Virus record (IMG/VR): IMGVR_UViG_3300047548_000541 | Span: 1-33,106 of that record | Direction: 5' to 3' (one strand) | Source of the DNA: a virus | DNA length: 33,106 nt | In this document: piece by piece, positions 1-33,106 of the stretch | Layout of the letters: the number at the start of each line of letters is the position of its first letter | Numbering within the stretch: position 1 is the stretch's first letter | Notes under the pieces: generated by a model | Seen by the model: the letters and a program-made list of their open reading frames with translations, nothing else | Told to the model about the DNA's origin: nothing | Databases searched by the model: none | Position numbers and translations under genes: made by a program

Positions 1-63
1 TCTACATCAAATACATATGAAGGTTTCATAGCTATTTTTAGCATAACACTAAAGCTAAAATCA

Positions 64-71
64 AATAAATA
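64..71 (+). promoter_or_regulatory. Candidate T4-type late promoter (AATAAATA)
   Basis: The octamer AATAAATA fits the NATAAATA late-promoter element of T4-like phages. Transcription would start near position 77, just ahead of the GGAG ribosome binding site at 81-84 for the gene at 92. Such octamers also occur by chance in A+T-rich DNA; the placement before a four-gene set is the main support. Confidence 0.5.
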
Positions 72-91
72 AACTGTATTGGAGACTCGTT

Positions 92-520
92 ATGGCGAAT
101 GCGCTTATGAGGAAATATTTAGATATTTTAATGGAAGCTGTGAGCTTTAATAGCTTACAAGATGCTGGAGACAATTATTCTCCAGGCAATACCCAAATTT
201 GGTATTGGAAAGAAGAATTTAGTCACGAAATGAAGTTAGGTTTTAAAAGTTTGCAGTCCGCTGGTAAACTACCTGACTTAAAAAATCTAAGTCGCACTCA
301 CGTATTGATTGGAACTTTAGCAGAAACAGATCCCGAAAAGATATGGAATATGATGCAAGCTGAAAATTGGAGCCCACAGAATCAAGCCGAAGCAATGATC
401 GACCGTTTAGGTGTAGATCACACAAGTATGGATGTTGGTGATATTATTATCAACAGAAAGCAAGCACTAATGGTTGATACTGTTGGATTTATTAATTTAG
501 GATCTGGGGAAGAAGTATAA
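92..520 (+). CDS. Putative capsid-targeted internal protein, unknown function
   Basis: A 142-aa protein with no domain I recognise. The start at 92 has GGAG 7 nt upstream; a second ATG lies at 107. The N-terminus reads MRKYLDILMEA from Met6, which resembles the leader of T4 internal protein III (MKTYQEFIAEA) and contains a possible prohead-protease site, L13-M14-E15 before A16. This leader type is shared with the next three genes. The rest is soluble and mixed helical. It overlaps the next gene by one base. Packaging into the capsid is an inference from the leader; the ORF itself is well supported. Confidence 0.8.
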   Translation: MANALMRKYLDILMEAVSFNSLQDAGDNYSPGNTQIWYWKEEFSHEMKLGFKSLQSAGKLPDLKNLSRTHVLIGTLAETDPEKIWNMMQAENWSPQNQAEAMIDRLGVDHTSMDVGDIIINRKQALMVDTVGFINLGSGEEV

Positions 521-1491
521 TGTTATTGAATGATTTAATGAAGCAACTCGATGAAGCTATGGATAAATCAACTGGTCCTAAGTTTACTGGCTATTGGAAA
601 GCTAAAGACTCTGGTACCCCAGGTAAGAAGATGGTTGGTAGTGAAAGCGTAAACAACGAAGAAGTAAACCCAACTGACAAAGTTACAATGGATATTCCTC
701 TATTCATTCGTATGCTAGAATACGCAAAAGAAGATGCAAAGACAGACATGGACTTGCATGATCTAACAGAACGTGCTATTCAATTAATGAAGGAACATGA
801 TTATCTTTGCATGGACAATTATGATACATTAGTTGGCGGAAAAGAGTCAGTTGATGAGTTCAAAGATACTGCTCAATTTAGTGACGACAGTGGCAAAAAT
901 ATTAATCACGAAATATTTCTTTTGCTAAAGAGCGGCGCAACTGTTTATAGCAATGCTGCTGGTCGTATGGGACAAGTTGTTAGTGCTAACAATGATGGTG
1001 TAACTATTAAGTCTAAGCGCGGTAAAGGGTTTACTTCATTCAATAGCGGTGATAAAGTTAAGATTGAAAAAGTCGAAGGTAAACCAAATCATTATCATGT
1101 CGTTAATACTGTGAACGAAGGTTGGAAAGATGTTGCTAAAGTTGGCGCTGCACTAGGCATTGCAGGCGGTATGGGTGTAGCAGGCAAGTATGCTGACGAT
1201 CACGCACAACGAGTTCAAATTGGTAACACACAAGCTTATGTTGTAACTAATCCAAGTGCAGGCATTATTCCACCAGATGCTAAAACTGTAAAAGGCGCTG
1301 ATGGTAAGATGTATAAAGTGTGGATCAAAGGCGGGGAACCTCGTACAGGTAGCACAAAGAATATGTTTGCTACCCCAGTTAGCGAAGGCAAGATCAAAGG
1401 CAAAGATGGCAAAGCTTGTTGGAAAGGTTATCGTTACGCTGGAACTGAGAACGGAAAAGACAAATGCGTTCCAGTTAAGAAAGGCAAGTAA
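520..1491 (+). CDS. Modular phage protein with capsid-targeting-like leader and glycine zipper
   Basis: A 323-aa mosaic. Residues 1-12 (MLLNDLMKQLDE) end in an LxE site before A13. Residues 23-41 form a YWKAKDSGTPGKKMVG patch. Residues 58-106 are a helical module (DIPLFIRMLEYAKEDAKTD) that I associate with phage structural or internal proteins. Residues 138-196 look like a small beta domain. Residues 203-222 are a Gly/Ala-rich hydrophobic stretch with G-xxx-G-xxx-G spacing that could insert in a membrane. The C-terminus has a paired-cysteine motif, CWKGYRYAG then KCVPVK. It overlaps both neighbours by one base. The function is unknown; an injected or capsid-internal protein is an inference. 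Confidence 0.8.
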   Translation: MLLNDLMKQLDEAMDKSTGPKFTGYWKAKDSGTPGKKMVGSESVNNEEVNPTDKVTMDIPLFIRMLEYAKEDAKTDMDLHDLTERAIQLMKEHDYLCMDNYDTLVGGKESVDEFKDTAQFSDDSGKNINHEIFLLLKSGATVYSNAAGRMGQVVSANNDGVTIKSKRGKGFTSFNSGDKVKIEKVEGKPNHYHVVNTVNEGWKDVAKVGAALGIAGGMGVAGKYADDHAQRVQIGNTQAYVVTNPSAGIIPPDAKTVKGADGKMYKVWIKGGEPRTGSTKNMFATPVSEGKIKGKDGKACWKGYRYAGTENGKDKCVPVKKGK

Positions 1492-2735
1492 TGTTACTAA
1501 GCGATTTATTTGAAGGCGACGATAAACTCGCTACAGAAACTATCCGCAAAGTTAAAGGCGGATATAGACTTGTTAGCCACAATGGTAAGAACCTAGGCAC
1601 ATATCCAACACATGCTGGTGCTGAAAAAAGAGAAAAACAAGTTAACTATTTTAAACACGTTGGTGAGACAAAAGTAACTCTTTACACTGATCCTGAATAC
1701 TATGGTGCAGATGTAGAGAGTGATGACGATGATACTTTACCTGTGCATGAAATACCATTAAACAAGTTAGTTGGATTTGAACCTGATAGTAAGATGGATA
1801 ATCCAAAACACAATGCTAACATGATGAAAATGGTAAAGCTAATACAAGCAGGAAACGGAAGTAAACTGCCACCAATACTTGTAAGAAAGTACAAAGGCGG
1901 GTATCAAGTATTAGACGGGCATCATAGATTCCATGCATACAAGAAAGCAGGAATGAAATCTATTCCTAGCAAAATTGTTCCAGATGAGAATATTAAAGTT
2001 GTTGATAAAGTTACCGAAGGCCCTATTTGGAATAAAGTTAGAGATACTGCAATTGCAGGAACAATGGCTGGTGCATTGGGTTATGGTGCATTAACTGGTC
2101 AATTAAGAGATAAACCACAGCCGCCCCCAATTGATAAACCTCCTTTAGAAATTACTATACCTGGCGGTGATATTGCTCCGACGAAAAAAGCAGAACCACA
2201 AAAGCAAGAGAAGTTACAACCAAGCACAGCTACTAATGCAAATAAAGAGATGGAAAGCATTGTGCTTACAAGTGCAAAGAAAGCTGGTATACAAGGACAA
2301 GAACTTGCACAGTTTATGGGACAAGTTGCCCATGAGACACTAGGGTTCCAACATTTAGTAGAGATTGGAAATAAAGAATACTTTAACAAATACGAGCCCG
2401 AGCATAACCCTAAGAAAGCAGCAATCCTTGGCAACGTAAAAGCAGGTGATGGTATGCGTTACAAAGGTCGTGGGTTTATACACATTACTGGACGAGATAA
2501 CTATCGTCGTGCTGGTAAAGCATTAGGGCTTGATTTAGAAAATAATCCAAAACTCGCAAGCAATCCAAAAGTTGCTGCGGCTATTGCTGTTTGGTATTGG
2601 AAAAATCGTGTACGTACAGAAGTAAAAGACTTTTCAGACACAATTGGTGTTACTGCAAAAGTTAATCCAAGTATGAATGGTCTAGGCGACAGAGATATGA
2701 ACTTCCATCATTATCTACAAAAGTTAAATCAATAA
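1491..2735 (+). CDS. ParB-like domain / GH19 muralytic enzyme fusion with capsid-targeting-like leader
   Basis: A 414-aa fusion. Residues 1-8 (MLLSDLFE) end in an LxE site and resemble the T4 Alt leader MELITELFDE. Residues 24-56 are a short GYRLVSHNGKNLGTYPT module. Residues 86-170 are ParB/Srx-like with the core GYQVLDGHHRFHAYKKAG. Residues 184-204 are Gly/Ala-rich and hydrophobic. After a Pro/Lys linker, residues 255-410 are a GH19 chitinase/lysozyme domain: the HE pair at 281-282 fits the catalytic acid, and GDGMRYKGRGFIHITGR (319-335) is the family signature. GH19 enzymes in phages usually act as endolysins cutting peptidoglycan. No Sec signal is seen. A ParB-fold domain plus a muralytic domain behind a packaging-type leader is unusual. 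Confidence 0.88.
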   Translation: MLLSDLFEGDDKLATETIRKVKGGYRLVSHNGKNLGTYPTHAGAEKREKQVNYFKHVGETKVTLYTDPEYYGADVESDDDDTLPVHEIPLNKLVGFEPDSKMDNPKHNANMMKMVKLIQAGNGSKLPPILVRKYKGGYQVLDGHHRFHAYKKAGMKSIPSKIVPDENIKVVDKVTEGPIWNKVRDTAIAGTMAGALGYGALTGQLRDKPQPPPIDKPPLEITIPGGDIAPTKKAEPQKQEKLQPSTATNANKEMESIVLTSAKKAGIQGQELAQFMGQVAHETLGFQHLVEIGNKEYFNKYEPEHNPKKAAILGNVKAGDGMRYKGRGFIHITGRDNYRRAGKALGLDLENNPKLASNPKVAAAIAVWYWKNRVRTEVKDFSDTIGVTAKVNPSMNGLGDRDMNFHHYLQKLNQ

Positions 2736-2764
2736 GTTGACAAACTACTAGAAAGTTATAAACT

Positions 2765-3199
2765 ATGCATATGAGAAATCTTATCAATCTATTTGAAGAC
2801 ATTAATGATGAATGGTTCAGTAATGGCGGGTTCCAAGCATGGAAGCAACCAGTTCCAGTGAAGTATACTACTGCTGTAGACGCAGGCACTATCCAAACAC
2901 TTGAAGGTCCTGTTGCATACGGTGCTGGTTTTAAAGTTATCACTGGGCCTAAGGGAGAACAATACCCAATTCCTCCACAAAAGTTTGCACAGCTTTATGA
3001 TGATAATGAAGATGGTACTGCAACACCAAAGAAGATTGTTAAGACTGCCAAAGTAGCAGATCATAATGGTGCAGTAAAAACAAGCTGGGGTGAAACACTA
3101 AACTACACTGCTGGTGAAGACGTTATTGTTCGTCACGGACCAGGCGATTATGGTGTAGTTAAGAAAGATATCTTTTCTAAAACATATCAGTCAAGTTAA
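2765..3199 (+). CDS. PGDYG-motif protein with capsid-targeting-like leader
   Basis: A 144-aa protein. The C-terminal segment GPGDYGVVKKDIFSKTY matches the PGDYG protein family (function unknown; found in phages and bacteria). The middle part (AYGAGFKVITGPKGEQYPI) looks like a second, diverged copy of the same fold. The N-terminus MHMRNLINLFE ends in an LxE site before D12, like the three genes upstream. Met3 (2771) is an alternative start; neither has a clear ribosome binding site. Its TAA at 3197-3199 directly abuts the stop of the convergent fibre gene. TTGACA at 2737-2742 upstream lacks a well-spaced -10 and is not called as a promoter. Confidence 0.82.
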   Translation: MHMRNLINLFEDINDEWFSNGGFQAWKQPVPVKYTTAVDAGTIQTLEGPVAYGAGFKVITGPKGEQYPIPPQKFAQLYDDNEDGTATPKKIVKTAKVADHNGAVKTSWGETLNYTAGEDVIVRHGPGDYGVVKKDIFSKTYQSS

Positions 3200-4294
3200 T
3201 TACCAAGAATTACCTGACCATTGTATTCGACGCCATATGTCAGAATTAGATAATGTAATCTTTACTGGGGTTCCTAAACCGGCGCTACCATTAGTATCCA
3301 AGGTTAATGCCCATTCTGTTCCATCTATTTCAGCACTAATAATATTTACTATTTGACCACCTGCTCCTGGATTAAATTGAAGTGTTCCTCCAGTAGGGTT
3401 TTGAAACTCATCGAAATCAGGAATGTAAAACACGCTAGAATTATTAGTTTCTCTGGTAAGTGTAGTATTATATGAAACAACAGCATAATTGGCAGTGCAA
3501 CGATAGATATAATTATTGTCAAATGCCATATCACCGGCTAAATCACCAACAGCCCCTTTACTGGTATTAGGAGCATTAACTATTCTTCCTCCTGCCCACG
3601 CTGTACTTTGTACAGTGCTATCTGGAAACATTAAGTAACCAGTAGTATCAAAGTACCAAGTTTTATTGCTGTTACCTTCTCCAAAATCAGATGTTAACAT
3701 AATACCATGACTTGGTGCTGCACAAATTCTAAAAACAGAAACTTCACCGCCAGATACATCACCAATAAAAGTACTTGAATTAAATTTTATATAATTTGGG
3801 ACAGTTAGGTCACCAGCAGAATCAAATGTCCAATTGTACTCTGTAATACCTTCACCAATAAAACTAGTTCTAACAGTGACGCTATCGTTACCATCGCTAA
3901 CTTTAACGTGTGTTTGTTCGCCGCCAATGAACAAATCTGCACTTGAGTTATCTTGCGTTCCACCTGCTCGTATGTGTATATGATTTGGATATGTTGGATC
4001 AATTATAAGGTATTGCTCGCTCCCTTGTCCTTTTAATATAGCGTCTGGAACAAGTTTAATAGTATCAAAACCTACACCGTCTCCGCTATCAGCATCGCCG
4101 CCATAGAGCGTGCCTTTGTTTAGAACCTTGCTCTTAGCATGTGTACGAGTGCCATCAAACATTAGTAATTCTAGTTTATCATTGTCCCCTCTAAACAATC
4201 CAATTTCACCATAGGGACGAATCTCATTAGTGTTATTAGCATTGCTGTCGTTGCCGTCAACTTGACTAGTTGGTATTCTGTATATTCTTGTCAT
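3200..4294 (-). CDS. Tail-fibre-like structural protein
   Basis: A 364-aa protein rich in Gly, Asn, Thr and Ser. It has repeated short beta motifs of the kind WTFDSAGDLTVPNYI and WYFDTTGYLMFPDSTVQSTA, typical of fibre proteins in marine myoviruses. Residues 1-30 (MTRIYRIPTSQVDGNDSN) resemble the N-terminus of other marine fibre or tail proteins. AAAGGCG precedes the start. It lies 15 nt downstream of the long fibre gene on the same strand, so both are probably co-transcribed from the minus-strand late promoter at 8215-8222. A role in the distal fibre or host recognition is an inference. Confidence 0.78.
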   Translation of the reverse strand: MTRIYRIPTSQVDGNDSNANNTNEIRPYGEIGLFRGDNDKLELLMFDGTRTHAKSKVLNKGTLYGGDADSGDGVGFDTIKLVPDAILKGQGSEQYLIIDPTYPNHIHIRAGGTQDNSSADLFIGGEQTHVKVSDGNDSVTVRTSFIGEGITEYNWTFDSAGDLTVPNYIKFNSSTFIGDVSGGEVSVFRICAAPSHGIMLTSDFGEGNSNKTWYFDTTGYLMFPDSTVQSTAWAGGRIVNAPNTSKGAVGDLAGDMAFDNNYIYRCTANYAVVSYNTTLTRETNNSSVFYIPDFDEFQNPTGGTLQFNPGAGGQIVNIISAEIDGTEWALTLDTNGSAGLGTPVKITLSNSDIWRRIQWSGNSW

Positions 4295-4309
4295 TTAAAT
4301 CGCCTTTGA

Positions 4310-7300
4310 TTAATCCCAAAACTCTGATCCGTAGAACACTTTAGCACTCCACTGAATTTTAATAGTAGTGCCTTGTCCATCTACACGTTTGAACTTGAGT
4401 TGACTCTCATTGTCTTGGTACCATAGCACAATGTTTTCTCCGTTGCTGCCGCCACTGAATACTTCAGTGTGGGCAACGTTTTCGTCGCCGCTGTCATTAA
4501 CGATGTGTATAGTCCCTACCATCGTACCAGCATTACCATCATAAGAATGATAGTCTATCACCGCGCCACGGAAATTGCTGCCGCCGCTTGGTAAATCATT
4601 CTTGTCCCACCATATAGCAGGTTCGCCGCCTGTTCTATATCTAAAGTAGATAGTATCGCCTTGATTATAATCAACTCTATTAGGGTAAACGCCAATACCC
4701 CATTCGTTTCCATCCCCAGAAATACTGCCGGAATAATCATACCAAGTGCTGTTATCTAGACTGAACTGTGCTACACCAGGAGATACTGCACTTTCCCAAA
4801 TACCATAACCAAAAGGATTGTTTAGTATATCATCTATAGTAGTTGCGGTAGTATCAATCCAAAATGTAATTTCGTTAGTACCAGCTCTTGATGCTGTAGC
4901 TGTAATTGTAGTATATTGCACTGGTAAAACTGTTACAGCCTTGTAACCGTAAGCTTCCTCAATCCTTCTATTACCTGGGCTTTCTAACTTTACACGACCT
5001 AACCCTTCTGCTGATTTCAAACGTGTTCCGTCAGGGAATCTAATTCCTTCTTCGAGACTATTAAGATTTAACTCTCTACGAATATAAGCAAATCCGCCGC
5101 CGTTGCTGTTTTGAGTCCAACTTGTAAACTTAACTGTGTAGTATTTGCCGTTATCTGGCAAATACATTACACATTCAGTACCAACAATTTTGTTGCCTAA
5201 TCCACCAGCAAATGTTTCGTATAATGGTGCATATGTTCTTGACTCAACAGTAGTAAGATCTGCCCAACCATCAATGTTCCATAATATTCCACCTGGGCTA
5301 ACGCTACTATTCCAACTTCCTTCCCTGTATGGATTGTATATACCTTGGTTGTTGCTTCTTGTAATGCCTACGCCGGCGCCATTGCCGTCATCAGGTATTA
5401 ATATATCAACTTCTGAACCCCCATCAGTTTTTGTGAAAGTTACTTCTGGCCCAGCATATGGTGTACCAATGACATTGAGGTGTGTAACGGCGTTAGTAAA
5501 TGTCTGTTCTGGAGAACCAGGATCATAAATGTAACCCGCTTCTGTAATACTACTACTATCTGCTCCACTATTTCCGCTTGTTTCTACATATGTTGCAGAA
5601 TTGTTTGTAGCAAAGAGTGCAAACATACTTGGTTGATAAGCAAAACTATAAACAGCGCCATTGCCAAATGCTGTTCCGTCTGTGACTGTATTACCACTAT
5701 TGTATGCAATTTCTTGAACGAAATTAGTGTTGATATAGTTAGCACCATCATACTGATCTGCGCCACCGTCACTGATATTATTATTTGGCCAAATTCCTAC
5801 TGGACGAGGTATTGTTCCGCTTATTGTATATGTGTTAATGCCACCACCGCCAACTACTGAGGTAACTGTGATTATTAAATCGTTAGCTGGACTAGCTAAA
5901 GCAACATTATTATCATCGTAAATGTCTGTGCCTAATATCTTAAAACGATCTCCAACATAATAACTATTACCGCTGTTCCAACTAGATAACTCGATAGTGT
6001 CGTTTGTTAAGTTGTAGTTTAAATTGTAAACATAAAACCCGTTACCAACTCTGTTATAACCAACTAATCCAGTCCAAGTATCATATGAATAAACGTATCC
6101 TGGTAGTTCTGGTTCTGCTGTAGCAGTTAACACGCCGCCATTCTCATCTACAGTTGAGACAGTTATTACAATGTTGTATCTACCATCGCTTGCGCCGTAT
6201 TCTGTATAATCAACAAGTATTTTATTTCCAAGAGCATAGCCTGTGCCTGCTGTTGTTGGTGTAACTGTCATGCCTTCTGCTGCGCTAACAACTGTGAATA
6301 CAAATCCGTTACCTAGCAGTTGGTTAACGGCGCTAACATTAAAGTATGTGTTAACGCTTAAGAAATCAAAGTTTGCATAAAGTCCGTTGGCAGCACTTGC
6401 TAAAGTTTGGTAGTTACTAGCAAAGGCTGCTTTCATCTCATCTACAGTATTAAATTGTCCTTCTACACCGCCGTCAAGTATTACATTATCAATTGCTGCC
6501 TCAGCAAATGCCTGTAATGTTGATAGACTCTTAGGTCCATTGACCTCACCATAAACAACAAACATTGCTAATACATCACTGTCAGCTAATCCACTAACAC
6601 GGAAATTGTCTTGACTGCTTGTTGGGTCTATTGTTACAGTTGCATTTGTTGGTTTATGAATAACAATCTTGTTAACATTATATTCATCAATGTTGCTGTT
6701 AGTGTGAATCATACCATAAGCAACTTGCAATCCTTTATAAGTTGTTGGAGCAACTCCTGGAATAGTAACGGTAGGTAATCCGCCTGTGCCATCACCATTG
6801 CCTGAAACTGGTTCTCCATTAACTATTAATGTTCCAGCATTGTCTACACTTATTGGCACACCGCCTAAGTAAATTGTACTGTTGCTTAGATACAAATCTT
6901 TCCACGGACGTTCTATAGAACCTAAACTAAACACTGGGGCCGGATCTGGAATTGGGAAATTTGCAGTGCCTGGCAACAAGTCTCCTGGAAAGAAAGTTTT
7001 ACCAGATGAGTCAAAAATAGTTTGATAAATTGTGCCGTTTGGAGCAGTAGTTAGATATCTGATGTCGTCAAAAGTCATAACAATCTGTAACTGACTATCT
7101 TCACTAGTAATTCTGCTACCAGCACTTGGTAAACGAAGTTCGCCATCGCCTAAGAATCTCCAAGCTCTACTTGGATCATTTTGCCATTGTGTTTGAATAA
7201 ATGGACCAGTATCATCAACACCAATAAAGCTGTTTAAATCGTGACTTGCTAATTCAACATAACTGTTTGCTGCTGCTCTAAAATCTAGACTGTGTTGTCC

Positions 7301-8209
7301 TGGAGGATCATTTTCATTGTCTTGTTCACCGTACCAAACTTCTAAACGTGGACCATCGTGCGAGTGTGATGTATCATTGAATGCAACAAACATACCATCG
7401 CCAACTAAATGTGCAGGATCAGTGGAATTATCAGTTACCTTAATAGTTTGAGTTAAAACTCTAAAGTCAAGTTCAGGACTATATTCACAACCAAGTTGTG
7501 TGCCATATATGCAAATGTTTCCAACGTTTACTCTGTTTGCAAATACCATGCCCCAGCGACGACCAATGTCACCAAGGTTAAATGTTTCATTTACACTTGG
7601 AATTATATTCTTATCGAAGTTTAAAAAATTGCTAAACTCTAGTGCAGTTTCACTTGAATTAACTCTTAAGAAATTACCAGCTTCACCAGTTAAGTTGTCT
7701 GGGGTTTGTCCAATTCCAGTAAATGTAATCTCTGGGATACCATCTACTGTTGAGATGCTAGTTGGATTAAAGTTCCAAGCATTTTCAATTGTTATTGGAG
7801 TAAATGCGCCATAGTTATCATCGAGGTACAATATTTCGCTAGAAGTTAAAGTACTGCCATCACTTGGGTTAACTAGTCTAGCAATTAAGTGATAAAATCT
7901 ATGCTGCAAATAACGCAAGTCTTCTTCAGTAAATTCAATAGTTGCTACACCAGAAGTTGGTGCAGTAATACTAGCTGTTTTTGTTACAAAATGCTCTTGC
8001 GTTTCTTTATCAACAAGTTGAACTTGTACGCTGTAGTTGGTTAAATCAACTACTTTTTGCTTTACGCTGAAAACGACTAATCTAAAAAGGTTAGTTGTGC
8101 CTTTGTAAAGCATAATAGGCTGCTGATAAGCCATGCGCCAGTTGGTTCCTGTAGTGTTAGTACCAGTGGCAATTACGGGGTTATAACTGAAAGCGTAGAT
8201 GGTTTGCAT
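4310..8209 (-). CDS. Large tail-fibre / host-recognition protein
   Basis: A 1299-aa protein. Residues 25-130 form an Ig- or BppU-like beta domain (LFRLVVFSVKQKVVDLTNYS; FTEEDLRYLQHRFYHLIARL) that could attach the fibre to the virion. The middle has fibre repeats, including LGDIGRRWGMVFANRVNVG and LGSIERPWKDLYLSNSTIYL, the usual 'grid' repeats of marine phage fibres. A long Gly/Asn/Tyr-rich region follows. The last 90 residues (FRGAVIDYHSYDG; VNDSGDENVAHTE; TTIKIQWSAKVFYGSEFWD) are a C-terminal module common in cyanophage and pelagiphage fibres. The ATG lies 5 nt after a late octamer and has no Shine-Dalgarno. Confidence 0.85.
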   Translation of the reverse strand: MQTIYAFSYNPVIATGTNTTGTNWRMAYQQPIMLYKGTTNLFRLVVFSVKQKVVDLTNYSVQVQLVDKETQEHFVTKTASITAPTSGVATIEFTEEDLRYLQHRFYHLIARLVNPSDGSTLTSSEILYLDDNYGAFTPITIENAWNFNPTSISTVDGIPEITFTGIGQTPDNLTGEAGNFLRVNSSETALEFSNFLNFDKNIIPSVNETFNLGDIGRRWGMVFANRVNVGNICIYGTQLGCEYSPELDFRVLTQTIKVTDNSTDPAHLVGDGMFVAFNDTSHSHDGPRLEVWYGEQDNENDPPGQHSLDFRAAANSYVELASHDLNSFIGVDDTGPFIQTQWQNDPSRAWRFLGDGELRLPSAGSRITSEDSQLQIVMTFDDIRYLTTAPNGTIYQTIFDSSGKTFFPGDLLPGTANFPIPDPAPVFSLGSIERPWKDLYLSNSTIYLGGVPISVDNAGTLIVNGEPVSGNGDGTGGLPTVTIPGVAPTTYKGLQVAYGMIHTNSNIDEYNVNKIVIHKPTNATVTIDPTSSQDNFRVSGLADSDVLAMFVVYGEVNGPKSLSTLQAFAEAAIDNVILDGGVEGQFNTVDEMKAAFASNYQTLASAANGLYANFDFLSVNTYFNVSAVNQLLGNGFVFTVVSAAEGMTVTPTTAGTGYALGNKILVDYTEYGASDGRYNIVITVSTVDENGGVLTATAEPELPGYVYSYDTWTGLVGYNRVGNGFYVYNLNYNLTNDTIELSSWNSGNSYYVGDRFKILGTDIYDDNNVALASPANDLIITVTSVVGGGGINTYTISGTIPRPVGIWPNNNISDGGADQYDGANYINTNFVQEIAYNSGNTVTDGTAFGNGAVYSFAYQPSMFALFATNNSATYVETSGNSGADSSSITEAGYIYDPGSPEQTFTNAVTHLNVIGTPYAGPEVTFTKTDGGSEVDILIPDDGNGAGVGITRSNNQGIYNPYREGSWNSSVSPGGILWNIDGWADLTTVESRTYAPLYETFAGGLGNKIVGTECVMYLPDNGKYYTVKFTSWTQNSNGGGFAYIRRELNLNSLEEGIRFPDGTRLKSAEGLGRVKLESPGNRRIEEAYGYKAVTVLPVQYTTITATASRAGTNEITFWIDTTATTIDDILNNPFGYGIWESAVSPGVAQFSLDNSTWYDYSGSISGDGNEWGIGVYPNRVDYNQGDTIYFRYRTGGEPAIWWDKNDLPSGGSNFRGAVIDYHSYDGNAGTMVGTIHIVNDSGDENVAHTEVFSGGSNGENIVLWYQDNESQLKFKRVDGQGTTIKIQWSAKVFYGSEFWD

Positions 8210-8214
8210 ACGAA

Positions 8215-8222
8215 TATTTATT
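8215..8222 (-). promoter_or_regulatory. Candidate late promoter for the tail-fibre operon (AATAAATA)
   Basis: On the minus strand AATAAATA is followed by exactly 5 nt (TTCGT) and then the ATG of the 1299-aa fibre gene. A T4-type late start would fall at or next to that ATG. The plus-strand octamer 8 nt away has the same geometry. Confidence 0.5.
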
Positions 8223-8230
8223 TTAAAAAG

Positions 8231-8238
8231 TATAAATA
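8231..8238 (+). promoter_or_regulatory. Candidate late promoter (TATAAATA)
   Basis: This is an exact match to the T4 late consensus TATAAATA. It is followed by 5 nt (TGTTT) and the ATG at 8244 of the next virion gene, mirroring the minus-strand octamer. It would drive the plus-strand block that runs to the terminator at 10924-10962. Confidence 0.6.
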
Positions 8239-8243
8239 TGTTT

Positions 8244-8477
8244 ATGGCATTAAATGGTATTTCAACACTCGCAACAAAAGAGCTTCGTCAAAAGGCTAAG
8301 TTGGCTTTAGCTAAGACTAAACGTCAAGCAGGCGGAGACCACAATAAACCATATTATAGAGCAAACAACGACTATGATATTACGAGATTACCTACACAAT
8401 ATTCTGGAAATAATGTAGTGGATAATCCAAACGTAGGTGGACTATTGCCTTCGAGACCATGGAAACCAGGTGTGTAA
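8244..8477 (+). CDS. Small conserved virion-type protein of marine T4-like phages
   Basis: A 77-aa basic protein beginning MALNGISTLATKELRQKAKL. A Tyr/Asn-rich middle contains DYDITRLPTQYSGNNVV, and it ends GLLPSRPWKPGV. I recognise this layout from conserved, uncharacterised structural proteins of marine T4-like phages. The reading frame stays open upstream to 8199, but MALNG is the natural start; ATG 8238 overlaps the late octamer. No Shine-Dalgarno precedes 8244, and the TATAAATA ends 5 nt before it, so the late mRNA may be nearly leaderless. Confidence 0.78.
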   Translation: MALNGISTLATKELRQKAKLALAKTKRQAGGDHNKPYYRANNDYDITRLPTQYSGNNVVDNPNVGGLLPSRPWKPGV

Positions 8478-8491
8478 TTTAAGGAAAAACA

Positions 8492-8869
8492 ATGATGAAT
8501 CCAAGTGAAATGCTTAGAAAATTAGCCGACATTATAGACTCAATGGGCATGGACAATGTACAATCTAATATGCAGCCACAAGCAAGCTTATCCCCAGTTA
8601 CTGGGCTAAAGCAAGTTGATGTTGACAATACTGATCAAACTGATGATAAAACAATGATTCCTCCGCTACAACAAAAGATTGAATTGCTTAAGAAAGCAAC
8701 TGGTGTTGAAAATGCATTTGATAAAAATGGCGAAGAGGAAGAAGGCGAAGAATCTAATTGTGGTTGCGGTGGCGAAAGCGATGAGATTGATGTATTAAAG
8801 AAAAACGCTGGTTTACCAACTACTGCTGTAGTTCAAGTAGCAAGTGAAGACAACGACATAACAGGATAA
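8492..8869 (+). CDS. Acidic conserved phage protein, probably virion-associated
   Basis: A 125-aa protein with a helical N-terminus (SEMLRKLADIIDSM), a conserved centre (MIPPLQQKIELLKKATGVEN) and an acidic stretch (EEEEGEE). A CGCGG patch and a second short helix (DEIDVLKKNAG) follow. The centre and overall arrangement recur in uncharacterised proteins of marine T4-like phages next to fibre genes. A weak AAGGAAAA ribosome binding site precedes the ATG. It sits 14 nt after the previous gene and 4 nt before the next fibre gene. The function is unknown. Confidence 0.75.
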   Translation: MMNPSEMLRKLADIIDSMGMDNVQSNMQPQASLSPVTGLKQVDVDNTDQTDDKTMIPPLQQKIELLKKATGVENAFDKNGEEEEGEESNCGCGGESDEIDVLKKNAGLPTTAVVQVASEDNDITG

Positions 8870-8873
8870 ATTA

Positions 8874-10400
8874 ATGGCAATCTTTGATTTCTTCCTAAGC
8901 AGAAATAATGGAACAGATTTAGAAACATATGTAGGTCATAAAGATCGACTATTCTATGATACTGACGAGAAGTTACTAAGAATCAGCGATGGTGTTACGC
9001 CAGGCGGCAAGGTCATAAACAGTATAGCTTTAGTTAGCACATCTACTCCTTCTAATCCTAGCGTCGGAGACCTTTGGTATAAACCTACAACTAAAGAATT
9101 ATTAACTTATTATAATGGGTCATTCCGAGGCACTATTAATGCTGCAACAGAAACAACAATTGGTGGCATTAAAGCAGGTCCTGGAGTTGTAGTTGCCAGT
9201 GATGGTACGTTAAGTTTAGATAGCACCGGCATTCCATTTAACTTTGGTGACTTTTACGCTTTCACTAACGAAGGCGATCAAGATGGTGCTTGCTTAAGTT
9301 CTATTAACTTAGATCAAGACGTAAACATAGTTTCAAATGGTGAAGGTTCTATTAATGTAATTGGCGAGTTTCATATACATACTACAAACAATAATGTAAA
9401 TGAAGCATTAACTAACGATCCTGTATTCAGCGTTGATAGCGAAGGCGATACCAGTTTAAGAACTTTAAATGTAGTTAACAAAACTGATCTTGGTTTAATG
9501 GCACCACTTAATGTTACTATTAATGCAGACGGGCTAACTAAAACACCAACTGTAATAAGTGGTTCTGTTGCACAATTTACTGGAAGAGATAACAGAACAG
9601 CATTGTTGGTTTTAGATACGTATGGTCTTGATTCTACATCCAGTTTAACTGGTGGTGAATTTACATTTAGAGCAGGCCGTGGTACTAACGCTTCAACATC
9701 TGCGGTTCAATCAGGTGACAGACTAGGAAGAATAACTGCTGCTGGATGGGCGTCTAATGGTTATGGCGGTATTGGTGTTGGTGGTATAAGCATACTTGCT
9801 AATGAAAATTATACTCCAACTGCTCGCGGGAGTAGAGTAGAAATTTATGTTACCCAAAACGGAACAATAACACCAGCTACTGTTGCAACAATTGATAGCA
9901 CTGGCATCACAATGGCTAGTGGCAAAGTATTGACTGGCAATGTTACTGGTAATGCTTCAACAGCGAGTAAAGTCAGCAACGCTTTAACAGCAGGTTTTGG
10001 CGTCAAGATGTCATCAGGCACTACTTACGATGGTAGTGCAGCATTAACATTAAATCAGTATCATGCAGTAACTGGTCCTGTAACTGTCGTTGCCAATGCT
10101 TATGCGTTAGATCTAACCACAGCGTCAGGTATCGTCATATTGGACAACAGCCAAAATAACTTTACCGTAACTATATCAAATCCTGTAGCAGGTAAAGTAG
10201 TTAGGCTAATCGTGCTAAACATGAAGGGCGGCCCTGGAGCACCTACTGTAACAGTTAGTGGGCTAACAGCAACTAACAGTTCAACTGGTGCTGCTAACTT
10301 CCAATATAATGGTGGTGGCACTGGTATTGCAGAAGTAGAGTTTATCTGTACAACAAGTGCTCTAAGCGGCGTTTACATGGTTGCCTCAGGTGCTAAGTAA
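8874..10400 (+). CDS. Tail-fibre / virion structural protein
   Basis: A 508-aa Gly/Thr/Ser/Asn-rich protein. The N-terminal 45 residues (FFLSRNNGTDLETYVGHKDR, then LFYDTDEKLLRISDG) form a phage 'label' module in which a short beta hairpin introduces the fibre. Residues 60-85 carry PSVGDLWYKPTTKELLTYYN, typical of fibre collars. Residues around 355-400 have the fibre signature LTGNVTGNASTASKV. The C-terminal 110 residues look like a beta-sandwich (TVVANAYALDLTTASGIVIL). It is on the strand opposite the two other fibre genes. Its exact place in the virion cannot be told. Confidence 0.8.
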   Translation: MAIFDFFLSRNNGTDLETYVGHKDRLFYDTDEKLLRISDGVTPGGKVINSIALVSTSTPSNPSVGDLWYKPTTKELLTYYNGSFRGTINAATETTIGGIKAGPGVVVASDGTLSLDSTGIPFNFGDFYAFTNEGDQDGACLSSINLDQDVNIVSNGEGSINVIGEFHIHTTNNNVNEALTNDPVFSVDSEGDTSLRTLNVVNKTDLGLMAPLNVTINADGLTKTPTVISGSVAQFTGRDNRTALLVLDTYGLDSTSSLTGGEFTFRAGRGTNASTSAVQSGDRLGRITAAGWASNGYGGIGVGGISILANENYTPTARGSRVEIYVTQNGTITPATVATIDSTGITMASGKVLTGNVTGNASTASKVSNALTAGFGVKMSSGTTYDGSAALTLNQYHAVTGPVTVVANAYALDLTTASGIVILDNSQNNFTVTISNPVAGKVVRLIVLNMKGGPGAPTVTVSGLTATNSSTGAANFQYNGGGTGIAEVEFICTTSALSGVYMVASGAK

Positions 10401-10432
10401 AAATCTTAATATCAATTAAAGGAGTAATCAAA

Positions 10433-10594
10433 ATGTCTAAAGCACGTATCGGCGCTCAAGGCGCCGCAAAGAATGTCCTCGGTCGCAGCAGCAGTGGCAA
10501 GAAGACTTCAATTGGAGGCAGCAATAACAGTCGTCCAAAGAGTCGTAGCGCAAAGCTTTCAACCAAAGCTTATCGTGGACAAGGCAGAGTTTAA
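10433..10594 (+). CDS. Very basic 53-aa protein without acidic residues
   Basis: Small ORF beginning MSKARIGAQGAAKNVLGRSS and ending STKAYRGQGRV, with an AAAGGAG ribosome binding site 9 nt before the ATG. It has 7 Lys and 6 Arg and no Asp or Glu, plus many Ser and Gly, so it should bind nucleic acid or another acidic surface. It lies between a fibre gene and dsbA in the late block. A protamine-like or DNA-condensing packaging role is an inference. It could also be a small ribosome- or head-binding peptide. A 6-bp inverted repeat (TTTTGC/GCAAAA, 10595-10612) directly follows its stop codon. Confidence 0.7.
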   Translation: MSKARIGAQGAAKNVLGRSSSGKKTSIGGSNNSRPKSRSAKLSTKAYRGQGRV

Positions 10595-10646
10595 TTTTGC
10601 ATTTACGCAAAAACAATGTTAGCTTGTTCTCAGCAAAGGAAGTACA

Positions 10647-10910
10647 ATGACAACAACACGTAATTTTAATGCTGAAGAAAAGGCAAAGCTTACTCAAATT
10701 ATCCGCGAGGGTTCAACAATCCTTCAGGAAGTTGAGGATCTTAATGGTAGCTTAAGTGACACTATTAAGGCTGTAGCCGAAGAGCTACAGATTAAGCCAG
10801 GTATCCTAAAGAAGGCAATTAACATTGCACACAAGGGCGAATATCAACGCCATGCTGAGGACTTTAGTATGCTTGAAGATGTTCTTGCCGCAGTCGGTAA
10901 AGCAGAATAA
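10647..10910 (+). CDS. dsbA: DsbA-like double-stranded DNA binding protein
   Basis: An 87-aa all-helical protein, the size of T4 DsbA (89 aa), with the arrangement seen in marine phage homologues: an amphipathic helix (AEEKAKLTQIIREGSTILQE), the block DTIKAVAEELQIKPGILKKA, then HKGEYQRHAEDFSMLEDVL. T4 DsbA binds double-stranded DNA near late promoters and modulates late transcription. The start has AAAGGAAG 4 nt upstream. It is the last gene before the strong terminator. The assignment rests on size, helix pattern and remembered homologues, not an alignment. Confidence 0.72.
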   Translation: MTTTRNFNAEEKAKLTQIIREGSTILQEVEDLNGSLSDTIKAVAEELQIKPGILKKAINIAHKGEYQRHAEDFSMLEDVLAAVGKAE

Positions 10911-10923
10911 AACTTTTAAAATT

Positions 10924-10962
10924 AAACTAGACAGCAGTAACTCTATTGCTGTCTAGTTTTTT
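10924..10962 (+). terminator. Strong rho-independent terminator
   Basis: A perfect 13-bp inverted repeat (AAACTAGACAGCA at 10924-10936 and its complement at 10947-10959) with a 10-nt loop runs into six T residues (10957-10962). It closes the dsbA transcript and separates the virion block from the enzyme cassette that begins 10 nt later. Confidence 0.92.
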
Positions 10963-10972
10963 AGGATCACTG

Positions 10973-11446
10973 ATGAAAGACCGTGAAGATATTACTTTTG
11001 AAATTTATCTAAAACCTGTTTATGCAGATGTTCCACCCGGTGCTCAAATATTCATTAATGATGAATGTAAGTATGATGGGTTAATTGACAACGATACTGT
11101 TGTAAAGTTTAACCATACACTGTATTTTAATCAACAACACCAATTGCGTATTCATCGCTATAATAAAGAAAAAAGTCGCCCAGTTAACGATATTCATCAA
11201 ACACTTATACTTGATAAAATTATTATCGACGGCGTTGACATACAAAACATTATCTTTAGCAGAAGCTATAATGAACCAGATTATCCTGAGCATTGGGCAA
11301 AACAAAATCCAGATCTGCAAAAAACTATTATTGCAGAAACACATTTTGGATTTAACGGTGTTTGGAGATTAAACTTTACTAGCCCATTTTATATGTTTGT
11401 TATGAATTGTGTTGCTGGAAGGATGAACAATGTTTCAATTTACTAA
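10973..11446 (+). CDS. Unknown beta-rich protein heading the enzyme cassette
   Basis: A 157-aa protein. I chose ATG 10973 because AGGA lies 6 nt upstream; the open frame extends back to 10946, inside the terminator. The sequence is rich in predicted beta strands (ITFEIYLKPVYADVPPGAQI; HQLRIHRYNK; LILDKIIIDGVDI) and ends in an aromatic segment (HFGFNGVWRLNFTSPFYMF). The pattern reminds me of small carbohydrate- or ligand-binding beta sandwiches, but I cannot name a family. It overlaps the next gene by 17 nt, which implies co-translation with the aminotransferase-fold protein. Confidence 0.7.
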   Translation: MKDREDITFEIYLKPVYADVPPGAQIFINDECKYDGLIDNDTVVKFNHTLYFNQQHQLRIHRYNKEKSRPVNDIHQTLILDKIIIDGVDIQNIIFSRSYNEPDYPEHWAKQNPDLQKTIIAETHFGFNGVWRLNFTSPFYMFVMNCVAGRMNNVSIY

Positions 11447-12257
11447 AGAGCAACTTTCTCCTGCCCTCACTATCATAAGGGATAAAGAATTTGCACAATT
11501 CAAAGAAAACTGGTTTAAAAATCCACAAGTAGAAGTTTCTAGAGAAGAATTTAAAACAGCAGCAGACGCTTGGTTTAAATCATCTAAGCTCAATACATTG
11601 TATGGGTGGGAACACTTTGATCAAATTGATATAACAACTGGCAACACACAGTATATCGAATCATTCTTCATACGTTATGGTAAAGATAATTTCCAAATAA
11701 TTGAGAATGAATACGCTTACTATGGGCTAATGGGCAAATACGGGGTTAAGGTGGAAGACCTTAAACCAAATATGCCGTTAATAGTAACATTGCCTCATTA
11801 TGGTTATGGCGGTATGCGTCCAGAGTGGAATCAACTATTACAAATTTGCGAAGATCGTAACATTGATATACACATTGATTTTGCATGGTTGCCGCTTGCA
11901 AGTGGATTAGTTATTGACTTATCGCATCCTCGCATACAGTCGTTTGCAATGAGTCTATCTAAGTTTGCAATGACTTGGAATAAAGTTGGTTTGCGTTGGT
12001 CTCGTCAACGCACAATGGATTCAATTACTATTATGAATCATTACTACGGACCAATTAACTCAAATAAGTTTTCATGTGGTATGCATATGATCAATACGTT
12101 TACTCGCGATCATTTGTGGAACAAGTATGGAACATACTACAATGATCTTTGCACATCATTAGGAACAACACCAACTAATTTACTAACTATTATTCGCTTT
12201 GACGGTGACCCTATTTCATATGATTGCGGAGGTATATTAACAAATTTAAATGTATAA
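11430..12257 (+). CDS. Fold-type I PLP-dependent aminotransferase-like protein (compact)
   Basis: A 275-aa protein with the core of an aminotransferase: HIDFAWLPLASGL supplies the Asp150 expected to contact the pyridine nitrogen, followed by a Trp where Tyr is common. SFAMSLSKFAMTWNKVGLRW (171-190) matches the S-x-S-K loop with Lys178 as the Schiff-base lysine and an Arg189 near the phosphate site. The usual NPxNPTG segment is replaced by LPHYGYGG (121-128). At 275 aa it is much shorter than the usual 380-420, so the C-terminal small domain is reduced or absent. Activity is uncertain. It overlaps both neighbouring genes (17 and 8 nt). Confidence 0.65.
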   Translation: MFQFTKEQLSPALTIIRDKEFAQFKENWFKNPQVEVSREEFKTAADAWFKSSKLNTLYGWEHFDQIDITTGNTQYIESFFIRYGKDNFQIIENEYAYYGLMGKYGVKVEDLKPNMPLIVTLPHYGYGGMRPEWNQLLQICEDRNIDIHIDFAWLPLASGLVIDLSHPRIQSFAMSLSKFAMTWNKVGLRWSRQRTMDSITIMNHYYGPINSNKFSCGMHMINTFTRDHLWNKYGTYYNDLCTSLGTTPTNLLTIIRFDGDPISYDCGGILTNLNV

Positions 12258-13329
12258 AATTAACAACAGCTCCGACAAACTCAATGTTTGCATGTTAGGC
12301 AAAACATATGACCCTAGCGTTTTTTCCTACATCGCTGATCGTAGGATTAGAAATATACTTGAAACTTTAGTAATAGAAACAGCAGAAGATCTTAATCAAA
12401 TAGAAAAGTCTCTACTGTCGCATAACATACAAGTCTTGCGCCCATCTGATACTACGTTTAAGGTTGGTAAAAAAATATTACCTAGTATGTTAACCCCACG
12501 AGACCATCTTGCTATGATTGGGGATACATTTTACATGCCTACTCCTAGCTTAAACACTAAATGGAATACACTCAAAGGAGAATCTTGGCCTACAAATCCA
12601 CCTAACAGTACTGATGAGTTAGATGAATATGTTAAACAAGAATTAAACTTGTTTGGTGTTAGCTGTATTGAAGACTTGTTCGATTATGATTTTAGTTGCT
12701 TTACAGCTTTAGAAAATGCAATGGCTAGACAACGCATAGTGTATGATCAAAAAGTTGATTCAGCTATGTATCGCTTGTTTAATGGTAAAATTTATGTTGG
12801 AACATGGCCAGGTGATAATGTAGATGATGTACAGCGTAAGGCTAATGCATTATTTCCTAATTACGATTGCATAGTAATACCAAGTGAAGGACATTTGGAT
12901 GGTGTTATGTTCATTGCTTGTGAAGGACTTATATTTTCAAGCAGGGATATTGATGTATCAATTTACCATAAAGTGTTCCCAGGATGGCAAATAGTATACA
13001 ATAATCCATCTGTAAGTACAAACAATTCAAATTATAAATCTCTCAACAATGGTAAGTGGATTTTAAAAGACGCCGAGTACGATAATGAATTTTGTGACTT
13101 TATCGAACATTATTTTAGCACTTGGACTGGGGATATTTCTGAATCAACATTTGATGTTAACATGCTATTTTTAGATGAAAATAACGTTGGGTGTGTTACT
13201 GTAAATGAAAGCAATTTCAAGATACTTGAACAACATGGAATAACCCCGCATGTATTTCCATTTCGACACATAAACTTTTGGGATTCTGGCTTACACTGTT
13301 TAACAGCAGACATAGATAGAGGAAATTAA
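12250..13329 (+). CDS. Amidinotransferase-like (pentein fold) enzyme
   Basis: A 359-aa protein with amidinotransferase landmarks in order: LTPRDHLAMIGDTFYMP (81-97), like the substrate-site Arg/Asp loop; SEGHLDG (212-218), with the catalytic His and Asp; and FWDSGLHCLTADIDR (343-357), with Cys350 as the expected nucleophile. Arginine:glycine amidinotransferases move a guanidino group from arginine to an amine, and the length fits (about 350-420 aa). The true acceptor is unknown. It overlaps the upstream gene by 8 nt and is 1 nt from the oxygenase gene, so the three enzymes probably form one pathway. Confidence 0.78.
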   Translation: MYKINNSSDKLNVCMLGKTYDPSVFSYIADRRIRNILETLVIETAEDLNQIEKSLLSHNIQVLRPSDTTFKVGKKILPSMLTPRDHLAMIGDTFYMPTPSLNTKWNTLKGESWPTNPPNSTDELDEYVKQELNLFGVSCIEDLFDYDFSCFTALENAMARQRIVYDQKVDSAMYRLFNGKIYVGTWPGDNVDDVQRKANALFPNYDCIVIPSEGHLDGVMFIACEGLIFSSRDIDVSIYHKVFPGWQIVYNNPSVSTNNSNYKSLNNGKWILKDAEYDNEFCDFIEHYFSTWTGDISESTFDVNMLFLDENNVGCVTVNESNFKILEQHGITPHVFPFRHINFWDSGLHCLTADIDRGN

Positions 13330-13330
13330 A

Positions 13331-13906
13331 ATGCCAATTGATCAAACACTAATAGATGACAGCATAATCTATTCAAAAGAAAAGATGTCTGCTGCTACAA
13401 AAACTGTTTGTCCTCACATATATGCTATGAGTGATTTTCTATATCAACCTCTGCTAGATAAGTTCCTAAAATATTTAGATAGTTACGAAAATTGGAAAGC
13501 TGCTGAGCCACCATTACCTGGTAGACAGTTACTCAATTGGGAATTTGATACTGTAGTTGAAGAAGTACATATTTGTATGGAAGCAATTACTAATGAAGTG
13601 AATGCACTGCTTTCAACCAACCATAATAAGTTCCTTGGTCTAAACATTTGGAAAGATGTAAGCCCTTACAAAATTGAGGCTCATACAGACAATCCAGTTA
13701 TTGGAACCAGCTTGCAAATATACCTAAACAATTGCAATGCTAACTTAGCTACTAATTTCTCATACGAGGGCAAAAATATATCCCTGCCATACAACAGTAA
13801 CTCTGGATACATAATGAACAATGATTTTAGAGTAACGCATTGGATGACGACCCCATTGCCAGAAAACTTTAACCGTTATAGCTTGTATGCTATATGGAAA
13901 AGTTAA
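13331..13906 (+). CDS. 2-oxoglutarate/Fe(II)-dependent oxygenase-like protein
   Basis: A 191-aa protein with a double-stranded beta-helix metal site: HTD (118-120), the distal His in RVTHWM (His170) and an Arg in NRYSLYAIW (Arg182) suited to the 2-oxoglutarate carboxylate. The segment GTSLQIYLNNCNANLATNFS fits the central strands. These enzymes hydroxylate or otherwise oxidise amino acids, peptides, nucleotides or lipids. AGAGGAA precedes the start. It ends the enzyme cassette, directly before the gene 43 promoter. The substrate cannot be told. Confidence 0.78.
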   Translation: MPIDQTLIDDSIIYSKEKMSAATKTVCPHIYAMSDFLYQPLLDKFLKYLDSYENWKAAEPPLPGRQLLNWEFDTVVEEVHICMEAITNEVNALLSTNHNKFLGLNIWKDVSPYKIEAHTDNPVIGTSLQIYLNNCNANLATNFSYEGKNISLPYNSNSGYIMNNDFRVTHWMTTPLPENFNRYSLYAIWKS

Positions 13907-13935
13907 TTGTTAATTCCCGCGATATTTGTTATAAA
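13907..13935 (+). promoter_or_regulatory. Sigma70-type promoter for DNA polymerase
   Basis: TTGTTA (13907-13912), a 17-nt spacer and TATAAA (13930-13935) precede gene 43 by about 60 nt. The predicted start near 13942 falls at a 13-nt palindrome, GCAATTCAATTGC (13943-13955), which could be an operator or a 5' end stem. The -35 begins right after the stop codon of the oxygenase gene. Confidence 0.6.
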
Positions 13936-13966
13936 TTAAAACGCAATTCAATTGCATGTAGAGGTA

Positions 13967-13984
13967 GGTCAGCCGTAAGTGACT
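13967..13984 (+). promoter_or_regulatory. Candidate gp43 translational operator hairpin
   Basis: GGTCA (13967-13971) pairs with TGACT (13980-13984), four Watson-Crick pairs plus one G-U, closing an 8-nt loop GCCGTAAG. The hairpin abuts the ribosome binding site AGGAG (13985-13989), which is 6 nt before the ATG. T4 and RB69 gene 43 mRNAs are repressed by their own polymerase at a hairpin with a roughly 5-bp stem and 8-nt loop just before the ribosome binding site, so the geometry matches. The stem is short and could be chance. Confidence 0.45.
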
Positions 13985-13995
13985 AGGAGATTTTT

Positions 13996-16656
13996 ATGAG
14001 TTACGTAGACGCTCTGTTTGACAGAGAACGAGATCGCATCCATATTGTGGAGCGAGTAAATGGCGAACGCCGTTACACAGATTATCCCGCCCAGTACATC
14101 TTTTATTATGATGACCCCAAGGGCAAATTCAAAACAATTTATGATACACCTGTAAGTAGGTTTAGTACACGCAACAATAAGGAGTTCCGTAAGGAACTTG
14201 CTATGCGTAAGGGAAAGACAACATGGGAAAGCGATATGAATCCTGTGTTCCGTTGTCTTGCAGAAAATTATTTAGGCAAGGATGCTCCAAAGTTACACGT
14301 AGCATTTTTCGACATCGAAACGGACTTCGATCCTGAAAAAGGTTTTAGTACACCCGAAGATCCGTTTACAAAGATTACTGCTATTACAGTTTACTTACAG
14401 TGGCTAGATCAGCTTGTCACACTTGCAATTCCACCAAATGGAATGAGCATGGAAAGTGCAAATGAGATTGGTGCAAAGTTTGATAACACATTCATGTTTG
14501 AAGAAGAAACAGACATGATGAAAACATTCCTCGATCTAATTGAGGACGCAGACGTGCTTAGTGGTTGGAACAGTGAAGGTTACGATATTCCATATTGTAT
14601 TAACCGCACTGCACGTATCCTAAGCAAAGATGATACACGTCGTTTTTGTTTATGGCAGCAAATGCCAAAAGGTCGTGAGTATGAAAAGTTTGGTGCAGTT
14701 CGCCAAACATTCGATCTAGTTGGTCGCATTCACGTTGACTATATGAACTTGTATCGCAAGTACACTTACGAAGAGCGCCACAGCTATTCTCTCGACGCTA
14801 TTGGTGATTACGAACTTGGTGAGCGTAAGGTTGTTTACGAAGGCAGCTTAGATGCACTGTACAACAAGGACTTTGAAAAGTTCATTGCGTATAACAGACA
14901 AGACGTTGCACTGCTTGGTAAGCTTGATGCAAAGCTTAAGTTTATGGATTTGTCTAACGTTCTCGCACATGAAAACACTGTGCTAATCCAAACAACTATG
15001 GGTGCAGTTGCACTAACAGAACAAGCTATCATTAACGAAGCACATAGTCTTGGATTAGTTGTACCTGATCGTAAGAATCATGGTGAGAACACACAAGCTG
15101 CCGGTGCATACGTTGCATATCCTAAAAAAGGATTGCATGAATGGATTGGCGCAATTGACATTAACTCGCTATACCCATCCGCAATTCGTGCGCTTAACAT
15201 GGCGCCAGAAAGCATTGTTGGTCAGCTAAGACCAATTATGACTGACAAATACATTACTAATAAAATGGAAAACGAAAAATGCAGTTTTGCAGAAGCGTGG
15301 GAAGGTTTGTTTGGTAGTTTAGAGTACACCGCAGTTATGGAACAAAAGCGTGGTGTAGAGATTACAATTGATTGGGCAGATGGCACTGAGGATGTGTTTA
15401 CTGGACACGAAGTCTTCAACATGATCTTTAAAAGCAATCAGCCATGGATTATGAGTGCAAACGGCACGATCTTTAGTTATGAACGTAAGGGCGTTGTACC
15501 AGGTCTGCTTGAACGTTGGTATGCAGAACGTAAAGTAATGCAGGCAAAGTTGAAGGAAGCTATCGCAGCAGGCGACAAGGAACAGATAGAGTTTTGGGAC
15601 AAGCGTCAGTTAGTTAAGAAGATTAACCTTAACTCACTTTACGGCGCAATCTTAAATCCAGGATGTCGTTTCTTTGACAAACGTATTGGTCAATCTACTA
15701 CACTAACTGGTCGTAGCATTGCTAAGCATATGGACAGTTATGTAAACGAATGTATTACTGGCAAGTATGATCACGTGGGTGACTCAATCATCTATGGTGA
15801 TACTGACTCTGTTTACTTTAGTGCGTGGCCTATTATCAAAGAAGATGTTGAAGCTGGTCGTATGGAATGGAACAAAGAGATTTGTGTACAGCTATATGAC
15901 AACATTGCAGATCAAGTTAATCAGAGCTTCCCAGCATTTATGGAGCAAGCATTCCATTGTCCACGTGAACTTGGCGCTATTATTAAAGGCGGTCGTGAAC
16001 TTGTTGCAAGTCGCGGTCTATACATTACTAAGAAGCGTTATGCAGTGCTTATCTATGATAAGGAAGGCAAGCGTCAAGATGTTGATGGTAAACCAGGCAA
16101 AGTAAAAGCTATGGGACTTGATCTTAAGCGTTCAGATACTCCAAAAGTAGTGCAGGACTTCTTAAGCAAGATTCTAATGGATGTGCTGTGTGGTGCAGAA
16201 GAGCGTGACATTCTAGATAAGATCGTTGCGTTCCGTGAGGAGTTTACTACACGACCTGCATGGGAAAAGGGTACACCAAAGCGTGTTAACAAGCTCACTT
16301 ACTATGGCGACATGGAAAAGAAGATGGGTAAATTCAATATGCCAGGTCACGTTAGGGCTGCACTAAATTGGAATACACTTAAGAAAATGTACAGCGACAA
16401 CTACAGTATTAAAATTACTGATGGCCAGAAAGTCATTGTATGTAAGCTTAAGGATAATCCAATTGGTTACACAAGCGTTGCATATCCTATTGATGAAAAC
16501 CATTTACCAGAATGGTTCTTAGATCTACCATTTGATCACAATGCAATGGAATCAACTATTGTTGATGGCAAAGTTGAAAACTTGCTTGGCGTACTCAACT
16601 GGAATCTAAGTAGCACAGTAGGTAATAACAATTCGTTTAATGCAATGTTTGGTTAA
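13996..16656 (+). CDS. 43: T4-type family B DNA polymerase (gp43)
   Basis: An 886-aa replicative polymerase, close to T4 gp43 (898 aa). Exonuclease motifs: FFDIETDFD (Asp106/Glu108), SGWNSEGYDIPY and YNRQDVALLGKLD. Polymerase motifs: DINSLYPSAIRALN (A), KKINLNSLYGAILNPG (B) and IYGDTDSVYFS (C). All catalytic carboxylates are present. The last residues, NNSFNAMFG, lie where T4-type polymerases carry the peptide that docks on the gp45 clamp; the same FNAMF occurs in DpdA. AGGAG lies 6 nt before the ATG, behind a candidate autoregulatory hairpin. Confidence 0.97.
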   Translation: MSYVDALFDRERDRIHIVERVNGERRYTDYPAQYIFYYDDPKGKFKTIYDTPVSRFSTRNNKEFRKELAMRKGKTTWESDMNPVFRCLAENYLGKDAPKLHVAFFDIETDFDPEKGFSTPEDPFTKITAITVYLQWLDQLVTLAIPPNGMSMESANEIGAKFDNTFMFEEETDMMKTFLDLIEDADVLSGWNSEGYDIPYCINRTARILSKDDTRRFCLWQQMPKGREYEKFGAVRQTFDLVGRIHVDYMNLYRKYTYEERHSYSLDAIGDYELGERKVVYEGSLDALYNKDFEKFIAYNRQDVALLGKLDAKLKFMDLSNVLAHENTVLIQTTMGAVALTEQAIINEAHSLGLVVPDRKNHGENTQAAGAYVAYPKKGLHEWIGAIDINSLYPSAIRALNMAPESIVGQLRPIMTDKYITNKMENEKCSFAEAWEGLFGSLEYTAVMEQKRGVEITIDWADGTEDVFTGHEVFNMIFKSNQPWIMSANGTIFSYERKGVVPGLLERWYAERKVMQAKLKEAIAAGDKEQIEFWDKRQLVKKINLNSLYGAILNPGCRFFDKRIGQSTTLTGRSIAKHMDSYVNECITGKYDHVGDSIIYGDTDSVYFSAWPIIKEDVEAGRMEWNKEICVQLYDNIADQVNQSFPAFMEQAFHCPRELGAIIKGGRELVASRGLYITKKRYAVLIYDKEGKRQDVDGKPGKVKAMGLDLKRSDTPKVVQDFLSKILMDVLCGAEERDILDKIVAFREEFTTRPAWEKGTPKRVNKLTYYGDMEKKMGKFNMPGHVRAALNWNTLKKMYSDNYSIKITDGQKVIVCKLKDNPIGYTSVAYPIDENHLPEWFLDLPFDHNAMESTIVDGKVENLLGVLNWNLSSTVGNNNSFNAMFG

Positions 16657-16668
16657 TTAAATATATCT

Positions 16669-17667
16669 ATGGGACTTAAGTTAAGCGATATATTAAAAAA
16701 ATCACTAGAGTTAGAAAAAATAGATTTTGCGTCTGTAATAGGTAAGGTAAATAATTACGTTACCGACGTAGAATCTAGTTTAAATGATCTAACATACGTA
16801 AGCACTGCTGAACAAAAAGAATTAGCTGAACAAATTAAGCATCTATTGCAACAGTATCAAGACAACAATTTAGCTATTAGCAAAAATCTAAAAAGAATTG
16901 TTTACAATGATGCTGAGCAATATATAAATGCTGGTGAAGATATTTGGAAGAAAAACTCTGAACAAATGTTATTTCACGAACATTTGGAATGGATAAAGCT
17001 CTTTCCTCCAAACAAAGATGAGTTTACTTCTTTTTCTTCTAAGATTTTTAATTACTCAAATTGGCAATATCCAGGATTAGTATACGGTGCTAAAAATACT
17101 GATTTACTAAATGCAATTAAGCATTGCGAACCAATGTATATCATGGAAAACTTTAAAGAATATTTTTCTTTGCAAAAAGAAAAGTTTCATCCTGATTTTA
17201 TCAGAAAGTTAAAGTTTTATCACTTAAACGACATTAACTTACTGCCAAAAAATGATATTGGGTTAATTGTCGCTTTTAATGAATTTCCTTTTTTACCTTG
17301 GTATTCAATACAAATCATATTGCACAAATTTATTGAGCGTCTAATGCCAGGTGGTATATTGATTTTTAATTATAACAATTGTGCAACTGTGCGTGGATTT
17401 AAAATGTTCGAAGATCAAATGATGACTTACAGTACACCACATATGTACATTAACTTTTTAACTCATCAAAATTTGGTTTTGCTCGAACATTTTGTGTCTG
17501 ATAAAGAAACGTTCAGCTATATGATATTCCAAAAAGATGGCAATAGAAAGCTGATAAAGAAATACCCAAGTGTTGGTTTTATTAAAGAACAACCTTCATT
17601 TAAGACACACGACTTGCACCATAAAAAGCGAATAGAATTAATTCGCAAAATAGTAAGCGGCAAGTAA
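16669..17667 (+). CDS. Possible SAM-dependent methyltransferase-like protein with coiled-coil N-terminus
   Basis: A 332-aa protein. Residues 1-75 are helical and charged, likely a coiled coil (AEQKELAEQIKHLLQQYQDN). From about 125 the pattern is Rossmann-like: GLVYGAKNTDLLNAIKHCEP, an acidic residue in MYIMENFKEYF, the strand DIGLIVAFNEFPF, then RLMPGGILIFNYNNCATVRG, which resembles the PGG strand-and-turn of class I methyltransferases. The canonical glycine-rich motif I is weak, so activity is uncertain. It starts 12 nt after gene 43 without a clear ribosome binding site and is followed by the clamp promoter. The substrate is unknown. Confidence 0.5.
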   Translation: MGLKLSDILKKSLELEKIDFASVIGKVNNYVTDVESSLNDLTYVSTAEQKELAEQIKHLLQQYQDNNLAISKNLKRIVYNDAEQYINAGEDIWKKNSEQMLFHEHLEWIKLFPPNKDEFTSFSSKIFNYSNWQYPGLVYGAKNTDLLNAIKHCEPMYIMENFKEYFSLQKEKFHPDFIRKLKFYHLNDINLLPKNDIGLIVAFNEFPFLPWYSIQIILHKFIERLMPGGILIFNYNNCATVRGFKMFEDQMMTYSTPHMYINFLTHQNLVLLEHFVSDKETFSYMIFQKDGNRKLIKKYPSVGFIKEQPSFKTHDLHHKKRIELIRKIVSGK

Positions 17668-17677
17668 ATTATATAAT

Positions 17678-17706
17678 TTGACCTTATACGGTCAACACGC
17701 TATTCT
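17678..17706 (+). promoter_or_regulatory. Sigma70-type promoter with operator-like inverted repeat, before the clamp gene
   Basis: TTGACC (17678-17683), a 17-nt spacer and TATTCT (17701-17706) give a good host-type promoter with a start near 17713. The -35 is one arm of a perfect inverted repeat, TTGACC-N6-GGTCAA (17678-17695), so a dimeric regulator could block or recruit polymerase there. Confidence 0.65.
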
Positions 17707-17731
17707 ACATACATTAAACATAGGATGAAAG

Positions 17732-18463
17732 ATGAAAGACTATCTAATTGATATCGTTAAGCATACTGTTAGCCTCGGTTGTTTCGACAACCTTCGTGTT
17801 GACGGAACAGACAAGGAAACCAAGATCAGTTCAACTGAAAAGGAACGAACTGTTGTTCTACGTGCTAAGCTTCACGGTGTTATTCCAGAGTTTGAGGGAC
17901 TATTTGGTATTCCAAATCTTCCGCTACTCAGCACACTACTAAACATTCCTGAATATCAGGATGACGGTGCAAAGCTAACTGTTGATCGCAGAGCTGTTAA
18001 TAATGTTGAACAGCCAGTTAACATTAAATTTGAAAACGCAGCAGGCGACTTCAAGAACGAGTTCCGTTTGATGGCTTCAAACATTATTGAAAACATTGAA
18101 CCACTTCTAAAGTTCAACGTAACAAGCTGGCCATGCACATTTATCCCAACTGTTGCTGCACAGCAGCGTCTAAAGTATCAGACATCTGCACACCCAGAAG
18201 AGAAGGCTGTTACATTCCGTATTGAAAACGGTGATGTACGTGCAAGCATTGGTGATGGTTCTTCACACAATGGTAGCTTCGTATTCCATACTGGTGTTGA
18301 TAAGAAGGTTAAGGAAACTATTGTAGTACCAGTTCTCGTGGTAAATAGTGTACTAACACTCGCTGGTAATAAGACAATCCAGATGGGTGGACCAGGAATG
18401 ATGATTAGTGTTGATTCAGGTCTCGCTGGATACGACTATATCATTCCAATGCTTTCAAAGTAA
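17732..18463 (+). CDS. 45: Sliding clamp, gp45-like
   Basis: A 243-aa protein, slightly longer than T4 gp45 (228 aa). EFEGLFGIPNLPLLSTLL (residues 51-68) corresponds to the conserved DLNGFLGILSLV region of gp45. The rest alternates strands and short helices as in a two-domain clamp subunit, ending GLAGYDYIIPMLSK. Trimeric gp45 rings hold the polymerase on DNA and, in T4, activate late transcription. It has AGGA 6 nt before the ATG and its own promoter. The next gene, dpdA, follows after 10 nt. Sequence similarity is low, so the call rests on the motif, size and position near gene 43. Confidence 0.78.
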   Translation: MKDYLIDIVKHTVSLGCFDNLRVDGTDKETKISSTEKERTVVLRAKLHGVIPEFEGLFGIPNLPLLSTLLNIPEYQDDGAKLTVDRRAVNNVEQPVNIKFENAAGDFKNEFRLMASNIIENIEPLLKFNVTSWPCTFIPTVAAQQRLKYQTSAHPEEKAVTFRIENGDVRASIGDGSSHNGSFVFHTGVDKKVKETIVVPVLVVNSVLTLAGNKTIQMGGPGMMISVDSGLAGYDYIIPMLSK

Positions 18464-18473
18464 GGAGTACATT

Positions 18474-20225
18474 TTGGCAGAGCAATCTAACAAACAATCA
18501 AATCATGAGTTATATGAGTTTCAAAAGGGTAATGATTTAACACGCCCAAAACATGCAGTGTTTTTGCCTGCCATTTCTACTTTTTATAATACAGCAGTAA
18601 GCAGGCAGAGACATAACTCAAACTACGTTCCTAAAGAACGTATCCCAAAGAAGATGACACAAGGCGTTGAAGGTCTAAACTTTTTAGATCCTCAAAAGAG
18701 CATCTTCTATTACCCATGGGGATTGCATTCAGCAGGTCACGCACAATTGGATATTACACAAGTAGTACCAAAGGAAAGCATGATCCGTGATCGTCCCCGT
18801 GATGGTACTAGCTTTATGCTTGGTGACTCTGGGGGCTTCCAGATTGGTAAAGGTAAGTGGGAAGGCGAGTGGAGAGATCCAACTGGGCCAGAAGTAGCAG
18901 CGGAGATGGCACGTCAAGTTGCCAAAGGCGTTGATATGATTCCACTTATTGATCAAACTGGTAATCCAAAGACTGATCGTAATGGTAATCCAAAGTATAA
19001 GAAAGTTGATCACGCAAAAGTGTATCAAGCTAAACTTGATGCAGCACAAGCAAAGCGTAAGCAAGTTCTTAACTGGATGGATGCTTATATGGATTATGGC
19101 ATCATCTTAGATATTCCAGCATGGGTCAGTCGTAGCCCAGCAGGTATTGCTGCAACAGGTATTACTAGCTATCAAGAAGCTGTTAATGCAACCAAGTATA
19201 ACAATCAATTCTTCATTGAGAATAGAACTGGTGCTTGTAAGTTCCTCAACGTGCTACAGGGTGAAACACACGCTGATGCAGAGGACTGGTATCAGCAGAT
19301 GAAGGACTTCTGTGATCCAAAGAAGTATGACAAGCACTTTAATGGCTGGGCTATGGGTGGTCAGAATATGTGTGACATCCACTTAATCTTAAAGCGACTT
19401 GTTGCACTACATTTTGATGGACTTCTAGTAGAAGGCGTGCATGATTGGATGCACTTCTTAGGTACATCAAAGATGGAGTGGGCTGTACTGCTTACTGACT
19501 TACAAAATGCTGTACGCAAGTATTATAATCCAAACTTTACGATTAGCTTTGACTGTGCAAGTCCATTCCTCGCTAATGCTAATGGGTTGATCTACACAAC
19601 TATTCGTTTAGAGGATAGAGAAAAGTGGATCTATAAGATGGAACCCAGCATTGATAATCGAAAGTACAGCAGTGATACACGTACATTGCGTGATGGGTTA
19701 TTGCAAGAAAAGATTGTTCCAGAGTTTGAGGATAGTCCTGTATCAGAACTATTAGAAGTTAAGGATGTTTGTGTATATCCTCCAAACAAAGCAAACAAGA
19801 TGGGCGTTGTATCTAAGACAAGCTGGGATACTTTCAGCTATGCCTTGCAGATGGGACATAACACTTGGTTACACATCTTAGCTGTACAACGTGCTAACGA
19901 TGCTTATTATAATAAGGGAATGTTCCCAGCAATGCTTATTGATGAACGCTTTGAACGTGTAGTGTTTAGAGACATTATTGATAGCATTTTCTCAAAGACT
20001 GATCGTGCGGAAGCAGAAGCAGAAATTGATAAGTGGGATAAGTTCTATCTACGTATCATTGGTCAACGTGGTGCTGTTGGTAAGAAAACGCTTAATAGTA
20101 AGACTGGCTTTAATGCAATGTTTGATACACCAGAAGTATTAGTGGATGATAACGTTAGCATTGAAGATGAATACGAACTAGATCAAAACAAAGCAGACAA
20201 ACTCGACGAGGAAGATAATGATTAA
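18474..20225 (+). CDS. dpdA: DpdA-like DNA guanine transglycosylase (TGT fold)
   Basis: A 583-aa protein related to tRNA-guanine transglycosylases. GDSGGFQIGKG (117-127) matches the TGT DSGGFQ motif with Asp118. LNVLQGETHADAEDWY (258-273) and GWAMGGQN (291-298) match the base-binding loops, and SFDCASPFLANANGLIY (358-374) aligns with the nucleophile region (Asp360). DpdA enzymes exchange guanine in DNA for a 7-deazaguanine. The start is TTG 18474, with AAGGAG 6 nt upstream; upstream ATGs fall inside the clamp gene. FNAMF at 546-550 repeats the polymerase C-terminus and may bind the clamp. The tail after it is acidic. It overlaps the next gene by 8 nt. Confidence 0.88.
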   Translation: MAEQSNKQSNHELYEFQKGNDLTRPKHAVFLPAISTFYNTAVSRQRHNSNYVPKERIPKKMTQGVEGLNFLDPQKSIFYYPWGLHSAGHAQLDITQVVPKESMIRDRPRDGTSFMLGDSGGFQIGKGKWEGEWRDPTGPEVAAEMARQVAKGVDMIPLIDQTGNPKTDRNGNPKYKKVDHAKVYQAKLDAAQAKRKQVLNWMDAYMDYGIILDIPAWVSRSPAGIAATGITSYQEAVNATKYNNQFFIENRTGACKFLNVLQGETHADAEDWYQQMKDFCDPKKYDKHFNGWAMGGQNMCDIHLILKRLVALHFDGLLVEGVHDWMHFLGTSKMEWAVLLTDLQNAVRKYYNPNFTISFDCASPFLANANGLIYTTIRLEDREKWIYKMEPSIDNRKYSSDTRTLRDGLLQEKIVPEFEDSPVSELLEVKDVCVYPPNKANKMGVVSKTSWDTFSYALQMGHNTWLHILAVQRANDAYYNKGMFPAMLIDERFERVVFRDIIDSIFSKTDRAEAEAEIDKWDKFYLRIIGQRGAVGKKTLNSKTGFNAMFDTPEVLVDDNVSIEDEYELDQNKADKLDEEDND

Positions 20226-20463
20226 GATTGAAGGCGACTATCAGTACATTCAAACAAACACAATGCAGGATTACATTAATAGTCAACCTGCATTAAAGTT
20301 TACTGTTGGCGTTTCGCCATCATTCCGTAGTCTTATTGAAAGACTAGAGCGAATGGAACGTGAGTGGCAAGAGGAAAGGAATCTTATTAATTCCAATCCT
20401 GCTGTTAAGGCAAGTTACGAACAATTCCAGCAGATGGTAAAACTGGCTAAAGAGACAGCATGA
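20218..20463 (+). CDS. Small helical protein coupled to dpdA
   Basis: An 81-aa protein. The N-terminal 30 residues are strand-like, followed by a long amphipathic helix (RSLIERLERMEREWQEERNL) and a C-terminal module SNPAVKASYEQFQQMVKLAK. That module resembles the ends of two other small proteins here (genes at 26774 and 27508). GAGGAAG precedes the ATG. It overlaps dpdA by 8 nt and the next gene by 4 nt (ATGA), so it is translated with them. No known function; a scaffold or regulator for DpdA is possible only by position. Confidence 0.78.
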   Translation: MIKIEGDYQYIQTNTMQDYINSQPALKFTVGVSPSFRSLIERLERMEREWQEERNLINSNPAVKASYEQFQQMVKLAKETA

Positions 20464-20975
20464 GCTTAGCAGATAGACAAACACGCACTTTCTTTACTGG
20501 TGTAGAAGTTGAACACACGGTTGCTTACGGTACCAAGACATTATTTATCGTAGGCACACCATCTATTGATGAGATCACTACAGAGATTAAGGATCTTGCA
20601 GAAGATGGCTATGTAGTTGAGCATTTGTATTTTGGCACAAGCCAAACATACAAAAACATTGACGTGGCTACAGCTAAAAAGTTTGAGCGCATCATTCATC
20701 ATTTTCTTGATAACACAGATTACTGGGTTACACTAGACTTTGATGTTGCAGATATTAATCGTGTACACGAAGCTGGTTATTGTCAGCGTATGAAGTTTAT
20801 CCCAATGGTAAGCGTAAAGATGCCATACATTAAATTGCTTAACTATCATACTACACTTAAAATTGATGATACACAGTGGGGCTATAGCAATCCTGGTGTA
20901 TGGACTCATCACTTGCAATCACTACTAGGCAAGGAAGTATACACAGATTGGTCAGCCTACAAAGGGGATAAATGA
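20460..20975 (+). CDS. Unknown protein between dpdA and oxidoreductases; candidate deazaguanine tailoring enzyme
   Basis: A 171-aa protein I do not recognise. It appears alpha/beta: strand (TLFIVGTP), helix (SIDEITTEIKDLAEDGY), strand (VVEHLYFG), helix (AKKFERIIHHFLDNT), strand (YWVTLDFDV), strand (FIPMVSVKMP), strand (TLKIDD). This looks like part of a TIM-barrel or half-barrel, with no CxxxCxxC cluster motif. It overlaps the genes on both sides by 4 nt (ATGA). Its place directly after dpdA makes it a candidate for the step that changes CDG, for example a DpdL-type decarboxylase, but I cannot match it to DpdL from memory. Confidence 0.7.
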   Translation: MSLADRQTRTFFTGVEVEHTVAYGTKTLFIVGTPSIDEITTEIKDLAEDGYVVEHLYFGTSQTYKNIDVATAKKFERIIHHFLDNTDYWVTLDFDVADINRVHEAGYCQRMKFIPMVSVKMPYIKLLNYHTTLKIDDTQWGYSNPGVWTHHLQSLLGKEVYTDWSAYKGDK

Positions 20976-21868
20976 AAAGTTTAGTTGCTGGGCTTGGCAT
21001 TGGCAAATTGTATGTTGATGTCTTAACGCAGTTGGGTGCTGACGTTGTAACCGTTGACAAGGATGCAACTAAGAACCCAACCTTCACTAACTTTGCTGAA
21101 GCTTGTGCCAGTGATGAATACGACACAGTACATATCTGTACACCAAACTTCACACATGAAGAATTGTTTTATCAGTATGTACAAGGCAAGCATAAGCCAA
21201 ACAGTATTGTATTTGTAGAGAAACCTGGTTTTATAGAACCACAGCGTTGGCAAAAAGCAAGCGAAGCTGATGTTAGACTAATGATGGTTAAAAATAACCA
21301 GTATAGATCAAACATTCAAGAGATGTGCGATGATGCTAAAACAGCAGGGTTTATACGTTTGAGTTGGATCAATTACAATCGTGTACCAAATCCAGGCACT
21401 TGGTTTACTACAAAGGAATTAGCATGGGGTGGCGTTAGCAGAGATTTAATGCCACACTTGCTAAGCTATCTTCCAATGTTCTACCCAAGATCATTTAGAG
21501 ATTTTGGCATCTATCGAAAATTAGTACAGCAACGATCACAACTATCTGACTTAACATCAAGCGATTATGGCACAGTTAAAGCAGATGGCATTTATAATGT
21601 TGATGATTATTGTGCAATTGAAATGGCGTTAGCTGAAACTAGATTGCTTCTAATTGCAGATTGGCGCAGTATGCGTGAAGATAATGTTGGAATTGAAATG
21701 TTTACTGAGGCTGGTGCCGTATATCCACTTGGTCTTTGCCCCGAGGAAGCGTATAGTACTATGATACAAACTGCTTTACGCAATCAAAATGTTGACGAGT
21801 TTTGGAATGATCAACGAATACAAGACATTTGGATTCATAAAGTACTAGAGGAATTAAATGCAGCGTGA
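20972..21868 (+). CDS. Gfo/Idh/MocA-family oxidoreductase
   Basis: A 298-aa protein. AGLGIGKLYVDVLTQLGADV is a Rossmann start with the Gly-rich loop. TVHICTPNFTHEELF and VFVEKPGF are the conserved TPN..H and EKP motifs of NAD(P)-dependent sugar or inositol dehydrogenases. The second half (GTWFTTKELAWGGVSRDLMP) fits the substrate domain, with the D-x-x-x-H typical of the family (DLMPHLL). It is shorter than most members (330-400). AAGGGGA precedes the start; it overlaps neighbours by 4 and 11 nt. The substrate is probably a (nucleotide) sugar, but this is not shown. Confidence 0.88.
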   Translation: MKSLVAGLGIGKLYVDVLTQLGADVVTVDKDATKNPTFTNFAEACASDEYDTVHICTPNFTHEELFYQYVQGKHKPNSIVFVEKPGFIEPQRWQKASEADVRLMMVKNNQYRSNIQEMCDDAKTAGFIRLSWINYNRVPNPGTWFTTKELAWGGVSRDLMPHLLSYLPMFYPRSFRDFGIYRKLVQQRSQLSDLTSSDYGTVKADGIYNVDDYCAIEMALAETRLLLIADWRSMREDNVGIEMFTEAGAVYPLGLCPEEAYSTMIQTALRNQNVDEFWNDQRIQDIWIHKVLEELNAA

Positions 21869-22769
21869 AGTAAGACTATTAACTACAATGGGTCAAGGTT
21901 ATTTCGAGGAAATTATTTGGAATAAACCTGAGATTAAACCATACGAGATTGAAGTTAAAGCAGTAATGACTGGCATTTGTCGTAGTGATATTGACATGAT
22001 GAAAGGTCAGTTTAGCTTACCGTTGTGGATGCATGGTCACGAAGGACTTGGTATTGTTACAGAAATTGGTAGTCAAGTTCGAGACGTAGCTGTTGGCGAT
22101 TACGTTGCAACTCGTGGTGAACCTGCATACGCAGATTATTACAATGCCCCCATTGAAACGTATGTGAAAGTTCCAGAGTTACATCAAAAGTATATCGTAG
22201 AACCAATTGCATGTGGCATTAATGTGTTTCGTGAGATAATGCTACGTGCAGATATCTTTAATGGACAACGCATTGCCATTATTGGCACAGGGTTCCTAAG
22301 TCATGTTGTATACACTAATCTAAACTTGCGCGGTGTTTATAGCGGCATTGATGTAATTGGTAATTACAGCAAAGAGTTTTGGATGGAAGAACATAGTGTT
22401 GAAGTACAGCAATACTCAGAAGGCAAATACGATGTTGTTGTTGATCTAAGCAATAACGCAATTTCATTAACACAAGACATTTACAATCCAAATGCATTGC
22501 TAGTATTTGCAAGTGGCAAGCATCCAAAAGTAGCTAGCACGTTTGATTACCTTCTTTGGAATGCAGTTACAATGGTATGCCCAAGTCCACGTACACCAGG
22601 GTTCCATGCTTGTATGCTTGAAGCTGTTAGCCAAATTGAAACTGGCAAGCTTAATGTAGAAAACTTTTGGACAAAAGGATATAACCGCAATACAGAATGG
22701 CAACAGGCATTTCAGGATAGTTTGGATCGTCCAGAAGGATTTAACCGCGCTTACTTAAATTGGACTTAA
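21858..22769 (+). CDS. MDR-type zinc alcohol/sugar dehydrogenase
   Basis: A 303-aa protein of the medium-chain dehydrogenase family. GICRSDIDMMKG supplies Cys41 and Asp44, WMHGHEGLGIVTEIG supplies His61 and Glu62, and EPIACGINVFRE is the next conserved block; together these fit a catalytic zinc site. RIAIIGTGFLSHVVYTNLNL is the NAD(P) Rossmann motif. The lobe with four cysteines that binds structural zinc is missing, and the protein is shorter than the usual 340-350 aa. GAGG precedes the ATG, which overlaps the upstream oxidoreductase by 11 nt. It ends the dpdA operon. Confidence 0.88.
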   Translation: MQREVRLLTTMGQGYFEEIIWNKPEIKPYEIEVKAVMTGICRSDIDMMKGQFSLPLWMHGHEGLGIVTEIGSQVRDVAVGDYVATRGEPAYADYYNAPIETYVKVPELHQKYIVEPIACGINVFREIMLRADIFNGQRIAIIGTGFLSHVVYTNLNLRGVYSGIDVIGNYSKEFWMEEHSVEVQQYSEGKYDVVVDLSNNAISLTQDIYNPNALLVFASGKHPKVASTFDYLLWNAVTMVCPSPRTPGFHACMLEAVSQIETGKLNVENFWTKGYNRNTEWQQAFQDSLDRPEGFNRAYLNWT

Positions 22770-22781
22770 CCAAAATACACT

Positions 22782-22810
22782 TTGACAAAACGATTGTTTT
22801 ACAGTAGGAT
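22782..22810 (+). promoter_or_regulatory. Sigma70-type promoter at the 5' end of the 22817 gene
   Basis: A perfect TTGACA (22782-22787), a 17-nt spacer and TAGGAT (22805-22810). The predicted start falls at the ATG 22817. The same bases (AGGA, 22806-22809) also form a ribosome binding site for that ATG, so promoter and ribosome site overlap and could not both serve one transcript. Confidence 0.45.
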
Positions 22811-22816
22811 ACGAAC

Positions 22817-23230
22817 ATGCACACAGTGACAACAGAAAAAATGATTTGGGTAACATTTCAGCGTGAAGGTATTCACCGTTACCCCGCAGCACTAACAGAT
22901 CCAAAGCTCGCTACAGGTGATGAATATGATGTGAGCTTTCTTGGACATCCTCATCGCCATATTTTCCACTTTAAAGTTTATATCGAAGTATACCATGATG
23001 ACAGAGACATTGAGTTTATCCAATTTAAGCGTTGGCTCAATAACCTCTATGGTCAAGGTGAACTACAACTGGATTATAAGTCTTGCGAAATGATCGCAGA
23101 AGATTTATACTCTAAAATCAACTCCAAGTATCCGGGGAGAACAGTATGGATCGAAATTAGCGAAGATAACGAGAACGGCACTTTTGTAAAATTTGAAACT
23201 TATTCTTATACAGAGGAAGAAATCCAATGA
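22817..23230 (+). CDS. Conserved phage protein, possibly a diverged T-fold (QueD-like) protein
   Basis: A 137-aa protein conserved, as far as I recall, in marine T4-like phages. The order of features resembles 6-pyruvoyltetrahydropterin synthase/QueD: a His-rich strand HPHRHIFHFKVYIEV (like HGHxFxVxV), an EF..FKRWL helix, KSCEMIAEDLYSKI in place of the PTSExxA helix, and VWIEISED near the end, like the substrate-binding VxVxET strand. The catalytic DH is not found. AGGA lies 7 nt before the ATG. It overlaps the next gene by 4 nt. The fold call is tentative; it may be a structural relative without enzyme activity. Confidence 0.72.
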   Translation: MHTVTTEKMIWVTFQREGIHRYPAALTDPKLATGDEYDVSFLGHPHRHIFHFKVYIEVYHDDRDIEFIQFKRWLNNLYGQGELQLDYKSCEMIAEDLYSKINSKYPGRTVWIEISEDNENGTFVKFETYSYTEEEIQ

Positions 23231-23418
23231 AGGACCAAATGATTAAGATTTTTGACGATCTCGATAACTATCGCAAGTTTTGCGTAGAGTATGGGTATTC
23301 GTTTAATGAAGCCCATCTATACAAGGGCGATACGCCATGGGGTCAGTACTCACGCTGGCGCAGGGGCGACCGTGTAGTTGACAACTGGAAGAAGGATGCC
23401 CGTTATGGCATGGAATAA
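23227..23418 (+). CDS. Small conserved marine T4-like phage protein
   Basis: A 63-aa protein (FDDLDNYRKFCVEYGYSFNE, then WGQYSRWRRGDRVVDNWKKD) of a type widespread in T4-like phages of marine bacteria; function unknown. GAGGAAG precedes the ATG, which overlaps the previous stop by 4 nt. Its 3' end overlaps the start of the transpeptidase gene by 14 nt. Confidence 0.78.
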   Translation: MKDQMIKIFDDLDNYRKFCVEYGYSFNEAHLYKGDTPWGQYSRWRRGDRVVDNWKKDARYGME

Positions 23419-23839
23419 GCTAGCTTCGCTAGTAATGGGGGCAATGTTTATCGCCCTTCTTTCCAACCCAGCAAAAGCTGATTGGGTAAGCATTACTGTA
23501 GACATTAGTGATCAGCTAATGTATGTGGAAAATGGAAATGGGCAGCAGGAAGTTTATCCTGTTAGCACTGCACGTAAGGGCTACCGCACACCATATGGTG
23601 ATTTTAGTCCATACTACATGACTAAGATGCATTACAGCAGGAAGTATAATAACTCTCCAATGCCAAACAGCATCTTCTTTAAGGGCGGATATGCCATTCA
23701 TGCAACATATGATGTTAAGCGTCTTGGGCGCCCAGCAAGTCATGGGTGTGTACGACTAAGCCCAGACCATGCTGAACGACTTTACTACATGGTAAAGGAT
23801 GTTGGGATGGACAATACATCAATTCGTATCGTACCTTGA
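23405..23839 (+). CDS. Exported L,D-transpeptidase (YkuD domain)
   Basis: A 144-aa protein. I chose ATG 23405 because it gives a textbook Sec signal: MAWNK, a hydrophobic stretch LASLVMGAMFIALL, then NPAKA before Asp26. Longer starts add RR-containing residues. The mature domain has the YkuD core: GGYAIHATYDVKRLGRPASHGCVRL, cut here into AIHA (His99) and SHGCVRLS (His113, Cys115, Arg117). These enzymes make 3-3 cross-links in peptidoglycan or attach proteins to it in the periplasm. At about 119 aa the mature protein is a minimal domain without LysM. A phage copy suggests remodelling of the host wall during infection. Confidence 0.9.
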   Translation: MAWNKLASLVMGAMFIALLSNPAKADWVSITVDISDQLMYVENGNGQQEVYPVSTARKGYRTPYGDFSPYYMTKMHYSRKYNNSPMPNSIFFKGGYAIHATYDVKRLGRPASHGCVRLSPDHAERLYYMVKDVGMDNTSIRIVP

Positions 23840-24126
23840 GCGAAATAGAATATATTATTGTAGATAACACCCCAGTGGAAACCAATTGGTTTCCACTGGG
23901 GTTACCTATGTTTAGATGCCGACGTACAAATACACGTTATCCAAACACCACGATACAGCAAATTAAAAAATTAATGCGTGAAGCTGAGTTTACAATTAAT
24001 GTAGACTTTAAAATTGTTCCTAACTATTATGGGGATACAGTTATATTAAAATTACATCCACGCATTCAAAGCTATGCTAGTTGGATATTATTGATGTGGG
24101 AACAGAAAAGAGAAGAATATGAATAG
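23836..24126 (+). CDS. Small hypothetical protein overlying a long palindrome
   Basis: The frame opens at TTG 23836 (96 aa), overlapping the transpeptidase stop, or at ATG 23908 (72 aa, MFRCRRTNTRYPNTTIQQIK). Neither start has a clear ribosome binding site. The C-terminal half looks real: VDFKIVPNYYGDTVILKLHP then a helix SYASWILLMWEQKREEYE. The 34-nt palindrome at 23869-23902 lies between the two starts, so with the later start it would be 5' untranslated. It overlaps the glycosyltransferase gene by 8 nt. Function unknown. Confidence 0.62.
   Translation: MSEIEYIIVDNTPVETNWFPLGLPMFRCRRTNTRYPNTTIQQIKKLMREAEFTINVDFKIVPNYYGDTVILKLHPRIQSYASWILLMWEQKREEYE
23869..23902. repeat. 34-nt perfect palindrome
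   Basis: The arms are 17 nt each, perfectly complementary around a central AATT (23884-23887). The left arm begins ACCCCAGTGG (23869) and the right arm ends CCACTGGGGT (23902). As RNA it would form a 15-bp hairpin. No T-run follows, so it is not a standard terminator. It begins 30 nt after the transpeptidase stop and ends 5 nt before ATG 23908, so it could be a transcript-stability or RNase III processing element, a translation block, or a protein-binding site. Confidence 0.9.
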
Positions 24127-25183
24127 AGTTTATATTGTCGACATTGAAGCTGTAGACACACGTTATACAAAGCAATGGAAAGAACACTTACCAATCCAAA
24201 TGCGTGAAGCTGGGTTGGATGTTGTAAAGATTTCAGGCGGTGATGTTCCAATGGCAACAACACCAGGTGCGTTTTTAAACTTTGCTGGCACTAACAACTA
24301 TAAAGCACAGCAAATGATTGAGATTAGCCGTGAGTTTGCATTTGGCAATATTAAGAACGGCGACTATTTCCTATACACAGATGCATGGAACCCAACTGTA
24401 ATACAGCTTAAGTACATGGCTGAATTACTTGGTGTTAAGATCCGTATTGGCGGACTATGGCATGCCGGTAGTTATGATCCACAGGACTTCTTAGGACGAC
24501 TTATTGGCAATAAGCCATGGGTACGTAATGCAGAGCGTAGCATGTATGATTGCTATGATGATAACTTCTTTGCAACTCAATTCCACTTAGACATGTTTTT
24601 GCAAACACTATTTGATTTCCCATTTGAGGGTGCAGTAGATCCTAAGTGTCACATTGTTGGTTGGCCTATGGAGTATCTGCCAAAGGTGATGCAGCCATAT
24701 GATACAGTGCAGAAGAAGAATAAGATCATCTTCCCACATCGCATTGCTCCAGAGAAGCAAGTTGAAATCTTTAAAGACCTTGCTGAGAGTATGCCAGAAT
24801 ATGAATGGTTCATTGCACAAGAACATAACTTGAGCAAAGATGAATACCATAAGCATATGGCTGAGAGCAAAGTTATGTTTAGTGCTAACTTGCAAGAAAC
24901 ACTTGGTATTAGCGCATACGAAGCTGCACTAGTTGGAACATATCCAATGGTTCCAGATCGTTTAAGCTATACTGAGATGTGGGAAGAAAAGTATCTAAAT
25001 CGTTGGGTAACAAGTTGGAAAGCATACCAAGACAATAAGGGTTATCTAATGCAGTTCATTCGTAACACAATGGAACGCAATGACCTTTATGAGAAGTCTA
25101 AGGAAATGGCAGCACAAACTGGCGATAAGTTCTTTAACGGTAAAGAATTATACTCGACTATTAAGAAGTCAATGGCAATCTAA
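24119..25183 (+). CDS. GT-B glycosyltransferase-like protein
   Basis: A 354-aa protein. The C-terminal half has the nucleotide-sugar binding pattern of GT4-type enzymes: KIIFPHRIAPEKQVEIFKDL (202-221), then LQETLGISAYEAALVGTYPM (258-277) with the two Glu residues of the E-x7-E motif (Glu260, Glu268). The N-terminal half carries the acceptor side. Such enzymes transfer a sugar from a nucleotide donor to DNA bases, lipids, proteins or glycans. The ATG overlaps the previous gene by 8 nt, and the epimerase gene follows after 7 nt, suggesting a shared sugar pathway. The acceptor is unknown. Confidence 0.82.
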   Translation: MNRVYIVDIEAVDTRYTKQWKEHLPIQMREAGLDVVKISGGDVPMATTPGAFLNFAGTNNYKAQQMIEISREFAFGNIKNGDYFLYTDAWNPTVIQLKYMAELLGVKIRIGGLWHAGSYDPQDFLGRLIGNKPWVRNAERSMYDCYDDNFFATQFHLDMFLQTLFDFPFEGAVDPKCHIVGWPMEYLPKVMQPYDTVQKKNKIIFPHRIAPEKQVEIFKDLAESMPEYEWFIAQEHNLSKDEYHKHMAESKVMFSANLQETLGISAYEAALVGTYPMVPDRLSYTEMWEEKYLNRWVTSWKAYQDNKGYLMQFIRNTMERNDLYEKSKEMAAQTGDKFFNGKELYSTIKKSMAI

Positions 25184-25190
25184 ATAGAAC

Positions 25191-26051
25191 ATGAAGAAAA
25201 TACTTGTAACAGGTGCGACTGGTTACATTGGCAGCCATGTATGCAAAGTTTTAAAGCAGCATGGATACCATGTAACTGGGTGGGATATCAACATTCATGG
25301 GGAGTATAACAACATTACTCCCTACATTGATGACTTTAGAGAATGGGATATTACTCATTATGTACGTGGTTCTTTTGACTGTATTGTTCATTTAGCAGCA
25401 AGAGGCAGTGTTCCAGTTAGTTTACGTGAACCAACTGATTACTACCGTGTTAATGCAATGGGCACTGCAAACGTTTTAGATCGTATTGAGAACGATCATT
25501 TTATCTTTGCAAGTTCAAGCTCAGTGTTTAGTATGGTTAGTCCGTATGCACGTAGCAAGATGGCAGCAGAAGATATTATCAAAGAAAAAAGCAGCAACTA
25601 CACTATCTTCCGTTTCTTTAATGTATCAGGCACTGATGGAGTAAATCATCAGTTAGCTAAAACACCACACCTAATCAAAGCTGTTGCACAAGCAATTATT
25701 GGTAAGCGTGATTTCGTTATTAATGGCACCAATTATCTAACCCGTGATGGTACTTGCATACGTGACTATGTTCATGTGTTAGATGTTGCTAACGCTATTG
25801 TTACAGCAATCAACGCTGGACCACAAAACACACCATATGAATGCATCGGTAGTGCAAAAGGATATTCAGTCTTTGATGTTATCCGTGCAATGGAAAAAGT
25901 TACTAATATTAAACTTATGTACAAAGTTGGTCCGCCCCGTGAAGGTGATGCTGTTAGCGCCATTGTGGATAACTTAAGCAGTTTGGTTAAACTTGAAAAG
26001 ACACTCGAAGATATGTGCTGGGATCAGTACTGCTACGAGCTAAAGAATTAA
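25191..26051 (+). CDS. NAD-dependent sugar epimerase/dehydratase (extended SDR)
   Basis: A 286-aa protein: TGATGYIG (7-14) is the NAD loop, Asp32 the ribose-binding acid, HLAARGSVPVS the next conserved block, SSSSVF the active Ser region, and YARSK (Tyr119, Lys123) the catalytic pair. GTCIRDYVHVLDVANAI matches the UDP-galactose 4-epimerase/WcaG branch. It is about 50 aa shorter than GalE. It would supply a nucleotide sugar, perhaps for the glycosyltransferase just upstream. No ribosome binding site is evident in the 7-nt gap. Confidence 0.9.
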   Translation: MKKILVTGATGYIGSHVCKVLKQHGYHVTGWDINIHGEYNNITPYIDDFREWDITHYVRGSFDCIVHLAARGSVPVSLREPTDYYRVNAMGTANVLDRIENDHFIFASSSSVFSMVSPYARSKMAAEDIIKEKSSNYTIFRFFNVSGTDGVNHQLAKTPHLIKAVAQAIIGKRDFVINGTNYLTRDGTCIRDYVHVLDVANAIVTAINAGPQNTPYECIGSAKGYSVFDVIRAMEKVTNIKLMYKVGPPREGDAVSAIVDNLSSLVKLEKTLEDMCWDQYCYELKN

Positions 26052-26071
26052 TTTAAATTATCGCAGTTTTT

Positions 26072-26080
26072 TGCTATACT
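26072..26080 (+). promoter_or_regulatory. Extended -10 promoter for folE
   Basis: TGCTATACT is an extended -10 (TGnTATACT), with a second TATACT at 26080-26085 overlapping it. No -35 is seen. Transcription would begin about 12-15 nt before the GGAG ribosome binding site (26089-26092) of folE. Confidence 0.5.
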
Positions 26081-26099
26081 ATACTATAGGAGTTTTTAG

Positions 26100-26774
26100 A
26101 TGAAAGTTTCAGAACAGATTCGCCAGCGCATCTTAGATGCAGGGGCAAGGTTTCATAGCAACGACAATATTGCAGAGTTCATTAATGATGGTGAACTAGA
26201 TGCACTAGTAAACGAAGTTGCAGAGCATTTTGAAAAAGTATTAGGCGCGCTAGTAATTGATACTGAGCATGACCACAATACACGGGATACTTCACGCCGT
26301 GTAGCTAAGATGTTTATTCTTGAAACATTTAATGGTCGTTATCGTCCAATACCAAAGGTAACAGCGTTCCCTAACATGGGATACAAGAGTCTTTATACTA
26401 CTGGACCTATTTCTATTCGCAGCACTTGCGCTCATCACTTTCAAAACATTGTTGGTCGTTGCTGGGTTGGTATTGTACCAGAAGATGAAGTAATTGGTCT
26501 AAGCAAGTTCAATCGCCTTGTGCATCACATTTGCGAACGTCCTCAGATTCAAGAGGAAATGACTACGCAGATTGCAGACGCACTTAAGAAGTATGCAAAG
26601 ACAGATAACATTGCAGTTCTTGTTAAAGCAGAACACCATTGCATGACAATGCGCGGTGTACGTGAACATGAAAGCGACATGACCACAGCTATTATGCTTG
26701 GTGCGTTTGATACTCATGCTCCACTTAAGAAGGAGTTCTATGACATTTGTTTGAGTATGAAGGGACATGGCTAA
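26100..26774 (+). CDS. folE: GTP cyclohydrolase I
   Basis: A 224-aa protein, the length of E. coli FolE. Zinc ligands are kept: Cys110 and His113 in STCAHHF, Cys181 in HHCMTMRGV. IGLSKFNRLV and ESDMTTAIMLGAF complete the family motifs. It converts GTP to 7,8-dihydroneopterin triphosphate, the first step of folate, queuosine and 7-deazaguanine DNA modification. The usual CEHH is CAHH here, a change of a conserved Glu. With queD, queE and dpdA in this window its job is probably deazaguanine supply. It overlaps the next gene by one base (TAATG). Confidence 0.96.
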   Translation: MKVSEQIRQRILDAGARFHSNDNIAEFINDGELDALVNEVAEHFEKVLGALVIDTEHDHNTRDTSRRVAKMFILETFNGRYRPIPKVTAFPNMGYKSLYTTGPISIRSTCAHHFQNIVGRCWVGIVPEDEVIGLSKFNRLVHHICERPQIQEEMTTQIADALKKYAKTDNIAVLVKAEHHCMTMRGVREHESDMTTAIMLGAFDTHAPLKKEFYDICLSMKGHG

Positions 26775-27127
26775 TGGCTACAAATATCCCAAATATATAT
26801 GGTTCAACTGGTTGTGCTACAGTTAATTGGGGTAATCTAACTGCAGGTGCAGTAGGGAGCAGTGGTTATTACACTACTGCTTCAACATGGTCAACTTCTA
26901 CCCAAGCATATAGCAATTCATACAACAATGATATTATTATTCGTCGTGAAGGCAAAGAAGACATTCACATTGCAAAAACACTTGAGATGTTAATGGAACG
27001 ATTGTGTATTATTGAACCTGCTATGGACTTAATTGAAAAATACCCTGCACTAAAAGAAGCTTACGAGAATTACAAGATTGTCGAAGCAATGGTAAAACAC
27101 GATTGGGAGAATGACGATGGGTTATAA
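26774..27127 (+). CDS. Small phage protein with C-terminal PALK-type helical module
   Basis: A 117-aa protein. The N-terminal 50 residues are Gly/Ser/Thr/Tyr-rich (GYYTTASTWSTSTQAYSNSY) and probably disordered. The second half is helical: EDIHIAKTLEMLMERLCIIE, then EKYPALKEAYENYKIVEAMV. The last block recurs in the genes at 20218 and 27508 and is common in small proteins of marine T4-like phages. The start is ATG 26774 in TAATG with folE. Function unknown. Confidence 0.75.
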   Translation: MATNIPNIYGSTGCATVNWGNLTAGAVGSSGYYTTASTWSTSTQAYSNSYNNDIIIRREGKEDIHIAKTLEMLMERLCIIEPAMDLIEKYPALKEAYENYKIVEAMVKHDWENDDGL

Positions 27128-27506
27128 AGTGAACAAGTATCGAAAAGGCAATGGGATTGGATCATCTGCTCCTTCGTGGGCAACTGATGAAGACGTAAAG
27201 CCAAAGCGTCGCTCCTTTAAACAATGGTTACGTGATTACTTAAAAGAAGAACCAGAAATAGGTTACGCAATAGAAGCAGTTCCAAGTACACAGGGAACCT
27301 CGGGCTTTAATAAAAGCTTTGAAGGGTGGAACATTCGTTTGCATCGTGCAAATGGTGGACACATTGTAGAAGCTTGGAAGAATATTGATAGTCCAGTTCA
27401 TTCAAGTTCATATCGACCAGACCATGAACTGTTTATGGTTACTGACAGTGAGGATATGGGTACTCGTATTAATGATATTTTAGTACAACTTATGTTGCGA
27501 GGATAA
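27117..27506 (+). CDS. Conserved hypothetical phage protein
   Basis: A 129-aa protein (from ATG 27117, with GGAG 7 nt upstream; ATG 27111 is too close to it). A basic N-terminus (GYKVNKYRKGNG; KPKRRSFKQWLRDYL) precedes a beta-rich region, GWNIRLHRANGGHIVEAWKN, and a C-terminal helix (MGTRINDILVQLML). I recall similar proteins in marine T4-like phages; no function is known. It overlaps the previous gene by 11 nt. Confidence 0.75.
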   Translation: MGYKVNKYRKGNGIGSSAPSWATDEDVKPKRRSFKQWLRDYLKEEPEIGYAIEAVPSTQGTSGFNKSFEGWNIRLHRANGGHIVEAWKNIDSPVHSSSYRPDHELFMVTDSEDMGTRINDILVQLMLRG

Positions 27507-27507
27507 T

Positions 27508-27825
27508 ATGGATCCAGACGATAATATGAACGTTACTATCACTGTTAGCGGCGACCTTGATGTAACTGAATACAACGGTAGTGATATTGATTTAAGCAAA
27601 TACATCATTAACATTTCCAATGATGATGTATTTGAATGGTCGTTAGATACTGGCACAAGCTATGATAATAGTTTTGGAATAATTCCTGAAGCAGCTCAAC
27701 CTACTGTATATACCAGTCATGAGCAACGTGTACTGCATGATAAGTATCCTGCGCTAAAGAAAGCGTGGGAAGACTATTTAAATATGTACAATCTAACGCA
27801 AGGAGATCCCCCAATTGTCGAATGA
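27508..27825 (+). CDS. Acidic small phage protein with PALK-type C-terminus
   Basis: A 105-aa acidic protein. Strand-rich N-terminus (MNVTITVSGDLDVTEYNGSD; ATG 27526 is an alternative start), then HDKYPALKKAWEDYLNMYNL, the third copy in this window of the helical module also seen at 20218 and 26774. AGGA lies 4 nt before the ATG at 27508. Function unknown. It overlaps the next gene by 11 nt. Confidence 0.72.
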   Translation: MDPDDNMNVTITVSGDLDVTEYNGSDIDLSKYIINISNDDVFEWSLDTGTSYDNSFGIIPEAAQPTVYTSHEQRVLHDKYPALKKAWEDYLNMYNLTQGDPPIVE

Positions 27826-28021
27826 ATTTGAAAACAAATATAAGAGCTGGCATCAAAAAATTAGCTTTATGAAAAGCGGTATTAGGATCACTGCTTGCTT
27901 ATCGTGTATTATAACTTTAATTGTGATAGGTCATTTAGAAGGATCTACTCCTGCAATCCTAATGCTTGCTATTGGTTTAGGTCTAGCAGAAATTTTGGGC
28001 ATCGCTGAGGAATGGATATAA
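27815..28021 (+). CDS. Small membrane protein with two transmembrane helices
   Basis: A 68-aa protein starting at TTG 27815, with AGGAG (27801-27805) 9 nt upstream. A charged amphipathic start (NKYKSWHQKISFMKSG) is followed by two hydrophobic helices, RITACLSCIITLIVIGHL and AILMLAIGLGLAEILGIA. It probably sits in the host inner membrane. Similar small membrane proteins occur in marine T4-like phages. A role in lysis control or superinfection exclusion is possible but not shown. Confidence 0.72.
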   Translation: MSNEFENKYKSWHQKISFMKSGIRITACLSCIITLIVIGHLEGSTPAILMLAIGLGLAEILGIAEEWI

Positions 28022-28386
28022 GACTTAATAAAAATCTACGTTACATTAGTGACTATGATGAACTAACATGGTTGATTAATGTTGATGATTTTAGATTTTA
28101 CGAGTGCTCGATTCCTTGGGTAAGTCGTATGCGTATACGCCAATGGGTAGAAGAAAACTGTGCAGGCACAGTATTTGTTTGGAACGGACTATTGGCACCA
28201 GACAAGAATGCTGCAATTGGTAACTGGGGAGATTTAGTTGCCCCAGACGGCAAGACGTGTTTTTTCGTTTTTATGGAAGAAGCAGATGAAACACGTTTTG
28301 CTCTAGAGTTTGTTAAAACAGACTTGTGCAAAAACGTACACGGTAACGGCACTACAGCGTACTACAGCAGAAAAAATAAATATTGA
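28012..28386 (+). CDS. Hypothetical protein upstream of queD
   Basis: A 124-aa protein that I do not recognise. Strand- and helix-mixed: ELTWLINVDDFRFYECSIPW, then RIRQWVEENCAGTVFVWNG, PDGKTCFFVFMEEADETRFA. It looks like a small alpha/beta domain (the DETRFALEF stretch resembles a ferredoxin-like helix). It overlaps the membrane protein gene by 10 nt. A late-type octamer (AATAAATA, 28375-28382) overlaps its 3' end. Confidence 0.7.
   Translation: MDIRLNKNLRYISDYDELTWLINVDDFRFYECSIPWVSRMRIRQWVEENCAGTVFVWNGLLAPDKNAAIGNWGDLVAPDGKTCFFVFMEEADETRFALEFVKTDLCKNVHGNGTTAYYSRKNKY
28375..28382 (+). promoter_or_regulatory. Late-type octamer before queD (AATAAATA), weak call
   Basis: An AATAAATA match overlaps the end of the preceding gene, 98 nt before queD. 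A chance match is likely given the base composition. If active, its transcript would contain the pseudoknot at 28421-28462. The inverted repeat AGCTAA-N7-TTAGCT (28388-28406) follows it. Confidence 0.25.
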
Positions 28387-28420
28387 TAGCTAATGTTAAG
28401 TTAGCTTAATATACGCTATA

Positions 28421-28462
28421 AGAGGCCTTGACACTCACCCCTCTAAAAGAACTCTGCGTGTC
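28421..28462 (+). ncRNA. Candidate H-type pseudoknot riboswitch (preQ1-I-like) before queD
   Basis: AGAGG (28421-28425) pairs with CCTCT (28440-28444). Inside the loop, GACAC (28430-28434) pairs with GTGTC (28458-28462). The two stems interlock as an H-type pseudoknot, with a 13-nt A-rich third loop starting AAAAGAAC. The segment CACCCCTCTAAAA resembles the conserved CACCCTCTaAAAA end of preQ1-I aptamers, and the 5' AGAGG is the same. AAGGA, the queD ribosome binding site, starts 7 nt downstream. The second stem is longer than usual for preQ1-I, so this may be a variant or a different pseudoknot. Confidence 0.45.
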
Positions 28463-28480
28463 GTACAAAAGGAAAAACTT

Positions 28481-28981
28481 ATGGCAAATACACCTGTATC
28501 ATACAAGTACACATCAACAAAAGAATACGTTAATGCATTTCCATGTGCATATCGTCAGTGGCGTGCGGACAGTCACTGCAATTTAATCCATGGCTATAGC
28601 TTCTCTATGAAGTTTTACTTTGGCACTAATGATTTGGATGCTCGTAACTGGGCAGCAGACTATGGTGGTCTAAAGGAACTTAAGAAGATTTTGGAAGATC
28701 AGTTTGACCATACATTACTAGTAGCAGAAGATGATCCGGAGATCGAAACATTTAAGATGCTACAAGAAAAGAAAATGGCAAAACTTACTATCTTACCCAA
28801 GTTAGGTTGTGAAAGTTTGGCTGATATGCTTTACAAGTATATCAACAGCGTGTATATTCCTGACATGTGGGGACCAAGTGAAGCTGCTAGATTATGGTGT
28901 TATCGTGTTGAAGTTCGCGAAACCCAAGCCAACATGGCATATAGAGAAGGACATCGCGAATGGAACGAAGAATTGATTTAA
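28481..28981 (+). CDS. queD: QueD-like 6-carboxytetrahydropterin synthase, phage type
   Basis: A 166-aa T-fold protein. Cys33 in SHCNLIHGYSF fits the catalytic cysteine, FDHTLLVAEDDPE gives the conserved Asp-His (76-77), and WCYRVEVRETQ the substrate Glu. QueD turns dihydroneopterin triphosphate into 6-carboxytetrahydropterin. Of the three zinc-binding His residues in E. coli QueD, two are Tyr here (Tyr24 in FPCAYRQW and Tyr39 in HGY); only His37 remains. His32 next to the Cys may compensate. AAGGA precedes the ATG, and a pseudoknot lies in the leader. It overlaps the next gene by 22 nt. Confidence 0.85.
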   Translation: MANTPVSYKYTSTKEYVNAFPCAYRQWRADSHCNLIHGYSFSMKFYFGTNDLDARNWAADYGGLKELKKILEDQFDHTLLVAEDDPEIETFKMLQEKKMAKLTILPKLGCESLADMLYKYINSVYIPDMWGPSEAARLWCYRVEVRETQANMAYREGHREWNEELI

Positions 28982-29157
28982 CTAAAGTTTTTACTTTAGC
29001 GATCATTGTGATTTTAATTTCTACTGCAATTTTATCTTATAACTTTGCAACCAAACTTAACTTTCATAAACAGGAATGTGATCGATTAGGTGGCGTGTTA
29101 GTTCACGGTGCTGGCATTGGTCTTTGTGTTAAAATAGAAGAAAGCACTAATGAGTAA
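28960..29157 (+). CDS. Small single-pass membrane protein
   Basis: A 65-aa protein: MERRIDLTK, a transmembrane helix VFTLAIIVILISTAILSYNF, then a soluble tail (HKQECDRLGGVLVHGAGIGL, then CVKIEE) with two cysteines that could form a disulfide outside the membrane. It overlaps queD by 22 nt and the next gene by 8 nt. Small proteins with this N-in layout and a short Cys-containing tail are common in marine T4-like phages; function unknown. Confidence 0.7.
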   Translation: MERRIDLTKVFTLAIIVILISTAILSYNFATKLNFHKQECDRLGGVLVHGAGIGLCVKIEESTNE

Positions 29158-29350
29158 TTACCCTAAGGATTTAGGTAACAATCGTTGGATTGTAGAAGTG
29201 CGTACACAGGGCGGGAGCGATGAACTATACATTGAACTCCCGCCCAGTGCGTTAAATCAAATGGGCTGGGATGCCGGCGACAAAATTGAATGGATCCAAC
29301 AAAAAGATGGATCATATATGCTAATGAAGGCAAATGATGAGCAAGATTAA
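29150..29350 (+). CDS. AbrB/MazE-like swapped-hairpin protein
   Basis: A 66-aa protein. LPPSALNQMGWDAGDKIEWI then DGSYMLMKA follows the AbrB/SpoVT DNA-binding pattern (L-P..al..lgw..GD.i.w....gs..l.k). Such domains bind DNA as dimers and often regulate transcription; in phages their targets are mostly unknown. It overlaps queE by 14 nt, so an effect on the queD-queE operon is a reasonable guess. Confidence 0.68.
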   Translation: MSNYPKDLGNNRWIVEVRTQGGSDELYIELPPSALNQMGWDAGDKIEWIQQKDGSYMLMKANDEQD

Positions 29351-30185
29351 AGTAGCAGAACTATTTTATAGTTTACAAGGAGAGGGACAATACATTGGAG
29401 TACCTTCCATATTTCTTAGGACTTTTGGCTGTAATTTTACTTGCGGCGGATTCGGCATGGCTAGGGGAGAAGTATCCAGGGAACGTGATCTCATTGACCC
29501 TAATAGTTACAGCAGCTACAGTGAGCTTCCTCTGGTTTCAACCGGTTGTGACAGTTATGCTAGTTGGGATCCTAAATTTAAGCATCTTAGTCCTGTATTG
29601 GAAGTTAGTTCTATCATTGAGAGATTCAAAGAACTCCTCCCAGGCGGAACGTTTGGACGAGACAAACACCTAATCATCACGGGTGGTGAACCTCTACTTG
29701 GTTGGCAGCGTTCTTATCCAGAGCTTATTGCAGCATGTATGGACATTGGGCTAACACATTTAACATTTGAAACAAATGGCACACAACCATTATCAGAGGA
29801 GTTGTGGGGTTTCCTTAACAGCAAGGCAGTGTGGCCTGGACTTGAGGTTACATTTAGTATCTCAGCCAAGCTACCATGCAGTGGCGAAGCTTGGGAAGAA
29901 GCTATTCGTCCTGATGTTGTTAAGAAGTACACTACAATTAAAGATCATCGAAGCTACTTTAAGTTTGTTGTTAGCACACAGCAAGATGTTGAGGATGCTA
30001 TGCGAGCAAAGAAGGAATACGAAGCTGCTGGTATTAACATTCCTGTGTATCTTATGCCTGTTGTCGGTGTTAATCATGTATATGAATTAAACGAGCGTCA
30101 GGTTGCAGACTTTTGTCGTGACAACGGGTTACGTTTTAGCCCACGTATTCAAGTGCCGCTATATAAGAATGCATGGGGCACATGA
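29337..30185 (+). CDS. queE: QueE-like 7-carboxy-7-deazaguanine synthase (radical SAM)
   Basis: A 282-aa protein. FYSLQGEGQYIGVPSIFLRT is the QueE N-terminus; GCNFTC gives Cys32 and Cys36, and GCDSYASWD gives the third cluster Cys (71), 34 residues further on. This differs from the common CxxxCxxC and Cx14CxxC patterns. ITGGEPLLGWQ and FETNGTQPL complete the radical SAM and substrate motifs. The product is CDG, made from 6-carboxytetrahydropterin. I chose ATG 29337 because AAGG lies 6 nt upstream; ATG 29334 is adjacent. A 92-aa open frame overlapping the 5' half is taken as a shadow. It overlaps the next gene by 4 nt. Confidence 0.93.
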   Translation: MSKIKVAELFYSLQGEGQYIGVPSIFLRTFGCNFTCGGFGMARGEVSRERDLIDPNSYSSYSELPLVSTGCDSYASWDPKFKHLSPVLEVSSIIERFKELLPGGTFGRDKHLIITGGEPLLGWQRSYPELIAACMDIGLTHLTFETNGTQPLSEELWGFLNSKAVWPGLEVTFSISAKLPCSGEAWEEAIRPDVVKKYTTIKDHRSYFKFVVSTQQDVEDAMRAKKEYEAAGINIPVYLMPVVGVNHVYELNERQVADFCRDNGLRFSPRIQVPLYKNAWGT

Positions 30186-30376
30186 TTATCAAGGGCGGAT
30201 ACAAAAAAGCTATTGAGATAACACACTGGCTACAAAATGAGTATGATTTAGATTGGCCAAAAGATTATTCTTGGTACATGAAACCATTTTCAGATAACAG
30301 TGAAATAATTTTCAATTTTAAGGACTCAGGTGTTGCTACAATAGTTGCGTTAAAATACGCCCACGAAAGGAACTAA
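30182..30376 (+). CDS. Small hypothetical phage protein
   Basis: A 64-aa protein from ATG 30182, which overlaps the queE stop as ATGA (ATG 30173 would add three residues). It looks alpha/beta: IIKGGYKKAIEITHWLQNEY, WYMKPFSDNSEIIFNFKDSG, ATIVALKYAH. This resembles short helper proteins found beside replication genes in marine T4-like phages. Function unknown. Confidence 0.68.
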   Translation: MIIKGGYKKAIEITHWLQNEYDLDWPKDYSWYMKPFSDNSEIIFNFKDSGVATIVALKYAHERN

Positions 30377-30377
30377 T

Positions 30378-30869
30378 ATGTCATTATGGAAAAAGATAGT
30401 CGATAACTTTAAACTTGGCGATACACTTGCCGAGGAAGAAAAGCGCCGTCAATATCAACTTGAAATGGACGAAGCAGTAAAGCGTAATGAGCGAGTGGTA
30501 AAGGAAATGCGTGAAAAGAACGCAAAGCCTAAAAAACCACGTAAGCCTAAAGCAACAAAGACACCTAAGGAAATCGCAACTGAAAAGGGCGAACCATATA
30601 TTAATGTTTTATCTGTTGACGTAGATAAGAAAAATCTAGGCAACGGTAGTTTTGAACTTGATTGGAACGATGCTTTCATTAAGGAACTACGTGCTTCTGG
30701 TTATCCAGGTAAAACAGATGAAGATGTAGTTGATATGTGGTTTAGAAGCATTTGCCGCAATGTGTTAGCAGAAGCTTATGAACAGGAAGTTGCTCAAAAG
30801 TCTCCACCAGACAATGTAAGGTATATCAATCGCAAAGTAGGCGATGATGGTAAAACAGAAGTTTCATGA
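30378..30869 (+). CDS. Conserved hypothetical protein with charged helical N-terminus
   Basis: A 163-aa protein. An amphipathic, highly charged helix (EEEKRRQYQLEMDEAVKRNE) and a Lys/Pro linker (KPKKPRKPKATKTPKEIATE) lead into a conserved C-terminal domain: GEPYINVLSVDVDKKNLGNG, SFELDWNDAFIKELRASGYP, EDVVDMWFRSICRNVLAEAY. I recall this domain from marine T4-like phages but not its function. AAAGGA precedes the ATG by 7 nt. The linker suggests nucleic-acid or protein binding. Confidence 0.78.
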   Translation: MSLWKKIVDNFKLGDTLAEEEKRRQYQLEMDEAVKRNERVVKEMREKNAKPKKPRKPKATKTPKEIATEKGEPYINVLSVDVDKKNLGNGSFELDWNDAFIKELRASGYPGKTDEDVVDMWFRSICRNVLAEAYEQEVAQKSPPDNVRYINRKVGDDGKTEVS

Positions 30870-31396
30870 TACTTTATGTAAATGGTGAAGATTATAGTGC
30901 TGGTGCAAAAACTGCAACCAATTTTTCATTTGCAAATGATGATTTTAGATTCGTAGCACTAGGATCAAAACCACACCCAGATAATCTTGCTGTTTGTTAT
31001 GGTATGCATCTTTCTAAGCTTCTTAAGCTTGCACTAATATGCGGAGCAGAAGCGAGTTCAACCAATAGGCGCATTTTAGATACTACGTATGAGTATATCA
31101 ATAACATTGATCCCAAACAACATACTGTAGTAATTATTGGTTGGGCTAAAGTTGAAAAGAAAACTGTTCAAGAGCACGAAGAAATTTATGAGTTACACCA
31201 ATACTTGGATAACAAAAAGGTAACTCATTTATTCTTTAATGCAGTTGATCCATTTACTAACGTGCCAGAAAATTTACATAAGGATTGGGGAAATAACTTT
31301 ATTGATCCTTATGCCAAAATTGCAAATGAATACGATCATTTATTTTGGGCACAGTACCTTTTTAAACACTTGACTACTCACAAATTTAATGTATAG
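30866..31396 (+). CDS. Conserved phage protein, possibly a diverged SGNH-type fold
   Basis: A 176-aa protein of a type seen repeatedly in T4-like phages (MILYVNGEDYSAGAKTA; SKPHPDNLAVCYGMHLSKLL; SSTNRRILDTTYEYI; HTVVIIGWAKVEKKTV; a final EYDHLFWAQYLFKHL). The strand-turn at the start and the D-x-x-H-like end resemble SGNH/GDSL hydrolases, but the expected GDS is GED here, so the nucleophile Ser is missing and hydrolase activity is doubtful. It overlaps the previous gene by 4 nt (ATGA). Confidence 0.65.
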   Translation: MILYVNGEDYSAGAKTATNFSFANDDFRFVALGSKPHPDNLAVCYGMHLSKLLKLALICGAEASSTNRRILDTTYEYINNIDPKQHTVVIIGWAKVEKKTVQEHEEIYELHQYLDNKKVTHLFFNAVDPFTNVPENLHKDWGNNFIDPYAKIANEYDHLFWAQYLFKHLTTHKFNV

Positions 31397-31403
31397 TGAA
31401 AGT

Positions 31404-32414
31404 ATGAAATACTTACTCGTCGATTCGTCAAACACATTTTTCCGTGCTAGGCATGTTGCGGCACGTGGAACAGATCAATGGACCAAACTTGGTTATGCCA
31501 TTCATATCACGTTAAGCAGCATTCATAAGGCTGTGCGTGATCTTGGTGGTGACCATGTTGTTATTTGCCTAGAAGGGCGTAGCTGGCGTAAGGACTTTTA
31601 TCCTCCTTATAAGCGCAATCGCAGTGCTGCTCGTGAGGCAATGACTGCGGAGGAGAGCGAAGAAGATAAGCTCTTCTACGAAGCATACGATGACATGAAC
31701 AAGTTCTTTAAGGAAAAGACTGCTTGCACTGTATTACGTCATCCGCAAGGTGAAGCAGATGATATGATTGCACGTTGGATTGCATTGCATCCAAACGATG
31801 AACACATTATTATCTCAAGCGACTCAGACTTCCATCAGCTTATTAGCGAACGTGTTACACAGTTTAATGGTGTAACTGGTGAATGGACTAACCTTCATGG
31901 CGTGTTTAACGATAAGATGAAGCCAGTTAAGGATAAGAAGACTGGCGAACAAAAGTCTATTGGCGATCCCAAGTATGTACTATTTGAAAAGTGTATGCGT
32001 GGTGATCCAACTGATAACGTGTTTAGTGCTTACCCTGGTGTACGTACTAAAGGCAGCAAGAATAAGGTTGGTCTCACTGAGGCGTTTGCTGATATGGGTA
32101 AGAAGGGTTATGCTTGGAACAATATGATGTTGCAGCGTTGGACTGACCATGATAATGTTGAGCATCGTGTACTTGATGATTACGAACGTAATGTTAAACT
32201 AATTGACCTTACTGCACAGCCAGATGATGTTAAGACACTATTTGATAGTGAGATTAAAGCTCTTGTCAACGTAGATGTTCCTAGCCAAATTGGCACACAC
32301 TTCCTTAAGTTCTGTGGTAAGTATGATCTTGCTAAGCTAAGTGAACAAGCTACACAGTATAGCGAATGGCTTAAGAAGGAATATCAAGGGGAACTACTAA
32401 ATGCTAAGGGCTAA
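31404..32414 (+). CDS. rnh: T4-type RNase H, 5'-3' exonuclease of the FEN family
   Basis: A 336-aa protein; T4 Rnh is 305 aa. LLVDSSNTFFRARH carries the first acidic residue (Asp7); KDFYPPYKRNRS is the arch region; HPQGEADDMIARW gives Glu117, Asp119 and Asp120; SSDSDFHQLI gives Asp140 and Asp142; and GDPTDNVFSAYPGVRTKGSK matches the helix-hairpin-helix metal site. It removes RNA primers and 5' flaps during lagging-strand synthesis. ATG 31404 gives the conserved start MKYLLVDSSN; ATG 31389 is possible. No clamp-binding FNAMF-like end is present. Confidence 0.92.
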   Translation: MKYLLVDSSNTFFRARHVAARGTDQWTKLGYAIHITLSSIHKAVRDLGGDHVVICLEGRSWRKDFYPPYKRNRSAAREAMTAEESEEDKLFYEAYDDMNKFFKEKTACTVLRHPQGEADDMIARWIALHPNDEHIIISSDSDFHQLISERVTQFNGVTGEWTNLHGVFNDKMKPVKDKKTGEQKSIGDPKYVLFEKCMRGDPTDNVFSAYPGVRTKGSKNKVGLTEAFADMGKKGYAWNNMMLQRWTDHDNVEHRVLDDYERNVKLIDLTAQPDDVKTLFDSEIKALVNVDVPSQIGTHFLKFCGKYDLAKLSEQATQYSEWLKKEYQGELLNAKG

Positions 32415-32880
32415 AACAATAATGCCCAATAAATTCTGGATCCTTGAAAACGATGCAGGATTAAAGCAAGGCACTATGAGTCAAGCAGATGTTGTTAAGG
32501 TCGTAATTAACAACATTGAAACGACTTATGAAAACTTTGATAAAGCATGTTGGGATCTAGCCATTAATGTGGATACTCCTAAAGTTGAAGAACTACCTGC
32601 TGTACAGGAACAATCAATTTTAGGATATCCAGTTAAGTGCGCTGCATATAATCCAATTTGGGATTTAAAGAGAAAGATCCCTGTGTTTACTAAAACAGAA
32701 AAAAGCAGAACATTACATGCTGCTGGTTATTACATTATTCAATTTGATACTGGTTGGGTACAAAGCTTTTGTCCTAAAGTATCTACACTTGATGCAAATG
32801 AATTCAAAGGTCCTTATAAGGACAAACTTGAAATGCGTGAACAACTAAGGATTACACAAAATGCCAGTGACCTCGACTAA
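32401..32880 (+). CDS. Hypothetical protein next to RNase H
   Basis: A 159-aa protein starting at ATG 32401, with AGGGG 9 nt upstream (ATG 32422 is an alternative). The sequence mixes helices (SQADVVKVVINNIETTYENF) and strands (SRTLHAAGYYIIQFDTGWVQ), and its last part (GPYKDKLEMREQL) is charged. I do not recognise a family. It overlaps rnh by 14 nt and the following gene by 20 nt. Confidence 0.7.
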   Translation: MLRAKTIMPNKFWILENDAGLKQGTMSQADVVKVVINNIETTYENFDKACWDLAINVDTPKVEELPAVQEQSILGYPVKCAAYNPIWDLKRKIPVFTKTEKSRTLHAAGYYIIQFDTGWVQSFCPKVSTLDANEFKGPYKDKLEMREQLRITQNASDLD

Positions 32881-33067
32881 TGCTATTCGTAACTTTGCTG
32901 ATCGTATTCGTGGTCTAGCAGGTAACAATAAAGAACTAACACTTTCAGCCGCAGAAGCACGTTTGCTCAATCACGAAATACAGCAGCTAATGGCACGACT
33001 AATTGAATTACAGGATTTCGCCGAAACTGGCAAAATGCAAGTGGAAATCAACGCAAACAAGTTTTAA
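32861..33067 (+). CDS. Small coiled-coil phage protein
   Basis: A 68-aa helical protein: RNFADRIRGLAGNNKELTLS, AAEARLLNHEIQQLMARLIE. This is a common small protein in marine T4-like phages, likely a dimeric coiled coil. The start lies inside the previous gene (20-nt overlap). Function unknown. Confidence 0.75.
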   Translation: MPVTSTNAIRNFADRIRGLAGNNKELTLSAAEARLLNHEIQQLMARLIELQDFAETGKMQVEINANKF

Positions 33068-33073
33068 GTTTGG

Positions 33074-33081
33074 AATAAATA
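33074..33081 (+). promoter_or_regulatory. Candidate late promoter (AATAAATA) at the window end
   Basis: AATAAATA lies 6 nt after the last stop codon and would drive a gene beyond the window. An imperfect palindrome, TGTGTATATTATACAG (33084-33099), follows. The downstream gene is not visible, so the call rests on the octamer and its intergenic position. Confidence 0.45.
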
Positions 33082-33106
33082 ACTGTGTATATTATACAGA
33101 AAGCAC

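Follow-up and report, generated by a model that had tools for sequence, protein, structure and literature searches.

A recurrent phage gene cassette predicted to encode a miniature PLP enzyme, an amidinotransferase and a 2OG-Fe(II) oxygenase-like protein

Introduction

What might a phage make with a PLP enzyme, an amidinotransferase and a 2OG-Fe(II) oxygenase encoded one after another beside its DNA polymerase gene? The question is raised by a viral DNA of 33,106 bases (IMG/VR virus record IMGVR_UViG_3300047548_000541), which we refer to in full as the window, and for which a preliminary description had proposed a small pathway yielding a guanidino or hydroxylated amino-acid compound. Amidinotransferases have already been annotated in phages (PMC2853527, PMC11360552). 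Here we ask whether the genes of this cassette form a unit, whether their products keep the residues expected of active enzymes, and what the compound might be.

Results

Layout of the locus

The cassette (positions 10973-13906) consists of four intact forward genes, in the 5'->3' order BETA-AT-AMD-OG, with a terminator on its left and a gp43-type DNA polymerase gene on its right (Table 1). BETA starts with an ATG codon that has AGGA upstream, the BETA and AT genes overlap by 17 nt, AT and AMD overlap by 8 nt, and AMD and OG lie 1 nt apart.

Table 1. Features of the cassette and its flanks, in window coordinates
Feature	Coordinates	Strand	Description
87-aa gene	10647..10910	+	phrog_12534 / phrog_639 transcriptional-regulator-like; left flank of the cassette
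Intrinsic terminator	10926..10965	+	Stem ACTAGACAGCA/TGCTGTCTAGT, T-rich tail; between the 87-aa gene and the cassette
BETA	10973..11446	+	157 aa; predicted beta-sandwich, CBM60/CBM36-type fold
AT	11430..12257	+	275 aa; predicted fold-type I PLP enzyme
AMD	12250..13329	+	Predicted member of the arginine:glycine amidinotransferase (GATM/StrB/SxtG) superfamily
OG	13331..13906	+	191 aa; 2OG-Fe(II)-oxygenase-like
DNA polymerase, gp43 type	13996..16656	+	Right flank

For the region around the terminator (10905-10975), the folding energy is -23.6 kcal/mol (z -6.1), a value equalled by 0 of 200 shuffles, and a run of T is present; the hairpin is kept in the nearest relative, and a simple scan did not list it. 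A search for sigma-70-like promoters found none between the terminator and BETA. The open reading frames, the strong terminator and the missing promoter are thus as first described. The nearest named relatives of the polymerase come from jumbo T4-like phages, with 50% identity to that of Sinorhizobium phage Phosso. Since T4-late-promoter-like TATAAATA sites are rarer than expected by chance (43 observed against 78 expected), the one upstream of the polymerase is no proof of a promoter on its own.

Predicted enzymes of the cassette

Relatives were collected via searches with AT, OG and AMD. A DNA search of deposited phages with the whole cassette gave no match, and single-sequence Pfam and PHROGs searches and PDB profile searches with AT, OG and BETA led to no clear family.

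In the case of AMD, the window protein gave no match in a single-sequence Pfam search and matched phrog_25854 at E 1.6e-7. When a 19-member AMD profile was run against the PDB with hmmsearch, it recovered AGAT (E 1.2e-22), SxtG (3.7e-20) and inosamine-phosphate amidinotransferase (2.4e-16), with superfamily similarity covering both the N-terminal and the C-terminal parts. The protein carries the motifs EGHLD (H215, D217) and GLHC350 together with D170 and D85. We take C350, H215, D170, D217 and D85 to be the equivalents of C407, H303, D254, D305 and D170 of the human amidinotransferase. All 19 diverged sequences keep C350, H215, D217 and D85, while position 170 is occupied by aspartate in 10 and by asparagine in 6. 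Other phage branches are strongly diverged, at 24-42% identity to the window protein. These data identify AMD as a predicted member of the arginine-donor amidinotransferase superfamily.

OG carries the motif H118-x-D120...H170...R182, all four residues of which are invariant (59/59 sequences), and so appears to keep the iron and 2OG ligand set of the 2OG-Fe(II) oxygenases. Significant Pfam matches were absent for the window protein itself, and a tblastn search of deposited phages gave no match; among the 59 family members, PF13640 was found in 6 (best E 3.4e-4) and PF03171 in 2 (best E 9e-4), and one member matched the phrog_61 2OG-Fe(II) oxygenase family at E 5e-7.

For AT, profile comparison with the PDB gave no match to any PLP enzyme, and PF00282 was seen in 9 of 18 family members with a best E of 0.0065, under the cut-off where shown. 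An AlphaFold 2 model (pLDDT 85.6, pTM 0.85), when compared with known structures, recovered 711 PDB chains at E <= 0.001 in Foldseek (best E 1.1e-8) and a best Z of 17.9 over 262 aligned residues in VIA, the fold spanning residues 7-275. The motif SLSK178 would supply the Schiff-base lysine, K178, which is invariant together with D150, W153, S175, G187 and R189 (53/53 sequences); a G71-x-T73 motif is also present. Cofactor roles (Schiff-base lysine, ring-nitrogen aspartate, phosphate-binding serine and arginine) were assigned from motif order and spacing. The model thus gives AT a fold-type I PLP-enzyme fold equipped with cofactor residues, and its structural matches, which include aminotransferases, lyases and cyclases all within 1-2 Z, do not discriminate between these activities. 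A tblastn search of 50,697 deposited phages gave no match to AT or BETA. Among 84,980 cellular genomes AT was found in 2; both are metagenome-assembled, and the neighbouring genes looked phage-like by eye. As judged by these searches, the AT family is nearly restricted to phages.

BETA, previously described as an unknown beta protein, can now be assigned a fold. Its AlphaFold 2 model (pLDDT 89.5, pTM 0.84) matched CBM60 in VIA with Z scores of 10.7 (2xhh) and 10.5 (2xfd), against 5.4 for the next fold, and Foldseek found vCBM60 at E 3.5e-4; among viral structure models, the best matches were uncharacterised proteins. In an alignment of 36 relatives, the best-conserved residues lie mostly in the C-terminal half, which has a conserved W-x-L-x-F-x-x-P-F-Y motif. 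On the model, BETA has the fold of the calcium-dependent carbohydrate-binding modules CBM60/CBM36, which does not by itself show that it binds carbohydrate.

Taken together, these results describe a cassette that is real, intact and enzymatically plausible. The three enzyme assignments made earlier held up, on the AMD profile (E 1e-22), the AT fold with its invariant residues and the OG HxD...H...R motif (59/59). We looked in the alignments for loss of catalytic residues and found none, the key residues being invariant in 53 AT, 19 AMD (H215, D217 and C350) and 59 OG sequences; such invariance across diverged families argues against a chance occurrence of the motifs.

A linked and co-inherited unit

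The cassette genes recur together in more than 60 distinct viral contigs, the carriers being large uncultured phages from marine and freshwater sources. Linkage was counted over those non-redundant AT loci that are flanked on each side by 2.5 kb, 34 in all, and any cassette gene inside that distance was scored as a partner. At least one partner was present in 32 of these loci, answering the earlier call for linkage in relatives, with OG in 27, BETA in 22 and AMD in 16; conversely, AT accompanied OG in 29 of 33 OG loci. BETA adjoined AT in all 24 loci tested, a count that is biased by BETA having been found through AT, and one clade of loci is without BETA. There are at least six gene orders (BETA-AT-AMD-OG, BETA-AT-AMD, BETA-AT-OG, BETA-AT-<OG, AMD-BETA-AT-<OG and AMD-OG-AT).

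Distance correlations were 0.78 for AT-BETA, 0.75 for AT-OG and 0.78 for AT-AMD, compared with 0.43-0.60 for AT against neighbouring phage genes, values that are only indicative because the subsets differ in size. Moreover, dN/dS against the nearest relative was 0.042 for BETA, 0.032 for AT, 0.081 for AMD and 0.037 for OG, ratios that point to purifying selection on the cassette genes. The comparisons indicate that the cassette is a recurrently linked unit that is inherited together, with AT and OG as its tight core. The single small pathway proposed at the outset is upheld as a unit, but not with AT and AMD as obligatory partners, as AMD lies beside AT in 16 of 34 loci.

A syntenic relative, L252, has no cassette between the 87-aa gene (56% identity) and the polymerase gene (70%) downstream of it, and only about 80 bases separate the two; this marks the cassette as cargo. 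At 0.32-0.36, the G+C content of the cassette lies under the 0.41-0.42 of the two genes that flank it in the window (87-aa and polymerase). L252 also encodes a distant AT homologue (24% identity) two genes before a dpdA homologue, and an AMD homologue (33%) inside a glycosyltransferase (GT)-epimerase-AMD-DegT-FolE block.

Sugar-nucleotide enzymes beside other phage amidinotransferases

Beyond the cassette, a single scan found at least 572 loci of the phage amidinotransferase family, organised into several conserved units. One joins a UDP-Glc/GDP-Man dehydrogenase, a 2OG-like protein (H98xD100, H158 and R168 invariant) and AMD; another is the GT-epimerase-AMD-DegT aminotransferase-FolE block; and a large one has the order DUF6875, ATE_C-like protein, AMD, DUF6614, its core being without a sugar gene. 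In single cases, AMD lies near a carbamoyltransferase and DegT (locus L171) and, in cyanophage S-SCSM2R, adjoins KdsA/KdsB and a 2OG oxygenase. Sugar-nucleotide enzymes are thus, by gene neighbourhood, repeated companions of phage amidinotransferases. AT-containing units sit among replication genes, and sugar genes are not directly adjacent to them.

As a side observation, a DQEPL protein and an ATE_C-like protein were also seen as neighbours of AMD paralogs.

Discussion

What, then, might the cassette make? The sugar-enzyme companions of the AMD paralogs, together with the fold of BETA, make a sugar-linked product the best guess. Our tentatively preferred reading is that the cassette is a phage tailoring module whose product decorates a glycan or a sugar-linked phage component, be it the virion, the host surface or modified DNA. 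The compound tailored would be hydroxylated and guanidinylated, an amino compound that is probably an amino-sugar or linked to a sugar. The "amino-acid compound" of the preliminary description thereby becomes one option only, with the paralog contexts and the BETA fold pointing at least equally to a sugar-linked one. In such a module OG would add a hydroxyl group to an amino or sugar compound, at an unactivated carbon; AT would work through a PLP aldimine, by transamination or by elimination or cyclisation of the hydroxylated substrate; AMD would convert the primary amine so formed into a guanidine, with arginine as amidino donor and ornithine as by-product; and BETA would keep the acceptor, probably sugar-bearing, close to the enzymes. 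The AMD step would be optional, because AT-OG pairs often have no AMD next to them. A bolder version, which we consider doubtful, is that phages invented the pathway around a phage-only miniature PLP enzyme. A guanidine-bearing, hydroxylated mark, carried by the DNA of the phage or by a glycan of its virion, would then protect against host defence, and the several amidinotransferase units found in jumbo phages would represent parallel branches of one guanidinylation chemistry.

Four other readings compete with this one. AT and OG are the tightest enzyme pair, capreomycidine is made by a 2OG arginine hydroxylase and a PLP enzyme (PMC8399532), and GntC and MppQ are among the structural matches of AT, all of which would fit a route to a cyclic or hydroxylated guanidino amino acid derived from arginine, in which OG is an arginine hydroxylase, AT a PLP cyclase following the logic of VioC-VioD (capreomycidine) or GntC (enduracididine), and AMD amidinates a second amine. 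However, GntC and MppQ do not stand out from dozens of aminotransferases and C-S lyases that match equally well, the alignment of the 275-aa AT with the larger enzymes is broken by big gaps, and no peptide-assembly gene was seen nearby; we regard this route as unlikely. We give still less credence to hypermodification of DNA, by which the module would amidinate or hydroxylate a 7-deazaguanine (for example, a preQ1-like amine) inserted by a DpdA-like enzyme. In its favour, FolE, QueD, QueE and a TGT-like protein are encoded in the window, where the names TGT and QueE rest on motif and neighbourhood. In addition, the epimerase-AMD-DegT-FolE block occurs in L205, L211, L219 and L229, accompanied by QueD-QueE in L211 and by a DpdA homologue in the other three, and the distant AT homologue of L252 is itself near dpdA. 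Against this, the QueD family was found in only 4 of 36 AT/OG records and a DpdA homologue in 4 of the 20 searched, both being absent from a 209-kb record, although many of the records are fragments. The sparse distribution of QueD argues that deazaguanine is not the general substrate, but the module may modify it in the window's own lineage. As a probe for DpdA, PF01702 performs poorly: it overlooks the DpdA-like protein of phages even in records in which the window's own protein has a 96% match.

Modification of proteins, with OG hydroxylating side chains, AMD guanidinylating lysine or another amine and BETA serving as substrate or adaptor, strikes us as very unlikely. The constant pairing of BETA with AT, subject to the bias already described, would suit such a role, as would two single loci: in L168 a BETA-like protein precedes a 515-aa protein resembling radical SAM enzymes, and in L173 a PF05118 (Asp/Asn hydroxylase) protein adjoins AMD. 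It is hard to see, however, what a PLP enzyme would do to the side chains of a protein, and BETA is missing from the clade noted above. Finally, a survey of marine viruses treats phage GATM/GAMT as creatine/guanidinoacetate metabolism genes (PMC11360552), and AMD could be one of these, with BETA, AT and OG as unrelated cargo; the linkage and co-inheritance of AMD with AT and OG, which are strong and independent of gene order, make this most improbable.

If the module is active, guanidinylation would join the chemistry used by phages, AT would provide a compact PLP enzyme family, and the cassette would help to explain a very large phage amidinotransferase family, at present labelled glycine amidinotransferase in annotations. 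Metabolic and sugar-modifying genes are known in large phages; in the literature searched for phage amidinotransferases with an oxygenase or PLP enzyme, we did not find the BETA-AT-AMD-OG unit, shuffled and co-inherited, described, nor the 275-aa, nearly phage-restricted PLP family. The phrase "not a known phage function" is too sweeping: phage amidinotransferases have been annotated, and clusters that modify amino acids or sugars and include 2OG oxygenases have been described, if not this gene set.

Two phage systems come close. The secondary-metabolite-like cluster of jumbo cyanophage S-SSM6a likewise combines amino-acid- and sugar-modifying enzymes, including 2OG oxygenases, in large T4-like phages, but contains a halogenase, a carbamoyltransferase and a methylase, with neither an amidinotransferase nor an aminotransferase mentioned (PMC7824862). 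Campylobacter phages CP220 and CPt10 have a gene cluster with a putative glycine amidinotransferase, but radical SAM proteins where the cassette has AT and a 2OG oxygenase (PMC2853527). At the level of single enzymes, AMD shares with GATM, StrB, SxtG and HsvA the superfamily profile, the catalytic cysteine and histidine and the binding aspartates, and differs in its failure to match Pfam as a single sequence and in the far divergence of its phage branches. AT shares with the class I/II aminotransferases and cyclases AAT, GntC, MppQ and VioD the predicted fold (Z about 17), the SxSK lysine, the ring-nitrogen aspartate and the GxR motif, but has 275 aa rather than about 350-430, is nearly confined to phages and has no profile match. 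In VioC-VioD, as proposed here, a 2OG oxygenase acts before a co-encoded PLP enzyme (PMC8399532); the likeness is one of analogy only, no kinship having been found at the sequence level. As a working analogy, the AT-OG core by itself resembles the logic, arginine hydroxylase plus PLP cyclase, by which capreomycidine is made (PMC8399532; for GntC, PMC10367076).

Amidinotransferase and BETA homologs in other phages

Many loci with homologs of the cassette amidinotransferase (AMD), within L190-L248, carry a conserved phage unit of the order DUF6875 - ATE_C-like - amidinotransferase - DUF6614, in which the ATE_C-like protein is similar to the C-terminal part of arginyltransferase. This unit is present in roughly one third of non-redundant AMD loci. 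Another unit, shared by the phage loci L169, L172, L173 and L174, comprises a UDP-Glc/GDP-Man dehydrogenase, a ~172-aa HxD...H...R protein and a ~306-aa amidinotransferase, with a UvdE-like gene and a protein designated 'DQEPL' nearby. Moreover, single phages (records G001-G003, 209-316 kb) carry about three distinct amidinotransferase genes each. In L168, a protein resembling the beta-sandwich protein of the cassette (BETA; E 1.5e-24) adjoins a 515-aa radical-SAM-looking protein, and in L173 a marginally BETA-like one lies next to a PF05118 hydroxylase and an amidinotransferase; modifying enzymes of phages may thus have proteins of the BETA fold as general partners.

Putative modification genes in the window and its relatives

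The TGT/DpdA-like protein, for which no Pfam match was found, the GTP cyclohydrolase I, QueD and the QueE-like protein form a putative deazaguanine DNA-modification set. The stretch between epimerase and FolE contains genes for AMD and for a DegT-like aminotransferase in L205, L219 and L229, and the gene order of L211 is similar; both genes are absent from this position in the window. Distant homologs of the PLP enzyme AT in L252 (a syntenic relative lacking the cassette) and L253, 22-24% identical to AT, constitute a second branch of this phage PLP family; in L252 a dpdA homolog lies close by. The oxidoreductase-dehydrogenase pair, whose relatives in the fetched loci were confined to a near-identical phage, is a possible step oxidising a sugar or cyclitol. 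The small protein at 23378-23839 looks like an L,D-transpeptidase.

Features of the window and of related loci
Feature	Position	Remarks
GTCAGCCGTAAGTGAC stem-like sequence	13968-13984	immediately 5' of polymerase start
332-aa protein	16669-17667	3' of polymerase; G+C 0.30, very low
TGT/DpdA-like protein	18408-20225	DSGGFQ motif
GFO/IDH/MocA oxidoreductase + alcohol dehydrogenase	20972-22769	frames overlap
Small protein	23378-23839	signal-like N-terminus; HGCVRLS motif
Glycosyltransferase - epimerase - FolE (- QueD - QueE) block	24119-26774	compared with L205, L219, L229, L211
GTP cyclohydrolase I (FolE)	26100-26774	
QueD	28481-28981	
QueE-like radical SAM protein	29334-30185	
AT homolog	L252:13555-14415	SLSK retained
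AT homolog	L253:6694-7548	SLSK retained
BETA-like protein and neighbour	L168:55-2212	
BETA-like protein and neighbours	L173:9014-11397	

Surroundings of the polymerase gene

The 332-aa protein, perhaps methyltransferase-like when judged by eye, evolves fast (77% identity in a near relative, 22% in L252). The stem-like sequence GTCAGCCGTAAGTGAC is kept in part in L252 and could be a translational operator, by analogy with that of T4 gp43.

Follow-up and report, generated by a model that had tools for sequence, protein, structure and literature searches.

Gene content of the locus

The window, i.e., the whole stretch of 33,106 nucleotides analysed here (IMG/VR virus record IMGVR_UViG_3300047548_000541), encodes on its + strand a family-B DNA polymerase, a predicted sliding clamp, a putative DNA base-exchange enzyme (DpdA) and several genes of the preQ0 pathway. 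The polymerase is gene 43-like, 886 amino acids long (13996..16656, +; phrog_262, 5e-198; Pfam DNA_pol_B) and shares 42-50% identity with its counterparts in cultured jumbo phages. Its C-terminus carries the putative clamp-interacting peptide FNAMFG (16636..16653, +), of the same form as SLDFLFG in T4 gp43, where SLDFLF is the solved clamp-interacting peptide and occupies the pocket of the clamp as a helical turn (PMC12746103). The polymerases of relative loci that bear DpdA also end in a peptide of this clamp type. One viral contig of 235 kb (G001) encodes two family-B polymerases (L121:11482-14052 and L129:637-3294), one ending STLEDFFS and the other NTFQNLFEF; either the assembly is chimeric or this phage has two polymerases.

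Further downstream lies the gene of a 243-amino-acid protein (17732..18463, +) that matched no annotated family, had no link to T4 gp45 by sequence (hhalign probability of 0.4%) and whose sequence profiles retrieved nothing from gp45 or the PDB. Because sequence profiles were fruitless, identification relied on fold matches of a 41% identical homologue modelled as part of a clamp-DpdA fusion (described below): the best 50 PDB matches of this homologue were all of the PCNA type, with a probability of 1.0 and E-values of about 1e-9 to 1e-8. On the fold of this modelled homologue, the window protein is a gp45-like clamp of predicted PCNA fold, and we do not claim orthology with gp45 by sequence. 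A homologous protein is encoded by the Pseudomonas phage PA5oct (YP_010679044.1, L109:388-1134; hhalign 7e-40), where it is labelled "structural protein"; relatives are mostly labelled "hypothetical", and that of PAC2 "proliferating cell nuclear antigen".

The clamp gene stops 10 nt upstream of the TTG start of dpdA at position 18474, which is preceded by AAGGAG. The sequence-only reading had likewise placed dpdA directly behind the clamp gene. The clamp gene is also found close upstream of dpdA in most relatives.

Identification of DpdA and of the preQ0 genes

The product of dpdA (18474..20225, +; 583 amino acids) matched nothing in Pfam, PHROGs, NCBIfam or PADLOC, and its sequence profiles found nothing in the PDB and family libraries; its identity therefore also had to be sought among fold matches. 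A 61% identical homologue was modelled alone and compared with a library of viral structures, where it matched an annotated TGT of Motura (1.5e-7), R9TGF0 of nt-1, which is as long as DpdA2 (1.7e-5), A0A2I7SB39, a protein of 596 amino acids that has the length of the Vibrio phage 2.275.O DpdA relative, and a viral queuine transferase. Against the PDB, the same model gave weak barrel-type matches only and no TGT. In an alignment of 17 diverse DpdA members, the TGT motifs DSGGFQ, QG, GG, LG and FDC follow each other in this order, D118-SGGFQ and D360 (the aspartate of FDC) being invariant, and they align in order with nt-1 DpdA2 and, weakly, with E. coli TGT. The DpdA cores of L083, L104 and L108 are devoid of a segment of about 50 residues (residues about 138-190 of the window DpdA) that others carry after the DSGGFQ region and ahead of the helix that follows it.

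Three preQ0 pathway genes are encoded downstream: GTP cyclohydrolase I (FolE; 26100..26774, +; Pfam GTP_cyclohydroI, 2e-45), QueD (28481..28981, +; phrog_2389, 4e-37) and QueE (29334..30185, +; phrog_2076, 5e-49). When 12 related contigs were searched, FolE was present in all 12 and QueD in 6, while QueC gave one weak partial match, in a single contig. A match to a curated profile is not required of the DpdA2-type group, since nt-1 DpdA2 was itself identified by context and HHpred (PMC6884629). Given the modelled fold, the order of motifs and the accompanying preQ0 genes, the DpdA label stands, and the window protein is considered a putative base-exchange enzyme of the TGT/DpdA2 type, with an activity presumed from this resemblance.

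A peptide shared by the polymerase and DpdA

Beyond its core, DpdA ends in an acidic C-terminal tail (residues 536-583; 20079..20222, +) that is predicted to be disordered, the homologous tail having a pLDDT below 50 when DpdA is modelled alone. This tail contains the proposed clamp-interacting peptide FNAMFD (residues 546-551; 20109..20126, +). As the sequence-only reading had reported, KTGFNAMFD at residues 543-551 repeats the FNAMF of the polymerase C-terminus, NNSFNAMFG, and both copies are encoded by an identical 16-nt stretch; this proved exact upon re-examination. A scan of the window located TTTAATGCAATGTTTG at 16636-16651 and 20109-20124, both on the + strand, FNAMF itself being encoded by 16636-16650 at the polymerase end and by 20109-20123 in the DpdA tail. 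In the whole record, TTYAAYGCNATGTTY has no further copy beyond the polymerase end and dpdA.

The identity of the 16 nt, which the same reading had stressed, turned out to be incidental. Once the peptide is given, identical coding of both copies is expected with P=0.07, and the match is lost in relatives: of the 15 nt, 6-15 are common to the two motifs, with a median of about 9/15. Full identity over the 15 nt is confined to the window and L003, a 96% relative, so that the match at the DNA level does not count as a feature in its own right. A recombination or regulatory DNA element, with the peptide match as its by-product, could account for the 16 identical nt of the window and for the 15/15 nt of L003, but nearly all relatives match at fewer nucleotides and still keep the peptide, which leaves this explanation with hardly any credibility. 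Indeed, since codons drift while the peptide persists, a repeat at the DNA level was ruled out as the feature of interest.

At the protein level, the bare 5-mer match between the polymerase and DpdA is a modest coincidence that is unremarkable alone, some 5-mer being common to 17 of the 435 pairs of window proteins. A single match of this kind would not exclude chance; its conservation across tails does.

Conservation and relocation of the motif in DpdA tails

Two scans of IMG/VR, together with the window, yielded 103 usable loci and 81 distinct DpdA tails. At most of these loci, the polymerase, clamp and dpdA genes belong to one cluster. Three such clusters are carried by contigs (L146, L147 and L148) that were binned as genomes of Pacearchaeota, Neomarinimicrobiota and Euryarchaeota and are probably mis-binned viral contigs.

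The motif was recovered in all 81 tails, 74 times as [FY]xx[LMF]F and 7 times as a terminal (S/N)LFEF or SLFEL, compared to a mean of 1.6 strict motifs per 81 tails after shuffling (maximum 7), which rules out chance as its source. Each of the 74 tails has the strict motif exactly once, never in two strict copies. The general form, Phi-x-x-[L/M/F]-F with an acidic or small residue next to it, is that of the polymerase of the same phage. At its fourth residue, polymerase and DpdA also show a tendency to agree; this covariation was dropped as independent proof, as the M/M matches stem from one clade and only four pairs are independent.

Open reading frames ending in the motif designate only a few candidate clamp clients. 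A protein of 167 amino acids (L133:347-847; contig G002 20247-20747) ends NTFNQLFEYE, which closely resembles the polymerase peptide, and weakly matches the phage endonuclease family phrog_681, so that it is possibly a clamp-tethered nuclease. Another possible client, of 142 amino acids and with no family assigned, ends INSLFEGL and is encoded between dpdA and folE (L141:5023-5448; contig G002 184123-184548).

The motif is internal in 61 of the 81 tails and located at the extreme C-terminus in the other 20. Within the internal class, it lies 9 residues after a G(T/Q)RGxxG anchor and its final F is invariant; past the GKKTxN stretch, the remainder of the tail is variable and acidic. On a tree of DpdA cores built without the tails, the location of the motif changes at least four times between internal and C-terminal. 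Six tails (L070, L103, L104 and the three marine contigs L146-L148) stop 1-3 residues past the final F of the motif. In L004, the DpdA core is 89% identical to that of the window and the tail is rewritten, ending SFNSMFGEK, with a polymerase ending SFNQMFG. Apparent decayed copies of the motif, SFNENM and GFNKIV (motif regions SFNENMEVIPPSE, GFNKIVEIIPPSN), precede the intact terminal one in this tail (about 6605-6851), which looks as if a tail duplication had shifted the motif. The comparison of tails in related phages suggested by the sequence-only reading thus shows that the motif is kept even where the tail was rebuilt or shortened. Judged on these comparisons, the motif is a movable unit, maintained independently of the surrounding tail; a short binding motif should behave in this way, whereas a structural element should not.

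The motif extends to cultured and distant phages. In the Pseudomonas phage PA5oct, which has a DpdA of about 31% identity, the DpdA tail reads SFNSLFD, the polymerase ends FDSLFGW and the homologous clamp gene is located between the polymerase gene and dpdA. In the Vibrio phage 2.275.O, the last residues are NNTDLFDW in the polymerase and NNNDLFGW in DpdA, so that the two deviate alike from the usual form. The DpdA of the Sinorhizobium phage Phosso ends only VEGLF, and its gene is far from the clamp gene. In nt-1, the motif was looked for in the DpdA2 tail and found to be absent, although the nt-1 polymerase ends TLESFFG; the motif is therefore lineage-specific and not general to DpdA.

The motif might alternatively serve DpdA itself, in folding, in a dimer contact or in product release, and only resemble the polymerase peptide, a proposal consistent with the fixed distance to the conserved GKKTxNAxT stretch that 61 of the 81 tails keep. 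Yet the tail is predicted to be disordered, the motif moved to the C-terminus at least four times, truncations stop just past it, and in Vibrio phage 2.275.O the same alteration is shared by polymerase and DpdA, all of which makes such an intrinsic role very unlikely. Tethering of DpdA to the clamp by its peptide is, as far as comparative sequence analysis goes, strongly supported: the earlier proposal that DpdA rides on the clamp gains its main support from the presence of the motif in 81/81 tails, including rebuilt and truncated ones.

Structural modelling of the clamp with DpdA

In L052, clamp and dpdA are in one frame and separated by a single TAA, and they were modelled as a fusion in which the TAA was read as Ser; the model contains a single clamp subunit, and its joint consists of two artificial residues. 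The motif block reached a pLDDT of 59 with the clamp, which is low, versus 36-39 in DpdA modelled alone with the same homologues. A helix is predicted at the motif with and without the clamp, whereas the strand FEA that follows the motif helix is predicted only with it. Judged on pLDDT and secondary structure, the fusion model mildly favours docking.

The peptide could also bind another protein of the replisome, such as the clamp loader or the single-strand binding protein. This is highly improbable: the form of the peptide equals that of the T4 clamp-interacting peptide, and it is the clamp gene that lies directly upstream of dpdA in the window and, in most relatives, at a short distance upstream of it.

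Proposed mechanism and comparison with known systems

The docking of the DpdA tail peptide on the clamp encoded upstream, with base exchange taking place on new DNA, is as a whole very likely in our opinion. FNAMFD would be the equivalent of the clamp-interacting peptide of the phage's own polymerase and would dock DpdA into a pocket of the PCNA-like clamp encoded by the adjacent upstream gene. The flexible acidic tail would then hold the base-exchange barrel near newly made double-stranded DNA, in which guanines would be swapped for 7-deazaguanine as clamps slide or stay behind the fork. We infer the physical docking, the enzymatic activity and the replication-coupled action of DpdA from the above comparisons and models, and modification of DNA behind the fork may reasonably be presumed.

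Many DNA enzymes are tethered to a PCNA-fold ring by a short motif, the PIP box. The DpdA peptide differs from it by the absence of a conserved initial Q, and the phage clamp by the absence of a detectable sequence relation to PCNA. Closer likenesses are found in T4. The gp43 peptide SLDFLF is likewise of the form Phi-x-x-[L/M/F]-F at a flexible terminus (PMC12746103), whereas the copy in the window DpdA is borne by a base-exchange enzyme, the DpdA motif is often internal in the tail, and its FNAMF is identical to the copy of its own phage's polymerase. Similarly, gp55 and gp33 have hydrophobic and acidic terminal peptides that are interchangeable with that of gp43, behind divergent linkers, but they recruit RNA polymerase and do not modify DNA (PMC2988020).

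The T4 alpha-glucosyltransferase offers a precedent for the binding of a DNA-hypermodifying enzyme to the sliding clamp: its contact with gp45 (Sommer 2004) was confirmed in PMC13216743, and modification right after replication was deduced from this contact (PMC6024577). The sequence-only reading did not name this precedent. For DpdA, no report of a link to a clamp was found in the literature searched, which lay mostly outside subscription journals. The T4 enzyme differs in being a glucosyltransferase acting on hydroxymethylcytosine, unrelated to TGT and without a terminal peptide. In its sequence (L149:325-1527), an internal FYQMFDF is the nearest look-alike of the clamp peptides. What is new here is the enzyme family: the proposed docking device is known from elsewhere, but it was not previously described for DpdA.

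Docking on the clamp might have another purpose than modification of new DNA behind the fork, such as repair, late transcription or regulation of the polymerase by competition for the pocket. Indeed, the ligands of the T4 clamp include gp33, gp55, gp43 and the clamp loader, with interchangeable C-terminal motifs in gp43, gp55 and gp33 (PMC2988020), and the contact of the T4 alpha-glucosyltransferase with gp45 is not the main determinant of its share of modification, the dominance of alpha-glucosylation being decided more by expression (PMC13216743). On the other hand, DpdA is of the base-exchange type and encoded with preQ0 genes, and action on nascent DNA would be the simplest use of a tether; another purpose is thus possible but unlikely.

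Among described enzymes, nt-1 DpdA2 shares the TGT-type fold, the order of motifs and the preQ0 genes encoded alongside, but it is 464 amino acids long, has no clamp motif in its tail and modifies its DNA sparsely (PMC6884629). Guanine replacement is about 0.1% in nt-1 and far higher in other phages such as Rosebush (PMC6884629). A clamp tether would explain how DpdA is recruited to genomic DNA and bears on these differing levels of guanine replacement, as tethered enzymes should, if the proposal is true, modify nascent DNA early and densely. In a large phage family, DpdA thus probably travels with the replication machinery and protects DNA during its synthesis. It is somewhat probable that large phages of a widespread lineage couple 7-deazaguanine exchange to replication by endowing DpdA with the clamp peptide of the polymerase, a solution reached independently of the T4 alpha-glucosyltransferase, whereby new DNA would be protected upon leaving the fork and its density of modification would be set by the occupancy of clamps. 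If so, replication-coupled hypermodification would be a recurrent strategy and not a peculiarity of T4.

Follow-up and report, generated by a model that had tools for sequence, protein, structure and literature searches.

A conserved pseudoknot in the leader of phage queD genes: a probable cis-regulatory RNA and candidate riboswitch

The leader of the queD gene in a viral record (IMG/VR IMGVR_UViG_3300047548_000541), the whole 33,106-nucleotide stretch of which was analysed and is here called the window, probably regulates that gene in cis, and the likeliest reading is a metabolite riboswitch belonging to no class in Rfam. On strong comparative evidence it is a real structured RNA, widespread among uncultivated phages, and very probably a switch for the translation of queD. 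The comparison establishes two helices (P1 and P2), the extra predicted pairs that continue P2, the overlap of P2 with an alternative helix (P3) that covers the ribosome binding site (RBS), and the tie to queD.

In the window, P1 and P2 form an H-type pseudoknot on the plus strand, the 3' end of which lies 18 nt ahead of the queD start codon. The 5' strand of P1 (AGAGG, 28421..28425), drawn from the sequence and from covariation, pairs with CCUCU (28440..28444), and the 5' strand of P2 (GACAC, 28430..28434) pairs with GUGUC (28458..28462), the putative switching strand, so that the two helices of the original prediction, AGAGG/CCTCT and GACAC/GTGTC, are found exactly where it had placed them. 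The loops are L1 (CCUU, 28426..28429; N-C-U in the family), the L2 stretch UCACC between GACAC and CCUCU, and L3 (28445..28454; NUANAAAYUC in the family, with A3, A7, U9 and C10 invariant), which belongs to the segment AAAAGAACUCUGC between CCUCU (28440-28444) and GUGUC (28458-28462). A C and an A of L2 (28436..28437), partners of the UG on the L3 side (28455..28456), extend P2 beyond a U28435/C28457 mismatch, and an invariant C (28439) stands immediately 5' of the 3' strand of P1, at the position of the preQ1-I specificity base. A Shine-Dalgarno-like AAAAGGA (28467..28473), whose role is suggested by its letters, precedes the presumed controlled gene, queD of the PTPS family (28481..28981, ATG at 28481; PF01242, E 2.5e-16), which has folE, for GTP cyclohydrolase I, upstream (26100..26774; PF01227, E 2.4e-45) and a queE-like radical SAM gene downstream (29334..30185; phrog_2076, E 5e-49), all on the plus strand. 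On the plus strand of the window, a strict search for this layout gave 28421 alone, and the minus strand has a single match, with 0.2 per strand in shuffled windows; it is the conservation of the predicted pseudoknot that puts it far above chance.

This conservation was followed in relatives of the window's QueD on viral contigs. Among the best 80 of at least 595 such relatives, the motif lies upstream of queD in 79 loci, the exception (L005) being at a contig edge with 37 nt of upstream DNA, and a covariance model of P1 only (R1), built on 59 distinct aligned cores, recovers it in the identical 79 loci and in the window. In a second, more distant set, made up of the 80 loci closest to ACP17 QueD (ACP17 being an Acidovorax phage), the motif is present in 65 and absent from 15 (L246, L256, L258, L262-L264, L266, L267, L282, L283, L289, L293, L300, L303 and L315). 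From two further sets, which add 159 loci, 116 motifs were parsed; two of these were false (R=T, Y=T) and were removed before merging, and 43 loci are without the motif. The QueD loci of these later sets that gave no motif (15 of 80 and 43 of 159) count against the explanation preferred here. Given that the locus sets share contigs, the counts below were made on distinct motifs. Among the 43 motif-less loci, L332 and L337 resemble, by eye, variants with a P1 of 4 bp; the leaders of L332, L434, L337 and L338 have such a P1 and a GGG/CCC-like P2, and include both UCA/UCUG and UCG/UCCG forms. The motif family is broader than model R1 covers.

The tie to queD was also seen from the opposite side, through a pattern scan made without reference to this gene, which yielded at least 120 viral stretches. 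Among the matches listed, QueD is the next ORF for 114 of 119 viral motifs, in three (L120, L128 and L153) one ORF, a cupin in L120 and a protein of 243 aa with no Pfam match in L128, intervenes before QueD, and the last two (L135 and L204) are at contig ends. In 45 whole records (the window and 44 chosen, mostly larger contigs) there is exactly one strong match each, scoring 41 bits or more, and no second match in any of them exceeds 19.8 bits. Possible bacterial copies were rejected, as the five matches in a pattern scan of genome contigs, from four Magnetococcales contigs and one Candidatus Paralachnospira contig, are all without the 5' strand of P1 and none precedes a QueD ORF. Searches of named phages by blastn with three leaders gave no match spanning the motif (the Vibrio matches were of 24 nt only, at the query end), and R1 found nothing above 11 bits in seven QueD-surrounding regions of named phages, so that ACP17, the closest named phage, is without the motif there.

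Covariation in related phages, which the original prediction had called for, is present in both helices. In the 59 distinct cores, 99.0% of the P1 cells are paired (86.8% when shuffled), there are 25 two-sided changes (3.2 when shuffled), and the covariation score is 0.280, against 0.043 for shuffled and at most 0.045 for slid versions. Among 149 distinct motifs, P1 pair 3 is C-G in 118, A-T in 20 and T-A in 11, pair 2 is G-C in 139, C-G in seven, T-A in one and mismatched in two, and pair 5, the floor of the helix, is G-C in 148. Three half motifs had been removed before this count; L067, which has lost the 5' strand of P1, was retained in the MAFFT alignment (A1) and in the 149 as a P1-mismatch row, and one of 150 motifs (L089:8-50, 24 bits) remained unparsed and is outside the 149.

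As A1 misregisters P2, this helix was counted by script and compared with a permutation in which the 3' strands were redistributed among the motifs 1000 times, with relatedness left in. Its longest uninterrupted stretch has a mean of 3.66 bp, against 2.66 in the permutations (sd 0.10, maximum 2.94), and the duplex energy is -4.86 kcal/mol, against -3.59 kcal/mol, relatedness being left in here as well. At least 4 bp are uninterrupted in 97 of the 149 motifs and at least 3 bp in 120, and the 52 motifs with fewer than four such pairs count against the explanation preferred here.

Three features go beyond the original prediction, namely the breadth of the family, a pairing between L2 and L3, and a helix that the P2 3' strand can form with the RBS and that excludes the knot. 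The L2-L3 pair joins the L2 base after UC to the L3 base after UUC, and is A-U in 139 and G-C in 10 of the 149 distinct motifs, with no other combination; once the later sets are added, the 183 unique motifs divide into 164 with A-U and 19 with G-C, again with no others. The G-C form occurs in five P1 backgrounds, and on a tree of 171 QueD proteins, a quick tree with many open forks, the state of the pair changed at least 14 times, six of these changes being forced by branches of at least 95; a second tree was made without three long-branch rows (L103, L092 and L153). Given that the C before and the G after this covarying pair are invariant, P2 would run on beyond the U/C mismatch through a C-G and an A-U/G-C pair.

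Mutual information with average-product correction (179 motifs) ranked P1 pair 3, the L2-L3 pair and P1 pair 2 highest, followed by P1 pair 3 with L3 base 4. Where pair 3 is C-G, 128 of the 134 motifs have C or U at this L3 base, and where it is A-T or T-A all 45 have A, a coupling that would be expected of a loop lying in the groove of P1, and to which shared descent could add. The C directly before the 3' strand of P1 is found in 149 of 149 and in 179 of 179 motifs, and the L3 base before the L2-L3 pair is likewise C in all 179, while the first base of L1 is T in 74, C in 65 and A in 40 of the 179, with no conserved U.

The folding of the DNA 3' of the aptamer left the Shine-Dalgarno (SD) sequence mostly paired in 126 of 149 leaders. 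In 137 distinct platforms, the first 13 nt from the P2 3' strand have a mean score of complementarity to the SD or start codon of 14.9, which falls to 12.9 (sd 0.16) for RBS regions exchanged among motifs and to 9.7 (sd 0.18) for RBS regions with scrambled letters. In a search of the whole leader, the stretch that best complements the RBS shares bases with the P2 3' strand in 138 of 149 cases and lies upstream in 11, and with shuffled RBS letters such an overlap occurs in 16 of 149. A pairing of the SD with L1 (CCUU/AAGG in the window) was also considered, and was dropped on inspection of the leaders by eye, without counting.

The commonest form of P3 is CCUAUG/CAUAGG on the SD (71 platforms, plus variants), other forms lie on the start codon (UGUCAUC/GAUGGCA and UGUCAUUG/CAAUGGCA), and further ones are UGUCUUC/GGAGACA, ACUCC/GGAGU, CCUC/GAGG and CCUAUA/UAUAGG, so that the types of P3 vary in letters yet stay paired. 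In the window, UGUCGUA (28459..28465), which overlaps the P2 3' strand and is the alternative partner of the start-codon region, pairs with UAUGGCA (28480..28486), which includes the queD start codon and in which the AUG is buried. In 129 of 149 leaders P3 has a lower energy than the P2 duplex, the means being -7.8 and -4.9 kcal/mol, respectively, when the loop and coaxial terms of the pseudoknot are omitted. As the strand that best complements the SD or start codon is in most leaders the 3' strand of P2, the knot and P3 should be mutually exclusive, although in the commonest platform P3 has only the CC of the P2 strand in common with P2, and the exclusion there would be partial.

Given this exclusion, a translational switch that turns ON upon the stabilisation of the knot is predicted, since anything that stabilises P2 should free the RBS from the strand common to P2 and P3. 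Two marks of a riboswitch are found in the predicted structures: a metabolic gene has a conserved, structured domain in its 5' leader, and the expression platform can adopt a fold that excludes the aptamer. The aptamer would be made up of a P1 of 5 bp and a P2 of 4-5 bp, continued by the U/C mismatch, the C-G pair and the A-U/G-C pair, with the invariant C unpaired beside P1 and an A-rich L3 along P1. With no ligand, P3, the more stable helix, would cover the start site, and a ligand held between P1 and P2 would stabilise P2 and withdraw its strand from P3, so that closing the knot would open the RBS and allow the translation of queD.

We infer from this arrangement the binding of a small molecule, the reading of its guanine-like face by the invariant C, and the direction of the regulation. 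Our leading guess for the ligand is a deazaguanine or a pterin of the FolE-QueD-QueE pathway, and a guanine nucleotide would be another candidate with a guanine-like face. In its most specific form, which is put forward only tentatively, the proposal is of a new, phage-only riboswitch class with a preQ1-I-shaped knot, in which P2 has been rewired to capture the anti-RBS strand and queD is turned ON by an intermediate of the phage's own FolE-QueD-QueE pathway. Such a feed-forward control of deazaguanine synthesis could respond, for example, to dihydroneopterin triphosphate or CDG.

Many phages make 7-deazaguanines, which protect their DNA. Among the 45 motif-carrying records, QueE-like genes are present in 39 at E below 1e-40 and in 43 at E 0.001, some of the latter probably being other radical SAM proteins, and QueC exceeds the cut-off in five, every match being partial. 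The TGT domain, which is the fold of DpdA, was found in none of these 45, many of which are fragments, though folE, queD and queE are common in them. Within 5 kb of queD, in 81 neighbourhoods from records that are in many cases fragments, 52 have a FolE-like and 50 a QueE-like gene, and the gene set fits the synthesis of CDG or a derivative. Genes for sugar-nucleotide epimerase (32), glycosyltransferase-like (29), cytidylyltransferase-like (27) and aminotransferase-like (13) proteins also cluster near queD in the 81 loci, with 25191-26051 as the place in the window, all of these names except the epimerase having been given by eye.

In the 45 nt upstream of P1, ATAA(A/G)TA occurs 69 times in 147 leaders, against 6.9 when shuffled, a 10-fold excess, mostly 11-18 nt before P1, although the window is without it in that place. 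This element, which we take to resemble a T4 late promoter, would as a promoter start the RNA near P1, and the stop codons of the preceding gene may also explain it. A TTGAC(A/T) stands around -35 to -43 in a few leaders, and together the two elements suggest a transcription start near the aptamer.

At three loci, an ORF of 183-188 aa has ahead of it a half motif, which is the P1 hairpin lacking L3 and the P2 3' strand, and the full motif, with other letters in its stems, stands further on, before queD. These are L018 (2217-2242, ORF 2272-2823, with a NUMOD3 match), L076 (1358-1383, ORF 1414-1974, with no NUMOD3 match) and L321 (810-837, ORF 855-1421). The ORFs look like homing endonucleases, which seem to have carried half a switch along as they moved.

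The open-access literature, outside of which lie most subscription papers and all bioRxiv preprints, yielded no riboswitch before phage queD and no description of the regulation of phage deazaguanine synthesis. The word "riboswitch" is absent from the available portions of PMC6884629, on phage deazaguanines, as queuosine and preQ1 both are from those of PMC2864571, on 104 RNA candidates. A widespread phage leader with a knot, a covarying extra pair and an exclusive RBS hairpin would represent a directly testable orphan riboswitch.

The main rival to a metabolite riboswitch, which we judge unlikely though worth serious attention, is that the pseudoknot is a protein-binding translational operator for QueD itself or for a phage repressor or activator, as the leader pseudoknot of T4 gene 32 is an operator for gp32. 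Since the motif is found only before queD, its gene context fits metabolite sensing and protein autoregulation alike; the one copy per record, only before queD among the matches listed, suits autoregulation, and the exclusion between P2 and P3 would be equally workable with a protein that holds the knot. However, the invariant unpaired bases near the predicted P1/P2 junction resemble a small-molecule pocket or tertiary core more than a surface for a protein, and the architecture parallels that of preQ1-I.

A second rival is a genuine PreQ1-I riboswitch, responsive to preQ1 or preQ0, that has diverged too far for the Rfam model to detect. It would share the topology, the G-C floor, the C at the specificity position and the U that mostly precedes it (133 of 149 motifs), all of which are found here. 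The Rfam check proposed with the original prediction nevertheless came back without PreQ1, as the window and 20 relatives gave nothing at gathering cut-offs except one tRNA, and four single leaders gave no PreQ1 match at E up to 10. The first base of L1 is not a conserved U, the L3 base adjoining P2 is C, and the anti-RBS nature of the P2 strand means that a ligand would turn expression ON, which together make this second rival improbable. Other low-scoring Rfam matches were set aside as chance, namely freshwater-2 RNA (RF02980), at 12.8 bits and E 7 in the window leader against a gathering cut-off of 49.9, and matched in L017 by the SD and start codon only, and Yfr17, ZNRD1-AS1, Teg23 and STnc410, which scored 9 to 13 bits where the cut-offs are about 50 or higher. 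Finally, a structured RBS with no ligand, in which the knot and hairpin tune or time translation through folding kinetics or temperature, could have its basal level set by the competition between P2 and P3 alone, but the strict retention of unpaired bases across very different P1, P2 and P3 helices would then need another reason, and such a case is highly improbable.

The metabolite riboswitch preferred here may be compared with known systems. The T4 gene 32 knot is similarly a phage 5' leader pseudoknot that acts on translation, but its ligand is a protein and its gene differs. PreQ1-II (RF01054) and preQ1-III (RF02680) share the translational control of deazaguanine-related genes, but have larger HLout folds, according to the available portions of PMC11625349, and no Rfam match to them was obtained for the queD motif.

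PreQ1-I (RF00522; types I-III) is the closest in shape, since it too stands in the leader of a gene of the deazaguanine pathway and folds about 40 nt into an H-type pseudoknot, with a G-C-closed P1 of 5 bp, a C before the 3' strand of P1 and an A-rich L3, and the usual U before the invariant C recalls the type I consensus given in the available part of PMC11625349. As far as the accessible portions of PMC11625349 and PMC10622847 go, class I members rely on this C, the G-C floor, an A of L3 and U6 of L1, and in those that act on translation the knot conceals the SD; U6, at the start of L1, reads N9 of the ligand (PMC11625349, in part). The resemblance to preQ1-I claimed by the original prediction therefore holds for the skeleton, the closed P1, the invariant C and the A-rich L3, and fails for the conserved U of L1 and for the A at the L3/P2 junction, which in PreQ1-I reads N3/N2 of the ligand and the presumed equivalent of which is here an invariant C. 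The motif also differs in its longer P2, with a mismatch and two extra pairs, in the spacing of 13 nt from the P1 3' strand to the main P2 strand, and in being found in phages only, in this survey. What had been proposed as a riboswitch on a phage queD stands as a conserved, covarying, pseudoknotted and probably cis-regulatory RNA, preQ1-I-like in its predicted architecture, which we do not file as PreQ1, and its RBS logic differs as well. In PreQ1-I, as described in the portions of the sources available, P2 sequesters the SD or a terminator and the ligand turns expression OFF, whereas the P2 3' strand of the queD motif complements the RBS and an ON response is predicted. If an ON switch on this preQ1-like skeleton is real, one fold would have been turned to the opposite regulatory sign, probably with a new ligand.
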